From: Rosistilla oblonga
Lineage (GTDB): Bacteria > Planctomycetota > Planctomycetia > Pirellulales > Pirellulaceae
DNA length: 64,000 nt
Direction of reading: 5' to 3'
Assembly: GCF_007751715.1 (NCBI RefSeq)
Contig: NZ_CP036292.1
Span: forward strand, 1,488,001 to 1,552,000
Shown: piece by piece, positions 1 to 64,000 of the stretch
Position numbering within the stretch: position 1 is the first letter of the stretch
How the letters are laid out: every line of letters begins with the position of its first letter
Made by a program: the position numbers and the translations under genes
The notes under the pieces: generated by a model
The model's input: the letters and a program-made list of their open reading frames with translations, nothing else
Database searches by the model: none
What the model was told of the DNA's origin: nothing

Positions 1-1287
1 GCTGTTGGCCAATCCGTATTGCGTGTCGTTGGCCATCGCAATCGCTTCCTGTTCGGAACCGAACTTGGCCAAATAAGCAACGGGGCCAAAGATCTCTTCC
101 TGAGCGGCGACATTGTCCAGCGAACCAGCCAGCAACGCCGGTTTGACGTAATTCCCTTCGTAGCCTTCGACGGTGGCAGCTCCGCCGCCGTACAAGCACT
201 CCGCTCCGCCAGCTTTGCCTTTGTCCTGGTATCCCAACACGCGTTGGCATTGTTTTGGATTGACCACGGGGCCCATCTGAGCGTTTGGATCCAGGGGATG
301 CCCGATTTTCACTTCCTTCAATCGATCGACGCAGTGTTTGACAAATTCGTCGTAGACGTTTTCGTGGATCAACCAACGCGTTGCGTCACAGCAGACTTGG
401 CCGCTGTGGAAGGTGATCGCACCTACAAGTGCTTCCGCCGTCGCCTTGACGTCGACATCGTCGAAGACCACAGCAGCTCCCTTGCCGCCGAGTTCCAGTT
501 TCACGGGGACCAGGTTGCGGCCACACGCTTCGCCCACCATCTGTCCGACTTCGGGCGATCCGGTGAACGACATCCGCTTGATCTTGGTGTTGTTCGACAA
601 CGCGGCACCCGCCGTCGCACCGCGGCCGGTGACAACATTGATCACGCCGTCGGGAACGCCCACTTTCTTGGCCAATTGAGCCAGATAGAGTGCCGACAAC
701 GAAGTGTCTTCGGCTGGCTTGATCACCACGGTGTTCCCGGCGGCCAAGGCGGGCGAGATGCCCCAACCGATCAACAGGAAGGGGAAGTTCCATGGGAAGA
801 TGAACGCGCACGCCCCCCATGGTTGCTTGAAAGTCCAAGCGTCGTGGCCGGGCACATCCAACTTGGTTCGCAGTTCCACCTTGTCGGCGAGGCCAACGAA
901 ATAGCGGAGCGTGTCGACGAAGTTTTGCACGTCACCAGCGGCTTGAGCTTGGATCTTGCCGGCGTCGAGCGCTTCGATCTGTGCGATGATTGCCTTGTCC
1001 GCTTCGACGGCGTCGGCCAGTCGCAATAAAATGCTGCTGCGTTCCTGCTGCGACAGCCCCGCCCAGGCGGGAAACGCTTCGTCAGCGATCTCCACGGCGC
1101 GATCGATTTCCGATGGGGAGAGGTCGTGGATTTCAGCGATCGTGTCGCCCGAACCGGGATCGATTGTCGGGATCAAGTTTCCCGAAGCCGCAGGGAAATC
1201 CTTGCCCCCCACGAAACTGGCAAATGGGCTCTGCTTCAGGAATGTCTCGACGGCTGGCAACAATTCGAACTTCGTCATAACGCTCAT
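1..1287 (-). CDS. Aldehyde dehydrogenase (NAD(P)+-dependent), 3' end outside window
   Basis: This would oxidise an aldehyde to the acid with NAD(P)+ in the cytoplasm. The frame opens at ATG 1287 and is still open at base 1, so about 429 residues are visible of a family usually near 490-500. Visible family landmarks are the cofactor-site segment FPWNFP, the loop FTGSPEVGQ, the general-base segment ELGGKG and the catalytic-cysteine segment SGQVCCD. A second in-frame ATG lies at 1278. The class is clear; the substrate cannot be read from the sequence. The C-terminal part with the oligomerisation strand is beyond the window. Confidence 0.93.
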   Translation of the reverse strand, partial: MSVMTKFELLPAVETFLKQSPFASFVGGKDFPAASGNLIPTIDPGSGDTIAEIHDLSPSEIDRAVEIADEAFPAWAGLSQQERSSILLRLADAVEADKAIIAQIEALDAGKIQAQAAGDVQNFVDTLRYFVGLADKVELRTKLDVPGHDAWTFKQPWGACAFIFPWNFPFLLIGWGISPALAAGNTVVIKPAEDTSLSALYLAQLAKKVGVPDGVINVVTGRGATAGAALSNNTKIKRMSFTGSPEVGQMVGEACGRNLVPVKLELGGKGAAVVFDDVDVKATAEALVGAITFHSGQVCCDATRWLIHENVYDEFVKHCVDRLKEVKIGHPLDPNAQMGPVVNPKQCQRVLGYQDKGKAGGAECLYGGGAATVEGYEGNYVKPALLAGSLDNVAAQEEIFGPVAYLAKFGSEQEAIAMANDTQYGLANS

Positions 1288-2112
1288 TTGGTAACTCCTG
1301 CGAGTGATTGGATTTCGTTTTTTTGTCGCTTTTGGGGGGCTCGTTCTCACCGGCGACTGTTTTGCAGATTCTTCATCTTATCGTTTCGGCGTGCGATGGC
1401 TTGCCCCCCAATGCAAATTGTCGCCCATCGGACGCTTTCAGGTCGTCGGCTCGCGGGGAGATCGAGATCGACGGGATCATCCTTTCGCCCTCATCGGCAT
1501 GTTGATCCGGTGGTGACAGGGCTTTTAACTGTTTGTGCTTAGGCAAATTAGCCGGCATGCGTTAGCGGACTGTCGTTTTAGTCAGAACGAGCTTCCTTAC
1601 ATTGAGCCGTTTGGGCTTGGGCCCCGGTTTGGTGGCAGCGGAGCCGAGGCGAACGCTCAAACGGCTGATTCAACCGACAAGCCGCTAGTGGGCTGTCGAT
1701 TTACTTACTTCAACTGAAGCCGCTGAGAATACGATCGACGTTCGCGAAGCGACGATTAGGCGCAGCGACAGAACAAATTCCGGCATCCGTATCCCCCGAT
1801 AAGCGATGTTTCAACGCAAAGAATCCTACCCGGTGGGATCGGGGCCGGGGAATTTCCCAGCAGGTCCGAAGCGGGAGGGGGCTGCGCGAGATGCGACCCA
1901 AAGCCATGAAAAAGCTTGTGCTAGCGGGAAACCGCACCACTAGCGCAACCAGGAGTTGCAAACGGGGGGGCGGCCAGCGAGAATAACCACTGCTGACGAA
2001 GCTATTCTCACGGAGCAACCAGTGAGAACAAGCCCAAACACCCAATCCTCCGGGGATACCCTGGTGAGAAACATAGTTGCACTGGCCTTCGGGGGAGGTG
2101 TTGTGAGGAGTG
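1288..2112. other. Non-coding spacer between the aldehyde dehydrogenase gene and the IS91-type transposase
   Basis: No convincing gene is seen here. It contains the dispersed repeat at 1548-1703 and, nearer the transposase, several inverted repeats: arms TTGTGCTAG/CTAGCGCAA at 1916-1948 with an inner GCGG/CCGC stem, and GAGAATA/TATTCTC at about 1979-2008. These may belong to one end of the IS91-type element, whose ends are not classical terminal inverted repeats, but the boundary cannot be fixed from one copy. Confidence 0.5.
1548..1703 (+). repeat. Dispersed intergenic repeat, copy 1
   Basis: This roughly 155-bp intergenic sequence is clearly related to the reverse complement of 61401-61562. 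Shared blocks in the same order include GAGCTTCCTTACATT/AAGCTTCCTTGCATT, AGCCGTTTGGGC, CCCCGGTTT, GTGGCAGCGGA and CGGCTGATT followed by ACCGACAAGCCGC. The centre of the other copy is a good inverted repeat; here the palindrome has decayed. No coding capacity is seen. It is a chromosome-wide repeat family by inference from these two copies. Confidence 0.75.
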
Positions 2113-3306
2113 ATGGGAATCACGCTGCAACAAGTATTCAGGCAACATTTTGATGCGGTAGCTGCCAAGCGTCGCTTGTCGAGTGACATGTATCGGGCCG
2201 CCTGGGCTGTCCGGCATTGCCGTACTCGCGAGCTCGGCGGACATGTTAACAGCTGCCCAGTCGGACACGTCTGTCAGGTCGCTTACAACTCCTGTATGCA
2301 CCGAAGTTGCCCGCAGTGCGCGTGGTTGCCGCGCGAGCAGTGGCTCGCCGGATGGAAACGACGACTGCTTCCCACGCCGCATCATCACATCGTCTTTACT
2401 GTCCCGCATTCACTCAACGAGTTGTGGCGATTCAACAAAGTCCAGTTCAGCAAGTTGTTGTTCGACGCTGCTTTCGAGACGCTGCACGAACTGCTCGCCG
2501 ACCCGAAGTATCTCGGTGCGGTGCCTGGCATCTTGGCCGCCCTGCATACCTGGAATCAAAAGCTCGATGTCCATGTGCATCTGCATGTGTTGGTCACCGC
2601 AGGAGGTTTAGGGCCCCGAAAGCAATGGGGCAAATCGCAAAGGAAGTGCCTGTTGCCCAGGAAGGTGCTGATGATCAAGTTTCGTGGCAAGTTCAGGGCG
2701 TTTCTCCGCGAGAGGGTTGCCAAGAGACTGTTGCGGCTACCGCCGCAACTCAGCTCCGCCGGGTTCCTGGGTTTGCTTCAAAGCGTTGGCAGCCTCCCCT
2801 GGAACGTCAAGATTCACGAAGCGTACCTGCGTGGCGAGAGTGTCGCGATCTACCTGGCGAGGTACATCAAGGGGGGGCCGATGGGCCGCGCTCGACTGCT
2901 GGAAATTCGCGACGGCAAGGTCGAGTTTCGATATCGGTTGAGCGCTCTGGAAGGGGGCGACGGGAAGCGGCAAGGTATCGCGCAGTTGCCGGTTGAAAGC
3001 TTCATTCGACGCTGGCTCGAACATGTCCCACCGCGGCGGATGCAAACGGTTCGAGGAAGCGGTCTGTACTGTGGCAATCAACACAGTCAGCTCACCACTG
3101 CCCGCGAAAGCCTGGGACTTCGGCCGTTAGAACCATTGCCGCAGCAGCGGATGACGTGTCAAGAACGATGCGTTGCATCGGGGTACACCGCAGCCTCGCG
3201 CTGCAAACAATGTGGCGCGACACTCGTTTCACATTCCCCGTTTCCTGCCGGACGCGGTCCGCCCCGCTCCGCATTTCGACGTCGCTTTCCCGGACAGGTC
3301 GCATGA
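2113..3306 (+). CDS. IS91-family (HUH, Y2-type) transposase
   Basis: This is a rolling-circle transposase of the IS91 family. The N-terminal zinc-binding region (about residues 30-75) has the spaced C/H residues of LGGH, NSCPVGH and HRSCPQC. The metal-binding HUH-type motif is in DVHVHLHVLVTAGG, and the paired tyrosines are in YLARYIKG. A second cysteine set near the C-terminus (CVASGY, CKQCG) is also usual. The length (397 aa) fits the family. ATG 2113 is preceded by GAGGAG; GTG 2110 is an alternative. It sits directly before the first attC-like site of the cassette array. Element ends were not identified, so only the gene is delimited. Confidence 0.9.
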   Translation: MGITLQQVFRQHFDAVAAKRRLSSDMYRAAWAVRHCRTRELGGHVNSCPVGHVCQVAYNSCMHRSCPQCAWLPREQWLAGWKRRLLPTPHHHIVFTVPHSLNELWRFNKVQFSKLLFDAAFETLHELLADPKYLGAVPGILAALHTWNQKLDVHVHLHVLVTAGGLGPRKQWGKSQRKCLLPRKVLMIKFRGKFRAFLRERVAKRLLRLPPQLSSAGFLGLLQSVGSLPWNVKIHEAYLRGESVAIYLARYIKGGPMGRARLLEIRDGKVEFRYRLSALEGGDGKRQGIAQLPVESFIRRWLEHVPPRRMQTVRGSGLYCGNQHSQLTTARESLGLRPLEPLPQQRMTCQERCVASGYTAASRCKQCGATLVSHSPFPAGRGPPRSAFRRRFPGQVA

Positions 3307-3486
3307 AGCTGCTGCAGAACTTCGCCCACACCAACCTCGCGTCACCCAGCGGTCCGAAGGTCCACTCGAACCACGCAGTCGCCATGCTGACAAGCGACCA
3401 GAATTGTTTGCAGGGGCACCATCGAAGTGGTAAAACTCTAAAGACAGCAACAGCTAAGAATCGCTGACACTCGACTAAATTAAAAA

Positions 3487-3575
3487 GTGCAACCAGACGC
3501 TGCACCGGATTTCGCCGTCACGCGTCACAAGAATCTACGTCTACACCGCGAAACCGGTGAGCTTAAACGTTATCT
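3487..3575 (+). other. attC-like recombination site 0 (upstream limit of cassette 1)
   Basis: A left box GTGCAAC and right box GTTATCT bracket an imperfect inverted repeat: GCTGCACCGGATTTCG pairs with CGCGAAACCGGTGAGC with an extra unpaired base. This is the layout of integron attC sites. It should be the 3' end of a preceding cassette, whose gene is absent, since only about 180 bp separate it from the IS91-type transposase stop. It is weaker in its left box than the other sites. Confidence 0.7.
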
Positions 3576-3619
3576 GACTACGTTGAGATGGAACCAACGC
3601 CGACCACAATACCAATCAA

Positions 3620-4072
3620 ATGGACATTCTCCCATACGATCCCGGCGTTTTGCCCACATTGCCAGCCCCATCCGCGGGAGAACGCATCTCGTTTCGCGTT
3701 GACGGACTTCCACCGTACAAAGACGTTTCGCATTCAATCCGCAGCGTGACTCATCCACGATACAGATCATTTGTTGCACTGCGCAACGCTGCAACAGAAA
3801 TAATGAATGGTCGCGCGTGGTACTTCGGACCGGTTAAACTCGACCTTACGATCCATGCACCTTCGATGCATCCCAATCGGGGCCTAAACGATTATCTGGG
3901 TGGCGTCATGGACACTCTCGACGGGTCAAGCGGTTTTACGTTCACGTATTTACCCATCGTCTTCGAAGATGACTGCCAAGTCTGTGCCTGTGCCACACGC
4001 TTCGTTCAAACGGATAATGCATTCTACGCCCTAGAGATTCAATTTATGGGCAACGATGTGGTCGATTTATAA
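3620..4072 (+). CDS. Cassette 1: RusA-like (Holliday-junction resolvase fold) protein
   Basis: 150 aa. The region around residues 88-125 has the acidic pattern of the RusA family: LNDYLGGVMDTLDG, a short loop, then VFEDDCQVCAC, corresponding to the family's DN..K..DAL and DDxxV signatures. RusA enzymes cleave Holliday junctions and are usually phage-encoded. Here the lysine of the classical motif is not obvious and the N-terminus is longer, so activity is uncertain. It is the only gene in its cassette, flanked by attC-like sites 0 and 1. The assignment rests on the acidic pattern and length. Confidence 0.55.
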   Translation: MDILPYDPGVLPTLPAPSAGERISFRVDGLPPYKDVSHSIRSVTHPRYRSFVALRNAATEIMNGRAWYFGPVKLDLTIHAPSMHPNRGLNDYLGGVMDTLDGSSGFTFTYLPIVFEDDCQVCACATRFVQTDNAFYALEIQFMGNDVVDL

Positions 4073-4092
4073 TCGCGTTGCAGGAAACGCCA

Positions 4093-4181
4093 GATAACCA
4101 TCGCATGCAACGGAGCGGCGGTGGTGACTGTTTCGACAACGCACCATCATCGCCGCCGCCCGTTGATGCGTAACGTTATCC
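4093..4181 (+). other. attC-like recombination site 1
   Basis: Left box GATAAC and right box GTTATCC are complementary, and between them ATCGCATGCAACGGAGCGGC pairs with GCCGCCGCCCGTTGATGCG with unpaired extra bases, as in integron attC hairpins. It follows the stop of the RusA-like gene closely and is about 70 bp before the next cassette gene. Confidence 0.88.
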
Positions 4182-4253
4182 GACTTAGTTCTTCGCGATG
4201 GTTTTGCCCACTCATTTCACTAAAACAATCCTGACACGACAAGGAACCGACAT

Positions 4254-4424
4254 ATGAACTCGTTCTTCTTCTGGCTCACAATTGCCGCAAGTGCCGGTGC
4301 CTTGCTCTCGCAATTGCTGCATCTCGGTGTCATCGAAATCGTTATCATTGCAGTCGTTGCAAACTTTGGGTTCTATGGCTATCGTCGTCTTGCGCGTGAC
4401 CGTAAACGCACTGCAATGAACTGA
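4254..4424 (+). CDS. Cassette 2: small membrane protein, unknown function
   Basis: A 56-residue protein that is nearly all one or two hydrophobic segments (about residues 4-38), followed by a basic tail YRRLARDRKR. The basic end suggests a cytoplasmic C-terminus. ATG 4254 is preceded by AAGGAA at a suitable distance. It lies between attC-like sites 1 and 2 in the cassette orientation. No family is recognised. About 120 bp between its stop and the attC site show no better gene; an overlapping frame from 4424 runs through the attC hairpin and is probably not real. Confidence 0.6.
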   Translation: MNSFFFWLTIAASAGALLSQLLHLGVIEIVIIAVVANFGFYGYRRLARDRKRTAMN

Positions 4425-4547
4425 TGCTCCACAAACTCCAACGCATGGATGACTTGCATCACACTTTGGAAAGACATGGCGGCCGACATGTACGCCCGGA
4501 GGCCTGTGCGACTGTGATGGCAAACTATCAACCTGCTGCCAATCGTC

Positions 4548-4634
4548 GGATAACAATACGTTGCACACGGAGCCGCGGGCCGCGCGGCTTTTTCTGCTTG
4601 CATGACTTTCGCCGCGGCCCGGTGAACGTTACCG
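4548..4634 (+). other. attC-like recombination site 2
   Basis: Left box GGATAAC, then CGTTGCACACGGAGCCGCGG pairing with CCGCGGCCCGGTGAACG, and right box GTTACCG. The stem is strong and GC-rich with extrahelical bases. The right box departs from the more common GTTATCC of neighbouring sites. Confidence 0.87.
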
Positions 4635-4658
4635 TTGTGCCAAAAACTGAGGCCCCCA

Positions 4659-5549
4659 ATGTCGCTTCAAGGTGAAGGCTCAATTACGTTTTGGTTGGAT
4701 CATCCCGACGCGGATTGGCAAACCAACACAAGACCCTACAAGTTTGGCCCCATGTCGAGCCACGGGATCGAGGTAACAGCCTTCAAGAACCCTGACTTCA
4801 CCGTGGCAATTCTGATCAGCGGTCCGCTTTCGCAGACGATCATGTTTCATGGGCCGATGCCCAAAGTTCTTCGACCCGATGGCGTGTTCGTCGCGATCAC
4901 ATGGCGCCACCCTGTGGTGACCCTTTACGTTGGTCCAGACAAAGTTGATGAGTTTGTGCTATCTGAGACTCACCGAGCTACCCTGCCGATCTGTATTACA
5001 TCTCCGACTGACACGCCATCTCTCGACGTGGTTGGCGACGTGCTCGACAACTTCAGCCACGTGTTCAATACCGTTTCCGGGTTTCTAGACGCTACAGACC
5101 CACAGGTTTGTATCACGACGATCACAGATGGACTTGATCTGTCCAAGTTCTCCGTCGCATCATCCAGCACAGGGTCGTGGCAGGCATTTCTCAACGGCAC
5201 TAAATCCGTATTTGACTTTGTGCGTCATCGATTCGGTGATTTTTTGGCTGTATGCTCTGGCTACGGCGATCGCCTTGCCCAAGCCCACGTTGCTTTAAAG
5301 GAAGCGGACGCTCGGATTCAACACGAAAAGGCCAACCAAGAAAAGCTTGCCACAATCGCTAAAGCTAATGAAATTGCGCGGGAGATCGGCAGCCATTTGA
5401 CGTCGCACCGACAAGACATTTCTGAGGAGGACAAAGAACGGTTGCTCAACGAACATTTCTACAAGCCAATGCAACAACTTGCTTCCACCATCGTCACCAA
5501 CGAACTTAGGATTGAATTCCAAAACTCATCAGACGATAGGGTGGCATAA
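4659..5549 (+). CDS. Cassette 3: hypothetical protein with C-terminal coiled coil
   Basis: A 296-aa soluble protein of unknown function. The first 200 residues look like a mixed beta-rich domain (for example ITFWLDHPDADWQTN and VFVAITWRHPVVTLYV). Residues about 210-270 are charged and helical (ALKEADARIQHEKANQEK), consistent with a coiled coil. No signal peptide or membrane segment is seen. ATG 4659 is chosen because the upstream ATG 4635 lies inside the attC boundary. The stop codon TAA lies inside the left box of attC-like site 3, so cassette and gene ends overlap. Confidence 0.7.
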   Translation: MSLQGEGSITFWLDHPDADWQTNTRPYKFGPMSSHGIEVTAFKNPDFTVAILISGPLSQTIMFHGPMPKVLRPDGVFVAITWRHPVVTLYVGPDKVDEFVLSETHRATLPICITSPTDTPSLDVVGDVLDNFSHVFNTVSGFLDATDPQVCITTITDGLDLSKFSVASSSTGSWQAFLNGTKSVFDFVRHRFGDFLAVCSGYGDRLAQAHVALKEADARIQHEKANQEKLATIAKANEIAREIGSHLTSHRQDISEEDKERLLNEHFYKPMQQLASTIVTNELRIEFQNSSDDRVA

Positions 5550-5635
5550 CAAATCGGTGCACACGGAGCCGCGGGTCGCGCGGGATTTGAAATCAACGTT
5601 GTTCGCCGCGGCCCGGTGACCTCGGACGTTCGCAC
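5544..5635 (+). other. attC-like recombination site 3
   Basis: Left box GCATAAC overlaps the preceding stop codon; TCGGTGCACACGGAGCCGCG pairs with CGCGGCCCGGTGACC; right box GTTCGCA. The inner arm is almost identical to site 2, so cassettes 2 and 3 carry closely related sites. Confidence 0.86.
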
Positions 5636-5643
5636 ACTGAAGA

Positions 5644-6201
5644 ATGAAACCTGTTTGCCAGCATTGCAGCACACACTACGGCGAACTTCTTCGTAGTGAG
5701 CGATGGCGCGCGTTCCGCTGCACGACATGCCACACGGAGTCGTGCGAACTCTGTGTCGCCAGTGAGGACCAAGGCAACCACATCGCGTTTCTGCGCTGTC
5801 CGAATTGTGGCGGCGATTCGTTGGACGCTCTCGATCTGCGTGATCGGCACTCGATCTTTACGTCAACTGAACAACTGGCGTCATTCGTGGTTGGAATCGC
5901 CCTCCCCTGGGTAACTTGGTCAGTTTATCCTCGCCGAACCGAAACACTCATTCAACAGTCTCTACTGAAATTGTCTGATTTCAGACCACGGTTCGCTTTG
6001 CTGGACGAAGACGATGCAAAGGTGCGTGCATACTTGGCACAAGCGTTCCCAGATCGTTTCAACTGCGACACTCCGCAGGGATCGGGGGCACTGATTTGGA
6101 TCGCCGACGGGACACCGCTACAATGTGCTGGTGGACCAAACGTGACCGAGTACGAGATTCTTAAAACATCGCGATCTTTGTGGACCACCGCAGCGAATTA
6201 G
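5644..6201 (+). CDS. Cassette 4: zinc-ribbon protein, unknown function
   Basis: 185 aa. The N-terminal 60 residues contain several CxxC pairs (VCQHC, RCTTCH, CELC, RCPNCGG), typical of a zinc-binding ribbon or treble-clef module. The rest has a hydrophobic stretch (FVVGIALPWVTWSVY) and no recognised fold. The ATG lies 9 bp after the right box of site 3, which leaves almost no room for a promoter, so expression probably depends on upstream transcription. Function not known. Confidence 0.65.
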   Translation: MKPVCQHCSTHYGELLRSERWRAFRCTTCHTESCELCVASEDQGNHIAFLRCPNCGGDSLDALDLRDRHSIFTSTEQLASFVVGIALPWVTWSVYPRRTETLIQQSLLKLSDFRPRFALLDEDDAKVRAYLAQAFPDRFNCDTPQGSGALIWIADGTPLQCAGGPNVTEYEILKTSRSLWTTAAN

Positions 6202-6202
6202 G

Positions 6203-6292
6203 TGCGAACCATGCGATGCAACGGAGCCGGGCTTGCAAGGTTTCACGAATGGAAAGTCAACTCTCCCGGCCCGCTGATCGCCACCGTTCGTC
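6203..6292 (+). other. attC-like recombination site 4
   Basis: Left box GTGCGAAC and right box GTTCGTC are complementary apart from one position; GCGATGCAACGGAGCCGGGC pairs with GCCCGCTGATCGC. It starts directly after the zinc-ribbon gene's TAG. Confidence 0.85.
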
Positions 6293-6337
6293 AACCTTTT
6301 CCACCACACGTCAAATGTACTTGCCTGGCAATTGCTT

Positions 6338-6745
6338 ATGTCAAAAGCTCCTCATTACGCACTTCGGGCGTTGGTTCTGTTGCTTCTGTTGCAGCAGGGT
6401 TGTGGTATGGCAAAGCCGTCTGAAACGGACGAACTTAAGACCTTCGGATTGCTATACCACAACACTCAGCAGGTTTATCAGAAGCCACCGACAGAATGGA
6501 AGCAATTGTTTAAACTTGTAGACACTCCAAGCCTAAGAGAAGATTACGATCAGCTCACGCGGTTCAAGGACGCTGGCTACACCATAGTCTGGGGAACTGA
6601 TGCAACGTCTCTGGCCGCATCCTCAACGATCCTTTGCTATGCTCCAAATACTTTGAAGGCCGGAGGTCCGGTCCTCTTCGCAAATGGTGCTGTAGTGCAG
6701 ATGTCGGCTGAGGATCTTGCGAATGCGATTAAGAATGCAGAATGA
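6338..6745 (+). CDS. Cassette 5: putative lipoprotein
   Basis: 135 aa with a signal segment ALRALVLLLLLQQGCG: a hydrophobic core followed by a cysteine in lipobox-like context at about residue 22. This suggests export and lipid attachment. The mature part contains FANGAVVQMSAEDLANAI near the end, which resembles the end of planctomycete DUF1559-type or pseudopilin-like proteins (a displayed value followed by an index), but that is only an impression. ATG 6338 is preferred over TTG 6332. Single gene between sites 4 and 5. Confidence 0.65.
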   Translation: MSKAPHYALRALVLLLLLQQGCGMAKPSETDELKTFGLLYHNTQQVYQKPPTEWKQLFKLVDTPSLREDYDQLTRFKDAGYTIVWGTDATSLAASSTILCYAPNTLKAGGPVLFANGAVVQMSAEDLANAIKNAE

Positions 6746-6772
6746 GGCAATCGGTCAACATTGCCGCAGATT

Positions 6773-6863
6773 GACGAACCATCGCATGCACGGGAGTGGC
6801 GGTGGCCAGTCTGTTTTGAAATCAACGTCCTCTCCCGCCACCCCGTGATGCGGGACGTTATCC
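6773..6863 (+). other. attC-like recombination site 5
   Basis: Left box GACGAAC, arm ATCGCATGCACGGGAGTGGC pairing with GCCACCCCGTGATGCG, right box GTTATCC. The next cassette gene begins 17 bp after the right box. Confidence 0.87.
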
Positions 6864-6879
6864 GACTGGAATCGAACGC

Positions 6880-7332
6880 ATGGAGACAAACATCAATCCA
6901 TACGCCTCCGACGCTACCAAGGCGGCGGGGGGGACCGATCCGTCACGAAATTGGGAGATAGCCGGTCGCCTCGCTGTTCTAGCTGTGACGGCCTCCTACC
7001 TCTGGAACGCGATTCGTGTTTGCTTCGACTCTGAAGCGCTCCGGCAGAATCTAGTGCTTGTCGTATTATTGGTCACTATCGGTGTTTTCGGTTTGTTTGT
7101 CATGGCGATGCCTTTGAATCGTTCTCGCCATCTTCGCTTCTTGCACGTCTGGGGCTGCCTTTCAATACTTCTGGCACTATACCTCGCGATTCCGCCAATC
7201 GCCGTGCATGCATGGCTCTTGATGTTGTGGAATATATCGCTGGTGGTTGGATCCATGTTCTCAGTTTACGCATTTCGGATAGCATTCTACTCTGTTGACA
7301 ACCACGAGCGTGGTATGCCAGACGGCGGATAA
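6880..7332 (+). CDS. Cassette 6: membrane protein with about four transmembrane helices
   Basis: 150 aa. After a hydrophilic N-terminus (METNINPYASDATKAAG) there are four hydrophobic stretches at roughly residues 30-50, 55-77, 85-107 and 110-130. The NPYAS start resembles N-termini of small planctomycete membrane proteins often found in pairs, but no family is named. Its last codons overlap the left box of attC-like site 6, a tight fit seen in other cassettes here. Function unknown. Confidence 0.65.
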   Translation: METNINPYASDATKAAGGTDPSRNWEIAGRLAVLAVTASYLWNAIRVCFDSEALRQNLVLVVLLVTIGVFGLFVMAMPLNRSRHLRFLHVWGCLSILLALYLAIPPIAVHAWLLMLWNISLVVGSMFSVYAFRIAFYSVDNHERGMPDGG

Positions 7333-7418
7333 CCAGCGGATCCACCCGAGTCGGCGAGTCGGGGCGTTTAGACAATAGAAGATCTCTCGCACCGACCGGG
7401 TGATCCGTATCGTTATGC
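7327..7418 (+). other. attC-like recombination site 6
   Basis: Left box GGATAAC overlaps the preceding stop; CGGATCCACCCGAGTCGGCG pairs with CGCACCGACCGGGTGATCCG; right box GTTATGC. The arm differs more from the array consensus than the other sites do. Confidence 0.85.
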
Positions 7419-7421
7419 CTC

Positions 7422-7988
7422 ATGAAACTCAGTGACCTTATCGATCCGTTGATGGTGCTTCTAAGTGACGCACATGCTGCAGAGCAGTTGCTCGACGCCG
7501 CTGACGGCCAGTTTGAGCGGCGGGCTTACATTCGCAGCACAATGGCAACAATCGAAGGGGCAATCTGGTTGCTCAAGCAGACGTGTCTGAAAGCGCACGC
7601 TCCGCGTGGTGCGAAACGCATGTCAATCGCCGAATACGCCATGCTTTCCGACGAGACCTATGACCTCAAGAACAACGGCGATGTCCGAACATCAACGAAA
7701 TTCCTAAAACTGCCCGACAACCTGAGATTCACTGTCCAGATTTGCAATCGCTTATTTGGCTGTGAAATGGACCTACAGGTTGGTGCCGCTCCATGGGATA
7801 GGTTCCTAAAGGCTGTAGCTATTCGCAACCGGATAATGCATCCAAAAGTTTCAGCGGATTTTGAGATAACCGATCAAGAAATCGACGACTGCAAGAATGT
7901 AGTTGGATGGTTCAATACAATGTTTCATGATTTCGTGATGCAACTCACCAAGAATGCGGAGAACTTCAAGCCGCCAAGCGAGGCATGA
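7422..7988 (+). CDS. Cassette 7: HEPN-like domain protein, possible RNase/toxin
   Basis: 188 aa and largely helical. Residues 135-140 read RNRIMH, matching the R(N)xxxH signature of HEPN domains, in the usual context of a long helix ([15 protein letters not shown]) followed by another helix. HEPN proteins are often metal-independent RNases in toxin-antitoxin or phage-defence systems, and some are non-catalytic. No separate antitoxin (such as MNT nucleotidyltransferase) is present in this cassette. The ATG lies 4 bp after the right box of site 6. The family call is from the motif and helical pattern; function is inference. Confidence 0.6.
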
Positions 7989-8073
7989 CAACGCAATGCA
8001 CCGGAGCCGCGAAGTCGGGCGTTTTGACGATGGACAATCTTTCGTCGCGACCGGGTGCTTGCAATCGTTCTGC
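7986..8073 (+). other. attC-like recombination site 7
   Basis: Left box TGACAAC overlaps the HEPN-like gene's stop; CAATGCACCGGAGCCGCGA pairs with TCGCGACCGGGTGCTTG; right box GTTCTGC. Confidence 0.85.
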
Positions 8074-8102
8074 CACTGCCGTATTTATAATCGACGACTT
8101 CC

Positions 8103-8609
8103 ATGAGAACCGAAAGCGAGAGCAAGACAGGGCGGTTGCGATTCTCCCTGAGGGTGTTGCTGATCGTGGTATTTATTGCCGCCGTCGTTTCCGCATGGAC
8201 GGCGGCACGCCTGAAGAAGATTCGCACAGAAGAACGCATTGCATCGACGTGCCTTCAGCTTGGTGCGACCATTTCGTTGACCGACGACGACCGCGGTTGG
8301 ATCACGGTATTACATTTCTCCAGGCCCACAAGCTTGAACGACGAACATTTACGAGAATTCGCGAAATTAAAACATCTAGAAGTACTGTGGTTGAGCCAGA
8401 CACAGGTGACCGGCGATGGCCTCGAAGCACTTGAGCAGTTCCCTGCTCTTCGTGAGTTGCATGTCAACGAGAGCCAGCTCACACCTGAAGGAATACTGCA
8501 TTTGAAGCAGCTCCAGCAGCTTGAGAAGATTCAGTTTTGGGGGCTACCTTTGAATGATCCTCGCGGCGAGCAAATACTCAAAATGCTACCCAACGTGCAA
8601 TCCAATTGA
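8103..8609 (+). CDS. Cassette 8: membrane-anchored leucine-rich-repeat protein
   Basis: 168 aa. A basic N-terminus (TGRLRFSLR) leads into one transmembrane segment, about residues 17-35 ([17 protein letters not shown]), then an extracytoplasmic region. From residue 90 on, leucine-rich repeats are visible ([57 protein letters not shown]). The [11 protein letters not shown] start is a common planctomycete anchor. It probably mediates a protein contact outside the membrane; the partner is unknown. Last gene of the array. Confidence 0.72.
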
Positions 8610-8653
8610 CGACATCTCGACGCTAATTGTCCAACGTCTCCCTCGGGGGTATG

Positions 8654-8744
<91 letters not shown>

Positions 8745-8763
8745 CGCCCATTATCGGACCCCC

Positions 8764-9060
8764 TCAAAACGTTTCGGCCACCATGGCGGCAATGACGTTT
8801 CCAGTTCCGGATTTGTCGTCGGCCGAAGATAGAGATCGTGGATCGCCAACTGGCGCGATGGCCCCATGCCGATAACCCTCCTCCGGCGGCAACACAGCGG
8901 AGGCGTTGCGACAGCGGCGGTACAGGGCAGACGGTGCATTGGCACCGACGCGGTCGGTGTACACATCGAGCAATCGCGTGGCGTGCTCGACGCCATTCTC
9001 GGATGCCAGATAACGCGTGGCGCTGGGCAACGTGGTGCCAGGTCGCGGTCGATTCTGAGT
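8764..9060 (-). pseudogene. Gene remnant, unknown family
   Basis: An open minus-strand frame of about 98 codons follows a TAG. It has protein-like composition (VEHATRLLDVYTDRVGANAP; YRHGAIAPVGDPRSLSSADD) but no ATG or convincing start; TTG 9030 is the best candidate. It ends close to attC-like site 8 and lies beyond the terminator of the original tRNA-Arg transcript. It may be the 3' remainder of a chromosomal gene truncated when the cassette array arose or grew. The family is not recognised, and it could be a chance frame. Confidence 0.35.
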
Positions 9061-9114
9061 CTAGATAGCAGCGGTTGTCGATTCGCTTTGCGGCGAGGGA
9101 GTGATTCGATACGA

Positions 9115-9145
9115 AAAAAGGCTTGGAACCAAATGTTCCAAGCCT
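9115..9145 (-). terminator. Rho-independent terminator, the original tRNA-Arg terminator
   Basis: A perfect 11-bp stem, AGGCTTGGAAC/GTTCCAAGCCT with a 5-base loop, is followed on the minus strand by six T. It lies just beyond the left att core. Before integration the tRNA-Arg gene ended at this core, so this hairpin would have terminated its transcript; the element now separates them by 16.4 kb. Confidence 0.8.
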
Positions 9146-9197
9146 CTTGATCGAATGTACTGTTTGAAGCGGTTCGCAAACGAACCACTGAAAGAAA

Positions 9198-9219
9198 AGT
9201 ACCCCCGAAGGGATTCGAA
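9198..9219. repeat. attL: left copy of the 22-bp integration core
   Basis: The 22 bases here are identical to 25581-25602 (they begin AGTACCCCCGAAGGG). The right copy is the 3' end of tRNA-Arg(TCG), the usual site for tyrosine-recombinase integration. The two copies bound the 16.4-kb element. Confidence 0.92.
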
Positions 9220-9544
9220 GAATCAAGCGAATCGCCGGGTTAAACCGCAGTCGCAAGTCCCGGCGGTGCCGCTGGCGGTGTCATCCCTGCAGCAAGACGC
9301 CTTGGCAGCTGAACTTCTCTCAATCTGGCAATCGCTAGACCACCCCGCCCGCGACGACTTGCTTGCCGTCGCCCGTGGCCTGATCGCCGCAAGGCAGATC
9401 CCTGAACCAGAGGCCCAGGATCGCCCCAGGATCGCACCGAAGGGGCCGACGCGACAATCGAGACGCAAGGCAAGTTCTGCAGCGTCACACGCTAAACCGG
9501 ACAACACCAACAAGCGGAAGACGGACGAACATGGAAGTGATTGA
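9218..9544 (+). CDS. Detached integrase C-terminal coding segment (joined to the integrase in the excised circle)
   Basis: This frame runs through the att core in the same phase as the recombinase at the other end of the element. In a circle formed by recombination at the cores, codon 428 of the recombinase would be followed by this segment, adding 108 residues. The segment has a helical part (DALAAELLSIWQSLDHPARD DLLAVARGL) and a basic, disordered end. The helical part resembles C-terminal tails I associate with planctomycete recombinases. In the integrated state it could start at GTG 9278 as an 88-aa protein, or be silent. Its end overlaps the next gene by 14 bp. Confidence 0.65.
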   Translation, partial: KNQANRRVKPQSQVPAVPLAVSSLQQDALAAELLSIWQSLDHPARDDLLAVARGLIAARQIPEPEAQDRPRIAPKGPTRQSRRKASSAASHAKPDNTNKRKTDEHGSD

Positions 9545-9851
9545 AGATTGGATTGATTCGGAAATTAAGCGGGAGATGGCAAGCTTTGGCCATCGCGGCC
9601 TGTCGGTCGAAGAGTCGGCCCGGCTGGTTTGTAGGTCGCCAGAGACAGTTGCGAAGTACCACGGCGGCTATTGCAAGCCGGTTTGGATTCCACTGCCTTC
9701 CGAGATCGCAGAGCGGGCTGCGGGGATCCGGCAACGCTGGGCGGAGGAGGAGCGACTTGCGCGAATGCAGGCGCCCGTCGATGTGGACTACGAACCGGCA
9801 GATTCATGCGGCACACGAAACGACGAAGGGAAGGTGAACACAAATGGATGA
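9531..9851 (+). CDS. Small element-encoded protein with a possible HTH
   Basis: 106 aa, acidic at the N-terminus. Residues 22-50 (HRGLSVEESARLVCRSPETVAKYHGGY) have the look of a helix-turn-helix of the kind that reads DNA in small phage regulators. The C-terminal end (VDVDYEPADSCG) is acidic. It overlaps the preceding frame by 14 bp and the following terminase-like gene by 8 bp, so these genes are probably translated together. No named family. Confidence 0.65.
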   Translation: MEVIEDWIDSEIKREMASFGHRGLSVEESARLVCRSPETVAKYHGGYCKPVWIPLPSEIAERAAGIRQRWAEEERLARMQAPVDVDYEPADSCGTRNDEGKVNTNG

Positions 9852-10401
9852 GACCGGAAAAGCTGACGAACAGACCGCCGCGAAGATCGTCGGTTCGCTG
9901 GGGGCAGTCGCGAAACACTTTGGTGTCCGCCGCGACACGGTCCGCAATGACTGGCGAACAAAGGGGATGCCAGGGGAGCTGGGAAACTACGACCTCGCTG
10001 CAATCGCGGCCTGGCGTGGACGGCGGCGACGAACGGCGCTAGACACGTCGGAGCTCGACGAAATCGAAGGTGGACCAACCGCAAAGCAAGTAGAGGACGC
10101 CAAGGCCCGCCGCGTGGTGGCCGACGCCCAGCGCGCACGGGCGGAAGCCGATCTAAAAAAGCTTGAACTGCGGATCCAAAGCGAAAACTTGATCCCGCTG
10201 GAACGCGTCGAAAACTTCCTTGCGGGACTTTTTACGGACATGCGAAGGCAGGTCTGCCGAATCGGCCTAGAGATGAAAGACGGCTATCCGGTCGAGCTGC
10301 AAGAGCGAATCAAAGCGGACTGCGATCGGTTGGTAGAGGCTTCGCTGGCAGAGGTCGAAAAGGCCGCCGCCGCATTGGCAGAAGTAGCGGAGGATCGATA
10401 G
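9844..10401 (+). CDS. Phage terminase small subunit-like (Nu1-type) protein
   Basis: 185 aa. Residues 16-55 (IVGSLGAVAKHFGVRRDTVR ... YDLAAIAAWRGRR) form a winged-helix DNA-binding head like phage lambda Nu1. They are followed by a long charged coiled coil (about residues 78-120) and a C-terminal helical part (VENFLAGLFTDMRRQVCRIG). Small terminases recognise packaging sites on phage DNA and recruit the large subunit. No large subunit is present, a situation known from phage satellites that redirect helper packaging. It follows 9531-9851 with an 8-bp overlap. Confidence 0.65.
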   Translation: MDETGKADEQTAAKIVGSLGAVAKHFGVRRDTVRNDWRTKGMPGELGNYDLAAIAAWRGRRRRTALDTSELDEIEGGPTAKQVEDAKARRVVADAQRARAEADLKKLELRIQSENLIPLERVENFLAGLFTDMRRQVCRIGLEMKDGYPVELQERIKADCDRLVEASLAEVEKAAAALAEVAEDR

Positions 10402-10403
10402 CC

Positions 10404-10637
10404 GTGAAAGCCTACCAAGTCAGAATTTGCGCGATCTTGAACGCGCTCGACAGCTGCCGTTGGGCGCTGACTGCCGACGACCTTTGCTTCATGCTGCGGA
10501 TGGAAAACCACGAATACGACCAATCGACGATCCGGGCCGATTTGCACTTCCTGAAAGAGATCGACAGCGTGACGGCTGAAGACGCTGTCCGGCAAGATGG
10601 CAGAGCGGTGAAAAAGTGGCGTCGAAAGAAAGTTTGA
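10404..10637 (+). CDS. Small winged-helix-like protein
   Basis: 77 aa starting at GTG 10404, three bases after the terminase-like gene's stop. The pattern (ILNALDSCRWALTADDLCFMLRM then STIRADLHFLKEIDSV) matches a winged helix with a recognition helix at about residues 38-50. The basic end KKWRRKKV may help bind DNA. A regulator or packaging accessory is possible, but no family is recognised. Confidence 0.6.
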   Translation: MKAYQVRICAILNALDSCRWALTADDLCFMLRMENHEYDQSTIRADLHFLKEIDSVTAEDAVRQDGRAVKKWRRKKV

Positions 10638-10735
10638 GATTTTCCGGGCCGTTCGTCGTGGCGGCAAATGAGCCTTGTTAGTTTTGGGGGAACAGTCGAC
10701 GGACGGGACGCAGCAACCAGGCGAGGATAGATCCA

Positions 10736-11344
10736 ATGCACCGATTCAACTCAATGCCGTTTCAGCGGCGCAAGGTTAATCGAACAGTTGCAAGGCGGCA
10801 ATTGCCGCCGCGTGTTGTCGCCACTGAAAGCGACTTTGACCCGCAGCCGCAAATGGACGAAATCGACGCGAAGATCGAACGACTCGACAAGATGATCGAC
10901 GGACTGCTTGAAGCCTACGCAGGACGCGACGACGAACTTGCAAACCTTGGAATCCCGGGAGGGGACAAAATGGAAAGCGACCTAGACATTACTTACGTCG
11001 AACCAGTCGCCGAAATCGGCCGGCCACGAAACATCGAGCCGTACCTGTACGACAACATCGAGCGGACTTGGCTACGCCATCGCTTCCCCAGCGTCACAAC
11101 GAACCTGCAGGAATTGGGCGCGGCTTTGCTCGCCTACCGGATGAACCCAGCTTCGCCAAAGCCGGTTAAGCGGTTCGAGCAGTTGGGGGTGGCTCAGTAT
11201 GAAATCGGCGCGCTCGATGCCGAAGTTGCTTTCGGTGAAATGCTGGACTTCACTTTGAAATGTGAGGGCGAGACCGTTCAAGTCTCCGCTCAGAATGATG
11301 CCATCCTAGACCAGATTGCGATCATCGGCGCGATCGAGGTCTGA
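10736..11344 (+). CDS. Hypothetical element protein
   Basis: 202 aa. Residues 35-65 (QMDEIDAKIERLDKMIDGLL) look like a short coiled coil. The rest is soluble and mixed, with PYLYDNIERTWLRHRFPSVT in the middle. No signal peptide. It lies in the same co-directional block as the terminase-like and tape-measure-like genes, so a virion or packaging role is possible but unproven. ATG 10736 is used; a second ATG six codons on (Met7) is possible. Confidence 0.55.
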   Translation: MHRFNSMPFQRRKVNRTVARRQLPPRVVATESDFDPQPQMDEIDAKIERLDKMIDGLLEAYAGRDDELANLGIPGGDKMESDLDITYVEPVAEIGRPRNIEPYLYDNIERTWLRHRFPSVTTNLQELGAALLAYRMNPASPKPVKRFEQLGVAQYEIGALDAEVAFGEMLDFTLKCEGETVQVSAQNDAILDQIAIIGAIEV

Positions 11345-11418
11345 ACGATAGGGAGCAAGCAGAGACTCCTTGGTAACGTAATTTACAACCCGACCCGAAG
11401 AACGAAAGAATCAGTAAC

Positions 11419-11997
11419 ATGGCAACCAAAACTCAACAAACGCCAGACCAGAGTCAACGACAGGCAATCGTCGACCTGATTGCAAACCAAGAGGCTGAAC
11501 GACAGCACCAACTGCAGACCGCTTGCCTTGCGGTTGCGACCAACGAAAGCGTCGATGCCGCTTTTGTCCTAGAGCTTTGCAACCAACTCGATGTTGGTGG
11601 CGATGCTTTGGACGCTTTGATGCAACTGGCCGGTCGCGATGCCGAACAGCAGGACATCGAGCAACAGTTGACGGAGGCTGAGGCAAACAAGTCGGCTGCC
11701 TACGAGCGTGCTCGCGAGCTTGTCGATGCGGAAACACAGGCCGTCGCAAAGTACGAAAAATGGTTGTCGGAGAATCCACCGGATAGCGTGCCAACTGCTG
11801 CACAGTCTAAGGCGATTCGCAAGCAACGGTCCCCAGTTCTCGACGCCCAGGACGATCTGGCGGAGGCCCGCCGGATTGCTGACACTCGGAATCGAGAGGC
11901 GGACGCAGTTGCCAACAAGTTGAGTTACTTCCAGGCGGAAACGAAAAAACGCCGCAATGAAATCAAGGCCGAACACTCCGCCCTGTACTGGCTCTAG
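11419..11997 (+). CDS. Hypothetical coiled-coil element protein
   Basis: 192 aa, rich in Ala, Gln, Glu and Asp, with two predicted helical coiled-coil stretches (about residues 75-115 and 135-185). No cysteine-rich site, signal or membrane segment. It precedes a terminator hairpin and the tape-measure-like gene. Its place suggests a tail-assembly or scaffold role as in phage gene order, but there is no motif to confirm this. Confidence 0.55.
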   Translation: MATKTQQTPDQSQRQAIVDLIANQEAERQHQLQTACLAVATNESVDAAFVLELCNQLDVGGDALDALMQLAGRDAEQQDIEQQLTEAEANKSAAYERARELVDAETQAVAKYEKWLSENPPDSVPTAAQSKAIRKQRSPVLDAQDDLAEARRIADTRNREADAVANKLSYFQAETKKRRNEIKAEHSALYWL

Positions 11998-12012
11998 CGA
12001 TTCGTGAGGAGC

Positions 12013-12069
12013 GGCCGCAGGCTGGACGGGGTTTCACTTGCCCCTGAAGGTCTGCGGCCCTCTTTTTTT
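12013..12069 (+). terminator. Rho-independent terminator or attenuator
   Basis: Arms GGCCGCAG and CTGCGGCC enclose a loop with a second small GGGG/CCCC stem, followed by a run of seven T. It lies between the coiled-coil gene and the next small gene, so it may terminate or partly attenuate the structural block. Confidence 0.75.
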
Positions 12070-12092
12070 GCAGCAACAACGAGACCGAGAAC

Positions 12093-12311
12093 ATGAACCC
12101 AACGATTGCCAAATTGACCCAAGCGGTTGACGACTTGCCCGAGGAACACGCTTGCGTTTTGCGGCCGATCGTCGCTGAGCTTGCGGAAGAAGACAAGCAG
12201 TTGGTTGACGCACTGGCTGACGTCACACTTGCGGGCCAACGCATGATGCACGAAACCCAGTCGGTTAAGCGTGAATTGGCAGCCGCAAACCGCAAGCTTG
12301 CCGGCCGATAA
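12093..12311 (+). CDS. Small helical element protein
   Basis: 72 aa, all helical and acidic in the first half (LTQAVDDLPEEHACVLRPIV AELAEEDKQLVD), basic at the end (AAANRKLAGR). It sits immediately upstream of the tape-measure-like gene, where phages commonly encode small tail-assembly chaperones, but that role is only positional. No family recognised. Confidence 0.5.
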   Translation: MNPTIAKLTQAVDDLPEEHACVLRPIVAELAEEDKQLVDALADVTLAGQRMMHETQSVKRELAAANRKLAGR

Positions 12312-12357
12312 GGCACCCGCCAAGCAAGACACAAGACTTTCAGCGAGGGATAGAGCA

Positions 12358-14208
12358 ATGGCTTCAGATGATGCCAAAATCCGCATGGATGGCGACACAA
12401 CACCGGCGCGTGCAGCACTTCAGCAAGTTGTTGCGGAACTTCGGAAGATGGAGGGAACGATGGCCAAGATGGCCGGGAATTCCGCCAAGCAATCGCGAAG
12501 CGTCGCAAAAGAGTTGGGCGGAATTCAAAAGGCTGGCATGGGGGCAGTTAAAGGGCTTGCTGGTTTTGTTGGCGTTACAAGCTTCTTGACGGCCTCGCAT
12601 CGTGCCGCCGCGTTGCTACGGTCAGAGCTTGAATCGATCAAGCGAATCGACACCGCCGCCGCCGATCAAGAGGTATCGCTGGGGCGTGAGTTGAAACGGT
12701 TTAAGCTTTTCTCCGGTGCGAATGGCCTGGACTTCGAAAGCTTGCGAGAGCGAGCGATCGCGGCATCGGGATCGACGCTAACGCCTGCGGAGATTATCAG
12801 CGCATCCCGCGAAACGGTTTCGGCTGGCTTCCGGGGGGGCGAGCAAAAGAAGCTTCGCGCAGAAGTGCCGATCAAACTTGCAGAATGGTTTGGGGACTCA
12901 ATGTCCACCGACGAGTTCAAGGCGTTGTCGGCAGCCCTCGGGACGCTGACCGACAAGATTGACGGCTTTGATCTAGGACAAGGTGCAGCGATGAGTCTAA
13001 GCGCTTTGATGATGGCCCCGGGCGGCGATCCGGCCGCATTCAGTGAAAACATTCTTCGCGGACTTGTGCCAATTTTGGTTAACCAGTTCGGTTTTACCTT
13101 TGAACGCGCTCTGGAACTCGCTGTAACCGCGCAGAACACCACGCAAGACACGGAGGGTGCGCGCATTCGGACCAACCTTCCAAAGCAGTTGTCGCAAGTG
13201 CGAGAGGCTGGGCTGGTCTTCGGCGAGAATCTGTCGGGGGACGATCTGATCGACTTCCCCAAAGGTGACAGCGAGAACGCACAGAAGATCCGATTCCAGC
13301 TGCTGCGGTCTGCCGACAAGCGAGGCGTCGAGTTAGCGAACCGATTGAGGGATGCGAAAGCCGCTGGAGACGATGTAACCGCGCAGGCAATCATTGAGGA
13401 ATCGGCAGGCGTTGCGAAAGTGCTGCTGAAGATGTTCGACAAAGAGAAGTTCAGTCAACTCAAACCCAAAGTCGCCGGCAAATCAACAGAGAAATTCTTG
13501 GGCCTGGACTTCATGCAATCGACGATTCCTGAGCAGGACACGAAAGGCTTCACGGCAATGCTGGCCGAAGTTGAAACCCAGTTAAAGGGTGGCCCAACCG
13601 CCGTTGCGGACTTACAAGAAACGATCCGGCAAAACAACTCGTCTGGCATGACCGCGGTTTCAACGCTGCAGAACGAATCCGATCGCACCATCGCGGTATT
13701 CAAAGGCGAGGACCGCGTTGGTGCGCTGCGGCAAACTGCGATTCAGAGCTTGCGAGGCATCAAGGAATCGGGCCGCATTGGAACCGAGACCGGCCGCGGT
13801 ATCGACGAAACGATCGACCGCATCGGGCTAGCTGGTGCCAGTGAAGACGACGTGTTGGATTATTTCAATGATCGAATCGACAAGATCATTCGGGAGATCA
13901 CGACGGAAACAGGCTACGTTCCCTCGATTGGATCGGGCCACGGATTCAGTCGCGGCGGTGGAAACGTCGGCCTGCGGACCAAGGAGAAGCTGACACCGTC
14001 GGAACAGCGGGAGGTTGACCAGCTGCGGAACCTCAAGGGCCGCGTCGGCGACGTGCGAGACGCGATCAAGGAAGAGGATAGCCAGAGGGTTGTCGAAGCG
14101 ATTGATCGGCAAACCGAAGTTATGAAAGCCATGATGGGCAACCGGCCGCCCAAGTACAGTTCGGCCGCCGGTGCGATGCCCGTCGCCAGCCAAACTTCTG
14201 CCGAGTAG
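12358..14208 (+). CDS. Phage tail tape-measure-like protein
   Basis: 616 aa. The N-terminal part begins SDDAKIRMDGDTTPARAALQ followed by a long Ala/Lys/Met-rich helix and a glycine-containing segment (MGAVKGLAGFVGVTS), as seen at the start of many tape-measure proteins. The remainder is helical and charged. Family members are often longer and have hydrophobic segments, so this may be a short or divergent example. ATG 12358 is preferred over 12271 because CAGCGAGGG lies just upstream and the longer frame overlaps the previous gene. Without capsid or portal genes nearby its role is unclear. Confidence 0.5.
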   Translation: MASDDAKIRMDGDTTPARAALQQVVAELRKMEGTMAKMAGNSAKQSRSVAKELGGIQKAGMGAVKGLAGFVGVTSFLTASHRAAALLRSELESIKRIDTAAADQEVSLGRELKRFKLFSGANGLDFESLRERAIAASGSTLTPAEIISASRETVSAGFRGGEQKKLRAEVPIKLAEWFGDSMSTDEFKALSAALGTLTDKIDGFDLGQGAAMSLSALMMAPGGDPAAFSENILRGLVPILVNQFGFTFERALELAVTAQNTTQDTEGARIRTNLPKQLSQVREAGLVFGENLSGDDLIDFPKGDSENAQKIRFQLLRSADKRGVELANRLRDAKAAGDDVTAQAIIEESAGVAKVLLKMFDKEKFSQLKPKVAGKSTEKFLGLDFMQSTIPEQDTKGFTAMLAEVETQLKGGPTAVADLQETIRQNNSSGMTAVSTLQNESDRTIAVFKGEDRVGALRQTAIQSLRGIKESGRIGTETGRGIDETIDRIGLAGASEDDVLDYFNDRIDKIIREITTETGYVPSIGSGHGFSRGGGNVGLRTKEKLTPSEQREVDQLRNLKGRVGDVRDAIKEEDSQRVVEAIDRQTEVMKAMMGNRPPKYSSAAGAMPVASQTSAE

Positions 14209-14352
14209 CGCCGGCCGCACTTTCGCGCTCAGTTCTGCTGTCCCGGTGGTTAGCCGAATGGATCTGCTGGAATACGATCTGTCTTGACTGACCTGCAAAT
14301 CTCAGCTAATTGTCGCAATCAGTTGCACGCGAAATTTGACTCGATTAGGATG

Positions 14353-14383
14353 AAAACACCCGCAGAGTGGGTCTCTGCGGGTG
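14353..14383 (-). terminator. Rho-independent terminator of the small minus-strand gene
   Basis: A perfect 11-bp stem CACCCGCAGAG/CTCTGCGGGTG with a 5-base loop, followed on the minus strand by TTTT. It lies 15 bp beyond the stop of the gene at 14399-14566. Confidence 0.85.
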
Positions 14384-14398
14384 CGATGTCAAGAAAAA

Positions 14399-14566
14399 CT
14401 ACTTTTTCTTGACCCAAAACATGAATGCCGCTTTACCGCATTCTTCAGCCCTCAACACTTTTCCGTTCCGAAGAGTGATGGTTTTGCTGAAGACCTGCTC
14501 GTAGCCCTCACGTTCTTCCTTTTTAGGTCGCACTTTCGACCCATCATTGCTGGACGTACTATCCAT
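14399..14566 (-). CDS. Small basic protein, unknown function
   Basis: 55 aa. A hydrophilic start (MDSTSSNDGSKVRPKKEERE) precedes a short beta-like segment (FSKTITLRNGKVLRAEECGK). The ATG at 14566 has a strong ribosome-binding site, GGAAGGAAG, and the gene has its own terminator, so it is likely real. It is the only minus-strand gene besides the exonuclease inside the element, suggesting independent expression in the integrated state. No family recognised. Confidence 0.6.
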   Translation of the reverse strand: MDSTSSNDGSKVRPKKEEREGYEQVFSKTITLRNGKVLRAEECGKAAFMFWVKKK

Positions 14567-14714
14567 TTGAACTTCCTTCCGTAAACACGGCTGCATGCCG
14601 AAGTGTTGTCCAAACTAGCACGCGTACGTGTGGTACCTAGTTTGGTGTGGGTTGGCACGCGAACGCCACACGAACATTGTTACCGAAAACCCAATCTTAG
14701 CCAACAAGTGTTTC

Positions 14715-14939
14715 ATGGTTGAACTTCATCAAGCGTACTTTTGGGACTGTCCAGACTGTGGCCGTGAGAACTTCTGCCGTGGAATCGTGCCTGAGTTTTC
14801 CCCGGAGGAATTGGAAGAACTCAGGGCTGACCATGGCGTCCAACCGTGGGAAACCGGGAATTTCGTCATGCGGCCTAATTCCGTAACCTGCAAGCATTGC
14901 GAACTGAAATTTTCCGTTTTAAGCCTTAAAGATGCTTGA
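14715..14939 (+). CDS. Small zinc-ribbon protein
   Basis: 74 aa with one CPDC pair (FWDCPDCGRENFCRG) and one CKHC pair (SVTCKHCELKFSV) separated by 42 residues, giving a four-cysteine zinc site. The C-terminal half resembles small zinc-ribbon proteins widespread in planctomycete genomes. ATG 14715 is chosen because the upstream frame from 14628 is not protein-like. It faces the minus-strand gene and is followed by a terminator at 15017. Confidence 0.55.
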   Translation: MVELHQAYFWDCPDCGRENFCRGIVPEFSPEELEELRADHGVQPWETGNFVMRPNSVTCKHCELKFSVLSLKDA

Positions 14940-15404
14940 CACGATTTGACGATGCGGTTGATTCGTAATAAGATTCCTTCGCCTTCCAAGTAAACACGGC
15001 AAGGTAATAAGTTACAGGGTCAAGCTCGTTGGTACCGAGCTTGGCCCGTTTTTGTTGGTATTTTGCTTAACTGTATCGACTTGCCGTGATTCGTTGGGGC
15101 GAGATTCGCTGTTAGAGTCGCGAATTGGCTGGCTTCGTAAACGAGCCACGGCGGATTAGCGACTCAACTGGCAGCCAACGCCGAGGCCAAGAAGCCGGCC
15201 CCCTCATTCACTGGACGTCGCGATGAAGATTCTTGTGTCCAGCGTTGTGCGATTGCGTTCCCTGTAAATCTACCTGGATTGCACGTCAACATGCTAGCTA
15301 GCATTCTGCAGAGAGATCGATGCCCATCCTGGGCTGAAAAAAACATCGACGAGATCCCAGGAATACCTGCCATACTTTTGACGGTTCGACGCATTAGCAA
15401 GTAG
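14940..15404. other. Gene-free stretch with terminator and decayed sequence
   Basis: Beyond the terminator at 15017-15053 no gene is supported. A 14-bp palindrome ATGCTAGCTAGCAT lies at 15291-15304. The sequence up to the in-frame TAG at 15402 may be the decayed 5' part of the ParB-like remnant that follows, but I cannot trace it reliably. Confidence 0.4.
15017..15053 (+). terminator. Rho-independent terminator
   Basis: Arms GGGTCAAGCTCG and CGAGCTTGGCCC with a short loop and a following GTTTTTG. It closes the small zinc-ribbon gene's transcript. Confidence 0.8.
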
Positions 15405-15605
15405 CGTGCTCGCGATCTTTACGACCAGCGGGCGAAGGAGCGGATGCTTGCCGGTAAGAAACAGGACCCTGTGGAAGATCTTCCACAGGGTCCGACTAAA
15501 GCCCGCGACGAAGTCGGCAAGGTCTTCGGCGTGTCCGGCCGCTTGGTCGATCACGTCAAGCGAGTCAGATTGCCCGAAGTTCCTTCAGACGAAAAAAGCA
15601 ACGCA
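15405..15605 (+). pseudogene. ParB-like protein remnant 1
   Basis: After an in-frame TAG (15402) the frame reads ARDLYDQRAKERMLAGKKQD ... ARDEVGKVFGVSGRLVDHVK, the central HTH part of ParB-like nuclease/partition-type proteins that planctomycete elements often carry. The start and the C-terminal part are missing, and the 3' end runs into the convergent exonuclease gene. It aligns with the second remnant at 16258-16740 (AREIYDARAKERQRAAGG ... DARDAAGK). A perfect 30-bp palindrome interrupts the linker. Confidence 0.6.
15464..15493. repeat. Perfect 30-bp palindrome
   Basis: Half-site GGACCCTGTGGAAGA is followed directly by its exact reverse complement, without spacer. It lies in the ParB-like remnant. 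No T-run follows, so it is not a typical terminator. Confidence 0.9.
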
Positions 15606-16134
15606 TGCACGCCAGGCAATCGCTTGACGCATCGTGGGCGTTGTCAAACTCCGACTGAAACAACTTTGCGTGAAGTTCATCAAGCTTGGGCCACTTAAAG
15701 CCACGGTGTGACGGGATGCGGCAGAAGTCGACGCTTTCCTTCATCGTGCATAGGAGGGGTTTTCGACGAAGCGGGTTTGGTATGCCAATGCGGGCACATT
15801 CTGCCCCGATTATGTTTGTATCGAAATCTACATTGTGAGCAACGACAGTTTTGGCGCTCGCAACGGCAGCAAGAAACGAATCGAGGATCGGCCGAAGCGG
15901 GCGGCCGTTTTCGCGTGCAAACGCAGTGGTGATTCCATGCACGCGTGTCGCCCCTGAATCAATCTTAAAGCCATCTGGCCGAATCAAATGATTCTCCAGC
16001 GGCTTAACCGTGTCGCCTGATTCCGCGATAACCCAAGCGAGCTGGACCACGCGTGGCCAATTGTTAGTGTCTGATTCATCCGCGTAGAAGTTTCGGGGCA
16101 GGCCCGACGTTTCGGTGTCAAAAAACAGATACAT
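15565..16134 (-). CDS. DnaQ-like 3'-5' exonuclease (DEDDh)
   Basis: 189 aa. All three exonuclease motifs are visible: ExoI FFDTETSG near the start, ExoII HNVDFDTNII around residues 100-110, and ExoIII HDASSDC near residue 170 (HxxxxD, the DEDDh subtype). Such proteins are stand-alone proofreading or RNase T-like enzymes, often on phages. ATG 16134 is preferred because AAGGGG lies six bases upstream; ATG 16149 would add five residues. It is inserted, in opposite orientation, between two ParB-like remnants. Confidence 0.85.
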   Translation of the reverse strand: MYLFFDTETSGLPRNFYADESDTNNWPRVVQLAWVIAESGDTVKPLENHLIRPDGFKIDSGATRVHGITTAFARENGRPLRPILDSFLAAVASAKTVVAHNVDFDTNIIGAECARIGIPNPLRRKPLLCTMKESVDFCRIPSHRGFKWPKLDELHAKLFQSEFDNAHDASSDCLACMRCFFRLKELRAI

Positions 16135-16257
16135 GTTGGCCCCTTCCATTCCAGAGCGGAGTCGACCAACCGGCCTGCAATTTGGCCAACATGATCGATT
16201 GTTGAATTAGTAGCTTCGGTAGATGTTTTATCCGCACACGGAGTGCGTTGGCAATAG

Positions 16258-16740
16258 TCGCGAGGCAAGCCTGGCGAGCACCGCCGCCACATGACACCAT
16301 CGCAGCGGGCTATGTGCGCGGCTAAGGCTCGGGAGATTTACGACGCGAGGGCGAAGGAACGGCAGCGGGCCGCTGGTGGAAACCACGCAGCAAAAGCGGT
16401 TCCGGAAAATTTACCGGAACCGAAAAGGGACGCCCGCGACGCTGCCGGCAAGTCGGTCGAAATTGCAACGCGAACAGCCGACACCGCCAGCCGCAACCGC
16501 TCCCAAGTGCCGAAACAATCCCAAAAGCAGACGCAATTTGTTAGCCAACCCAAGGTGCCAGCGGACAAGCTTTGGGGCCACCGATTTTCTGGAGGTGGAT
16601 TTGCCGAATTGCAGAGAATTGCTTTTCGTGGCGTCGCTTTGTGCCGATCCTTTACGAGTCGTCTGCCGAAAGCATCCCGAGGCCGAATCGAAATGTTTGC
16701 TACTCAACAAGCCGCCGGGGCACAGAGCCGAATCAGATGA
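16258..16740 (+). pseudogene. ParB-like protein remnant 2
   Basis: From 16258 the frame begins after a TAG and reads RRHMTPSQRAMCAAKAREIY then DLPEPK-like and DARDAAGKSVEIA segments, the middle of ParB-like proteins. After that the expected helix-turn-helix continuation is lost and the frame becomes low-complexity (RSQVPKQSQKQTQ). An ATG at 16291 could give a 149-aa product, but loss of the nuclease and HTH parts argues for decay. It may be the paralogue or other half of remnant 1. Confidence 0.5.
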
Positions 16741-16863
16741 CGAAACGATTGGGGGCCAAGGCAGCAGTGCTTCTAGTCGCCCCATTCCTCACTCTGAGCG
16801 CAACGCGTCTGTTATCGGGGCATTCGCACGAAAAACGCAAATCTATACCTGGAACCAATAACA

Positions 16864-17064
16864 ATGCCATTCAACGTAACGCAAGCAGCACGCCAACTGG
16901 GTGTTTCTAACGAAACCGTTCGCGTCGCAATTCGCGCAGGTCGATTGAAAGCCCGCTGTAATGGAAGTGGGAAAATCCGTCAGCATTTCATCATCGACGA
17001 AGCGGATCTTGAGGAGTTCAAGGCGGCCACCTTGTACGTCCCCGAGCCTGCCGCGTGGCGGTAA
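16864..17064 (+). CDS. Excisionase/MerR-like HTH protein
   Basis: 66 aa. The reading FNVTQAARQLGVSNETVRVA followed by IRAGRLKARCNGSGKIRQHF and IDEADLEEF is the classic helix-turn-helix plus wing of excisionase and MerR-like proteins. Such proteins bend DNA at att sites or regulate. It is one of three candidate Xis/AlpA-like proteins in the element, so which one controls excision cannot be decided. Paired inverted repeats lie 170-225 bp downstream. Confidence 0.75.
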   Translation: MPFNVTQAARQLGVSNETVRVAIRAGRLKARCNGSGKIRQHFIIDEADLEEFKAATLYVPEPAAWR

Positions 17065-17597
17065 TTCGGCATGCTAACGCTCCCCCGTCGCAATGCGGCA
17101 AAGGCGAGAAAGACTTGCAGGCAATCGAGTTAAACAATCGACACAGCGATCATCGATCACTCCCGAAAACAGGTGCTATTTGTTCGCTGGCACCTAGGGG
17201 CTGGCGTGCAAATTTTCGGTACCGGTTGGCTGGAAGTGTCCGCAATTCCGGACATCCCCCGCCGAGAATGTCCGGCGTGCTGGACAAACGCCGGGAAACC
17301 GATTCCGCAATTGTATTGACCCCTCGCGACCGCATCGGTTATAAATCGGGCGTCGGCCCCTCGCCTAGAAAACGAGACCGACCAGCCAAAGCCATCTCAC
17401 ATCGGCCAAGGCTGCAAACTGTATTACCTTCAAAACATGTGGTGCAAGCGTCCCGATGAGTAGCAGCATTCCCAAGCGTCGATCGGCATAGGCCGTTAGC
17501 AAGGTCTGTTGGCTGGGGCCGTAATACTCCCCGGTTTTCTACTGCTTATCGGGGCGCCTGCACGTACCGACCTAACGGTCGAAAGGCAGGCACCCTT
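17065..17597. promoter_or_regulatory. 533-bp non-coding leader region
   Basis: No convincing gene. It contains the TGTCCG dyads and, just before the next ATG, two hairpins: CCCCG/CGGGG (17529-17554) and a nested GCCTGC/GCAGGC stem around CGACC/GGTCG (17556-17591). A frame at 17055-17459 lacks protein-like composition. The region probably holds promoter and control sites for the genes from 17598 on; an origin is also possible. Confidence 0.4.
17237..17286. promoter_or_regulatory. Two dyads of a TGTCCG/CGGACA motif, possible operators
   Basis: The first dyad is TGTCCG-6 bp-CGGACA (17237-17254), the second TGTCCGG-5 bp-CTGGACA (17269-17286). The same half-site, as CGGACAA, is repeated four times at 20819-20855. 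This suggests binding sites for one element regulator, but no protein has been assigned. Confidence 0.45.
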
Positions 17598-18065
17598 ATG
17601 TCTACCGTCCAAACCTCTCTGCATGAGAACCGGCTTTCCCGATTGACCGAAAGCGATTGGGTTTCCGGCCCCATCGCACCGGCACCTAAGCCGGTTCACC
17701 CCAAGCCCCACTGGATCAAGGGCCAAGACTTCGCCGACCAGTTGGCATGTTTTGCCATGCTCCTGGACGTCTCGAAACGCCAGTCCGAAGAGGACGCCAA
17801 GCGGACCATTTTTGCGTCGCTCGAGTCCATCGTCCTGCTGTGGTGGCGAGTCGAAGTCCGCAAACCGAACGTTTCACCGCTGCCCGCGAACTGCCCCAAA
17901 AAGTTGTTTGATCACGGGTGCCTTCGCAAAGCCGAGCTGCATGATCTGCAAGTTGCGTTCAAGCCCGCTGCGACGGCAACGCACCTGTTTCAGGCTGCTG
18001 ACTCGTGTCTCAAGACGATGGAACTGCAATTCCAGGACCTTTTGGGCGGGGGGCTGTCGCAATGA
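17598..18065 (+). CDS. Hypothetical element protein
   Basis: 155 aa, mostly helical with a central segment FADQLACFAMLLDVSKRQSE EDAKRTIFASLESIVLLWWR. No signal peptide. It opens a block of three genes with overlapping ends (TGA/ATG at 18062-18065, then a GTG at 18411). It may belong to the replication or regulation module that follows, but no family is recognised. Confidence 0.6.
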   Translation: MSTVQTSLHENRLSRLTESDWVSGPIAPAPKPVHPKPHWIKGQDFADQLACFAMLLDVSKRQSEEDAKRTIFASLESIVLLWWRVEVRKPNVSPLPANCPKKLFDHGCLRKAELHDLQVAFKPAATATHLFQAADSCLKTMELQFQDLLGGGLSQ

Positions 18066-18418
18066 GCACCACAACCGAAATCGCCGACGAGTCACGTGCC
18101 AACGACCGCCGAAGCGAGGCGAAATCGCTCATAGCCAGAGGAATGGACCAAACCGAAGCCTGCTGCCTGGCCGGATTCCGCGATCGGCCTGGCGAACGAC
18201 TGAAACCGGATCCCAACACCGGCTGGATCCCAACACCGGATGAGATCCTATCCGAAGCTGCGAAGATCAGGTTGGAGTGGCCGGACGGGCTGGAACCATC
18301 CGGCCTCCAGCTGGCTGGCATTCGCAAGAATCGCGACACCCGCGCGGCACGTTGCTCGCGAACTGTTTCGATGCGGGAGCTTTCGGTCGACAAGCGATGG
18401 GAGGACGACAGTGAATAA
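18062..18418 (+). CDS. Hypothetical element protein
   Basis: 118 aa; ATG 18062 overlaps the previous stop by ATGA, favouring translational coupling. The middle (EAKSLIARGMDQTEACCLAG FRDRPGERL) suggests a small helix-turn-helix-like head, and the C-terminal basic part (IRKNRDTRAARCSRTVSMRE) could contact DNA. Its stop lies eight bases into the next gene. Function unknown. Confidence 0.55.
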   Translation: MSTTTEIADESRANDRRSEAKSLIARGMDQTEACCLAGFRDRPGERLKPDPNTGWIPTPDEILSEAAKIRLEWPDGLEPSGLQLAGIRKNRDTRAARCSRTVSMRELSVDKRWEDDSE

Positions 18419-19358
18419 CCGCCAAGCCGTCTTGGACCGCTTCGACACGACGCCGGCCGATGCTATCCACCTTTGCGACCTGCAGCCGCTGCGCGACGGC
18501 ACGCGACCGATAAGCGTGTCGATGCAACGCCGGGTCCTGCAATTCTTCGGTGGGTTCAAATCCGATCGATGTTGGTTGCCGATCGCGGAGATTGCTAAAC
18601 AGCTTTGCCACGATGAACGCACGGTGCGGGCTGCAATTCGCGTTCTGGTTGCCGAGCAACTGTTGGTCGAAAGCGGACATCGCAACCGACGAACAAGGGC
18701 CGTCAACTGGGGCGAGATCGGACTTCGTATCCACCGCTCCGAATGTGGCCCGCTACCCTGTTCAACCGGGCAGGATGCCCAACCGGGCACCGGGCAATTG
18801 ATGGCGGGCTGCCCTGATGAACCGGGCAGTAGTGCCCGCCCTATAACAGAACCAAGAGAACAATCGTCACCATCATCAAGGCGAGAGCCGAGACCGACGA
18901 CGGCGAAGATCTTGGGTTCTGATTGGGAGCCCGCGGTCGAAGCGTTGCAGGGTGTTGGGCTAGGTCAGATCCCCAAAGCGATCGCGATGGCCAACGCCGC
19001 CGGGATGGCGCCCGATGAACTGGTCGACCTGGCCGCGATCGTCCGGCACGATTCCAGGCTGTCGGCTGGATCGATCATCGCAAGGTTGCGGGATGGCTGT
19101 TGGCCGGTCGACGACGTGGTCGGCATCGAAGGCGTTCAGCAAGCCCGACAGCGCCGCGCTGAGAAGATCCGCCAAGCACGCCACGATGCAGCAGAGACAG
19201 CCGAGAATCGACCCCAGCGTTGGATAATCGACGGTCTGGTCGGTCGAGATTTGCGAAAGGCCGGATTGATTGATCTGGCGGCCGATGCGGAGCTGCAAGC
19301 CGCCAACCGGATGGATGAGGTTGACCGGTTGCGGTGCGATCGGCTGGCGTTGGCGTGA
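18411..19358 (+). CDS. Winged-helix replication-type protein
   Basis: 315 aa starting at GTG 18411, which overlaps the previous gene by eight bases. Residues about 38-90 (QRRVLQFFGGFKSDRCWLPI AEIAKQLCHDERTVRAAIRV) form a winged helix like those in primosomal and plasmid replication proteins. A linker rich in Pro, Ser and Arg follows, then a helical C-terminal domain. Replication initiator or primosome loader is plausible because a structured non-coding region follows directly, but this is inference. Confidence 0.6.
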   Translation: MNNRQAVLDRFDTTPADAIHLCDLQPLRDGTRPISVSMQRRVLQFFGGFKSDRCWLPIAEIAKQLCHDERTVRAAIRVLVAEQLLVESGHRNRRTRAVNWGEIGLRIHRSECGPLPCSTGQDAQPGTGQLMAGCPDEPGSSARPITEPREQSSPSSRREPRPTTAKILGSDWEPAVEALQGVGLGQIPKAIAMANAAGMAPDELVDLAAIVRHDSRLSAGSIIARLRDGCWPVDDVVGIEGVQQARQRRAEKIRQARHDAAETAENRPQRWIIDGLVGRDLRKAGLIDLAADAELQAANRMDEVDRLRCDRLALA

Positions 19359-19374
19359 TCGCTTCCTGGTGGAC

Positions 19375-19410
19375 AAACGGGCCAGACCGATCGCGGATTC
19401 TGGCCCGTTT
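19375..19410 (+). terminator. Rho-independent terminator
   Basis: A perfect 12-bp stem AAACGGGCCAGA/TCTGGCCCGTTT begins 17 bp after the stop of the winged-helix gene. The T-run is short (GTTTAC). Confidence 0.75.
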
Positions 19411-19555
19411 ACATTGTGGATAACTGGCATCGTTCGATGTTGAAAACGCGAACGGAAACGGGAACGAATCGCCGATGAAAACCGCTCGAAAACCGGCTCA
19501 ATCCGCCCCGGTGAAACCGCCCGAAAAATGCCACCCTAGAAAAACGCGGCAAGTG

Positions 19556-19739
19556 CTTTTCTTTATAGGAGAAACGCACCGAACCGCCTCGATCGGCCCG
19601 AAAAAAGACCCACTTTCTCTTATAAAGAAAAAGGTACTACCCCGGGTGGGGGTGGGGCTCCGCGGGTCTTTGTCCCGAGAGCAAAACGCGCACACTTTTT
19701 TTGAAAAAAAGGGGACCACCCCCCCCCACCCAACCGGGG
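19556..19739. other. Highly structured non-coding region, candidate origin or RNA
   Basis: Two successive inverted repeats: A-T-rich arms CTTTTCTTTATAGGAGAAA (19556) and TTTCTCTTATAAAGAAAAAG (19614), then G/C homopolymer arms CCCCGGGTGGGGGTGGGG (19640) and the C-rich run ending AACCGGGG (19716-19739). Between them is T7GA7. The whole spacer 19411-19962 has no supported gene. Such a layout fits a replication origin or a folded RNA; nothing in the sequence decides. Confidence 0.55.
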
Positions 19740-19962
19740 TGCAGGCATGGTTTTGACGCCGAAAAACGTAGGCGCGTAGGCAATTGGCGACGCGTCATTA
19801 ACAATGGAAGTTGCGGCCGTGGTTGGTCGCAAAATGCCCCGGCCGAACCAGCTGGGGCGATCTTGGGTAGGCCGCTAGCTCCGGCCACACAAGGCGCAGC
19901 TGCAGGGTTTCACCTTTGCCCAGCAGCTGCGCTTTGGCCCTTCTCACACGAAAGGTGAATCT

Positions 19963-20838
19963 ATGTTCGACTTGATACCGAGGCAGGGCGTTTCCGAGCA
20001 TGCCAAGATTTTGCGGAAGATCGGAACCGACTGGAGCCCCACTACCCCTTGGGCCCGATCTGAAATTTCAAAGTCTGCACTGACTGAGCTATGCCGTGCC
20101 GGTTTGATTTTCGCGAGGCTAGATTATGGTTTCCGCCTTGCTGATGGAGGGGCGTTTCGCTGGCGGCTAAAACTGACTGGAGACCGCGGTGTCACTGGAT
20201 TCTTGCGAAAGCAAATGGAAACCGCCGCCGCCGGCCGAACTGTTGAGCAGCGGAGTTTTGGTGAAATCGAAGAGGTTTGCTTGACGGAACTAGGAAGCTC
20301 CGCCAAGTCAGCTTCGGACTGGCAACGCAAGGTCTCGAGGTTTGTCGAACTGAGACGAGAACAAGGCTGGGCCGACGGGGTCGTTCGGATCGAAAGGGAG
20401 CAACAAACATCCCCGCAAGCCGCTTCCGTCAACATTGCGGCAAGCCAAGCAAACGCCGCGGCGAATGCGAGCGTAGGGGACATACACGTCACCGTTGTTA
20501 ATGAGATCCAACCACCGGTCGTTGCGTCGCAAGGGACGACGGTTGCCGAGCCTGCCGAAGAAGAACCAGAAGGAGATCGCGGGCCGAGTGACTACGAATA
20601 CTGGTGTTATCTGCTATACGGCGTCGCAGAGGCCTACCTGATCGAAAAGCACGGTTCCAGCCGCCCCCGACAGTCGGAGGTTTACGGGGTGCTGAAAACA
20701 TCCTACGGGAACGAGATAGAAGCCCCTGGTGTTCCTGACAACTTCAAGATGCCAAACACAGAAGACGCATTCCTGAAGGCCTACCGTCGTGGCAAAAAGT
20801 CGCTTTCAAGAGCCAGGCCGGACAATTCGGACAAATAG
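19963..20838 (+). CDS. Hypothetical element protein with HTH-like ends
   Basis: 291 aa. The N-terminal 70 residues look like a winged helix (SEHAKILRKIGTDWSPTTPW ... SALTELCRAGLIFARLDYGF). The middle is Ala/Asn/Pro-rich and probably disordered (ASQANAAANASVGDIHV). The C-terminal 80 residues have another small helical domain (YEYWCYLLYGVAEAYLIEKH). It stands alone between the structured region and a terminator. Its last codons contain CGGACAA repeats that continue past the stop. Function unknown. Confidence 0.6.
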   Translation: MFDLIPRQGVSEHAKILRKIGTDWSPTTPWARSEISKSALTELCRAGLIFARLDYGFRLADGGAFRWRLKLTGDRGVTGFLRKQMETAAAGRTVEQRSFGEIEEVCLTELGSSAKSASDWQRKVSRFVELRREQGWADGVVRIEREQQTSPQAASVNIAASQANAAANASVGDIHVTVVNEIQPPVVASQGTTVAEPAEEEPEGDRGPSDYEYWCYLLYGVAEAYLIEKHGSSRPRQSEVYGVLKTSYGNEIEAPGVPDNFKMPNTEDAFLKAYRRGKKSLSRARPDNSDK

Positions 20839-20855
20839 CGGACAAGATCGGACAA
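20819..20855. promoter_or_regulatory. Four CGGACAA iterons
   Basis: CGGACAA starts at 20819, 20828, 20839 and 20849, in the same orientation with 9-11-bp spacing, about one helical turn. It spans the end of the 291-aa gene and precedes the operon starting at 20990. The half-site is shared with the dyads at 17237-17286. Confidence 0.55.
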
Positions 20856-20880
20856 CTGAAAGAAAACGTTAAGTTTTTCA

Positions 20881-20905
20881 AGCCTGCAATTTGCGGGCTT
20901 TTTTT
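20881..20905 (+). terminator. Rho-independent terminator
   Basis: Stem AGCCTGCA/TGCGGGCT (one mismatch) with a 3-base loop and eight T. It separates the 291-aa gene from the AlpA-like operon. Confidence 0.85.
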
Positions 20906-20989
20906 GTACCTGCCACCAAGACTCGGACGAATCGCATCGCTCGCCGCCCCATTGTGAACACCTCTTGTTTTTTGCAATGGGAGCAAAAC

Positions 20990-21205
20990 ATGGTAACGAG
21001 CGAATTGCTAACAGGCGCCGAGGTCCGCCAGCTGGTCGGAGTGTCTGCGCCAATCTGGATGGAGTTGATCGAGACCCAGCGCGTCCCGCACCCCGTCGAC
21101 GTGGGCGGCCGGTTGAAGTGGCGACGGTCCGACATCCTCGAATGGGTGTCATCTATGAAGGCTGTGGGAATCTTCAATGCGAAGAAGCTGGAGGTGCCCG
21201 CGTGA
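20990..21205 (+). CDS. AlpA/excisionase-like HTH protein
   Basis: 71 aa with SELLTGAEVRQLVGVSAPIW, RVPHPVDVGGRLKWRRSDIL and EWVSSMKAVG, the signature order of AlpA-type DNA-binding proteins (helix-turn-helix, then a basic wing and final helix). AlpA activates excision or integrase expression in P4-like elements. ATG 20990 is chosen over the upstream frame from 20891, which would cross the terminator. It is first in a chain of overlapping genes running to the helicase. Confidence 0.75.
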   Translation: MVTSELLTGAEVRQLVGVSAPIWMELIETQRVPHPVDVGGRLKWRRSDILEWVSSMKAVGIFNAKKLEVPA

Positions 21206-21483
21206 CTCGTGAGATCTATCTACGCGGCATCGATCCCGACCAATTCCGGGCCGAAATCGTCCGCGACGTCATCGAGGCTATCGGCCCTCTGTTGGCCGAC
21301 AATCGCGAGCCGCGACTAGTCGACCGCCAACGCATGGCGGACCTGTTGGGCGTGTCGGTACCGCATCTCGACACGCTGGTCCGCGATGGCGTGATCCCGA
21401 GCAAACTGGTCGGCAAGCGTCGACTGTTCGATCCGGGGCCCGTGATCGCCGCGTTACCCACCGAGGGAGGCGTCGTCCAGTGA
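21202..21483 (+). CDS. HTH domain protein (excisionase-like)
   Basis: 93 aa from GTG 21202, overlapping the previous stop (GTGA). Residues 48-85 (RLVDRQRMADLLGVSVPHLD TLVRDGVIPSKLVGKRRLFD) are a helix-turn-helix with wing of the excisionase type. A second such gene directly after AlpA-like suggests a two-protein control of excision or replication, but this is inference. Confidence 0.7.
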   Translation: MTREIYLRGIDPDQFRAEIVRDVIEAIGPLLADNREPRLVDRQRMADLLGVSVPHLDTLVRDGVIPSKLVGKRRLFDPGPVIAALPTEGGVVQ

Positions 21484-21827
21484 GCATTCAACAAACCGAT
21501 CTGTTTGGCGCTTTCGACCGGGCCGCGATGGTCCCCGGCAACACAGAATCGAAGAAGACCCGCCGAGCGGCCTACGACGCCGCAAAACCCAAGGTGTCGG
21601 CCCGATCGCTGAGAGCGTTGGCTTTCCTCCACGATCGCGGATCACATGGCGCGACGCGCGAAGAGATCGCGATCGCACTGGGGACGGTACACCATGCGGT
21701 GTCATCGATCACGGGGCCACTAATCAAGCTGGGCTTGGCATCCGAGACCACGGGACGACGCGAGACATCGACCGGGACACGAGCTGTTGTCCTGGTCGCG
21801 ACATCGCCGCGGGAGGTACTGGAATGA
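21480..21827 (+). CDS. Winged-helix protein
   Basis: 115 aa from GTG 21480 (GTGA overlap). The region SLRALAFLHDRGSHGATREE IAIALGTVHHAVSSITGPLI KLGLASET is a MarR-like winged helix; the start QQTDLFGAFDRA is short and polar. It may regulate the operon or act in replication initiation. No ligand-binding part is seen. Confidence 0.65.
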   Translation: MSIQQTDLFGAFDRAAMVPGNTESKKTRRAAYDAAKPKVSARSLRALAFLHDRGSHGATREEIAIALGTVHHAVSSITGPLIKLGLASETTGRRETSTGTRAVVLVATSPREVLE

Positions 21828-21985
21828 TCGATCGACACACTATCTGGCGGCAGCGGTCGATCGAGATCGTTGCGCGACGATGCGGACTATCGCACCTTCC
21901 GCAACGCGATCAATTGCAGTTGTTACGCCAGCTGGTCGCCGAACGGCGGGCCGAAGTGGCCCGGAAATTGGAGGCGACGGAGTGA
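21824..21985 (+). CDS. Very small helical protein
   Basis: 53 aa, encoded between GGAGG-preceded ATG 21824 and TGA 21985, overlapping both neighbours by four bases. Sequence is helical and basic (LSHLPQRDQLQLLRQLVAER). Conservation of the overlap pattern is the main reason to accept it. Function unknown. Confidence 0.6.
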   Translation: MIDRHTIWRQRSIEIVARRCGLSHLPQRDQLQLLRQLVAERRAEVARKLEATE

Positions 21986-22800
21986 GCGGATTTATCAAGC
22001 TGCATCGCAAAATCGTTGACTCCGAGGTGTTCGCTGATGAGGGGATGTTTCACACCTGGACGATGCTTCTGCTGAAGTGCAACTGGAAGCCCGCGAAGTT
22101 CAAGGGCCGAACGGTGAAGCCTGGACAGATGGTCTTTGCTTGGAGGGAATTACCAGAGCGATTGCAGGGGCCGATGGTGAAGCCGTTGAGCATCAACACG
22201 CTACGAAAGCGGCTTCAGGCAATGGAATCGATTGGGATGTTGACGGTCGAGAACTGGGGCCGATGCACCGCGATCACAATCGTGAATTGGGGAAAGTATC
22301 AATCCGACATCGTGTCAAATTCTGACACGACAGACGGTCAAACAACGCAATCTACGGAAACCACCGTATCAAATTCTGACACGATAGCTGACACGATAGC
22401 TGACACGATAGCTGACACGATAGCTGACACAGATAGAAGAAGGTTAAAGAAGGGGAAGAATCCCCCTAAGTCCCCCAAGGGGGATCGGGGTGGTTTTGAT
22501 CCTTTGAAGATCGAGATTCCAAGCAGCCTGGACAGCCCTGCGTTCCGTGCTGCATGGACTGAGTGGTGCCAGCATCGCGTCGAGCGCAAGGCCAAGCTGA
22601 CAAAGACAGCCGCCGGAAAGCAGATCAAGCAGTTGGCCACCTGGGGGCACCAGCGGGCTGTCGCCGCGATCGATCACAGCGTACGCAGCGGATGGCAGGG
22701 CATCTTTGAGCCAAGCGGAAAATCGACGAACGCTCCTGAATCTGCAGGCCAGCACGAAATCACCCAACCACAACGACGCCAACGGAGGGCACCCGCATGA
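21982..22800 (+). CDS. Replisome organiser-like replication protein
   Basis: 272 aa from GTG 21982. The N-terminal part GFIKLHRKIVDSEVFADEGM followed by WTMLLLKCNWKPAKFKG is the pattern of phage replisome-organiser N-terminal domains. A winged helix (SINTLRKRLQAMESIGMLTV), a repetitive linker (DTIA repeats) and a DnaD-like helical end (AWTEWCQHRVERKAKLTKTA) follow. It is directly upstream of and overlaps the DnaB-like helicase, so it probably helps load it at the element's origin. Confidence 0.75.
   Translation: MSGFIKLHRKIVDSEVFADEGMFHTWTMLLLKCNWKPAKFKGRTVKPGQMVFAWRELPERLQGPMVKPLSINTLRKRLQAMESIGMLTVENWGRCTAITIVNWGKYQSDIVSNSDTTDGQTTQSTETTVSNSDTIADTIADTIADTIADTDRRRLKKGKNPPKSPKGDRGGFDPLKIEIPSSLDSPAFRAAWTEWCQHRVERKAKLTKTAAGKQIKQLATWGHQRAVAAIDHSVRSGWQGIFEPSGKSTNAPESAGQHEITQPQRRQRRAPA
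22378..22431 (+). repeat. 12-bp coding tandem repeat
   Basis: Four perfect copies of GACACGATAGCT and a partial fifth, encoding repeated Asp-Thr-Ile-Ala in the linker of the replication protein. The flank TCAAATTCTGACACGA also occurs 54 bp upstream (about 22316). Confidence 0.95.
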
Positions 22801-24194
22801 CATCCGCCGCCGAAGAGATCGCCGAATTCGAAGAAATGTTGACCGCTGCAATCTTGGTCGACGCATCCGCCGGAGGCAACGCCATCGACGAAGTGCGGTC
22901 GAAGATCACGAGCCGAGACTTCACGCTGCCAGCGGCCCGTCGATTGTTTGCAGCGTTCGAGGACATCCGCGATAGCGGCGGGGTGCCTGACATCCTGCCC
23001 GTGGTTCAGCACCTGCGGGATTCCAACGGCGAGACAGTCAGCACGCGATACCTCCGCGAATTGGCCGGCAAGGGGCTTGCACACAACATCGACTACTATG
23101 TCGGCAAGATCGTCGATCGGGTTTGCCACGAACGGCACCGCAAGTTTCACGCGGACTTAGGGGGGCTGATCGATGGCGGCGCATCGCGGCCGGAGTTGCT
23201 GGAATTCATCGAACGATTTTCGACCAGCCTAACCGGCGGCATCTCACAGTCGCAGATCCGCAACGCCTACGACATCGGACAAAGCGTCCTAGCGAACCTC
23301 AGAGACGCCAAGCAGACGGGACGGGAACGCGGTATACGAACTGGCATTGTGCCGCTGGACGAACACACGAATGGGCTGCAGCCGTCCACGTTGACAACGA
23401 TCGCCGCGAGGACATCGGTTGGCAAGTCGGCACTTGGCCTGCAGATCGCGGACCATGCTTGCCTAGCTGGCTATCACGTCCTGTATTGCTCGATGGAAAT
23501 GTCGGGGGAAGAACTGATGGGCCGCAACGTTTCCAACGATTGCGGAATCGATTCTTCTCTGATCGCCGGTTGTGCGCTCGATGGCTCGATGGTGACCGAC
23601 AGCGAGTTGTCAGAGATTGCTGTGAGCATTGAGCGGTACCGAGAAAAGCACTTGCTGATCTGGGACCCGCCGAGTCGGTCTATCACAGTGTCCGACATCC
23701 GCCGCCGTGCTAAGGCGATGCACATCGACCGCCCGTTGTCGCTTTGCGTCATCGACTACATCGACTTGGTTAAACCAGCCGACCGACAAACCGGCCGACG
23801 CGACATCGAGCTTGGCGACATCGCCAAAGGGCTCAAGAGCCTGGCAACGGAATTGAAGATCCCAGTTGTTGTGCTCGCGCAAATCAACCGCGCCGGAACC
23901 AACAGAGATGGCTCGAAAAACGAAGCCAAGCCGGATTTGCAACACATCGCCGACAGCGATCAGGTGGCGAGAGACTCCGACAACGTTTGGATTTTACATC
24001 GACCTCGACTCGATGAACCAGCGACAAGCCTGTTGATCCGAAAACAGCGAGGGGCACCAGTGTGCGAAATACCGCTCCACATGGCTTTACCCAAAACGCA
24101 GTTCACAGAACCGCCGATCAGCAGCCACACGAATTTCAACAAAGACCTACCCAGCGACCAATTGGATTACGACACGCTGGTTCGACGCGACTAG
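22797..24194 (+). CDS. DnaB-like replicative helicase
   Basis: 465 aa. The N-terminal helical domain (residues 1-110) matches DnaB-N; the RecA-like core has Walker A ARTSVGKSA (Lys210), Walker B LCVIDYIDLV, and the LAQINR segment. It unwinds DNA ahead of the fork; it is usually hexameric. ATG 22797 overlaps the loader-like gene's stop (ATGA). The C-terminal arginine-finger region (LLIRKQRGAP) is present, so it appears intact. It allows the element to replicate on its own. Confidence 0.9.
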   Translation: MTSAAEEIAEFEEMLTAAILVDASAGGNAIDEVRSKITSRDFTLPAARRLFAAFEDIRDSGGVPDILPVVQHLRDSNGETVSTRYLRELAGKGLAHNIDYYVGKIVDRVCHERHRKFHADLGGLIDGGASRPELLEFIERFSTSLTGGISQSQIRNAYDIGQSVLANLRDAKQTGRERGIRTGIVPLDEHTNGLQPSTLTTIAARTSVGKSALGLQIADHACLAGYHVLYCSMEMSGEELMGRNVSNDCGIDSSLIAGCALDGSMVTDSELSEIAVSIERYREKHLLIWDPPSRSITVSDIRRRAKAMHIDRPLSLCVIDYIDLVKPADRQTGRRDIELGDIAKGLKSLATELKIPVVVLAQINRAGTNRDGSKNEAKPDLQHIADSDQVARDSDNVWILHRPRLDEPATSLLIRKQRGAPVCEIPLHMALPKTQFTEPPISSHTNFNKDLPSDQLDYDTLVRRD

Positions 24195-24316
24195 ACCGAC
24201 CCAACCAAATCACGTTACGATCAATTTGCCAACGGCTAGGCTGATCCCCGAAAACCGCAATCCTGAGCGGCTGCCGCTGGTGTTTTTTCAGGACGATCAC
24301 AGGAAATCGATTCACG

Positions 24317-25609
24317 ATGGCATCACTTCGCAAGGAATCCGACCGAGGCCGAACAGGCTGGCGACTGCAGTTTCGGCAAGCTGGCAAACGTCGATCGCTT
24401 TGGCTTGGCGACATGAGCAAACGGGCGGCCGATGGTGTCGCGCGGCACGTCGATGAACTGGCCAACGCCACCGCCGCGAATGTTTCACCCTCTGCAGACA
24501 CGCTTCGATGGGCCGCCGGTCTCGACGGCCGGATCTATGAGACGTTGCACCGGTGGGGAATGGTCGAGGCTCGGGTTGCTGTCGATTCAGATTCCCGCAT
24601 GTGCGCTACGTTCTTCCGCCGTTGGATCGCCACGAACTGCACCACCGCCCGCACGGCCAACAACTACGAACAAGCGGTGACGTGGTTCTGCAAGCACTTC
24701 GGGGACCGGCGGACGCTGTCGTCGATCACCCCAGCGGAGTTTGGCGAGTGGTTCCGATGGATGCGGCACGCCGACCGACTGGCAGAGTCGACGGCAAATA
24801 AGCACGCCAAGCGGATCAGGACGCTGTTCAAGGCGGCAATCGCTTCTCGACTCCTTACCGAGAACCCTGGCACGGGGACCAAGATCGGCGACGAAGTAAA
24901 CCGCGACCGGGACCACTACGTCGACCGCGAAAGCGCCGCCACGATCATCGACAAATGTGACATCGAATGGGCCGCCATCTTTGGCCTATCGCGTTTCGCT
25001 GGTTTGCGTTGTCCATCGGAGGTCACCCGGTTGAAGTGGTCGGACGTCGATTGGGAGGCCGGCCGTCTGCGGATCGATTCACGGAAAACCGGCCTGCGGT
25101 TCTGTCCGCTCTTCCCCGAGTTGCGGCCGCTACTTGATGCCGCGTGGGATCTGGCACCCGAGAGGGCCGTCTACGTCATCCGCAACCACCGGGACGCCGA
25201 AGCCAACTTGCGTTCCCAGCTGAACCGGATCATCGAATCCGCGGGCCTGGTCCCCTGGCCTAAGGCGTTCGTCAACTTGCGAGCATCATGCCGGACGGAC
25301 CTGGAGCAAAGGTTTCCGGGGCATGTTTGCGATGCCTGGTTGGGGCACTCTTCGAAGGTGGCCGCCAAGCATTACCTGCAAGTCCGACCCTCCGATTGGG
25401 CCGACGCGTTAGCAAGCGGCGCGCCAAATCTCGATAAATCGGCGGTGTCATTATCTGACGGCGGTGTCATCGGCGGTGACATAGAGGGCGATGATCTGGC
25501 ATTTGCCAGCGGAGAAGATACGAAAAAACCCAGCAAAACCGGGCCGGTTTGTGCTGGGTATAGTCGTGAATGCTCTAATGAGTACCCCCGAAGGGATTCG
25601 AACCCCTAA
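24317..25609 (+). CDS. Tyrosine recombinase (integrase) of the element
   Basis: 430 aa. An N-terminal SAM-like core-binding domain (about residues 95-190) is followed by the catalytic domain with Arg231 (GLRCPSEV), Lys257 (SRKTG), Arg322 (NLRAS), His344 (LGHSS) and nucleophile Tyr353 (KHYLQV). The first His of the HxxR box is replaced by Val319; variation there is common in this group by my recollection. The last nine codons are inside the att core and tRNA gene, and the stop 25607-25609 is chromosomal. In the excised circle the frame continues into 9218-9544. A tRNA terminator lies on the opposite strand at 25523-25559. Confidence 0.92.
   Translation: MASLRKESDRGRTGWRLQFRQAGKRRSLWLGDMSKRAADGVARHVDELANATAANVSPSADTLRWAAGLDGRIYETLHRWGMVEARVAVDSDSRMCATFFRRWIATNCTTARTANNYEQAVTWFCKHFGDRRTLSSITPAEFGEWFRWMRHADRLAESTANKHAKRIRTLFKAAIASRLLTENPGTGTKIGDEVNRDRDHYVDRESAATIIDKCDIEWAAIFGLSRFAGLRCPSEVTRLKWSDVDWEAGRLRIDSRKTGLRFCPLFPELRPLLDAAWDLAPERAVYVIRNHRDAEANLRSQLNRIIESAGLVPWPKAFVNLRASCRTDLEQRFPGHVCDAWLGHSSKVAAKHYLQVRPSDWADALASGAPNLDKSAVSLSDGGVIGGDIEGDDLAFASGEDTKKPSKTGPVCAGYSRECSNEYPRRDSNP
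25523..25559 (-). terminator. Rho-independent terminator supplied by the element to the tRNA gene
   Basis: Stem ACCCAGCA/TGCTGGGT with an inner AAACCGG/CCGGTTT stem and six T on the minus strand. It lies about 25 bp beyond the tRNA 3' end, inside the integrase gene, on the opposite strand. Confidence 0.85.
25581..25602. repeat. attR: right copy of the 22-bp integration core
   Basis: Identical to 9198-9219. It covers the 3' end of tRNA-Arg (T-arm 3' strand, acceptor 3' strand and discriminator), so integration leaves the tRNA intact. Confidence 0.93.
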
Positions 25610-25656
25610 CCCCCGGTTCCGAAGACCGGTGCTCTATCCAGTTGAGCTACGGAGGC
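25583..25656 (-). tRNA. tRNA-Arg (anticodon TCG)
   Basis: 74 nt folding as a cloverleaf: acceptor GCCTCCG/CGGGGGT, D stem GCTC/GAGC, anticodon stem CCGGT/ACCGG with loop CTTCGGA (anticodon TCG), T arm AGGGG-TTCGAAT-CCCTT, discriminator A. G1-T72 and T4-G69 are wobble pairs; they lie in the part supplied by the element's core, so the original gene may have differed only outside it. CCA is not encoded. It is the integration site of the element. Confidence 0.95.
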
Positions 25657-25873
25657 ATCAGCACCGAAGTGCAATACCGTTGGCTGGCACAGAGCGATTT
25701 CGCTGCCGGTGCCAGACTGCCCAAATCTTACAAGATTTTCGCAGGCGTGCTAGTCCCGCAGGGGACAAATTTGCCGCCCCGCCAGTTTTGGCCCGCTATA
25801 TGCCCTTTTCCTCTACTGACCGCTACAGGGTGAATGCCAAACGTTAACGCCCCAGTCTGCCGCATCGACGCCG

Positions 25874-27856
25874 TTATTGAAGCCAGGCGTCGGGATCGGC
25901 ATCGCTCGGCATCCGCCAATCGCCCCGCGGCGACAGGCTGACGCTGCCCACTTTGGGGCCGTCGGGGACACATGTCCGTTTGAACTGATTCGCAAAGAAC
26001 CGCTTGAAAAAGGTCTGCATCGTTTCGGCGAGCGTCGCGTCGTCGTAGGGCTGCGAAAAATTCGTCTGCTGGGCCAGCCAGAGGATCTTTTCGGGCGAAT
26101 AGCCGTTGCGGATGAAGTGGAACAAAAAGAAGTCGTGCAGTTCGTACGCTCCGATCGTCGCTTCGGTGCTCTGACGGATCTCCCCGTCTTCGGTGGGGGG
26201 CATCAATTCGGGAGAGATCACCGCGTCGGCGATTTGGTGCAGCGTGGTCCGGACCGATTCGTCGAAGTGGTGGTCGCCGGCAAATCGGACCAGGAAGCGG
26301 ACCAGCGTTTTTGGGACCGATGTGTTGACGTTGTACATCGACATGTGATCGCCGTTGTAGGTCGACCATCCCAACGCTTGTTCCGACAGATCGCCGGTTC
26401 CCAAGACAAAACCGCGACTCATCAGCACAAAGGTCCGAATCCGCGCCTGGATGTTTTCGAACACCAAGTCTTTGGCATCGTTGGGCGTTTTTATCAGCTG
26501 CTGCTGCAGCGTTTCGACGTCCATCTTTTCGGCATCGATTCCCAGCGGCTGATGCTGCAGCGATTGAAACGCTTGCAGGCACAACTGGCGAATGTCGATC
26601 GTCTCCCGCGTCACGCCCAGTTGTTGCATCAACCGATCGGCACTCTCGCGAGTCTGGTCGGTGGTTCCAAAGCCGGGCATCGTGATCCCGTGAATGCGCG
26701 AGGTCGGCCAGCCGTATCGCTGGCACATCTTCGCGGCAACGACCAACGCCAGGGTGCTGTCGAGGCCGCCGGAGACGCCGATGAAGAGGGGCATGTTTTC
26801 GGGCAGCTGACGAATTCGCTGGGCCAAGCCGGCCGATTGGATCTCAAAAATCTCGCTGCAGCGGTCGGCAAGTGTATTGGGATCGCTAGGGACAAACGGC
26901 CGCGGCGCGATGTCGCGCTGCAGTTCGCGATCGGGAGTGTGGGTGAGCGAAAAATCGATCTGGCGATAATCGCGCGGTAGCGAGCCACGGGCGTCGTCGA
27001 ACGAACCGATCGTGCGGCGATCGTGCCCCAGTTTTTGTAGGTCAACGTCGACGGTGGCCGATGTCGCTCCCTGCCACGCCGGTTGGCCATCGCCCACGCG
27101 GCGCGAGTGGCTCAAGACGACTCCGTTTTCAGCGATCATGCAGTGCGCACCAAAGACGACATCGGTTGTCGATTCGGTCGGGCCGGCGCCGGCGTAAGCG
27201 TAGGCGGCGATGCAGCGTCCCGATTGCGATTTGACGAGATCGGTTCGCCAGCTGGCTTTGCCAACCGTTTCGGTGCTGGCGGACAGGTTTAATAGAATGT
27301 TAGCACCGGCGACAGCCATCAAGCCGCTGGGAGGATTGGGAGTCCAGAGATCCTCGCAGATCTCGATTCCCACGACTGCATCGCCCGATCGGAACAGCAG
27401 ATCGATGCCAAAGGGAATCGATTGGTTGTCGACGGTAATCGTCGCCGGTTCGCTGCCGTCGGCGGCGCGAAACCACCGCGCCTCGTAAAACTCTTTGTAG
27501 TTCGGCAGGAACTGTTTCGGAACGATTCCCAACAGTTGGCCGTTGTCGATCGCGGCGGCGCAGTTGTACAGGCTGCCCGCGACGCTGACCGGCACGCCGA
27601 CGACAACTAATTGATCGCGACCCGCCGATGCCGCGACGATCTGCTGCAAAGCCGCCATCGCCGCGTCGATCAATTGTTGTTGTCCAAACAGATCGGCGGC
27701 GGTGTAGCCGGTCAGGGAGAGTTCGGGAAAGAGGACGATGTCCGATTCGCCGTACTGTTGCAGCAGTTCCTCGATCTCGGCTGCGTTTTTACGAGGTGCA
27801 CCAACATGAACTCGCGGGCTTGCGGCGGTGATGCGGACATATCCGTGGGGGTGCAT
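25874..27856 (-). CDS. nadE: Glutamine-dependent NAD+ synthetase
   Basis: 660 aa with two domains. The N-terminal nitrilase-like glutaminase has the Glu-Lys-Cys triad: Glu45 in FPELSLTGY, Lys121 in PNYKEFYE and Cys167 in GIEICEDLW. The C-terminal synthetase has the PP-loop SGGLDS at 362-367. It converts nicotinic acid adenine dinucleotide to NAD+ with ATP and glutamine, the last step of NAD synthesis. Full length for the bacterial two-domain type. ATG 27856 is used. It ends 218 bp beyond the tRNA-Arg gene. Confidence 0.97.
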   Translation of the reverse strand: MHPHGYVRITAASPRVHVGAPRKNAAEIEELLQQYGESDIVLFPELSLTGYTAADLFGQQQLIDAAMAALQQIVAASAGRDQLVVVGVPVSVAGSLYNCAAAIDNGQLLGIVPKQFLPNYKEFYEARWFRAADGSEPATITVDNQSIPFGIDLLFRSGDAVVGIEICEDLWTPNPPSGLMAVAGANILLNLSASTETVGKASWRTDLVKSQSGRCIAAYAYAGAGPTESTTDVVFGAHCMIAENGVVLSHSRRVGDGQPAWQGATSATVDVDLQKLGHDRRTIGSFDDARGSLPRDYRQIDFSLTHTPDRELQRDIAPRPFVPSDPNTLADRCSEIFEIQSAGLAQRIRQLPENMPLFIGVSGGLDSTLALVVAAKMCQRYGWPTSRIHGITMPGFGTTDQTRESADRLMQQLGVTRETIDIRQLCLQAFQSLQHQPLGIDAEKMDVETLQQQLIKTPNDAKDLVFENIQARIRTFVLMSRGFVLGTGDLSEQALGWSTYNGDHMSMYNVNTSVPKTLVRFLVRFAGDHHFDESVRTTLHQIADAVISPELMPPTEDGEIRQSTEATIGAYELHDFFLFHFIRNGYSPEKILWLAQQTNFSQPYDDATLAETMQTFFKRFFANQFKRTCVPDGPKVGSVSLSPRGDWRMPSDADPDAWLQ

Positions 27857-28107
27857 GAGCGGGACGATCCTTGTTAGGCACAGGTTTTTGCAACGTGATT
27901 TGTAGTATACTCGCCACCGCCGCGGATCGGCGAGAGCGCTGAAGCGGGCGACGGGGCGCGTTGGGGTTGGCGTTTAGGTCGATCGGTCGTAGAACGCTAA
28001 CGCTCGTTTTGCGAAGAACCGGACGCTAACGCGTGGCGGCTGATCGTTCCAATTGAATCACTGAATATTGCTGAAGCGGGCGATGTGATACCGGAGAGAT
28101 ATGCCCG

Positions 28108-28797
28108 ATGAGTTCCCGATCGATCTATACCGACGACTGTTTGTTGTTTCTGGAAGAGCTGCGGCACAACAACGATTGCGCGTGGTTTGCGGAGAATAAG
28201 GAGCGGTATGAAGCTTCGGTCCGGGAGCCGAGCTTGCGGTTGATCGAAGCGATCGGCCCGCGGCTGGAAAAGCTGTCTCCCTTCTTTCCGGCGGTTCCCA
28301 AACGCGTTGGCGGTTCGTTGATGCGGATCCACCGCGACACGCGGTTCGCCAAAGACAAGACGCCCTACAAGACGAACGTCGGGATCCATTTTCGCCATGA
28401 AGTGGGCAAAGATGTCCACGCCCCTGGCTTCTACGTTCACATCGAGCCGGAGCGATGTTTTGTCGGTGCGGGATGTTGGCGTCCCGCTTCCCCGGCGCTG
28501 CTGGCGATTCGTCGCAAGATCGCCGACGAACCGACGCGTTGGAAACGGGCTCGCGACGCGAAGGCGTTTCGCGACAACTATCAGCTGGAAGGAGAGAGTC
28601 TGAAGACGACGCCTCGCGACTTTGCCAAAGACCATCCGATGATCGACGATCTGCGCCGCAAGGACTTCATCGGCTTGAGTCCGTTGGTCGAGAGCGACGT
28701 GACGTCGCCCGATCTGGTCTCGACAATCATCGCTCGGTTTCGAGCCGCGCGATCGTTGATGCAGTTCCTGTGCGAAAGCGCATGCGTGCCGTTCTGA
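28108..28797 (+). CDS. DUF2461 family protein
   Basis: 229 aa, full length for DUF2461 (TIGR02453). Family landmarks: FLEELRHNNDCAWFAENKER near the start, RIHRDTRFAKDKTPYKTNVG, and GFYVHIEPERCFVGAGCWRP. The function of the family is not established. It is divergent from nadE with about 250 bp between them. The intergenic part has two short GCTAACGC motifs but no clear structure. Confidence 0.9.
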   Translation: MSSRSIYTDDCLLFLEELRHNNDCAWFAENKERYEASVREPSLRLIEAIGPRLEKLSPFFPAVPKRVGGSLMRIHRDTRFAKDKTPYKTNVGIHFRHEVGKDVHAPGFYVHIEPERCFVGAGCWRPASPALLAIRRKIADEPTRWKRARDAKAFRDNYQLEGESLKTTPRDFAKDHPMIDDLRRKDFIGLSPLVESDVTSPDLVSTIIARFRAARSLMQFLCESACVPF

Positions 28798-28839
28798 TCG
28801 CTGCCGCCGAGATCGGATGAAGCCCGAGCTGAGAAGGAC

Positions 28840-29580
28840 TCAGAAGCCGCAGTCGAAGAAGATCTGGTGGTTTTCGAGCTGCAGTTTTAGCGGCAGCCGC
28901 AATTCGGAAGGCTGGTGCGGCAGCAGCGGTTGATCGGCGGCCAAGCAGTTTGTATTTGGCGCGTGGATCTCGGCGAGGATCCGGTCGGCGCCGATCCGTT
29001 TGATCTCCAGGTGGGATTCCGCGATCGCGGTTTCATTGGCATCGGCGATCACGCACCGCGTGCTGGCTTTATCAAAAGAGATCGAATACTTGCCGTCGGC
29101 ATCGTCAGCTGTTTGTCGCCCAAAGCTGGTGACCAGTTTGACGCGATGTTCCAGCAGGCGTTCGTCCTCTTTTTTCAGGAAACAGAAGACGGGAAAGTTC
29201 TCATCCAAGGCGGTTTCCAGCACGCTGTGGAGTTCGCCGGCGGATGGGAATCCATCGAGCATCTCGTCGATCGTCGGGCGGTCGCCCCACTGGGATCGGA
29301 CGATGAACTCATGTTCGAGCATCGACACATAATGTTCGGCATCGAGTTGCAACGCGGTCAGCATCCCGGCGTAATGACGGGTGTCGCGCGGTTCGTTGTC
29401 GATATTCAATCGCCAACGCCACTCGAGATCGATCATGGCGAATTCGACCGCCAGGTCGCGTCGATAGACCGGGCTGACGGTAGAGATCGCCTCCCACAAA
29501 TTCAGAGGGTTGCCGCGTCGCCAAGACTGTTCAAATTGCTTCCACGCATCGCTTGTCTCTTCGTCGTTCGAATCAGTCAT
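28840..29580 (-). CDS. Hypothetical protein paired with an ECF-type sigma factor
   Basis: 246 aa, soluble. The first half (WKQFEQSWRRGNPLNLWEAI and QWGDRPTIDEMLDGFPSAGE) resembles the N-terminal region that precedes the kinase domain in planctomycete Ser/Thr kinases encoded after such sigma factors, but the kinase domain is absent. The second half is a beta-rich region of unknown fold. Its start overlaps the sigma gene's stop by eight bases, so the two are co-translated. It may regulate that sigma factor, or be a truncated kinase. Confidence 0.65.
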   Translation of the reverse strand: MTDSNDEETSDAWKQFEQSWRRGNPLNLWEAISTVSPVYRRDLAVEFAMIDLEWRWRLNIDNEPRDTRHYAGMLTALQLDAEHYVSMLEHEFIVRSQWGDRPTIDEMLDGFPSAGELHSVLETALDENFPVFCFLKKEDERLLEHRVKLVTSFGRQTADDADGKYSISFDKASTRCVIADANETAIAESHLEIKRIGADRILAEIHAPNTNCLAADQPLLPHQPSELRLPLKLQLENHQIFFDCGF

Positions 29581-30184
29581 CGTTGTCTGCTAGTTCGATC
29601 TTCTTCAGGGTCTGGCGAATCAGACGAATGTGGCGTTGCACGCTGCGAATCGAAATTCTCAACGTGTCGGCGATAATAGGGTTGGCGTGTCCCTCTAACT
29701 GCATCAGCACGATGCTCTGCAAAATGTTCTTTCCCAATGCCTGCAGCAATTGGTCTAAGGTCTCTTGGACGATCAAGGCTTGTTCGGCGACCGGGCCGGT
29801 TGGGACCGATCGGATCGAAAAGAAACCGTTGCTGGACGAGTCGTCTCCCGCTTCGGAGATATGGATATAACGGCCGTCGCGTTTGGTGTATTTGATCGAT
29901 TTGCGAAGCACGATCACACTCAACAAACGAAACAGATCCTGCTGAGTCTTCAGCTCTCCAAACCGCCCTGCTCCGGCTCCACTGACGAAGCTCCGCATCG
30001 CGCTGGCGGCAACACCTTCGACATCGCCGCCCAGTTGGCGGCTCCGCATCCGGCTGCGTGCAAACGCGACGAGGTAAGGGAAATACTGGTTGAAAACCTG
30101 TTCCAAGGCAAAGTTTTCACCGCGTCGTACCCCTTCGATCAATTCGTCGAGTTCTTGGCTGCTTCGATCGGAATCGTCATTCAT
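29573..30184 (-). CDS. ECF-type RNA polymerase sigma factor
   Basis: 203 aa. Region 2 is seen in ALEQVFNQYFPYLVAFARSR with AASAMRSFVSGAGAGRF, and region 4 in LQSIVLMQLEGHANPIIADT LRISIRSVQRHIRLIRQTL, a helix-turn-helix. This is the planctomycete ECF subtype usually encoded next to kinase-like proteins. ATG 30184 is preferred (GAGAA upstream); the longer frame would start with TTG at 30247. It directs transcription of an unknown regulon. Confidence 0.88.
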   Translation of the reverse strand: MNDDSDRSSQELDELIEGVRRGENFALEQVFNQYFPYLVAFARSRMRSRQLGGDVEGVAASAMRSFVSGAGAGRFGELKTQQDLFRLLSVIVLRKSIKYTKRDGRYIHISEAGDDSSSNGFFSIRSVPTGPVAEQALIVQETLDQLLQALGKNILQSIVLMQLEGHANPIIADTLRISIRSVQRHIRLIRQTLKKIELADNDD

Positions 30185-30311
30185 TGTATTCTCGACTTGA
30201 TTGAATTTATCGCTCAGGAGCGATTCATAGTTTCGCGTCAGAATCAATTCTGGTCCTGGAGGCGATTGATTGTCTAGAGAAATCCAGCAATTTAATCGAT
30301 CGCCCGGGCGG

Positions 30312-33101
30312 TTACGGGATGTCCATTTCGGTTGCTTCGACGATCATCCCTGGGCCATCGCCCACGAGATCACCGCTGATGCCGACGGTCTGGGCAGTAA
30401 TCACGCCCGGATCGATCCAATAGCCATCGGGAGTCAATTCCATTGTTCCCATATCGAGATCGAGGTTTCGCCGCACAACTTCGTAGTTGACCCAGATGTT
30501 TAGGAAGCCGTTTTGAGCGTTCAACAGATCGCTTAACGCGAAGATAATATCGCGAGCCGCGGTCGGGCCGCTCGACAATCCGCGAGCCTCTCGCAACAGT
30601 CGCAAGTCTTCGTTCAAACTGATCTGTTCAGCCGCCATACGGACCGCGGAGCGTTGCAGTTCGAAGTTCACCTGGTTGGCTCGCAGTTGGCGGATCTGGC
30701 CTCGCAGCAACTGCCATACGCCGTCCTCGTACTGATAATAATTACGGCGAGCTTGTTGGTATTCGATAAGCGATTGCCGGTAGGTGTTGCGTTCCTGCAG
30801 TCGGGTCAGCGGTGCGTCCCATTGCAGGCCAGCACGCAGGCGTCCCGCATCGCCGTTGAGTTTAAACGGATTGCTGTCGGTGTTCTGCAGGTCGCCGCTG
30901 AAGGTGATGTCGAGCGAGCTTTCCAGGTTGTCGGCGTTAAATTCGATCAGACGCCATGAATCGACAAGCGAAGCGCGAGCGTTGGCCCAGTCGCGTCGTT
31001 GTTGCCGCGCGATCTCGAGAGCCTCGGGGGCGCTGATATCGACTTCCGGCAGCGACACGCTTTCGATCCGGGCTCGGGCCTGGATCAGCTGCATCACCAA
31101 CACGTCTTCGGCGATCGCAGCGATCAGATCTTGAGCAGCGAGGATGCCGTTGTCGCGAATCTGTTGCGACAGCGAACCATCGGCGTCGGCTTGAGCGGCC
31201 GTTTGCGATGCTCGCGACTGCAACATTTCCTGCAGCCCTTGGTCGATCGTATTGATCTCGATCGCATACGCGGTCATCCGTTTCTCAAGCTTGTTGTAAT
31301 CATCGATCAACCCCTGCCCGATCCGATTGAAATCGGTCGGATCAAACAAGGCTTTGTCGACCATCGTCAACGGCAGCAGCGTGCAGATCTGATCCTTTTC
31401 GGTTTGGTAGATGTTCAACAGTTGCGACGAGGATCGCTGGCGATCGGGAACCGCTTCGGCCAACGCTTCGATATCGCGTTTCAGTCCTGGCAGGTCGGTT
31501 TCGATAAACGTCTTCTGCAGCTCTGACAGCGGAACCAGTTGTCCGTTCAGATCTGCCAGCAACTGGGCAACTTCCGGCGTCCAAGTGATTTTCAGCTCGG
31601 GAAGATTGGTCGCAGGGTTGATCGCCTCACGCCCTGTTTCCAGCAGCCGCGTGTTGATGTTGCCGACGACGGTACGGATGTCGGAGACCTGGTTGCGACG
31701 GTCTTTCAGATCGGGCGAGATCAATTGGAATTGATTCAGCACGGGGTCGCGGATCTCGACGCAGAGGTACGGAGGCAGTCCCAGGTCGCCCAGGAATGAG
31801 TCGACCGATGCGTTAAATGCCGCTTGTTGATTGACCAATTGGCTTTGTGCCGACAGGAGGGCTTGTTGAGCCTGAGCGACTTGCAGCCGTTGCCGTGGGA
31901 TCGCTTCTTGGTCGGCGGGGATCGTGGTCAACATTTCGACAAGCGTATCGTTCAGCAGCAGCAGGTTCTCACGCAGCCGCGCCACGTTTTCCTCTTGGTT
32001 TTGAATCTGCAGTTGATCCTGCAGCAATCCCAGGAAGCCGCCCGCTTGAGCGACGCCGCCGCCACCGCCGATCCCCAGGTTTCCGCCGCCGCCGAGTCCT
32101 GCGAAGCCGCCGCCGAGTCCCGAGAAGCCTTCCAGGCCGACGCCGAAGACGCCGCCGCTGCGCGATGGGCCCGCATCGACGCTGCGACCGGTTGTGATCG
32201 AAAGATAGAAACTGCGGCGGTAGCGTTCGAAGGCGCGAACGTTCGCCAACAGCCGCCGTTCGGAGAGGGTCAGTCGTTCCATCACGCGGTCGCGGCCGGC
32301 ATTGCGCAACAGCGGTTGAACGAGCGTAAAGTCGAGGATTGTCGAAGCGCTTTGCGTGTCGGGGCCGCTAAATTCCCATACGATCGAATTCGCCATCCCG
32401 ACGACGAGGTCGGCACCGGTGGTGAAGCTGCGCTGCATCGACCAGGGGCGTTGGCCAACGCTGTAGGGGCCGACGGCCAGATTCGAACTGCTCTCGCCGC
32501 CAGATCCCGAACGCAACGGTCCGTCGGCTGTATAAAAGGATTGCAAGCCGCCGAAGAATTGCGTGTCGAAGCGGAACCGTTCGCTGCTGACATCCAACGC
32601 CGACAGGTAGAGGGTTTCGAGTTCTTGTTGGTAGCCGGGGGAATTCAACCGCGCCAATTGGAACGCGGTGTCGGAATCGAGCACCAGCACGCCGCGCTCA
32701 TCCAACGGCAGGAACCGCCACCAATCGGGATTCTCCGCCGTGTTTGTGTCGCCGTTGGCGTGCCACAGCGGATAACCCCGCTTGCCGTCGACGCAGTTCA
32801 TGTAGGTGTTCGATTTAGGATCGTCCTTGGGCATCGGCGGGCGATCGGGATCAAACGGATCGAACATCCGGCTCTGGCTGTCGATCTCGATCCGCAGCGC
32901 GTGCCCGGGATCTTCCCCGCTGTGACAGACCTTCTCGTCGATCAATTGGTACGCTTCGCGATCCGCCTTTTTGCGATACAGCGCACGGTTACAGCCAAGG
33001 TTGGGGAGGCCGACGCAAGCAATCAGCCCTACGATGGCAAATGACCTGAACTTCGCCGCGGCCAAACGCCGCGCAAGAATGATCTGGTTAACGGCTTCCA
33101 T
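30312..33101 (-). CDS. TolC-like outer-membrane efflux lipoprotein
   Basis: 929 aa. The N-terminal signal segment (FAIVGLIACVGLPNLGCN) ends in a lipobox-like Cys, so it is probably a lipoprotein. The rest has TolC-family periodicity of long coiled-coil helices and short strands (for example LRENLLLLNDTLVEMLTTIP and QARRNYYQYEDGVWQLLRGQ IRQLRANQVNFELQRSAV near the end). It is about twice the length of E. coli TolC and contains a Gly-rich insert (FSGLGGGFAGLGGGGNLG), common in large planctomycete members. No pump genes are adjacent. It probably forms a trimeric outer-membrane channel. Confidence 0.85.
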   Translation of the reverse strand: MEAVNQIILARRLAAAKFRSFAIVGLIACVGLPNLGCNRALYRKKADREAYQLIDEKVCHSGEDPGHALRIEIDSQSRMFDPFDPDRPPMPKDDPKSNTYMNCVDGKRGYPLWHANGDTNTAENPDWWRFLPLDERGVLVLDSDTAFQLARLNSPGYQQELETLYLSALDVSSERFRFDTQFFGGLQSFYTADGPLRSGSGGESSSNLAVGPYSVGQRPWSMQRSFTTGADLVVGMANSIVWEFSGPDTQSASTILDFTLVQPLLRNAGRDRVMERLTLSERRLLANVRAFERYRRSFYLSITTGRSVDAGPSRSGGVFGVGLEGFSGLGGGFAGLGGGGNLGIGGGGGVAQAGGFLGLLQDQLQIQNQEENVARLRENLLLLNDTLVEMLTTIPADQEAIPRQRLQVAQAQQALLSAQSQLVNQQAAFNASVDSFLGDLGLPPYLCVEIRDPVLNQFQLISPDLKDRRNQVSDIRTVVGNINTRLLETGREAINPATNLPELKITWTPEVAQLLADLNGQLVPLSELQKTFIETDLPGLKRDIEALAEAVPDRQRSSSQLLNIYQTEKDQICTLLPLTMVDKALFDPTDFNRIGQGLIDDYNKLEKRMTAYAIEINTIDQGLQEMLQSRASQTAAQADADGSLSQQIRDNGILAAQDLIAAIAEDVLVMQLIQARARIESVSLPEVDISAPEALEIARQQRRDWANARASLVDSWRLIEFNADNLESSLDITFSGDLQNTDSNPFKLNGDAGRLRAGLQWDAPLTRLQERNTYRQSLIEYQQARRNYYQYEDGVWQLLRGQIRQLRANQVNFELQRSAVRMAAEQISLNEDLRLLREARGLSSGPTAARDIIFALSDLLNAQNGFLNIWVNYEVVRRNLDLDMGTMELTPDGYWIDPGVITAQTVGISGDLVGDGPGMIVEATEMDIP

Positions 33102-33708
33102 GCCTTAAATCCCTATGCCTGAAGTTGTTGCTGCGAGCCGACAGTCCATCGCTTGGACCGCGCAACCAACCGCCGTCGAAAACGCCGGGGCCGTTGCTAC
33201 TCGTCTCGTATCCCAAGGTGGGGTGCCTGCGGTCGGTCGCAGTTTCGATCGTTTTCCATCTCCCCAACTCCTTCGCAGCCTGCGGGTTGCCACGATCCCC
33301 CGCCTGTGACGATGCGAGGGCGAGTGACGTTTGGCAGGCTTCGTCGCGATGGAGCGGTTTGTCGCTATCTGCGGGTGCGGATAGATCCGACCGATCGTGC
33401 CACGTGTTGGGACTATCAGTCCTGAATAGGTTCGGAGCGATTTGCGGTTCGACTTGAAACGGCTGGCGCGATTGAGCCTGGAGAAGCGCCCCGTGGGATC
33501 AGTTGATCCGGATATACCGGTTGTCCCGGTGTTGCCAATCGGCCTCAGGTCGACCACTCCAACGGAGGAACCATGGCCGGATTGACAGGTTTTGCTTGAC
33601 GCTAGAAACGTCCCAACTTACCATCAAAGCATGGGTTAGACCTTCGTCAAACCTTTGCCCAACGCGATCGATCCCGCAAACGCTTGTCTCAGCTACTCTG
33701 GAACACCG
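33102..33708. other. Intergenic region between divergent genes
   Basis: About 600 bp with no supported gene; overlapping frames on both strands have shuffled composition. It must hold the promoters of the TolC-like gene and of the coiled-coil membrane protein. No clear -35/-10 pair, operator or repeat is recognised. Confidence 0.5.
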
Positions 33709-35184
33709 ATGGAAATCGTCATTCAAATACTGCTCGGCCTGTCAGTCATCGGATTCGGTGTGCTGATGTGGAAGAGTGCCGAGCGATGGACTTGGGTGCC
33801 ATTGGTGATCGCGCCGATCGTGTTCATCGAGGCGGTGGTCTTTATGGGCTTGGTCGCGATGTCGTCCAAATCCCGCGTCGCATGGCAAAAGATCTCGGTC
33901 GAACTGGAAGAGCGTCTCGATAAGGCGACCGTTGAAGAGGAAGAGCTTAAATATGGCGTGATCGGTCTCGAAGGAGACCAGCGAGCCGTGGTGCCGATCG
34001 AATTGGCGCTGCAGAAATTGCGAGTCGAGGCTGGCCGCGTCTGGCGTGGGCTCTCCCCGCAAGGAGCCGCTCAAGGTCAATTCACTTTAAACATGCCGCA
34101 AAATCAAGCGGCCGCCGCCGCAGTCGATCCGGCTGCGGAACCGGCTGATCCAGCCGCCGCGCCAGCGGATGGTGCCGAATCGTCGGCGATCCCCGTCGAT
34201 ACGATCGTGTTCGCCTTTTCGGAGGTGATGGATCCGAATCAGAACCGCGTGCCGCAAACGTTCCTCGGACAATACCTGGTCACCCAAAGCAGCCCGCAAT
34301 CGTTGACGCTGCAACCGCTGCGAGCCCTCTCGGCTCTCTCTAAGCGTCAGCAACAGGGAATCAGCCAAGCTCAATCCTGGGCGATCTATGAAGTCATGCC
34401 GCTGGATGGCCACGAGCCGTTTTTTGTCGAAGCGAGCCGGAAGCGAGACGAAGCGATCTTCGGCGATGCCGACGAAGAATTCTTGAATGCCGCTTTGGCT
34501 GGCAAAATTCCGGCAGAGGTGCTGCAGAGCTATTTAAAGGATGGCAAGCAGGCGCAATCGGATGATCCGCCCGAGGCGAAGTGGCGCAAGATCAAGCTGC
34601 TGAAAGATCATTCGGTGATCGTTGATGGTTCTGGCCAGCGGACCGCCACCGAGGGAAGCTATTTCGATCTCTTGGGACAAGCTGTCGACAGCCGGTTGCA
34701 GTTGGCCGACGGCGACGAAGTGCAGTTCAAAGCGGGGACCGAATTGGTCTTCAAGTATGAAGAAGCGACCGAGTTGATCAGCACCGGCGTGGCGGAATTG
34801 ATCGATGAGATCTACGTCCGTCCGTTGAACGATTACGACGAGATCGAACGCCACGTCTTCGAACGCTTGGACGTGCTGGCTGAAAAAGTTGTCGTTCTGA
34901 ACCGCGAAATCGCGATCATGAAAAAGGTCAAAGAAGCTAACGACACGATGTTGGTCAGCGGACAGGAAGACAAGTTGAAGCTGGAAGCGGAGCTGGCGCA
35001 ACACCGCGTCGAGAAGGCTGCGATCGAAGCGTATGCCAAGGAATTGCAACAGCGAAAAGCTGCGATGCGAACCCAATTGGCAGCGTTGTACCAAGACAAC
35101 GTCAAGATCGTTCGGAATCTCGAGCGGGTGCAAATGCAGCTGAAGCAACAGATCGATCAACGCACCGCTGCGGCCGGACTCTAA
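33709..35184 (+). CDS. Membrane-anchored coiled-coil protein
   Basis: 491 aa from ATG 33709 (33655 is less likely because its first codons are not protein-like). Two transmembrane segments lie at residues about 4-20 and 26-48 (VIQILLGLSVIGFGVLMW and WTWVPLVIAPIVFIEAVVF). The large soluble part has an Ala/Pro-rich linker, a mixed domain, and two coiled coils at the C-terminus (from residue 385: HVFERLDVLAEKVVVLNREI and LAQHRVEKAAIEAYAKELQQ). This resembles a conserved planctomycete protein of unknown role; a cell-envelope structural role is likely by topology only. Confidence 0.75.
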   Translation: MEIVIQILLGLSVIGFGVLMWKSAERWTWVPLVIAPIVFIEAVVFMGLVAMSSKSRVAWQKISVELEERLDKATVEEEELKYGVIGLEGDQRAVVPIELALQKLRVEAGRVWRGLSPQGAAQGQFTLNMPQNQAAAAAVDPAAEPADPAAAPADGAESSAIPVDTIVFAFSEVMDPNQNRVPQTFLGQYLVTQSSPQSLTLQPLRALSALSKRQQQGISQAQSWAIYEVMPLDGHEPFFVEASRKRDEAIFGDADEEFLNAALAGKIPAEVLQSYLKDGKQAQSDDPPEAKWRKIKLLKDHSVIVDGSGQRTATEGSYFDLLGQAVDSRLQLADGDEVQFKAGTELVFKYEEATELISTGVAELIDEIYVRPLNDYDEIERHVFERLDVLAEKVVVLNREIAIMKKVKEANDTMLVSGQEDKLKLEAELAQHRVEKAAIEAYAKELQQRKAAMRTQLAALYQDNVKIVRNLERVQMQLKQQIDQRTAAAGL

Positions 35185-35465
35185 TCTCTCTTCCGCCGCC
35201 GCAGGGTCGCAATAGCGAGTGCTGGCAAGATCTGCGGGTCGCGCCGATCGTGACGCCGCGGGCGACCCTACGCTTGGGCCACGCCAAGAAATTCATGCTC
35301 GCGAGTATTGCCGCTGGACGTTTGCCGTCGCGGTTGTCGACTGCTGTATAATGGCTCGCTGCCCGAGCGGTGTTTGTTCGCCGATCGCCGCGGAACACAA
35401 GCCGATGCCCTGCGGGCGGATCGTTCGACCGCGCGGCTTCATTCCCACCAAGGGGCTTTCCGGTC

Positions 35466-37487
35466 GTGGATCCATTTTTCATCACCTGTACGACCTGCAG
35501 TTCGCGGTTGAAGGTGCGCGATGAAAGTATGATCGGCCAGATCGTGGCCTGCCCCAACTGCCAAGCGATGGTCTTGGTGGAACCGCCGACCGAAGACCAG
35601 TTGACGATCGGGCGGCAGCACGACATCGACAGCCAGGCGATCACCAGCGAAGCGATTCACGAGGAACTGGAGTCCGAGGGAACGTTCGCCCAACCCGGTT
35701 CGGCCGACGCGACGGACGCCGATCTCGATGCCGCCGATTCGTCGGATTCGCAGTCCGTGTCAGCCTCTTTCGGGACCGCGCCCCCTGCGGAATGGCAGCC
35801 TTCCAGCTACCAAGGCTATCGCCAAATCGGCTTGATCGCCCTGGTCTCATTGATCGCAATCGTCAGCTCTGCCGCGATTTTCGGGCTGTTTATCCAATCG
35901 TCATTAAATAAAGAACAACAGGCAGCTGGAGAGATCGATCCCGCGGTAGAGGATGAACCCGCCGGCGGCGAACCGGCAGACGACGACTCCGCCAACGCCG
36001 ACTCGACAGCGGAGGTTGATGAACCGCTGGAGGCCAGCGAGCCCGAAGACGCTGCAGCAGCGGCGACGCCAGCTGAATCCGACGGCGCGGCGTCTCCTGC
36101 CGCCGACGCGGAACCCGAATCGCAGCCGATGGCGACGACCGAGGCGGGAGATCCCGCTGACAGCGACCCCGCCGCGGCGGCAGTCGATAATCCCGCTGCG
36201 GATCCGAAAGCCAAGCTGCCAGCCGACGCGGCGAACGGTGCAGATCGGATTTTTGCTGAGGTGGGGCAGCCAGCTGAACAGCCCGAAGCGGGGACGATGG
36301 AGGAATTGCCGCCGAGTATGCAGATGTTTTCGAGCATCTTCGGCCAGGGGCTCGATCTGCAGGAACCCGAACCGAAGCCGCAAGCCAACGTGTTGAAGGC
36401 GATTCGTTTCGAACCGCCACCGGAACTCAGCACCCGCTATCCGGCGCCTCAGTCCCCCGTCGATGTGCAACAGCGGTTGCGGCAACCGCTGGGGATCAAC
36501 CTCAATGCGACAACGCTGCACGCCAGCGTCGAAACGATTTCGGAGATCGTTTCGGTGCCGATCAGCTTCGATATCGAATCGCTCGATTCGGCCGGGATCA
36601 AGCTGGATGCAGCCGTCTCGGGCCGCTATCTGAACACAACCGCTGGCGATGCGCTGCGGGAGATCCTTGCGAAAGTCGGCTGTACGCTGCAGCAGACGGG
36701 CCCCGGGCAGATGGCGGTGCGAGCGGCCGAGCCGCAGATCGCCAAGGCTCTCGAGCCAGCGTTTGTGGTGGGCGACCTGCAAGATCCCGAACAGATCATC
36801 CACTTGGCGACTCAACTGGCTCATCTGGCCCAAGATCCGGCCGCATTGAGGTTCGACGCCGCGAGTGGCCGCGTGGAAGTGACGGGTTCGCCGCAAGCGA
36901 TGTGGCGGACCGCGCTGGCGCTCGACGCGCTGCGGATCAGCCGAAATCTGCCTCCAAAACTGCCAGCGGCTCAAACGTCGCGATGGTTGGTCGACGGGAA
37001 CCCCAGCGACTTGCCACGCCCCGATCCGGGAGCGATCGTGCTGGAGGGGGACCTGCCCCGTCCGATCGAACATTGGCTGACCCAAGTCGCTCAGCCGCAG
37101 AAGGCTCGCGTCCTGATCGACTGGCCCAGCGCTTGGCAATACGGTTTGACTCCCGAATACACCGTCCTCCCTTGGACCTCGCACGATTCGTTGGCTTCGT
37201 TGGAACAGGAGCTGTTGGAGCCGTTTGGGCTGACGATTCGCGATCTCGGCGACGGAAACTGGATCGTGACGACGCAGTACGCGTTGGCGATGTCGCCCAG
37301 AACGGTGGTCTTCAGCCCGCCGATCCCGGCGGAAACGCAATTTCTGGAGCGATTGGCGGCTGGTGCGGGGCACGAATCGCCGGAGACTTTTGCGGGGGTG
37401 ATCGACCCCGTATCGCGGCGGCTGATCACTCGCGTATCGCAGTTTTTGCAGAGTCAGATCGGGGCGGAACTGTCGGCAAACCCGTAA
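35466..37487 (+). CDS. Zinc-ribbon and transmembrane protein with a secretin-like periplasmic domain
   Basis: 673 aa from GTG 35466. An N-terminal zinc ribbon (FFITCTTCSSRLKVRDESMI GQIVACPNC) is cytoplasmic; a transmembrane segment lies near residue 125 (IGLIALVSLIAIVSSAAIFG). Then an acidic Ala/Asp/Glu-rich linker of about 140 residues precedes a globular C-terminal part. There, LGINLNATTLHASVETISEI ... YLNTTAGDALREILAKVGC resembles the short N-terminal module of secretins and TonB receptors. No secretin channel is present. Function unknown; the domain reading is by pattern. The longer frame from 35370 begins with non-protein-like codons. Confidence 0.7.
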   Translation: MDPFFITCTTCSSRLKVRDESMIGQIVACPNCQAMVLVEPPTEDQLTIGRQHDIDSQAITSEAIHEELESEGTFAQPGSADATDADLDAADSSDSQSVSASFGTAPPAEWQPSSYQGYRQIGLIALVSLIAIVSSAAIFGLFIQSSLNKEQQAAGEIDPAVEDEPAGGEPADDDSANADSTAEVDEPLEASEPEDAAAAATPAESDGAASPAADAEPESQPMATTEAGDPADSDPAAAAVDNPAADPKAKLPADAANGADRIFAEVGQPAEQPEAGTMEELPPSMQMFSSIFGQGLDLQEPEPKPQANVLKAIRFEPPPELSTRYPAPQSPVDVQQRLRQPLGINLNATTLHASVETISEIVSVPISFDIESLDSAGIKLDAAVSGRYLNTTAGDALREILAKVGCTLQQTGPGQMAVRAAEPQIAKALEPAFVVGDLQDPEQIIHLATQLAHLAQDPAALRFDAASGRVEVTGSPQAMWRTALALDALRISRNLPPKLPAAQTSRWLVDGNPSDLPRPDPGAIVLEGDLPRPIEHWLTQVAQPQKARVLIDWPSAWQYGLTPEYTVLPWTSHDSLASLEQELLEPFGLTIRDLGDGNWIVTTQYALAMSPRTVVFSPPIPAETQFLERLAAGAGHESPETFAGVIDPVSRRLITRVSQFLQSQIGAELSANP

Positions 37488-37709
37488 CTACTGGCGGGGA
37501 GCGGTTTTAGTGGCCTTTCGCGGCGATCCGGCCGAAGATATGGGCTACCGCACGAACGCAATTTAAGTCATACTGGGCGATCAAACCCTTATAAATTGGA
37601 CGTGGTTTTTAATGCTCCGCTCGCATCTGATGCGGTCGGGAATCAAGCATTGGGGGCTGCGTGAAGTAGATATAGAACGTCAGTTTGTTGAGATTAGAGA
37701 CACAATTTC

Positions 37710-37874
37710 ATGGCCAAGAGCAATAAGAAAGCGGACACCATCTTCCTGGTCTGCGAAGAATCGGGCGATTACAACTACTCCATCCGTCGCAAAGGTGGCG
37801 GGGAAAAGTTGCGTCTGAAGAAATACTGCCCTCGTTTGCGCAAGCACACTTGGCACAACGAGAAGAAGAAATAA
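37710..37874 (+). CDS. rpmG: 50S ribosomal protein L33
   Basis: 54 aa: [20 protein letters not shown] then [20 protein letters not shown] and [14 protein letters not shown]. This is the bacterial L33 pattern, one of the type with a single C-terminal-half cysteine plus an N-terminal one (no full CxxC pairs). It is located in the 50S E-site region. It lies 26 bp before recJ and is probably co-transcribed with it. Confidence 0.95.
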
Positions 37875-37900
37875 TCTAAAAGTCAGCGGAAGGAAACGCC

Positions 37901-39652
37901 ATGGCCAAGCGGTGGCGTCTGCTGCCTCATGATATGGGCCGGGTTGAGCATCTTATGCGCCAATCCCGGCTGCCTGCTGTGGTCGCCCAAGTGCTGATCC
38001 GGCGTGGCGTATTTCATTCCGAAGACGTCCAGCGGTTTCTCGAAAGCCGTTTGACCATGCTGCGTGACCCCGAGGATCTGCCCGGGGTTCCGGCCGCTGC
38101 TGATCAGATCCATCAAGCGATCCTCGATCGCAAATCGATTGTGATCTACGGCGATTACGACGCCGATGGGATCACCGGCACCGCGATCCTATTCAATGGG
38201 TTGAAGTTGCTTGGGGCGGACGTCAGCTATTTCGTCCCCAATCGGCTGGAGGATGGCTACGGTCTGAATTGCGATTCGATTCGCAAGCTGGCTACTCGCG
38301 GCAAGCAGATGGTGATCAGCGTCGATTGCGGGATCGCAAGTCCCGTCGAAGCTGATCTCTGCAAGGAGCTGGGCCTGGAATTGATCGTCACCGATCACCA
38401 TCAGTTTGGCGATCGGTTGCCCGATGCCACGCTGGTCCATCCGCGTCTGCCAGGCACTCAGTATCCGTTTGCGGGGCTGTGTGGTGCGGGTGTCGCGTTC
38501 AAGCTGGCTTGGTCGGTTTGCCAGCGTGCCTGTGGCGCGAAGAAGGTGACCGAGCGGTTGCGTTCGTATCTGATGCAGTCGTTAGCGGTCGCCGCGATCG
38601 GCACGGTCGCCGACGTCGTTCCAATGTTGGATGAGAATCGGATTCTGGTCCACCACGGGCTGCGAAGCCTGTTGTCGAACCCATCGATCGGGATGCGCGA
38701 ACTGCTGAAGATCACCAAGCTGGATCAGAAGTCGGCGCTCTCCAGCGAGGATATCGCTTTTATGCTCGCCCCACGGCTCAACGCGACCGGGCGGCTGGGG
38801 CAGGCTCAGTTGGGCGTCGAGCTGTTGACGACCGACAATCCCGTCCGCGCTGCGGCGTTGGCGGAGTATATCGACGGGCTCAACGGCAGTCGGCAGACGC
38901 TGGAGCGGAGCGTTTATCTGGCGGCTGATAAGCAAGCCAAGTCGGAGTTCGATCCCGATCAGGATCCGGCGCTAGTGCTCAGTGGAGTCGATTGGCACAA
39001 GGGAGTGATCGGCGTCGTCGCCGGGCGAATCGCCGAGAAGTACGGCCGACCGACGATCATCCTGTCGTTGGACGGTGCCGCGGGTAAGCCGGCTATCGGT
39101 TCGGCTCGGTCGGGCGGAATGGTCGACCTGCACGCGATGCTTGGCGAGTGCGACGAGCATCTGATCACCTACGGCGGTCACGCCGCAGCGGCTGGCGTGA
39201 CCTTGGACGAGTCCTCGCTAGATCGTTTCCGCGAAGCGTTCTGCGAAGCGGTTTCACAAAACGTCCCCAGCGACTACGAGGCCGAGATCAGTATCGATGC
39301 CGAAGCGTCGTTCAGCTTGTGGAATCTAGAAACCGTCAAGCAGGTCGAGATGTTGGAGCCGTTTGGCGACAGCAATCCCCGGCCGATCTTCTGCGCCTCG
39401 GGAGTCTCGCTGAAAGAGCCCGCTCGGAAGATGGGAGGAGGCGACCGGCACCTGACCGTCAACCTCGTGCAGCAGAACAGCGCGATGCGAGCTGTTGCAT
39501 TTGGAGCCGGTCAGTGGTGCGAGGAGCTGAACGAGTTGAACGCTCCGATCGATGTCGCCTACCGCCCAGTAATCAACGAGTTCCGTGGCTATCGGAAAGT
39601 CGAGATCCAGATCGTCGATTGGCGACCCTCGGGCCAGCGCGCTTCGGATTGA
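37901..39652 (+). CDS. recJ: Single-stranded-DNA-specific exonuclease RecJ
   Basis: 583 aa, usual RecJ length. The DHH phosphoesterase motifs are visible: GDYDADGITG, SVDCGI and VTDHHQ, and the DHHA1 part has ARSGGMVDLHAML and THE GGHAAAAG signature. It degrades 5' single-stranded ends in RecF repair and mismatch repair. ATG 37901 has AAGGAA upstream. It follows rpmG with 26 bp. Confidence 0.96.
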   Translation: MAKRWRLLPHDMGRVEHLMRQSRLPAVVAQVLIRRGVFHSEDVQRFLESRLTMLRDPEDLPGVPAAADQIHQAILDRKSIVIYGDYDADGITGTAILFNGLKLLGADVSYFVPNRLEDGYGLNCDSIRKLATRGKQMVISVDCGIASPVEADLCKELGLELIVTDHHQFGDRLPDATLVHPRLPGTQYPFAGLCGAGVAFKLAWSVCQRACGAKKVTERLRSYLMQSLAVAAIGTVADVVPMLDENRILVHHGLRSLLSNPSIGMRELLKITKLDQKSALSSEDIAFMLAPRLNATGRLGQAQLGVELLTTDNPVRAAALAEYIDGLNGSRQTLERSVYLAADKQAKSEFDPDQDPALVLSGVDWHKGVIGVVAGRIAEKYGRPTIILSLDGAAGKPAIGSARSGGMVDLHAMLGECDEHLITYGGHAAAAGVTLDESSLDRFREAFCEAVSQNVPSDYEAEISIDAEASFSLWNLETVKQVEMLEPFGDSNPRPIFCASGVSLKEPARKMGGGDRHLTVNLVQQNSAMRAVAFGAGQWCEELNELNAPIDVAYRPVINEFRGYRKVEIQIVDWRPSGQRASD

Positions 39653-39690
39653 TCGCGCGCCAGCGTTTTCATGTTTATCGCCGCCTGTTC

Positions 39691-39791
39691 TTTAAAGCGG
39701 GCAAACCCAGATGTTGCGATGACCTCTTAGGCCGTGGCGGCAACTGGCGTTTTGCGAGCCCCTTAAAGCGGGCGAACCCAGATGTTGCGAT
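39691..39791. repeat. Direct repeat of a gene end (two copies of about 30 bp)
   Basis: TTTAAAGCGGGCAAACCCAG and the following ATGTTGCGAT (39691-39720) recur with two changes at 39762-39791, where they encode the end of the DUF1080 gene, including its stop. The outer copy read on the minus strand gives Asn-Ile-Trp-Val-Cys-Pro-Leu-stop, so it may be the relic of a second such gene. Confidence 0.85.
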
Positions 39792-40806
39792 AGCGGACGG
39801 GGTTGCCGTGGTCTTGCAGCATGATCGATCCGCCCGGCGGGTGGCTGCTGTATTTCGAATTGGCTCGGCCGGTGGGGCCTGTCAGTTCGCGATGGTGATG
39901 CAGCAGCACGCCGTTATGGAAGACGGTCAGGTAAGCCGGCTTAGTCAGCTTTCCCTCGTCGTCGAATTCGGGCATCTCGTAGATCACGTCGTAAGCCTGC
40001 CATTCTCCCGGCGGTAGCGTGGCGTTGACCGCTGGTGGATATTGGCCGTAGACAGCGCCAGCTTGGCCGTCGGCGTAGGTTCGGTTGTTGTACGAATCGA
40101 GCACTTGGACCTCGAACGCCCCCCACAGCTTGATTCCGCTGTTTCCGCGTCCCTGGCCGTCTCCGACAACCTTCTTGGGCGAGGCCCATTCGATATGCAG
40201 TTGGCAGCTGCCGACGTTGTCCAGTGAGCAGAGGTATCCGGTGCCTCGCTTCGATTCCATGTAGCCGTCTTTGACGGTCCAGCGAGCGGGGGTGTATTGG
40301 CCTGGGACCTTGCTGTCTTGGTGGCCCCAGTTCGACAGATCGGTTCCGTCGAACAGCACGATCGCATCGCTTGGTGGAGCGGCGGGCGAGTCTGCTCCTG
40401 GCGTGACAGCGCGTGGGCGTGGACGCAGCAGATCGTGGATTCGCCACGGTTGCCCGGGCAGCAGTTGCGTGTCGGTGTAACCGATTGGTGTCATCGACTT
40501 GGGAGAAGCGTCAGCCGGTTTGGCCGCTGCTTTTTCCTCAGGCTTCTTCTCTTCAGCCGCTTTCTTGTCTTCGGCTGGCTTGTTCGGCTTCGCTTCCTGC
40601 TTTGGCTTTTCCGCCGCCGGTTGCTCCTTCGGCTTTTCGGCTTCCGGTTCGGCTGGCTTTTCAGCTGCCGCCGCGGGCGAATCAGCCGGCTTCGTCTCCG
40701 CCGCCGGTTGTTCGTTGGTCGCCGGAGTCTTGGCGGGGCTGTCTTGAGCGACGGCAAATGCCGCCGTAGCGACGATCAGGCAGAGGCAGGAGATCGAATG
40801 AGACAT
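39763..40806 (-). CDS. Secreted DUF1080 (3-keto-disaccharide hydrolase-like) protein
   Basis: 347 aa. A signal peptide (SISCLCLIVATAAFAVAQ) is followed by a Lys/Ala/Pro/Glu-rich low-complexity linker of about 70 residues, then the DUF1080 jelly-roll domain from about residue 145: IVLFDGTDLSNWGH, GYLCSLDNVGSCQLHIEWAS, GNSGIKLWGAFEVQVLDSYN and IMLQDHGNPVRYRNIWVRPL. This family is greatly expanded in planctomycetes and is linked to sugar degradation. The Lys-rich linker probably lets the domain stand off the envelope. Extracytoplasmic by signal peptide. Confidence 0.9.
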   Translation of the reverse strand: MSHSISCLCLIVATAAFAVAQDSPAKTPATNEQPAAETKPADSPAAAAEKPAEPEAEKPKEQPAAEKPKQEAKPNKPAEDKKAAEEKKPEEKAAAKPADASPKSMTPIGYTDTQLLPGQPWRIHDLLRPRPRAVTPGADSPAAPPSDAIVLFDGTDLSNWGHQDSKVPGQYTPARWTVKDGYMESKRGTGYLCSLDNVGSCQLHIEWASPKKVVGDGQGRGNSGIKLWGAFEVQVLDSYNNRTYADGQAGAVYGQYPPAVNATLPPGEWQAYDVIYEMPEFDDEGKLTKPAYLTVFHNGVLLHHHRELTGPTGRANSKYSSHPPGGSIMLQDHGNPVRYRNIWVRPL

Positions 40807-40835
40807 GGAGCGGTGTCATGGTGCAGAGTGGGAGG

Positions 40836-40858
40836 AGCGCGGCGAGTGTCGCCGCGCT
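40836..40858. terminator. Perfect hairpin between two minus-strand genes
   Basis: AGCGCGGCGA-GTG-TCGCCGCGCT, a perfect 10-bp stem. No T-run follows. It is 44 bp beyond the stop of the HEAT-repeat gene and 30 bp before the DUF1080 start, so it is either a terminator without a U-tract or an mRNA boundary. Confidence 0.5.
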
Positions 40859-40901
40859 AAAGAGGTATCGCTAACTGGCACAGCGCGAAGGCTGTGGCGA
40901 G

Positions 40902-42584
40902 CTAGTTTCCTTGGATCGCTTGAACAGCTTCGGCTGCCGCTTCGCGAACCATCGAGCTTTCGTCGCTCTGCAGTGCTTTCAGCTGGTCGACCGAACCCGC
41001 AGCGGCTTTGCCAAGCGTGCCGAGCGTGCGAGCAGCTTCCAAGCGGACGAATTCGTTTTCGAACTGCAGGGCTTCGGTCAGCAAGGGAACTGCTTGAGCG
41101 ACCAACTTGGGATCGCCAGGCTGCAGTTTCAGCAGCGACCAAGCGGCCGAGAGTTGCAGGAACGAATCGTCGCACTTGAGGCGTTGCTGCAGTTCGCTCA
41201 ACACAGAGTTCGATGTCGCGCCGATGCTTCCCAACGCGTAACATGCGCTGTAGCGAACGCGGCGATTGTCGTTGGACAGTTGAGCGACCAAGACGTCGCT
41301 GGCTGGCTGAGCGGCCGAACCGATCGAAGCGAGTGCGAATGCGATCTCACGGACTTGTTCGGGATCGTCGCTCGACTTCATCGCAGCGATCAGATCGGGT
41401 ACCAGTGGCGCGGCGTCGGGTCCAAGTCGGCGAGCCAGTTCGATTCCCAGAGGGCGGAGCGATTTGTTAGCCAGGCCGGTTTTGATCACGCCCATCGCGG
41501 CGGTTCCCTTGTCGGCCAGGACGTCGACGATTTGCGAGATCACTGCCGGTTCGCTGTCTTGCAGCGCCTTGGTCATCGCTTGGATCACCATCGGGTTGGG
41601 GCCATCGCTGCCCGGTTTGATGTCGCCCAGAGCGCGGACTGCCAGTTGGCGGATGCGCGGTTGGTCGGACGAAAGGCCAGCGATGATCGCGGTCAGTGCG
41701 GTGGGCCGCTTTGCCGATTCGGGGTTCAGGGTCAGCAGGCTCCATCCGGCCAGCAGTTTCAATTCGGTGTCGGTCGCTTCGTCGAGAGTTGCTTCGAGAG
41801 CTTCGGCGCCCGATTTCGGTTCAGGGTATTGGCTGAGGGCAAAACAGGCAGCGTATTTGCCAGCTAGCGGCGCGTCGCTTTTCAGGACCTTAACCAGTCC
41901 GGGGACGATCTTCTCGCCATCGCCTTGGATCTTGCCGATCGCGATGATCGCTTGCAGTTGGACTTCGGGTTGAGCGTGGTCGACCAGCTCCATCAGTTGG
42001 GGAGTCAGTTCGGCAGCATCGGGGCCGATTTCGCTGACGACCAACAGAGCCCAGTAGGCGGCGTCGGGGTGAGTGAGCGTCTCGCGAAGAGCGGGGATCG
42101 CATCGCCACCCAGGTCGGCCATCGTGTGGATGACTTGCATGATCGTTTCGGGGTCGCTGCTCTTCAGGGTTTTAGCCCAGATCGGCATCGTCAATTCGCG
42201 CGGAGCTTTGATGCGGATCAAGGCCTTGATAACCGCATTGCGGACGCGTGGGTTGTTGTCCGTAGCGTGTGGGATCAGCGCTTTGGCGACGTCGACGTTG
42301 CCGTCGGCGAGGTAGCCCAGAGCGTAAGCCGACCGAGCGCGGAGGGCTGGTTTGTCGGAGTCGAGCAGTTTCACCAGGCCGTTGATCGCGGCGGTGCGGG
42401 CCGGGCCATCGGGCGTGCCAGCCAAGCCTTTGAGGGCGGCTGTCTGTTGTTCGGTTGTTCCCTGTCGCAATTCTTGCAGCAGCGAAGGGACGTCGGTGGC
42501 TTGGGCCTGGGCGAAGCTTGGGAGCGTCGTTTGGAGTATCAGTAGTGCCAGTAAAGCTTGGCAGGTACGCAGGGCGATGGACAT
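40902..42584 (-). CDS. Secreted HEAT-repeat protein
   Basis: 560 aa. The signal peptide (CQALLALLILQTTLPSFAQA) precedes about a dozen HEAT/PBS-lyase-like repeats, each with a pattern such as LRARSAYALGYLADGNVDVA KALIPHATD and VRNAVIKALIRIKAP. Such solenoids bind proteins. It is extracytoplasmic by signal and lies in a minus-strand run of exported proteins; the partner is unknown. Confidence 0.88.
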   Translation of the reverse strand: MSIALRTCQALLALLILQTTLPSFAQAQATDVPSLLQELRQGTTEQQTAALKGLAGTPDGPARTAAINGLVKLLDSDKPALRARSAYALGYLADGNVDVAKALIPHATDNNPRVRNAVIKALIRIKAPRELTMPIWAKTLKSSDPETIMQVIHTMADLGGDAIPALRETLTHPDAAYWALLVVSEIGPDAAELTPQLMELVDHAQPEVQLQAIIAIGKIQGDGEKIVPGLVKVLKSDAPLAGKYAACFALSQYPEPKSGAEALEATLDEATDTELKLLAGWSLLTLNPESAKRPTALTAIIAGLSSDQPRIRQLAVRALGDIKPGSDGPNPMVIQAMTKALQDSEPAVISQIVDVLADKGTAAMGVIKTGLANKSLRPLGIELARRLGPDAAPLVPDLIAAMKSSDDPEQVREIAFALASIGSAAQPASDVLVAQLSNDNRRVRYSACYALGSIGATSNSVLSELQQRLKCDDSFLQLSAAWSLLKLQPGDPKLVAQAVPLLTEALQFENEFVRLEAARTLGTLGKAAAGSVDQLKALQSDESSMVREAAAEAVQAIQGN

Positions 42585-42650
42585 ATTTAGGAACTCGGTG
42601 ATCGAGGAGGAACGGCTGCAGGGAAGGGAGGCGAGGCGAGCGATAAGGGG

Positions 42651-43301
42651 TTAGCCCGCAGCTTGTCGCGCTAGGTAAGACAAGCTTTTGATGAAGGCTT
42701 TCGCTTGCGAGACCTCTTGCATCGGCAGCGAGTCGAGCTCTGCACCGAGTTGGTCGTCGAGGGTTTCGCACAAGCGCGCGATCTCAAAATAAGCAGACGC
42801 TTCCAAGCGGCCGTCGGGGCTGCGTTCTTGCATCAGTTGTTCGATCCGTCGCCGGGTGCCATTCATCATGGGCTGCATCGTGGCGAGCGGCCAATGGATT
42901 TCACCGGTCTTGGGGTTGTACTGGCTTTCGGTCAGCGGCTTGGGACGCTTCATGTCCGCCATCCGGTGGACCTGTTCGGGAGTGATCTGGTTGCGATCGT
43001 AGCTCTTCGCTTCCTCGCGAATCCGTCGCTTTTCGTAGTAGGTCTCCGCGTATTTCACGCGGTTGTCCATCTGCAGCGAGCGAGCTTGTTCGACGTTGAT
43101 CGCCGCTTTGGAGTTTTGCAGGTTGGCGTACCCGCTAGATCGGACCAAATCGGCCATTCCAGCCATCTCGCTACCCGCGATCGTCGATCCGGCACCGCTG
43201 CCGTAGCCACCGCCGTAAGAGTATGGGGGATATGGGTACTGAGCTAACGCCGGGGTTGCCGTCGCAGCCAAGCACGCAACGGTGAAGAGGAATCGCAACA
43301 T
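42651..43301 (-). CDS. Secreted hypothetical protein
   Basis: 216 aa. A signal peptide (LFTVACLAATATPALAQ) precedes a Gly/Tyr-rich stretch (YPYPPYSYGGGYGSGAGS) and a helical, charged remainder. Related-looking secreted proteins occur in planctomycetes, but no named family applies. Start ATG 43301 is clear. It lies upstream of the HEAT-repeat gene, 66 bp apart, and both are probably transcribed together. Confidence 0.75.
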   Translation of the reverse strand: MLRFLFTVACLAATATPALAQYPYPPYSYGGGYGSGAGSTIAGSEMAGMADLVRSSGYANLQNSKAAINVEQARSLQMDNRVKYAETYYEKRRIREEAKSYDRNQITPEQVHRMADMKRPKPLTESQYNPKTGEIHWPLATMQPMMNGTRRRIEQLMQERSPDGRLEASAYFEIARLCETLDDQLGAELDSLPMQEVSQAKAFIKSLSYLARQAAG

Positions 43302-43612
43302 GGGGGCAATCTTTTCTGAGGAATCGAAAACGCATTCGTACTATCAATCTTAGACTGAAATTCAGACTATTCAACTATTCCGTTGAGCTGCAGATACCAT
43401 ACCCGATCGGAGGTTCGGGCGGGAAAAAAACAGGACCACCGGTCCGCTGTTTGTCGTGTGCGATATATCATGCAGCCCCGGTTTGTATTTGCGACGGTGG
43501 GGCTGTGCGGGCGTTGGTCGGCGATCGGCCAAAAACTCTGCCATTCGCAAGCTCTGCCGGAGTCGGACATCCACGAAAACTCCACCGCCTACCCAGTTCT
43601 GGACAATCCTCA

Positions 43613-44524
43613 ATGGAACAGAGTTTCTTAGCATGGCTGCGCGGCCGTCAGCGTTTGTTGCCACAAGTTGCCGTTGGTATCGGCGATGATGCCGCGGTCA
43701 TCGATTGGCCTCAGTCGCGACAGTTGGTGACCAGCGTCGATACGATCGTCGATGGAGTCGACTTTTTGCTGGACCAACATTCACCTGCGGCGATCGGGCA
43801 TAAGGCTCTGGCGGTCAATCTCAGCGATCTGGCCGCGATGGCTGCCGATCCGGTCGCAGCGCTTGTGGCGATTTCGTTGCCCAATGAAAACGCGACCCAG
43901 GTGGCGGCGGCGGTCTACGAGGGAATCCTCGCGACGGCGGCAGATTTTGGCGTCGCGATCAGCGGCGGCGACATCACCTGCTACGACGGTCCGCTGGCGA
44001 TCTCGATCACGATCATCGGGCAGGCTGAGCCGCAGAAATCGTGGCTCCGCAGTGGTGCGCAACCCGACGACGCGGTTCTGGTCAGCGGTTCGCTGGGGGG
44101 CAGTATTCTGCAAAAGCACCTCGCGTTTACTCCGCGAGTCCGCCTGGCGCAACAGCTTCGCGACAACTTCAGGATCAACGCGGCGATCGACATCAGCGAT
44201 GGCCTGCTGTTGGATCTGGACCGCTTGTGCGCCGCTAGCGGTTGTGGGATCGAGTTGGAGTTGGATCGGGTGCCGGTTTCGGAGGATGCACAAGCGTTGT
44301 CGCAGCAGGACGGCGGCGATCCGCTGGAACATGCGCTCGGCGACGGCGAGGATTATGAATTGATCCTCACCTGCCCTGCCGATCAGGCGGCCGAAATCTT
44401 GGCGGCTGACTTGGGAACGCCGCTGACTCAAATCGGAACTCTGACCAGCCGGACCGGGCTGTGGTCGAAGCTGCCTAATAAATTGATCCGCTTGTCGCCT
44501 CGCGGCTTTGTCCACGGCGGCTGA
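43613..44524 (+). CDS. thiL: Thiamine-monophosphate kinase
   Basis: 303 aa. Landmarks of ThiL: GIGDDAAVID near the start, TSVDTIVDGVDF, NLSDLAAMAADPVAALVAIS, ISGGDIT, and the C-terminal DISDGLLLDLDRLC and GDGEDYELI. It phosphorylates thiamine monophosphate to the diphosphate cofactor with ATP. ATG 43613 fits the family start; the longer frame from 43451 reads upstream non-coding sequence. A hairpin follows the stop. Confidence 0.96.
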   Translation: MEQSFLAWLRGRQRLLPQVAVGIGDDAAVIDWPQSRQLVTSVDTIVDGVDFLLDQHSPAAIGHKALAVNLSDLAAMAADPVAALVAISLPNENATQVAAAVYEGILATAADFGVAISGGDITCYDGPLAISITIIGQAEPQKSWLRSGAQPDDAVLVSGSLGGSILQKHLAFTPRVRLAQQLRDNFRINAAIDISDGLLLDLDRLCAASGCGIELELDRVPVSEDAQALSQQDGGDPLEHALGDGEDYELILTCPADQAAEILAADLGTPLTQIGTLTSRTGLWSKLPNKLIRLSPRGFVHGG

Positions 44525-44535
44525 TCCAGATTGCC

Positions 44536-44564
44536 GGGCGGGAGGTGAAATCGCCTGCCCGCCC
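44536..44564 (+). terminator. Hairpin after thiL
   Basis: GGGCGGG and CCCGCCC arms with an inner AGG/CCT continuation and one bulged base. There is no long T-run, as for other hairpins in this genome, so termination is likely but not certain. Confidence 0.5.
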
Positions 44565-44776
44565 TGCGGTTTTCGGGGAAGCGTGATCGCTAGGTAAACA
44601 GGGTCTGTCTGTTAAAGCAGACCAATGCGCGAAGCCGGAACTTCTGTAATGATCGTGCCGGCAGCGGGGGATGGGGCGCTCTATCGCCGGTCATCGGCCG
44701 AAGTTGATTTGCATTTCGCGATTCGTCTCGCAAACTTGGGCATCCTTCGCCCTTGCAGCACATACCGGAGAATCTT

Positions 44777-45040
44777 GTGCGACGAATTCAGCTTGCTTTC
44801 CTGGCTCTATCTCTTACTTCCCTAACCGGCTGCAGCGTCATCGGCGGCATCGAGCAATGGAAGTGCGATAACCTTGGGATGTGCCACTTCGGTATCCGTC
44901 CGACGCCGACCTGCGGCGCATCGCCTTGTCAGGAGCCTTCGTCTTGTGGCAGCCAGCCTTGCGGTGAACAGCCGTGTGGCGGTGGTCAACCGTGTCAGTC
45001 GCATCTGCACGAGCCCACGTTGGCAATTCCGCAGATCTAA
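44777..45040 (+). CDS. Small Cys-rich putative lipoprotein
   Basis: About 87 aa from GTG 44777: RRIQLAFLALSLTSLTGCS has a basic start, a hydrophobic core and the lipobox LTGC. The mature part is short and Cys/Gly/Pro-rich (PTCGASPCQEPSSCGSQPCG), with four PCG/SCG units. Surface or periplasmic anchoring is inferred from the lipobox. No family is recognised. ATG 44753 is a longer alternative. Hairpin ACCGAAG/CTTCGGT follows at 45061-45077. Confidence 0.6.
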   Translation: MRRIQLAFLALSLTSLTGCSVIGGIEQWKCDNLGMCHFGIRPTPTCGASPCQEPSSCGSQPCGEQPCGGGQPCQSHLHEPTLAIPQI

Positions 45041-45520
45041 AAGATCGCGATCTCCGCCGGACCGAAGGTGCTTCGGTCGCGACGCCCCGTGAGGCGCAAA
45101 CCTCTCGTTTTTGAAGCCACCACAGCGAACTTGCTGAATCGGCGTGCGGATGCTTATCCCGCCGAATGCTCTTTGGGTGGCATGCCGTCCAGTTTTGGGC
45201 TGGCATATTGCGTGGCCTGTTGGTGGCCACGCGGTCGCGGGCCAGCCTAATGCTTGTAGGCTGGCTGGGATTGCCGACGAATGCCCTAGAGAATGAACTG
45301 GCGGACGCGGTTCGCTCTTCTTCTCGTCAGGCCCCTGCTGATATTCCGAATGGCACGATGTTGTGTGCTGTCGGTTCAGGCGAGATGGCAGCAGCGAATC
45401 GGGCCAGGTGCGTTTTTCGCACGGCTGATTGCTGGCTGCAGGGCCCGACGCTTTTCGTTTTTATTGCATCGGTAGCGGCGTCCGTCAGAGATCGGATGAC
45501 CGATCTCTGCGAGAACGAGC
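45041..45520. other. Gene-free stretch with several hairpins
   Basis: Besides the hairpin at 45061-45077 there are stems GCGTGGCC/GGCCACGC (about 45210-45234) and GCCAGCCT/AGGCTGGC (45241-45265), and the perfect stem at 45486-45509. A plus-strand frame at 45166-45549 spans these hairpins, extends into rpsT, and is not protein-like. The region seems to be the convergent ends of the lipoprotein gene and rpsT. Confidence 0.5.
45486..45509 (-). terminator. Likely rpsT terminator hairpin
   Basis: CAGAGATCGG-ATGA-CCGATCTCTG, a perfect 10-bp stem, lies 12 bases past the rpsT stop on the minus strand. No T-run. Confidence 0.6.
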
Positions 45521-45796
45521 TTACGCCGATTGCAGTTTCGAAGTCTTGATCAAGTGGTGCAGACGGCTCTTGGTGCGAGCTGCGGCGTTGCGGTGGATGA
45601 TGTTCTTCGCACCAGCACGGTCCAATCGCTTGGCAGCCAGGCGGAACTGTTCTTCAGCAGCGCTAAAGTCGCCAGCTTGTACCGCTTCGCGAACCTTGCG
45701 GATTTGGGTGCGCATCGCGGTCTTGATCGCTTTGTTACGATCGCGACGGACAAAGCTCTGGCGGAGACGTTTTTTAGCACCTTCGGAATTTGGCAT
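45521..45796 (-). CDS. rpsT: 30S ribosomal protein S20
   Basis: 91 aa: MPNSEGAKKRLRQSFVRRDR then NKAIKTAMRTQIRKVREAVQ and the C-terminal GAKNIIHRNAAARTKSRLHH. This is the S20 signature. It binds 16S rRNA. ATG 45796 is chosen; an upstream frame to 45835 adds untypical residues. It is transcribed divergently from the cobA-hemD gene, 68 bp apart. Confidence 0.95.
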   Translation of the reverse strand: MPNSEGAKKRLRQSFVRRDRNKAIKTAMRTQIRKVREAVQAGDFSAAEEQFRLAAKRLDRAGAKNIIHRNAAARTKSRLHHLIKTSKLQSA

Positions 45797-45864
45797 TCGT
45801 TGTTCCCTATACAAATCTCGTAGTAATTGATGCAATAGGAGCAGTTTGAGGACAGCGGGCCAAA

Positions 45865-47421
45865 ATGTCTAGCCCAAAGTCACCGTTTCACCCCAACGAG
45901 CGACCGATTCATTCGGCGACCCGCATGCTTGGACACGTATATTTGATCGGAGCCGGTCCCGGCGATCCTCAGTTGATTACGCTGCGGGGGGTCCAATGTC
46001 TGAAAAAAGCAGACATCGTGCTGTACGATGGGCTAGTCAATTCGCAATTGCTGGCCCACGCCGCCGCCGATGCCGAGCTCGTCTGCGTCGGCAAACATGG
46101 CCAGCAACGGATCTGGACCCAAGACGAAATTCAAGTCGAATTGCTCCGCTTGGCGGGTGAGGGGCGGATCGTCGCCCGGCTCAAAGGTGGCGACCCGGCG
46201 GTCTTCGCGCGAGGAGCCGAAGAAGCCGCAGCGCTGTCGCAGGCGGGGATCCCGTTCGAAGTCGTCCCCGGAATCACAGCCGCCTTGGCTGCCGGAAGCT
46301 TCGCTGGCATCCCGATCACGCATCGCCACCACGCCTCTGCTGTGGCGTTGGTCACCGGGCATCAACAGGACAACGACGCCACCGATCTCGACTGGAACGC
46401 GTTGGCGAAGTTCCCCGGCACGTTGGTGATCTACATGGGAGTCACGACCGCCCACATTTGGTCGAAGGCTCTGATCGACGGCGGCAAGGCGACCGACACG
46501 CCCGTTGCGATCGTCCGCCGCTGCACCTGGTCGGACCAGCAGATCTTCCGCTGCACGTTGGCCGAGGTCGCCGATCGGTTGTCACCAGCCAACAAGATCC
46601 GCCCGCCGGCGATTGTGATCGTTGGGCCGGTTGCCGATCTGCCCGATCAGCTGGATTGGTTCCAGCGGCGCCCTTTGGTCGGGCAGCGCGTCTTGGTTAC
46701 GCGTCCGAGTGGGCAAGCCGATGCGTTGGGGGAGGCCCTGAAAGAATTGGGCGCCGAGCCGTTGTATCAGCCCGCCGTCGAGATCGCTCCGCCAGCCGAT
46801 TTTGCCGACGTCGACGACAGCATCGCCCGGCTTGCCGAATTCGACTGGATCGTCTTCAGCAGCCGCAATGGCGTCCAATACTATCTGGATCGGATCCTGG
46901 AGCTCGGCCGCGACATGCGGCTGCTGGGGCGTTGCCAGATCGCCGCGGTGGGCGATCGGACGGCGGAGGCTTTGCGGCGGTATGGCTTGCTGGCCGATCT
47001 GGTTCCCGAGGACTTCGAAGCTGCCTCGCTAGCGGCGTCGATGGCGCCGCAGGCCGCTGGGAAACAGATCCTTTCGATCCGCGCCAGTCGCGGCCGCGAT
47101 GTCTTGCGACAGCAGTTGGTCGATGCGGGGGCAAGCGTCCGCGACGTGGTCGTTTATCAGAATCGCGACGTGCTTCAGGCGGACGCCAAGATCGGCCAGC
47201 GGATGGCCGACGGAGAGATCGATTGGACCACGGTCACCAGCAGTGCGATCGCGCGGTCGTTGGTGCAGATGTTTGGCGATTCGCTGAACCGGACCAAGCT
47301 GGCCAGTCTGAGTCCAATCACGACGCAGACGCTGCAGGGGCTCGGTTTTTCGGTAGCTTGCGAGGCCAAGCAGTACACGATGGATGGCCTGGTCGAAGCG
47401 ATTCATCAGGCTGGCGATTAG
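45865..47421 (+). CDS. cobA-hemD: Uroporphyrinogen-III C-methyltransferase / uroporphyrinogen-III synthase fusion
   Basis: 518 aa with two domains. Residues about 22-265 are SUMT (CobA/CysG-A type): VYLIGAGPGDPQLITLRG, LKGGDPAVFARGAEEA and VPGITAA. Residues about 275-515 are HemD: VLVTRPSGQADALGEALKEL, WIVFSSRNGVQYY and VTSSAIARSL. The protein closes hydroxymethylbilane to uroporphyrinogen III and methylates it to precorrin-2, the branch to sirohaem or cobalamin. Such fusions are known in several bacteria. ATG at residue 21 (45925) is an alternative start. Confidence 0.93.
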   Translation: MSSPKSPFHPNERPIHSATRMLGHVYLIGAGPGDPQLITLRGVQCLKKADIVLYDGLVNSQLLAHAAADAELVCVGKHGQQRIWTQDEIQVELLRLAGEGRIVARLKGGDPAVFARGAEEAAALSQAGIPFEVVPGITAALAAGSFAGIPITHRHHASAVALVTGHQQDNDATDLDWNALAKFPGTLVIYMGVTTAHIWSKALIDGGKATDTPVAIVRRCTWSDQQIFRCTLAEVADRLSPANKIRPPAIVIVGPVADLPDQLDWFQRRPLVGQRVLVTRPSGQADALGEALKELGAEPLYQPAVEIAPPADFADVDDSIARLAEFDWIVFSSRNGVQYYLDRILELGRDMRLLGRCQIAAVGDRTAEALRRYGLLADLVPEDFEAASLAASMAPQAAGKQILSIRASRGRDVLRQQLVDAGASVRDVVVYQNRDVLQADAKIGQRMADGEIDWTTVTSSAIARSLVQMFGDSLNRTKLASLSPITTQTLQGLGFSVACEAKQYTMDGLVEAIHQAGD

Positions 47422-47472
47422 CCGGATCGCGCGAGCGTCGCGCGATTTCCAGAGTTTTGCAGACCGGGCAGC

Positions 47473-48276
47473 TTACGCTTTTTCGGTCCCGACGCCGTCG
47501 GGGAGAGTGCCGTCGGCGACTTCGTTTTCCCACTGATCCATCAGCGGCCATTCGTTGGCAAGGGTGCCAAAGTCGGCCATTTTCAGATAGCCGCGCAGCC
47601 GATCGATGGTTGCGTTGAGCATCTTTTCGTCTTTGCGGAAGAACGGTCCGTGGCTGGGCAGCAGCCAGACGACGTCGCTGTCGCGAATCCGTTCGAGCGA
47701 CTTGATGAAGTCGTTGATGTTGCTGCCGTGATGCGCATCGATCGCACCGACGCATCCGTCGCGATAGATGTTATCGCCACTGAACAGCACGTCGCCCAAT
47801 CGGAACGACAGCTGGCTGTCGGTGTGCCCAGGCGTGTGCCAGACTTCCAGTTCCAGGTTGCCGATGCGGATCGTGTCGCCATCGTTGATCTGATGTTCGA
47901 TCTCGACTGGCGGCATGTCCAAGTGGATGTTCTGAGCTTTGATCTCAGCAAACGTTGTCAGTTTGTCGCCGGTCTGCAACGCTTCGACAGCCAGCGGGTG
48001 CGACGTGACGGATGTCCGCAGCATCTGTTTCGCTTTGGCGAGCCCTTGGATGTGATCGACATCGGCATGCGTGGCGATCAGGGTCTTGCACTTCGACAGC
48101 GGAAAATCGAGTTGGCGAATCAGTTCGATGAACTCGTCGACGGTCTCTTCGTAACCGATGTCGATCAGCGTCCATTCGCCCTGGTCGTGGACGAGGTAGA
48201 CGTTGCAGCCGAGTACTTCACCCGCCTGGAAGTTCAGTTCGATAACACCCGGAAACAGGGTTTTATGGGGCAACAT
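47473..48276 (-). CDS. MBL-fold metallo-hydrolase
   Basis: 267 aa. The metallo-beta-lactamase fold is clear: [10 protein letters not shown] (metal ligands), [25 protein letters not shown] and LLPSHGPF. Of the usual HxHxDH motif, the first His pair reads ATHADVDH, so the site is intact. These enzymes hydrolyse thioesters, lactones or phosphoesters; the substrate is not predictable. Soluble. Confidence 0.9.
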
Positions 48277-48422
48277 TCGTCTGTTCGTGGCCTAAGTGAA
48301 AAGGAAAAATTATTTCCCTTAATGATAGGCCGCATCGCCCTAAAGCAACAGATGCGAGCTGGGCGAATTCGTCGATCGCTTCACCCCCGCTGTGGGCACG
48401 TTGCCCTGCCCTTTCGCAGCGA

Positions 48423-49022
48423 CTATTCGACTTTGGTCGCTTCCATCTCGTAGATCGCGAGGTATTTGCCGTCGGGATACTTGTACTTTTCGGTCAGATG
48501 AAACTTCCCTTTGACAGCGACTGGCCGCGTTGAAAAGTTGGCGCTGTTGTCGCCGGTCATCTTGACCATGATGCAGTCATACAGAGCCGCGCCGGGACCG
48601 AAGCAGCATTCCTGGTTGTCGCGGACGAGGACAAACTGTTTGATCCCGACCTGTTGGAAGACCGATGCGGGGAGGATGAAGCCGCGAATCGTGACCTCTT
48701 TCCCTTGCAGGGCTTTGATCTCGGGAGTGACCATGCTGGGGTCGTAGTCGTCTTCCTTGTCCATCTCGAACAGGATCGTGTCGAACGAGATCTCTCCCTT
48801 GCGTTTGGGAGGCATTCGCCGGGGCGGAGCGGCTGGTTTGGCATCGGTCGGCGTCGGACGAACTCCGCGAGCCGGGCGTTCGGTCGTCGCCGCGGCGGCT
48901 TGTTCTTCTTGGCCTTTTTCTTTTTCGATCGGTGCGGCGGTTAGAGGCAGGACGACTGTCGATGCAAAGATCCAACAGGTCGCGATCCGCAGCATGCTGG
49001 AGGCGGGAGAGTGGGACAACAT
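48423..49022 (-). CDS. Secreted CCFG-motif (DUF3299-like) protein
   Basis: 199 aa. A signal peptide (RIATCWIFASTVVLPLTAA) precedes a Pro/Ala/Glu-rich linker. The C-terminal domain (from about residue 95) includes EVTIRGFILPASVFQQVGIK and RDNQECCFGPGAALYDC; the CCFG motif marks the DUF3299-like family. The function is unknown; the paired cysteines may hold a metal or disulphide. The next gene upstream (49054-49734) encodes the same domain behind membrane helices. Confidence 0.8.
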   Translation of the reverse strand: MLSHSPASSMLRIATCWIFASTVVLPLTAAPIEKEKGQEEQAAAATTERPARGVRPTPTDAKPAAPPRRMPPKRKGEISFDTILFEMDKEDDYDPSMVTPEIKALQGKEVTIRGFILPASVFQQVGIKQFVLVRDNQECCFGPGAALYDCIMVKMTGDNSANFSTRPVAVKGKFHLTEKYKYPDGKYLAIYEMEATKVE

Positions 49023-49053
49023 CTAGACGCTCGTTTCGTTGGGTGAAGGTTTT

Positions 49054-49734
49054 TTATTGCTTCACATAATCGGCTCGCAGTCGATAGAACAGAATGTTGT
49101 CGATGTCCTTTTTCGTGCGAAGCGATTTGTTCAGCTCGAATTGCCCGGCCAGCTTCATCTTCGTTCGCCCGTAGCGAACTGTCTTCGTGCCGGTCAGCGT
49201 GACTTCTATCATACTACTGGATCGCGGTTGGCCTCCGAAACAGCAGGTTCCCAGATCGGGTACCAAAATGAACTGTTTCAAAGCCCCTTCGCCCGACGCG
49301 GGGTGAATGTAGCCCTTGAGAAAAATATCTTCGCCGTCGATCTCAATCGCTTTTTCGGTCGGCGCGTCGGGGCCTTTGGCTCGTTCGAGTTCGTAGAACC
49401 CGACGCGTTGATACCCCTCGGGAACTTCGGTCAGATAGATGATGGTGTGCTCGGCGACGCCGCCGACCAGCAGCGCCACGTTCAGGAAGATCCCGGTTTT
49501 GGCGAGCATCAATCCGCCGTATTCTTCGGGAAACTGCTTGATCGAACGGACGGCGAAGATCCCGCAGGCCGCGCCAATCATCGCTAGCGAAAGGATCGGT
49601 TCGAACAGCGGCACCAGGCCCAGAAGGCCAACGATAAACAAGCTGACCGAGGCGATCGCCAGCTTGCTGAGGGCTCGATAGGGATAATCGACGGTGTCTG
49701 CGGTTGCAGACATCGGGGCAATGTCCGTGGCCAT
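49054..49734 (-). CDS. Membrane protein with DUF4190-like helices and a CCFG domain
   Basis: 226 aa. Residues 20-100 have three hydrophobic segments (ALSKLAIASVSLFIVGLLGL VPL and MIGAACGIFAVRSI, then ANTGIFLNVALLVGGVA-like), matching DUF4190. The C-terminal part has EDIFLKGYIHPASGEGALKQ and DLGTCCFGGQPRSSSMIEV, the same CCFG domain as the downstream neighbour. The domain is therefore extracytoplasmic and anchored here but free there. Confidence 0.8.
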   Translation of the reverse strand: MATDIAPMSATADTVDYPYRALSKLAIASVSLFIVGLLGLVPLFEPILSLAMIGAACGIFAVRSIKQFPEEYGGLMLAKTGIFLNVALLVGGVAEHTIIYLTEVPEGYQRVGFYELERAKGPDAPTEKAIEIDGEDIFLKGYIHPASGEGALKQFILVPDLGTCCFGGQPRSSSMIEVTLTGTKTVRYGRTKMKLAGQFELNKSLRTKKDIDNILFYRLRADYVKQ

Positions 49735-49781
49735 GGCTTTGTTGGGTCGGGCGGAATGAGGCAGCGACGAATGTCGGGAAC

Positions 49782-51146
49782 TCAGGTCTGCGCCGGCAGA
49801 GTTCCCCCGCTGATGACAAGCCAGATCAGAATCGTCAGGCTCGTGGCGGTAATGCTTGATACGAACAACAGTCGCAGCGGGTTCACTGCGGAGATCGTGG
49901 TTGCCGATCGACCGACTTGCGGAAGCGCAGCCGTTGCCGCCGCCAATGGTTTCCCCGAATCGAAGACTTGGACCAGGCCCGATGCTGCGGAATCGGAGAT
50001 TTGCGAAGTTTCCGCGTCTTTCTTAGGAGCGTCGGCTGCCGGGACGGGGAAGAACGTGTTGGCGCGACGAACCGCTGCCGGGTCGACTTTTTCCAGCTCG
50101 ACAAGCGCCGCGGCCGCTTCGGGCAGCGGGCAGGCTCGCAAATAATTGATCACGGGAACGCGGACCCAGTTGTTGCCAGCTTCAGCCGTTTTGAACAGCT
50201 CCACCAAGGCATCGATCTGAGACCAGTCGCCCCAGCGAGCCAGATCGGGAATCACCAGATCGGCCAATTGCGGACGCTTCAGAACGTGGTGCAGCGAGCT
50301 GACCAATTGCTCTTTCGGAATCACATCGGTCTCGGTGCCATGGAATCGCAACGCCATGATCGCCGCGTACGTGTCGGCGTATTCTGCTTTTTTGTTGTCC
50401 AGGAAAAGTTTGTTCACCACGGGCAAGCCCTCGGCGCCGTTGAGCGTTAGATAACAAGCGATCAACGCATCGAGGCCGCCGCGAGTGCTCTTCTGCGTGC
50501 TGGTCAGCATCGCTTCGAGCATCGGGACGTCTTTTTTGTCGCCACACACGCCCAGCATCGTCAGATACAGCCGGCGGCGATCCGATGCGATTTCGGGATC
50601 TTTGATCCACTCGATCAATTGGTCGTGATGCATCTTGGGACCCAACGCTTTGACAGCCGAATACGGGGCGACAGCAAATTCGTCATAGGTGTCGCGCGCC
50701 AGCAAATCCTCTTCATCCTCCAAGAACTCTTGGAAGAAGACCAATCGTTCGACATCGTCGTCGGGCAGCTTGGTCAGTTTCAGCAGATAGTCTTCGGAGC
50801 GCTCGGTCAGCGGCAGCGGCGAAGACCACATCAGTTCGGGCGGATCGACGCCGGTCAGCATGAACCGTCGCCCTTTTTCCGCTTTGCCAAAATAAATCGA
50901 TTTGACGCGTTGGTCGACTTTGACCAACTTCTCCCCTTTGAGGACAACCTTGACGGTCAGTTCGACTTCGCCGGTGTCCGATGGCTCGATCGCTTCGGTC
51001 GCTTCGGCGACGACGACAGCATCCATCGATGCCATCTCTTGGCGAAGGGTTTGGGAGACTGCGGTGCAGAAGGGGCAGGCCAACAGGTTGGTGGATTGGC
51101 TGAGCGTGGCGCAGATCAAAAGGAGGGGAACGAATCGACGTCCCAT
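49782..51146 (-). CDS. Secreted/anchored hypothetical protein with ACPFC motif
   Basis: 454 aa. A signal peptide (PLLLICATLSQSTNLLACPF C) ends at ACPFC, which lies near the mature start; a C-terminal transmembrane segment (LFVSSITATSLTILIWLVIS) anchors it. The middle is helical and HEAT-like. The CPFC pair could bind copper or form a disulphide. It is upstream of the two CCFG genes in the same orientation (48-bp gap), probably one operon. Function unknown; a role in metal handling would be a guess. Confidence 0.7.
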   Translation of the reverse strand: MGRRFVPLLLICATLSQSTNLLACPFCTAVSQTLRQEMASMDAVVVAEATEAIEPSDTGEVELTVKVVLKGEKLVKVDQRVKSIYFGKAEKGRRFMLTGVDPPELMWSSPLPLTERSEDYLLKLTKLPDDDVERLVFFQEFLEDEEDLLARDTYDEFAVAPYSAVKALGPKMHHDQLIEWIKDPEIASDRRRLYLTMLGVCGDKKDVPMLEAMLTSTQKSTRGGLDALIACYLTLNGAEGLPVVNKLFLDNKKAEYADTYAAIMALRFHGTETDVIPKEQLVSSLHHVLKRPQLADLVIPDLARWGDWSQIDALVELFKTAEAGNNWVRVPVINYLRACPLPEAAAALVELEKVDPAAVRRANTFFPVPAADAPKKDAETSQISDSAASGLVQVFDSGKPLAAATAALPQVGRSATTISAVNPLRLLFVSSITATSLTILIWLVISGGTLPAQT

Positions 51147-51494
51147 AGAACTATCCTCGGTTTAGGCGGGTGGGGTTCCTGCTGCCAACCGCTCCGCGTG
51201 CGAAGCTGTCGGCAGTGTGACGAATCGTCTCTACATAATAGGTGATTGTTCCGCAGAAAAGCACCCGTTGTCGCTTCGGATTGCCATAAAGTGCAAACTG
51301 GCCAAGCTTTGCAGATTGCAACGATTTTGTCGGCCACCTGAACATCCGACCGCCGAAAAGCGAGAGTCCAGTGCTTCATCCACATTTGAATTTTGGGTAG
51401 TGGACGAGGGCACGAGTCCTTTCGCGCCAGAGATTACGGGGACTCGTGACCTGGTCCACGACCAACAGTCCTAAAATCAAAGTTTGACAAACCA
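51147..51494. other. Intergenic region
   Basis: About 350 bp between two minus-strand genes with no supported gene, repeat or strong hairpin. It should include the promoter of the 49782-51146 gene. Confidence 0.5.
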
Positions 51495-52307
51495 CTAGTT
51501 CGCGTTGGCGTTTGTCGTGGCGGAGGTCTCCGCGCTTCGGGCGGGGCTGAACAGCGGTGACAGCAGCCCCACCAGTCCGACGACCAACAGCACGCACATC
51601 GTCACGCGTCGCAACCGGTGCCGGCCCAGCCACGTGCCAACGTGCAGCCCCATCCACGTCGCCACCAACAGCAGCGGGATGATCGCCATCGCCGTTAGCG
51701 AAGGGTTGATGATCCGCTGGCCGAACCAGTAGTACAGCAGTCCCCAGGCGGGGAGCATCGAGACCAGATACATCGTGAACAGAAACGCTCGCGTCCGCTT
51801 GGTGCTCCAGTCGTGAGCCTGCACCCACAGGACCATCATCGGGCCGCCCGTTCCGGTGCAGCCTTGGAAGAAGCCCGACGACAAGAAGGCGAGCCAGGTC
51901 CAGCCGACGTGCAGATGTTCGCGCGGCGTGGGGCGGAAGATCAGCAGCATCATCACGCACAGGATGACGACCGCCCCGATCAATTGACGCATGAATTGGA
52001 CCGGGAAGCCATCGATCAACGAGAGGACCGCGATCCCGACCGGCAGCGATGCCATCCGAAGCGTTGCCGGAAAGGCAAACTCTTTCAGTTGCACTGTTTG
52101 GCGGTACTGCCACAGGCCCCATGCGTTTTGTGGCGTGGTCGCGACCAGCAGCGCCGCCTGCGTTTCGGGGATCCCCTGGCCAGCCCATAACATCAATGGC
52201 ATGATGACCAGCCCGCCGGCAAAACCGGTCGCCGATTGGACGAAGATGCCCAGACAGACAACGGCAGCAAAGGCGGCGAGTTCTTCCAGTGGTAACATTT
52301 CCATCAT
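51495..52307 (-). CDS. TauE/SafE family permease
   Basis: 270 aa with about eight transmembrane helices. Family signatures are GIFVQSATGFAGGLVIMPLM near the start and GFFQGCTGTGGPMMVLWVQA in the middle. TauE/SafE proteins export sulphoacetate, sulphite or related organic anions; the substrate here is unknown. ATG 52307 (with a second ATG three bases on) starts within a clear membrane helix. No transport partner is adjacent. Confidence 0.9.
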   Translation of the reverse strand: MMEMLPLEELAAFAAVVCLGIFVQSATGFAGGLVIMPLMLWAGQGIPETQAALLVATTPQNAWGLWQYRQTVQLKEFAFPATLRMASLPVGIAVLSLIDGFPVQFMRQLIGAVVILCVMMLLIFRPTPREHLHVGWTWLAFLSSGFFQGCTGTGGPMMVLWVQAHDWSTKRTRAFLFTMYLVSMLPAWGLLYYWFGQRIINPSLTAMAIIPLLLVATWMGLHVGTWLGRHRLRRVTMCVLLVVGLVGLLSPLFSPARSAETSATTNANAN

Positions 52308-52344
52308 GTTAGAGCGAGCTGGCGGTTTGGTGTAGGCCCGCCGC

Positions 52345-52470
52345 TGGAGTCGAGGCTTTAGCCGAAAATGCGCACCGTTGGAGTCAAGGCTTCAGCCGAA
52401 GATGCGCTCGGTCGGCTGAAGCCTTGACTCCAACGAAGATGCGCGCCGTCGGCTGAAGCCTCGACTCCAA
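52345..52470. repeat. Cluster of a short intergenic repeat (four units)
   Basis: Two direct and two inverted units of the motif GGAGTC(A/G)AGGCTT(C/T)AGCCG, spaced by GATGCGC-type spacers. The direct pair faces the inverted pair, so the whole can fold as a long hairpin. Same motif at 55419-55491 and 59109-59130. Confidence 0.9.
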
Positions 52471-52498
52471 CACTTCTCAATCACGTTTCAAGCTGCCG

Positions 52499-53338
52499 AT
52501 GTCCGATCTGTTATTTGTTTTCCCGCTGGCTGCGACAACCGCCTACATCGATCTGGCTTGGTGGCAGGTGGCGATCGCCGCCAGTCTGATCCTGATCAAC
52601 GCAGCGGTCTCGCTGGCCCTGCGGTTGGATTTGGGCAAGCGGTTCCTCGTCGCTTCAGTCCGGCTGACACTGCAATTGATCCTGGTCGGATATGTGCTGC
52701 AGTGGATCTTTACCGTCAACCAACCCGCCGCGGTGCTGGCGATCGTCGCTCTGATGACGACGATCGCGGGGCTGTCGGCTGTCGGACGCAGCGAGCTGCG
52801 CTATCCCGGGATCTATGTCACCAGTCTGATCAGCGTCTGGGCCAGCAGCTGGATCGTGGCGGCGATCGCCGTCGTCTGGGTCGTCCAGCCCGATCCTTGG
52901 TGGCGTCCGCAGTACCTGATTCCGCTGGTCGGAATGATCTTGGGGAATGCGTTGACGGGGATCTCGCTCGGCTTAGATCGGTTCCTCAGCGAACTCAGTC
53001 GCGGAAGAGCGGTGATCGACGGAGCGCTCTGCCTGGGAGCGACCCGTTGGGAAGCTGTCCGCCCGACGGTCCGATCGGCGATGCGAACCGGGATGATACC
53101 GATCATGAACGCGATGACCGTCGCGGGAATCGTCAGCCTGCCGGGGATGATGACTGGGCAATTGCTGTCGGGAGTCGATCCGATGTCGGCGGTCAAGTAT
53201 CAAATTGTGATCATGTTCCTGATCGCCGCAACCGTCGCGATCGGCACGCTCGGATCGATCATGATCAGCTACCGACGCTTGACCAACGACCAGCACGCCA
53301 TCCGCTGGGACCGAATCGAAAAAAACGGCAAGTCGTAG
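52499..53338 (+). CDS. FetB-like (UPF0014) ABC transporter permease
   Basis: 279 aa with about seven membrane helices. The family's typical cytoplasmic loop is GATRWEAVRPTVRSAMRTGM IPIMNAMTVAGIVSLPGMMT, followed by GQLLSGVDPMSAVKYQIVIM. In E. coli FetB with FetA is thought to export iron. The partner ATPase is not adjacent here, which is unusual. ATG 52499 is right after an intergenic repeat cluster. Confidence 0.9.
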   Translation: MSDLLFVFPLAATTAYIDLAWWQVAIAASLILINAAVSLALRLDLGKRFLVASVRLTLQLILVGYVLQWIFTVNQPAAVLAIVALMTTIAGLSAVGRSELRYPGIYVTSLISVWASSWIVAAIAVVWVVQPDPWWRPQYLIPLVGMILGNALTGISLGLDRFLSELSRGRAVIDGALCLGATRWEAVRPTVRSAMRTGMIPIMNAMTVAGIVSLPGMMTGQLLSGVDPMSAVKYQIVIMFLIAATVAIGTLGSIMISYRRLTNDQHAIRWDRIEKNGKS

Positions 53339-53461
53339 AGAGGCCCTTTACATGTTGGGGACAGAAAGGCGAACGGAAGCGCCCGCACTCATTGAGGGCA
53401 ACCTCCGCAACGCCATCTTTGTTAAGTACAACGTCGGCTAAGACGTGAAGGTTACGGTTTT

Positions 53462-53941
53462 CTAAACCGCAACAATGACCTTCTCGATCCAATCGAGTGC
53501 ACCCTTGCTACGATAGAACCGATTTGTAGGTTCTTCAGTCTTTTGTTCAAAGTTCCTGCGTAAGGTGACTTCGTAAAGGCCGTCTTGGTGGTCGAATGTG
53601 ATCAAAGGTGTTTTGCCGACTGCCTTTACTTTACCCTTGCCGACGTAGACAACGGCGCTGTCTTTGCCTTTCCTTTCGACTGCCAACGTTTCGAACTCGC
53701 TTCCACCAACTGCCTGTTGGTTGTAGCGATCACTGAGGATTTGATTGAACTCATTCCAATCTTGATCCGACTCCTGAGAATTCATGAGCTTAATAGAGAA
53801 AGTTCCTTGTTCTCGTTCAGCGGTTCCATGACGCTTGCAGGTCGCAATCATTGCGTCCATGTCAATTGAAACGACCTGAACCGGGGCTTCTGAATCGTCG
53901 GTTTGCACGACATCTCCAACTTTTAACACTGCGTACTCCAT
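53462..53941 (-). CDS. Hypothetical protein
   Basis: 159 aa, small beta-rich soluble protein: VLKVGDVVQTDDSEAPVQVV SIDMDAMIATCKRHGTAE at the start. It has lower GC at third positions than its neighbours, which may point to transfer. No signal peptide or known family. It is isolated between a plus-strand permease gene and the RdgC-like gene. Confidence 0.65.
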   Translation of the reverse strand: MEYAVLKVGDVVQTDDSEAPVQVVSIDMDAMIATCKRHGTAEREQGTFSIKLMNSQESDQDWNEFNQILSDRYNQQAVGGSEFETLAVERKGKDSAVVYVGKGKVKAVGKTPLITFDHQDGLYEVTLRRNFEQKTEEPTNRFYRSKGALDWIEKVIVAV

Positions 53942-54232
53942 CTAAGGGTAAAAGTTTTGCTTGGCTCTTCATTAGCCAGTCTGGCAGTTGGGTCCATCCA
54001 ATATGGACCAGTGCAACCAGCGTGCCACAATGGTCTTGGAGGGGCGATGTTTTAACAAATCGCTGTAGTTCTATTCTGGCGAGTGGCCGAGCAGTTATTC
54101 GCCGGTTGCGATCGTGACGCATGCAACTGTCGTATCGCCCGGGGGTGGAGCGGCAAATGTGCGGAGGATTGGAGGCCGATAAGACTTCGACGCGAACGGT
54201 CCATGTTTCCTTTCAGTCGATTGAGAGTTGTT

Positions 54233-55408
54233 ATGCCATTTTTGGGCGGTAGCCTTGCATTTGAGAGATTCGACGTTTCGGGTTTTGATGCGCCGCAATT
54301 CATTGATGAGCACATCGAGGTCTTAGACAGCCATCGCGCTGGCCAGACGCAAACGTCGTCGACCGAAAACATTCACGTCGGTTTCCTCGGCGGATCGCAT
54401 CTGTTTGATCCCGACTTCGACATCAGCAAGAACGTCATTAACGATGCGTTGCACTGTGGCGTGCGGATCGATACGAATCAGATCCCCGCCGCGATTCGCA
54501 ACGCTTGGTTGCAGATGGAACTAGCGGCGCTGGCGAAAGATAATTCCAGCGGCGTGCCGACCAAGGCGCAGCGGAAGGAAGCCAAAGAAGCGGTCGAGCA
54601 ACGCTGCGATGTCGAAGCGGCGACCGGCAAATATCGCAAGATGCAGCAGTTCCCGATTCTGTGGGACCAACGCAACAGCATGCTCTACTTCGGCGGATCC
54701 ACCGGCACCGCCAGCGGTCACTGCGCCGACCTGCTGGAACGCACTTTCGAGATCGAACTGCGGCATGTCAGTGCCGGAACGATCGCGATGCAATGGGGAC
54801 GCGACAACAAACAACTGGCCGATGTCGAAGACCTGGTTCCCGCCTGTTTTGTCCCCAACCATCACCATGGCGATATCGCCTGGACCAGCGAACATTCGCA
54901 AGCTCCCGACTTTTTGGGGAACGAGTTTTTGCTGTGGCTGTGGTGGACGTTGGAGAACGAAACCGACACCTTCGAACTGCCCGATGAGTCCGAGGTGACG
55001 GTGATGTTGAACAAGACGTTGACGCTGGAATGCCCCGCGGGCGAATCGGGCAAAGAGGTGATTTCGGCGGAAGCGCCGACGCGGTTGCCCGAAGCGATGC
55101 AAGCGGTTCGATGTGGCAAACTGCCTCGCAAAACCGGGATGACCGTTGTCCGCGATGGCCAGCAATTTGATCTGGTCCTGCAAGCCGAGACGTTTGCGAT
55201 CAGCGGAGCCAAGATCCACGTCGACGAGGATATGGAGTTTGGCGTCGAGGACCGGATCGACGCGATCCGTGCGCTCAGCGAAACGATCGACCTGATGTTC
55301 CACGTCTTCTGCGCTCGCCGCGTCAGCAGCGCATGGTCGAAAGACCTCGGCGAGATCGTCAACTGGTTGGAAGTCAGCGATCAACGCGACCAGAAATCCG
55401 CAGCCTAA
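54233..55408 (+). CDS. RdgC-like recombination-associated protein
   Basis: 391 aa. N-terminal MPFLGGSLAFERFDVSGFDA, then VGFLGGSHLFDPDFDISKNV INDALHCGVRIDTNQIP and SGVPTKAQRKEAKEAVEQRC DVEAATGKYRKMQQFPILWD. This pattern matches planctomycete proteins annotated RdgC-like, which differ from E. coli RdgC at the start. RdgC binds double-stranded DNA and restrains RecA. ATG 54233 fits the family start; earlier ATGs (54083, 54203) give unusual N-termini. It is followed by the IS4-containing repeat region. Confidence 0.6.
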   Translation: MPFLGGSLAFERFDVSGFDAPQFIDEHIEVLDSHRAGQTQTSSTENIHVGFLGGSHLFDPDFDISKNVINDALHCGVRIDTNQIPAAIRNAWLQMELAALAKDNSSGVPTKAQRKEAKEAVEQRCDVEAATGKYRKMQQFPILWDQRNSMLYFGGSTGTASGHCADLLERTFEIELRHVSAGTIAMQWGRDNKQLADVEDLVPACFVPNHHHGDIAWTSEHSQAPDFLGNEFLLWLWWTLENETDTFELPDESEVTVMLNKTLTLECPAGESGKEVISAEAPTRLPEAMQAVRCGKLPRKTGMTVVRDGQQFDLVLQAETFAISGAKIHVDEDMEFGVEDRIDAIRALSETIDLMFHVFCARRVSSAWSKDLGEIVNWLEVSDQRDQKSAA

Positions 55409-55418
55409 ACGCAGCGGC

Positions 55419-55491
55419 TGGAGTCAAGGCTTCAGCCGACGGAGCGCAAAGTTGGAGTCGAGGCTTTAGCCGACGGTGCGCAACGGTCAAA
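55419..55491. repeat. Short intergenic repeat, two direct units
   Basis: Two direct units of GGAGTC(A/G)AGGCTT(C/T)AGCCGAC with GGAGCGCAAAGTT and GGTGCGCAAC spacers. Same family as the cluster at 52345-52470. Confidence 0.9.
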
Positions 55492-55666
55492 CCCAAACGA
55501 AGCCGCGGTAGCGGCGGCCGCATAAAGCCTGCGGCGCGAGCCGCAGGTTGCGTTCGATGCAATCTCCTCGCGAGCCTTGGTCAGGGGCGACACAGGTGCG
55601 CAATCTGTCGCCACCTCCGGGGCTTTTCGTTCTGATTGCGGCTTGTTCGGACCTGCGGCTCGCGCC

Positions 55667-57160
55667 GAGCCCTTTCAAGCTAGCATGGGCGTACCTCGGC
55701 ATCCGTTTTGCACTGAGATCTAAGTAGCTTATTTATCGGAAGTTACGCGAAACGAGGTGGAATGATGACTGTTGATGAACTGCTTGATCGCTTCAAAAAT
55801 GAGTGCCCTGTGGCGATGGGCACTCGACTGGTGCTCAATCATCTGCTCAGCGACGAGCGAATGGACACTCTATTTGCCACTCACGCAGGCTCTCAAAGAT
55901 GCGGTGAACTCCTGTTCTCATCGGTCGCTGACATCATGGCCTGTGTTGCCTTGAACATCAAACCTTCGGTCAATGCTGCTTACAAAAAGCACAAAGAAAA
56001 ACTGAAAGTCTCTGTCACATCCGTTTACAACAAGCTGCAAGGTATCGAGACCCAAGTGAGCCGCGCCTTGGTAAGTGAAACGGCGGCCGAGCTTTCGCAG
56101 TTGTGGGACCATCTCGAAGGTCCCAAACCACCGCCTGTGTTGAGCGGTTACAAGACACGGATCATCGACGGCAACCATCTGGCTGGGACCGAGCATCGAA
56201 TCAAAGAGCTTCGGACCCTCGGCGCAGCCGCCTTGCCTGGCACCACTATCCCTATCTTAGATCCCGACAAGAAATTACTTATCGATGTGATTCTTAGTCG
56301 CGATGGGCATGCCAACGAAGCCACTTTACATCCAGAGATTCTTGAGCTTGTTGAAAAGGGGGAGGTCTGGATCGGCGACCGTCATTTTGCTTCACAGAAG
56401 ATGATGACCACGATTGCCTTGGACAAGAAAGCCTTCTTTGTTTTTCGTCATTCAAAGGGCTTGTTACCAAATTGGGAATCGCAAGGAGAACGCCGGAAAA
56501 TCGGGCGTTGTGACGGCGGAACACTGTACGAACAGACGATTGCGTTTACCTATCAAGGGCGTACGAGTTGCCCGCGGCGGGTCACGATCGAACTCGACAC
56601 ACCAACTCGCAAGGGCGACACCGCCGTTCACGTTTTGACCAATCTTCCCCAACGGGTTAGTGCGAAAAACGTGGCGAATGCTTATCGCAAGCGATGGAAT
56701 ATCGAAACCGCATTCCAGCATCTTGCCACGACACTGAACAGTGAGATAAATACGCTTGGATATCCTCAAGCGGCCCTGTTCAGTTTTTGCATGTCGATGA
56801 TGATGTACAACCTAATAAGCGTAATAAAAACATCGATTGGCTGTGCAGCAGATGACGCGGATTTAGCCGACGAGGTTTCCAGTTACTATGCAGCCAAAGA
56901 CGTCTCTGAATCGTGGAAGGGGTTCATGACGGCTGTGACTGAAAAGGAGTTTGATTCAGTCTATGGAAACCTAACCCTCAAACAGCTCGCCAAGGAGTTG
57001 GTCGACGTCGCTCGGAAACTCGATTTCAGTCAATACCGAAAGAGTCACAGAGGACCAAAGAAGCCACCACCGAAAAGGAAAAGCGGAAATCGTGGTAACC
57101 ATGAATCGACAGCTAGAATCCTCGACCAAAGAGCCCCGAAATGCTAGCTTGAAAGGGCTC
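55667..57160 (+). mobile_element. IS4-family insertion sequence, first copy (1494 bp)
   Basis: The 20-bp terminal inverted repeats are perfect (GAGCCCTTTCAAGCTAGCAT at 55667-55686, complement at 57141-57160). A 10-bp target duplication GGCTCGCGCC flanks it at 55657-55666 and 57161-57170. The transposase stop (57145-57147) is inside the right repeat. Intact ends and gene suggest recent activity. Confidence 0.95.
55762..57147 (+). CDS. IS4-family transposase
   Basis: 461 aa. DDE residues are in IIDGNHLAG (first Asp), VWIGDRHF (second Asp) and AYRKRWNIETAFQ (Glu, in the YREK-like context of IS4). It catalyses cut-and-paste transposition. ATG 55762 has GAGGTGG upstream. The C-terminus is basic (KKPPPKRKSG). 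The frame is intact. Confidence 0.93.
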   Translation: MMTVDELLDRFKNECPVAMGTRLVLNHLLSDERMDTLFATHAGSQRCGELLFSSVADIMACVALNIKPSVNAAYKKHKEKLKVSVTSVYNKLQGIETQVSRALVSETAAELSQLWDHLEGPKPPPVLSGYKTRIIDGNHLAGTEHRIKELRTLGAAALPGTTIPILDPDKKLLIDVILSRDGHANEATLHPEILELVEKGEVWIGDRHFASQKMMTTIALDKKAFFVFRHSKGLLPNWESQGERRKIGRCDGGTLYEQTIAFTYQGRTSCPRRVTIELDTPTRKGDTAVHVLTNLPQRVSAKNVANAYRKRWNIETAFQHLATTLNSEINTLGYPQAALFSFCMSMMMYNLISVIKTSIGCAADDADLADEVSSYYAAKDVSESWKGFMTAVTEKEFDSVYGNLTLKQLAKELVDVARKLDFSQYRKSHRGPKKPPPKRKSGNRGNHESTARILDQRAPKC

Positions 57161-57210
57161 GGCTCGCGCCGCAGGCTTTATGCGATCGCCGCATACGCGG
57201 CTTGCAGATG

Positions 57211-57395
57211 CGATTGTCCGGCGTGATTGTCGCCACGCCGATCGACGGCGTGTCGGCCTCCGGCCTTGATGGGGGTGTTGGTCTAGAATCCCGGCGGCTT
57301 ACACCGCCGGCAGATCTTGTGCCGGCCTCCGGCCTTAAAACTGGCGGTTCGGTTCCCACTCCCGGCGAACGCTTCCTGTTTTTCATGCACCCTTC
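57211..57395. other. Spacer between the two palindromic repeats
   Basis: No gene. It contains inverted GGCCTCCGGCC-type motifs (about 57268 and 57335) and CGGCGGCTTACACCGCCGG, which look like further small palindromic repeats. Confidence 0.5.
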
Positions 57396-57440
57396 GGTAG
57401 CCGCGGCAGCGGCGGCCGCATAAAGCCTGCGGCGCGAGCC

Positions 57441-58927
57441 AAATGGCACTCATTTTCACATTCCAGTAACATTTCCCTTCCCACCACATGCGATTGGCAC
57501 TGAATTTGCGCTAGCGGTTTGGTTTTCTTTTGACTGCCAGAAAAAGCCATTCCATGTCGAGCGATGCAAGAACTCAGAACCTTAGTGCGGCTTTCGAACT
57601 GCTCAAACAGTGGACGGACATCGGCGATGCCGATGTGTTTGAAGAGCTTGGGCCAGCGGCCGTCTATAAAACAAGTGTAGTTCTGTGGCTGATGCTCTTC
57701 CAACGCCTCAACCCCAAGGCGAGTCTGCGAGATGCCGTTCTCCACTTTATCGCAACGGCTCCCCCGGAACTCAAGACGAACAAGCGACTTCGTGAGGGTT
57801 CGCTTTCGACGAAGAGCAGCAGTTACAGCGATGCACGACATCGGCTCAGCTTGAAGGCAGCTCATTGGTTCCAAGAGCGTGTCGCGTCGTCGATCGTTAA
57901 CTCGACGGCGCCGACATGGGGTGACCGGCGTGTGTTCTTGATCGATGGAACGACCTTTACACTGGCTCCAGTGGCCGAGCTTCAGGCCGCTTACCCACCC
58001 GCCTCTAACCAGTACGGCGAAAGTGTGTGGCCAATCGCGTATGTGGTTTTCGCACATGAACTCAGCTCGGGGGCAGCAGTGCCTGAGGAGATTGGAGCTA
58101 TGTATGGCCCAAACGCCGTCTCAGAAACTCGGCTTGCTCAAACTCTCATGAAGCGACTCCCGGCTAAATCCATCATCATGGCCGACGCTGGGTTCGGAAT
58201 ATTTTCGACTGCTTATCATGCCCATTTGAATGGACACAATTTTGTTCTACGGCTAAAGAAAGATCGATTCAATCGAATTCGGAAGCGGGCAGAGCTAATC
58301 CATTCGACAGCCACTTCGAAAAGCTACCGGGTGTCCTGGACTCCTTCGGCCAAGGAACGAGTAACCAATCCAGACCTCCCATCCGACTGTGTCATAGCGG
58401 CGATGATCCATGAATTGAAGATCGGGGAAGAGAGCCTCTACCTCGTCGAGGATATCGATGCGACGCCCAAGCAACTGCGCGATCTGTACTGGAAACGCAA
58501 CGATATCGAAGTCGATATCCGCAACATCAAACTGGTAATCGGTACCGAAGAGATCCGAGCGAAGTCGAAGGAGATGTTTCTCAAAGAGTTCGCCTTGTCG
58601 ATGGTAGCGTACAATTTAGCGACCCAATTGCGTCGCCAAGCCGCAGTGATTGCCGAGTGTGAGCCCCGCGAATTAAGCTTTACGGGCGTGTGGTCTGTCT
58701 ACCGTCACATGCTGCAGGGGATTGAAGTCAGTGACCCCGGTCGTTGGATCGAACGTTTGGATCGCGTGCTGCACTACGCCTCAAAGCAAAAGCTTCCCAA
58801 CCGCCCAGGCCGCAGTTATCCACGCGAGGCCTACGCCCGCCGCCCCAAAACCACCCACTTCCAGAAACGAAGAAAGAAAAGTAAACCCAACGATCCAGAA
58901 GAACCAACGTCAAAGTGAGTGCCATTG
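57441..58927 (+). mobile_element. Second IS4-family insertion sequence (1487 bp)
   Basis: Ends AAATGGCACTCA (left) and CAATGGCACTCA (right, complement) with further similarity over about 22 bp. A perfect 10-bp target duplication GGCGCGAGCC flanks it at 57431-57440 and 58928-58937; this is the reverse complement of the first element's target. The transposase is different from that of the first element. Confidence 0.93.
57554..58918 (+). CDS. IS4-family transposase (second, distinct)
   Basis: 454 aa. DDE residues: FLIDGTTFTL (first Asp), IMADAGFGIF (second Asp, ADxGF context), and WKRNDIEVDIRNIK (Glu in the Y-R/K-E region). This is a different IS4 subgroup from the first transposase, with little overall similarity. 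ATG 57554 (SSDARTQNLSAAFELLKQWT) is preferred over TTG 57530. The frame is intact and the stop is in the right terminal repeat. Confidence 0.9.
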   Translation: MSSDARTQNLSAAFELLKQWTDIGDADVFEELGPAAVYKTSVVLWLMLFQRLNPKASLRDAVLHFIATAPPELKTNKRLREGSLSTKSSSYSDARHRLSLKAAHWFQERVASSIVNSTAPTWGDRRVFLIDGTTFTLAPVAELQAAYPPASNQYGESVWPIAYVVFAHELSSGAAVPEEIGAMYGPNAVSETRLAQTLMKRLPAKSIIMADAGFGIFSTAYHAHLNGHNFVLRLKKDRFNRIRKRAELIHSTATSKSYRVSWTPSAKERVTNPDLPSDCVIAAMIHELKIGEESLYLVEDIDATPKQLRDLYWKRNDIEVDIRNIKLVIGTEEIRAKSKEMFLKEFALSMVAYNLATQLRRQAAVIAECEPRELSFTGVWSVYRHMLQGIEVSDPGRWIERLDRVLHYASKQKLPNRPGRSYPREAYARRPKTTHFQKRRKKSKPNDPEEPTSK

Positions 58928-59108
58928 GGCGCGAGCCGCAGGTTGCGTTCGATGCAATCTCCACGCGAGCCCGGGTCAGGGGCGACACTCCGTGCGCAAT
59001 CTGTCGCCACCTCCGGGGCTTTTCATCTGATTGCGGCTTGTCTGGACCTGCGGCTCGCGCCGCAGGCTTTATGCGATCGCCGCATCCGCGGCTTGTAGAT
59101 GCGATTTG

Positions 59109-59130
59109 TCGGCTGAAGCCTTGACTCCAG
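59109..59130. repeat. Single unit of the short intergenic repeat
   Basis: TCGGCTGAAGCCTTGACTCC is the inverted unit of the family at 52345-52470. It is the border between copy 2 of the palindromic repeat and the ABC permease gene. Confidence 0.9.
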
Positions 59131-59138
59131 CGCGGCGC

Positions 59139-59915
59139 TCATTGACTCCATCGCCGTAGCGCGGTGCTGCGCAATAGGCTGACGGCGGCGAACATGGCGA
59201 TCCCTAACAGCGTCGCCATCGCCACGGCGGCGAAGGCTTCGTCGGCGCGCAAGCGGTCCATTTTTTGAGGGACCATAAATCCGAGGCCGTGGCCGCGGCT
59301 GCTGTTGCCGGCAAAAAACTCTCCCACGATCGCTCCGATCACCGCCAGTCCGGCCGATGTCCGCATCCCGGTGATCAGGTTGGGGACGGCGTGCGGTATC
59401 TGCAGCTTCCAAATCTGTTGCCATCGCGTGGCGTGGTTCAAACGAAACAGTTCCTGAAGGCCGCGCGGGACGCTTGTCAGGCCAGCGGTCGTGTTGGCGA
59501 TGATCGGAAACAGGCTGACGATAAACGCGATCAGAACCACGCTCTCAAAGCCGGGTCCGCGGGTGTAGGTGATCAGCGGCGCGATCGCCACGATCGGGAC
59601 GGTTTGCAAGATCACGGCGTAGGGAAAACAGCCGAGCCGCAGCAGCCGGAACTGGGCGAACACGATTGCGATCACCGATCCGGCAAGCGTGCTGAGAACG
59701 AAACCACAGACCGCCGCACGCGCCGTCAACCAAGTGGCCGCGGCGAGCTCCGGAGCGATCCGAACCGCAGCGGTGACGACGGTCCAAGGATAGGGAACGA
59801 AGTAATCCTCGACGGCGCACAGGTACTTCGCCGCCGACCAACCGGCGATCAACAGCACCAATGCCACCAACATCGGCCACAACGAATCGGTGAACCGTTC
59901 GACCCGCTGGTTCAT
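59139..59915 (-). CDS. ABC transporter permease, nitrate/sulfonate/taurine-type
   Basis: 258 aa with six hydrophobic segments and the BPD inner-membrane permease signature in RGLQELFRLNHATRWQQIWK LQIPHAVPNLITGMR, whose EAA-like loop contacts the ATPase. The best relatives are SsuC/TauC/ThiX-type permeases that import sulfonates, nitrate or thiamine precursors. No solute-binding protein is encoded adjacent, so the substrate is unknown. Its start overlaps the ATPase stop by four bases (59912-59915). Confidence 0.88.
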   Translation of the reverse strand: MNQRVERFTDSLWPMLVALVLLIAGWSAAKYLCAVEDYFVPYPWTVVTAAVRIAPELAAATWLTARAAVCGFVLSTLAGSVIAIVFAQFRLLRLGCFPYAVILQTVPIVAIAPLITYTRGPGFESVVLIAFIVSLFPIIANTTAGLTSVPRGLQELFRLNHATRWQQIWKLQIPHAVPNLITGMRTSAGLAVIGAIVGEFFAGNSSRGHGLGFMVPQKMDRLRADEAFAAVAMATLLGIAMFAAVSLLRSTALRRWSQ

Positions 59916-60652
59916 TTGGCCTCTCCTCGCAACAACTGAGTCAAACGCTCGGTCAATCGATTGAATTCGATCGACGATCGCAAAGAAGCTTCGCGCGGGT
60001 GATCGAAGGGAACGTCGACGATCTCCGCGATCCGCGCCGGGCGATCGGTCATCACCAGCACGCGGTTGCTCAGGAAGATCGCTTCGCTGACGTTATGGGT
60101 GACAAACAATCCGGTCCATTGCTGTTGCCGCCACAATTGAAGGATCTGTTCGTTCAAGCGGCTGCGCAACAGATCGTCGAGCGCCGCGAAGGGTTCATCG
60201 AACAACATGATCTGCGGCTGCATCACGACAGCTCGAGCCAGCGAGACGCGCATCCGCATCCCGCCCGAAAGCATCGCCGGCAATTTGTTGCGATCGTCGT
60301 CGCGCAGACCGACCATCGACAGCACGCCCGCTGCGGCAGCGGTCGCTTCGTGGCGAGATTTCCCTGCCAGTTCCAACGGCAGCGCGATGTTCTCGAGGAC
60401 CGTCCGCCAGGGGAGGAGCGTGGGATCTTGAAAGACGTAGGCGATCGGTGGGCGATCGCGATCGGCGACCGAAAGTTTCAAGCTGCCGCCGCTGGGACGC
60501 TGCAGGTCGGCGACCATCCGCAGCAGCGATGTCTTGCCGCAACCGCTGGGGCCAACGATCGCGACGAATTCGCCCGCTGCGATTTGAAGGTCCAGCGTTT
60601 CGATGATCGATTGCCCGTCGATCGATAGATTCAGCGAATCGGCAACAATCAT
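59912..60652 (-). CDS. ABC transporter ATPase, nitrate/sulfonate/taurine-type
   Basis: 246 aa. Walker A GPSGCGKTS, Q-loop FQDPTLLPWR, signature LSGGMRMRVSLARA and Walker B MLFDEPFAALD are all present. It drives the permease encoded directly downstream, with a four-base overlap. The signature LSGGM is an accepted variant. Upstream is a 78-bp gap from the membrane-protein gene. Confidence 0.93.
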   Translation of the reverse strand: MIVADSLNLSIDGQSIIETLDLQIAAGEFVAIVGPSGCGKTSLLRMVADLQRPSGGSLKLSVADRDRPPIAYVFQDPTLLPWRTVLENIALPLELAGKSRHEATAAAAGVLSMVGLRDDDRNKLPAMLSGGMRMRVSLARAVVMQPQIMLFDEPFAALDDLLRSRLNEQILQLWRQQQWTGLFVTHNVSEAIFLSNRVLVMTDRPARIAEIVDVPFDHPREASLRSSIEFNRLTERLTQLLRGEAK

Positions 60653-60730
60653 CGAGTTGGAGTCTGCAGGGAGGGCGTTGGGATCGCGGGAAATCGAGCG
60701 CTGCGACGTTCGATGGGATCGACAATCGTA

Positions 60731-61330
60731 TCAGAAAGTGGGCGGTCGGCCACCGTTGGGACTCATCCCGTCGGGATCTCCGATCACCGGCAGGTGCGTG
60801 TATTCGAGAGCTCGCCAAATGTCGCCCGACTTGCGGAACTTGACGATCAACCGGCGAGGGACCTGCGCGTTGGTGTGACTCTTGTCTTTCATCGAAACGG
60901 TGACGTTGATCGTGAAGTCGACGATCGCTTCGGGAGGCTGCAGATCGCTGCGGATCTCGAACTTGCGAAAGCCACCCATGTTGACCTGGGCCCGATCGAA
61001 GTGAAAGCGTGGCAGTTCCGCCTTGGCCGATTGGATCGCCGGTTCGGCATCGGGATCGATGAACTGAAAGACTCGCGCGTGGTCGTTCGCTTGCAGCGCT
61101 TCGGCGACCTGCAGGATCGAATCGACAAGCGATTCGCGGTCGGTCACCCAGATCTTTTCGACGTAGATCCCGATCGGAATCAACAGCAGGAAGACGCCAG
61201 CGATCACCAACCCCGCTCGCTTCCCCGTTTGCATCCAACCGTAAGCCGATGCGACGGCAAAGGCCAGCAGAATGAAGGTCAGCATGAACGGGCGTTCGGC
61301 GATTAGATCCACCATCGCACGGGTCTCCAA
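60731..61330 (-). CDS. Membrane protein with an extracytoplasmic domain
   Basis: 199 aa. Two transmembrane segments at residues about 15-32 and 38-57 (MLTFILLAFAVASAYGWM and AGLVIAGVFLLLIPIGIYV), then a domain of about 140 residues with NTF2/SnoaL-like feel (SLVDSILQVAEALQANDHAR VFQFIDPDAE). ATG 61315 (MVDLIAERP) is an alternative start. It precedes the ABC pair in the same direction, but a functional link is not shown. Confidence 0.7.
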   Translation of the reverse strand: METRAMVDLIAERPFMLTFILLAFAVASAYGWMQTGKRAGLVIAGVFLLLIPIGIYVEKIWVTDRESLVDSILQVAEALQANDHARVFQFIDPDAEPAIQSAKAELPRFHFDRAQVNMGGFRKFEIRSDLQPPEAIVDFTINVTVSMKDKSHTNAQVPRRLIVKFRKSGDIWRALEYTHLPVIGDPDGMSPNGGRPPTF

Positions 61331-61400
61331 ATCATCGGCGGTCGAGGCATCGTGGAGCTACGATTGTACGTCAGCCGAGGTGAGCCGTCGAACGGACGGT

Positions 61401-61562
61401 CAGCAGATCAGCCGCCACGCGCTGGCGGCTTGTCGGTCTAATCAGCCGATTGGGCGTTAGCCCCGGTTCCGCTGCCACTAAACCGGGGCTAACGCCCAAA
61501 CGGCTAATGCAAGGAAGCTTGTTGTGACTAAACCGACGAGCCGCTGGCGCCTGCCGGCTGAC
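61401..61562 (-). repeat. Dispersed intergenic repeat, copy 2
   Basis: Related to 1548-1703 on the opposite strand. Its centre contains a good inverted repeat: GGGCGTTAGCCCCGGTT and its near-complement AACCGGGGCTAACGCCC. Flanks include CGCCACGCGCTGGCGG and GCCGCTGGCGCCTGCCGGC. Confidence 0.8.
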
Positions 61563-61597
61563 ACGTCTCCATTCGGGAGACCAATGCGCCGCCAGGA

Positions 61598-62482
61598 TCA
61601 GGCGGCTTGAGGAAGCGTATCGTCCAGCGGTTGGATGTGCGTTCCGAGGGTCTCGATCTCGAGTTTGAAGATCCGATCGACCAATTGAGCCGCTGTTGGG
61701 CGGTCGGTCGCCGTCGGCGACGTCATCTCTTCCAACATCCCGACGACCGATTCGGGAACCTGGAATTTTTGCAACAGCTGGCGATTCAAAGGCTTCGCCG
61801 GGACTGCCGGTTTGTTGCGGCAGAGCATCTGTTGGAAGACGATTCCAAGCGAGTAGATATCCGATTGGCTGGTCGCTCTGCCCTTGCCTTGGATCTGTTC
61901 GGGAGCGGCGTAGGCGGGAGTTCCTTGGAAGCGATCGGCTTGCAGCGTGTCCCCTTCACGCATTGATAGTCCCAGATCGATCACCGTCAGGTGGCCGCTG
62001 AGACTGACCAGCATGTTGTCGGGTTTCACATCGCCGTGAATCCAACCGGATTGATGCAAGGCTTGGAGCGCTTGAGCGGCTTGGCGGATCCACCACAATC
62101 CGACTGGCAGAGGCTGCGAATATTTGCTGCCCAGCCAAGTCGAGAGCGGTTGTCCGTCCAGGCGTGGGAAGACGACATAGGGGCGCGGCGCGGAGAGCCG
62201 AGCGTCCAACAGCGCGATCAAATTGGGATGGCTGGCCGCTTGTGCGCTGGTCGCTTCCTGACGCAATTGCAGCTGGCCTTCCAGTTGCGCATCGATGCTG
62301 TCGGTGACCATTTTGACGACGTAGTCGGCGCGCGGGCTGCCGGCAGCTTCGGCGGGCTGCGCGTAAAACAGATCGGTCCAAGGCCCTTGGTGGAAGCATT
62401 CCAGCAAACGCCAAATGCCAACGCATTGATTCCGTTTTGCGCTGGGAACGCGATCCGTGGTGACACCTGTTCGATCGGTCAT
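61598..62482 (-). CDS. Serine/threonine protein kinase
   Basis: 294 aa, just the kinase domain. Lys57 (YVVKMV), catalytic loop HGDVKPDN (149-156), metal motif DLG (169-171, replacing DFG) and activation end GTPAYAAPE (187-195) are visible, followed by SDIYSLGIVF. DLG is frequent in bacterial Hanks kinases. There is no transmembrane or sensor domain, so it is probably cytosolic. Substrates unknown. Confidence 0.93.
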   Translation of the reverse strand: MTDRTGVTTDRVPSAKRNQCVGIWRLLECFHQGPWTDLFYAQPAEAAGSPRADYVVKMVTDSIDAQLEGQLQLRQEATSAQAASHPNLIALLDARLSAPRPYVVFPRLDGQPLSTWLGSKYSQPLPVGLWWIRQAAQALQALHQSGWIHGDVKPDNMLVSLSGHLTVIDLGLSMREGDTLQADRFQGTPAYAAPEQIQGKGRATSQSDIYSLGIVFQQMLCRNKPAVPAKPLNRQLLQKFQVPESVVGMLEEMTSPTATDRPTAAQLVDRIFKLEIETLGTHIQPLDDTLPQAA

Positions 62483-62653
62483 GTTCTCTCCGTCTGCCTT
62501 TGCAACGAGCCAAATAAATGCCCGTTAGCTAGGATCGGCGGATGAGATACTCGCCTGCAGATTGGGCGGCGCAACCGCTAAAGTCGACGCGACCGGCAAC
62601 CCGGCATCCTGCGCCGACAATGCGGTTCAGCAGCGTTTTGCCCTGCAATTTGT

Positions 62654-64000
62654 CTACCCAAAGTCGCTTTCGGGGAGCAATGCTTGCAATTCGATCCAAC
62701 GGGCTTCGGCTTCCGCCAGCTGCTCCGTCAGATCTTGGATCTCGTTGTGCAGGTCGAGCGCCTTTTTGGCATCGGTCGTTTCCAACAATTCTCGATTCAG
62801 CGCGTTCTTGCTGTCGTCCAGTCGAGCGATCTTCTTTTCGATGCTGCTGATCTCTTTCCGCAGTTTGCGGTCGTCGCGTCGCGCTGCGCGGTGGTCTCCC
62901 TTGGGCGCCTTGCCGGCGGGCGAGCCCGATTTGCCACGCTTGGCATTCAGTTCACGCTCTCCGTCGTCGACCTCCTTGTTGACCGCATACAGATACGATT
63001 CGTATCCGCTGCCGTAGTTCCGCACCTGTTGATCGCGGACCTCGATCACGCTGGTGGCGATCCGCTGCATGAAGTGCCGATCGTGGCTGGTGAAGATCAC
63101 CGTACCCTTGTATTCCAACAACGCGTTGGCCAACGCATCGACAGTTTCGACGTCCAAGTGGTTGCCCGGTTCGTCGAGTACGAGGATGTTGTAATCGCCT
63201 AACAACAGGCCGGCCATACACAACCGAGCGCGTTCACCACCGGAGAGGACCGAGATCTTCTTGCGGGTGTGCGAATCGCGGAACAGCAACGATCCGGCGA
63301 CGGCAAGGATCTGTTGATGCGTGGTCCCGGTGAGCGCCTTGGATTCCAAATATTCGAGGACGGTCCAGGTCGGCGTGAGGCTGGTGTAGACGTGTTGGGC
63401 GTACGTTCCGATCTCGCAACCGTAACCCCACTTCACCATCCCGGAGACAGGTTTCAACGATTTGACAAGCGTTCGCAGCAGCGTCGTTTTACCTTGGCCG
63501 TTGTCACCGACGATGCCCGCCCGTTCGCCATGTTCGATCTCCAGTTGAATCCCCGAAGCGACGGTATGATCGGGATATCCGATGCTGAGATCGAGACAGC
63601 GGACCGCAGGCCCTTGCCGCGGGTTGTCGATGATTGGCGCACGGATGTGGACCGTCGGCAGGTCGACTTCGACCTCGACGGTCTGCAGGCGTTCGAGTTG
63701 TTTTTGTTTGGATCGAGCTTGGCTGGCGGTGCTCGCGTTGGCGCGGTTCTTGTCGATAAACGTCTGCAATTGTTTCTGCTTGGCCAATACGGCGCTGTTG
63801 ACGCGCAGATCGTGTTCGCGGCGTTCTTCCTGGTACTTCAAGAAGGCTTCGATCTTGCCCGGATACATCGTCAACTTGCCGCGGGTCAGGTCGAGGGTCT
63901 GATCGCAGGTCGCTTCCAGGAAGGCGCGATCGTGCGAAACGATCAGGCACGACGCGTTGAAGCCACGCAAAAAGTGCTCCAACAGAATCTGGGTACGAAC
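62654..64000 (-). CDS. ABC-F family ATPase, 5' end outside window
   Basis: At least 448 residues, open at the right edge. The visible part holds the end of the first ATPase domain (CLIVSHDRAFLEATCDQTLD), the charged linker typical of ABC-F proteins, and the whole second domain with Walker A GDNGQGKTT, signature LSGGERARLCMAG and Walker B LVLDEPGNHLD. The C-terminal coiled coil (ISSIEKKIARLDDSKNALNR ELL) is present. ABC-F proteins act on the ribosome. The exact subfamily (Uup, EttA or other) is not resolved. Confidence 0.92.
   Translation of the reverse strand, partial: VRTQILLEHFLRGFNASCLIVSHDRAFLEATCDQTLDLTRGKLTMYPGKIEAFLKYQEERREHDLRVNSAVLAKQKQLQTFIDKNRANASTASQARSKQKQLERLQTVEVEVDLPTVHIRAPIIDNPRQGPAVRCLDLSIGYPDHTVASGIQLEIEHGERAGIVGDNGQGKTTLLRTLVKSLKPVSGMVKWGYGCEIGTYAQHVYTSLTPTWTVLEYLESKALTGTTHQQILAVAGSLLFRDSHTRKKISVLSGGERARLCMAGLLLGDYNILVLDEPGNHLDVETVDALANALLEYKGTVIFTSHDRHFMQRIATSVIEVRDQQVRNYGSGYESYLYAVNKEVDDGERELNAKRGKSGSPAGKAPKGDHRAARRDDRKLRKEISSIEKKIARLDDSKNALNRELLETTDAKKALDLHNEIQDLTEQLAEAEARWIELQALLPESDFG

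Follow-up and report, generated by a model that had tools for sequence, protein, structure and literature searches.

What does integration do to an integrase whose own reading frame runs through the attachment site? In the 64,000-nucleotide stretch of the Rosistilla oblonga chromosome analyzed here (the window), a 16,383-bp element occupies a tRNA-Arg(tcg) gene and is bounded by two 22-bp cores, which are direct repeats with 100% identity and lie 16,383 bp apart, a multiple of three (Table 1). It was originally predicted that the integrase frame crosses the right core and terminates in the tRNA gene, and that the left core is read in the same phase by a second open frame, such that the circular form would specify a longer protein than the integrated form. 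The coordinates bear this out: the stop codon (TAA, 25607-25609) falls inside the tRNA gene, the frame through the left core is in integrase phase and open to position 9544, and joining at the cores yields 428 + 108 = 536 codons in the circular form versus 430 amino acids (aa) in the integrated one.

Table 1. Positions, within the window, of the element's cores, target gene, integrase-related frames, and candidate sites
Feature	Position	Strand	Remarks
Left core	9198..9219	.	22 bp; repeats the tRNA 3′ end in truncated form
Tail frame	9218..9544	+	108 codons plus stop; joins the integrase in frame in the predicted circular form
Two GGCGGTGnC repeats (9262, 9274)	9262..9282	.	candidate arm-type sites, in frame after the left core
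Conserved helical hairpin codons	9299..9391	+	approximate, counted off an alignment; fold taken from a relative
Next gene after the tail frame	9531..9851	+	14-nt overlap with the tail frame
Small-terminase-like gene	9844-10401		phrog_57
Excisionase-like HTH protein	20891..21205	+	phrog_66, E 2.8e-4
Integrase gene as integrated	24317..25609	+	430 aa; final codons from tRNA antisense
Three GGCGGTGnC repeats (25441, 25460, 25472)	25441..25480	.	candidate arm-type sites, in frame before the right core
Right core	25581..25602	.	22 bp; tRNA-Arg 3′ end, within the integrase frame
Intact tRNA-Arg(tcg)	25582..25656	-	integration target

The borders of the element are supported by a genome of the same genus (G002) in which the site is empty: it holds a single core (1563420-1563441), its right flank matches window positions 25582-27900 at 98% over 2,319 bp, and its left flank matches the window only at its last 113 bp (9107-9219, 81%). 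The tRNA gene is intact, its 3′ end is repeated at the element's other flank, and the site is empty in this relative, features that together mark an element integrating at tRNA 3′ ends. Besides the integrase, the element carries a small-terminase-like gene, a DnaB helicase, DnaD/O-like replication genes, and an excisionase-like gene; no large terminase or capsid was detected among the 20 frames scanned in window positions 9198-25602. This gene content resembles that of a phage satellite. In a second genome of the genus (G001), the same tRNA-Arg site is occupied by a different element of ~37.6 kb (L317/L318).

The window integrase matches PF00589 at 32.6 bits (curated cut-off, 27.1) over residues 214-357, PF16795 (Phage_integr_3) is not among the six hits that it gives to Pfam with E ≤ 1, and the residues that we take to form its active site (R231, K257, R322, H352, and Y353) are invariant across 21 integrase sequences. 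In the structural model of the integrated form, order extends to about residue 366, and pLDDT is below 50 from residue 371 onward; from this model and the positions of the invariant residues, the recognized catalytic fold lies entirely upstream of the core. The AlphaFold model of an uninterrupted viral relative (L273) comprises a recombinase, a disordered stretch (residues 376-457), and a pair of helices spanning 457-474 and 477-492; block pLDDT values over residues 461-490 are 82, 95, and 90. This model was the sole Foldseek query, and its best solved matches include the Tn1549 and lambda integrases and XerA. Both models also contain a predicted N-terminal strand-strand-strand-helix unit, presumably the arm-binding domain. 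The likeness to the lambda and Tn1549 enzymes is one of fold: the attP of lambda lies outside the int coding sequence, whereas that of the planctomycete elements lies within the integrase frame. As to the segment joined on circularization, originally described as helical and then basic, the helical part fits the model of the relative, and the basic part is a peculiarity of the window: the last ~40 residues of its 108-aa tail, which are basic, correspond to nothing in the aligned tails of relatives, which are shorter (~62 aa, median of 47).

Is the frame across the core a property of this one element or of its relatives as well? Among 147 genomes searched, the integrase was found in 114, and the 108-aa tail was matched in 6 (including the window's own). 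In two of these (G014 and G087), the tail lies on the same contig and strand as the integrase, at the opposite end of the element, and the cores at the tRNA ends (15 bp at tRNA-Arg(tct) and 24 bp at tRNA-Lys(ctt), respectively) join the integrase in frame into the tail. G087 also has a longer repeat of 31 bp outside the tRNA end, where the join would be out of frame, and a third genome (G088) has the same design split over two contigs. A locus of Roseimaritima sediminicola JC651 (L192) has an integrase with 67% identity, likewise at tRNA-Arg(tcg). A seven-row tail profile found matches in 64 of the 241 genomes of the family; certain of the weaker ones are situated in seemingly unrelated proteins. 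Six tail-model matches (L135, L136, L137, L139, L141, and L142) were set aside as long open reading frames without an integrase, apparently unrelated.

We surveyed three sets of entries, all relatives of the window integrase, with one script, taking as the core the longest stretch shared at the tRNA 3′ end, irrespective of frame. Set T, picked by tail matches and including the window, has 37 entries (26 with a core, 8 lacking an integrase within reach, 2 lacking a tRNA call, and 1 cut). The other sets were picked by the integrase alone: set U has 20 entries (11 with a core, 7 without, and 2 without a tRNA), and set N has 80 named loci (14 with a core, 53 without, 10 without a tRNA, and 3 cut), for which the core search covered at most ~10 kb upstream. 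The resulting 51 rows were reduced to 48 elements by removing two set N duplicates of set T and one locus (L271) whose integrase frame is not open to its putative core; the 48 cover 18 kinds of tRNA and core lengths of 13 to 29 bp. At least 30 codons are open past the left core in 47 of the 48 (47/49 if L271 is counted as a failure), although these elements are related and hence do not constitute independent trials. Read-through of the core is not automatic, because the distant integrase of the G001 element (25 to 31% identity), at the same tRNA, stops before its core.

Two of the observations named at the outset as speaking against the original prediction were looked for. One of them, a lack of frame conservation across the core, is contradicted by the survey, in which conservation is the rule among close relatives. 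The other, the existence of homologues without the tail, is borne out: the frame of L122 stops at the left core (the sole exception among the 48 elements), the G001 element is without a tail, and among the 37 viral relatives, 12 are also without one, terminating no more than ~53 residues from the presumed catalytic Tyr. Furthermore, the frame of L091 is broken before the hairpin, and in L150 the integrase and tail are contiguous, with the frame broken between them; since the contig ends of L150 do not overlap, we do not claim it as a circle.

Beyond the left core, tails usually enter a helical segment of the form W..L....R..L, and a looser version of the pattern (W..L..R..L) occurs in 38 of 47 tails, compared with 20% of shuffled tails. 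A tail model trained on set T matched 13 of the 23 elements of sets U and N, which had been chosen by their integrase, with E < 0.05 and with the integrase phase always giving the best match (the remaining 10 gave no match), and 1 of 460 random control windows. Nonsynonymous divergence is lower than synonymous divergence (pN < pS) in all 34 tail pairs with at least 40% identity and in 857 of all 951 pairs, counts that protein-guided alignment biases in this direction. No Pfam family was assigned to four tails searched at E up to 10. A shorter tail of another kind, containing a PISA(E/D)LA segment, is common to two elements (L118 and L133), and more than one tail type therefore exists.

Among the 80 named genome loci, 65 have an integrase that ends in a called antisense tRNA. 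Because phage and plasmid records contained almost no relatives (one weak match and none, respectively), free forms were sought in metagenomic viral contigs, in which a single-sequence query recovered six weak loci and an alignment query recovered 37. In these 37 contigs, the integrase ends in a tRNA in 3 and at the contig end in 6. Several viral genes are uninterrupted: L273 crosses a core matching tRNA-Glu(ctc) at 21/22 positions and L291 one matching tRNA-Val(tac) at 20/22, both continuing into W-type tails; L292 (core, 20/22) and, less exactly, L272 (17/22) enter other tails; and L278/L280 and L300 have W-type tails with no clear core. One pair captures the two states together: L293, which is integrated at tRNA-Ser(gct), shares 83% identity over 411 residues with the free L296/L297. 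The similarity reaches as far as the core, and past it the free forms extend by 59 residues, including NAWPKLPDAIRAGSLSMV. Most of 20 integrase regions examined for uninterrupted tails, and mostly picked for their long open frames, end in a tRNA (L174, L188, and L189 are without a called tRNA, and L172 has no readable end). As read from these genes, both states, the tailed free form and the tail-less integrated form, occur among natural relatives. The claim that integration exchanges the C terminus of the integrase, with the circle encoding the longer protein, is well supported by the conservation of frame and tail, by the uninterrupted viral genes, and by the free/integrated pair.

The DNA on the two sides of the core is itself patterned. 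An exact repeat of at least 11 bp flanks the core on either side, within the reading frame, in 34 of the 48 elements, versus 2.5% of 959 controls; in these 34 elements, it begins 102 to 175 bp before the right core and 38 to 80 bp after the left core. We infer that these flanking repeats, like the in-frame repeats of the window, are arm-type sites of the integrase. In this arrangement, attP probably falls within the integrase gene, with the complete catalytic domain on one side of it and a C-terminal hairpin on the other.

The architecture, the conservation of the frame, and the conservation of the tail are evident in the sequences compared. We regard it as likely, overall, that attP lies in the integrase frame, that the free circle would supply the full-length enzyme, and that integration would remove the conserved hairpin. 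The free circle would encode a 536-aa integrase consisting of the catalytic domain, a disordered linker encoded by attP, and the hairpin. Recombination with the tRNA 3′ end would sever the hairpin, so that the integrated gene would specify the catalytic domain plus a few antisense-tRNA residues (430 aa) and the hairpin codons would be left headless at the other end of the element. The functional step is more tentative, at somewhat less than even odds: the hairpin would be used in the free state, most likely favoring or regulating integration; the tail-less integrase of the lysogen would be quieter or, together with an excisionase, biased toward excision; and the integrase gene itself would thereby record the integration state. 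Conserved though missing from the integrated gene, the hairpin must be of some use to the free element. We favor a part for it in integration, or in the direction of integration, because the catalytic fold needs nothing past the core and an excisionase-like gene is present. These elements may then possess bacterial self-recording integrases, whose gene carries attP and swaps a hairpin for antisense-tRNA residues, the long form integrating and the short one being dormant or excising, which we put forward as a possibility somewhat short of even. If true, the DNA itself would encode directionality or commitment, with no separate regulator, in planctomycete phages and satellites and at 18 or more kinds of tRNA.

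Alternatively, the hairpin could be an ordinary C terminus, with attP having come to rest in the flexible linker for the sake of compactness and the truncated enzyme working equally well, in which case there would be no switch. The linker is predicted to be disordered and its composition tracks the arm repeats, so a site there would cost little; however, the hairpin has been kept despite its absence from the integrated gene, and we consider this reading unlikely, if deserving of serious attention. Rather improbable is a suicide-like switch, in which the hairpin would be needed for all recombination, the integrated gene would encode an inactive integrase, and excision would depend on the full-length enzyme of a superinfecting or tandem element. 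Archaeal suicidal integrases operate in this manner, according to the passages devoted to them in a review (PMC8371274), and a tandem-like junction in Roseimaritima sediminicola (L144/L198), where the chromosome has an integrase fragment, core, and tail in unbroken succession directly left of another element, rebuilds the fused integrase end. Against such a switch, the whole recognized catalytic fold precedes the core, and the excisionase-like gene of the element would serve a resident integrase.

Very improbable is that the segment at the left end is a small gene of its own, agreeing in frame with the integrase by accident. The tail frame of the window overlaps the next gene, and some in-frame ATG, GTG, or TTG precedes the hairpin in 33 of 47 orphan tails; however, an in-frame ATG is present in only 16 of the 47 and a start with a Shine-Dalgarno (SD)-like 4-mer in 2 (planctomycetes may make little use of SD), the frame agrees with that of the integrase in 47/48 elements, and free contigs carry one continuous gene. 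A chance open frame across attP is scarcely credible: the two other phases do stay open for 40 codons or more in 9 and 3 of 26 elements (set T) and in 8 and 6 of 23 (sets U and N), but the integrase phase is open to this extent in 26/26 and 21/23, is the longest of the three in 23/26 and 17/23 (L271 kept), and is the phase in which tail homology is found, at a rate far above that of the random windows.

The preferred reading, in which integration trims a hairpin from an otherwise complete enzyme, has partial counterparts in known systems. In archaeal suicidal integrases (SSV, pTN3, and pT26-2 types), attP likewise lies inside a tyrosine integrase gene that is altered on integration at a tRNA, and the same passages of the review call self-disrupting recombinases exclusively archaeal (PMC8371274). 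The archaeal gene is divided, giving int(N) and a catalytic int(C), whereas the planctomycete catalytic domain stays whole and the C-terminal hairpin alone is lost; the archaeal type of separation between N-terminal and catalytic parts is not seen in the window, where the modeled fold of the integrated form is complete. The window integrase is, moreover, bacterial and of a Pfam family other than the Phage_integr_3 (PF16795) of the archaeal suicidal integrases. In mycobacteriophage BPs and its relatives, attP lies within the open reading frame of the repressor, the prophage form of which is shorter at its C terminus, and the segment lost is a degradation tag, as set out in the relevant part of PMC4557955. 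The likeness to integration-dependent immunity drawn in the original prediction is fair as an analogy and stops at the gene concerned: BPs alters its repressor and sheds a degradation tag, whereas the core of the window lies in the integrase frame, and planctomycete elements alter their integrase and shed a structured hairpin. A streptococcal element, IME_Spy2096_SNF2, is bacterial and has its recombination site inside its own integrase gene, but it uses a serine integrase at a protein gene, and the portion of the source that describes it mentions no tail (PMC5357655), in contrast to the conserved tail and tRNA target here. A partial literature search, extending to few subscription journals, found no description of a bacterial integrase with a conserved tail that is lost on integration.

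The planctomycete design is a distinct bacterial variant that resembles both the archaeal suicidal integrases and BPs immunity. In this bacterial set, integration changes the integrase but does not destroy it, and both states are seen in nature. The set also provides a ready system for asking whether the direction of recombination is governed by a C-terminal module. There is a warning here for annotation as well: the C termini of integrases from such prophages are partly antisense tRNA, and a real domain goes unannotated at the opposite end of the element.

Two further features of the window element concern replication-type genes. A protein resembling a DNA polymerase exonuclease subunit (phrog_192, E 1.2e-37) is encoded on the minus strand at 15565-16149, opposite to most element genes, and a 12-bp tandem repeat, CTGACACGATAG, at 22376-22435 within the DnaD-like gene possibly represents origin iterons.
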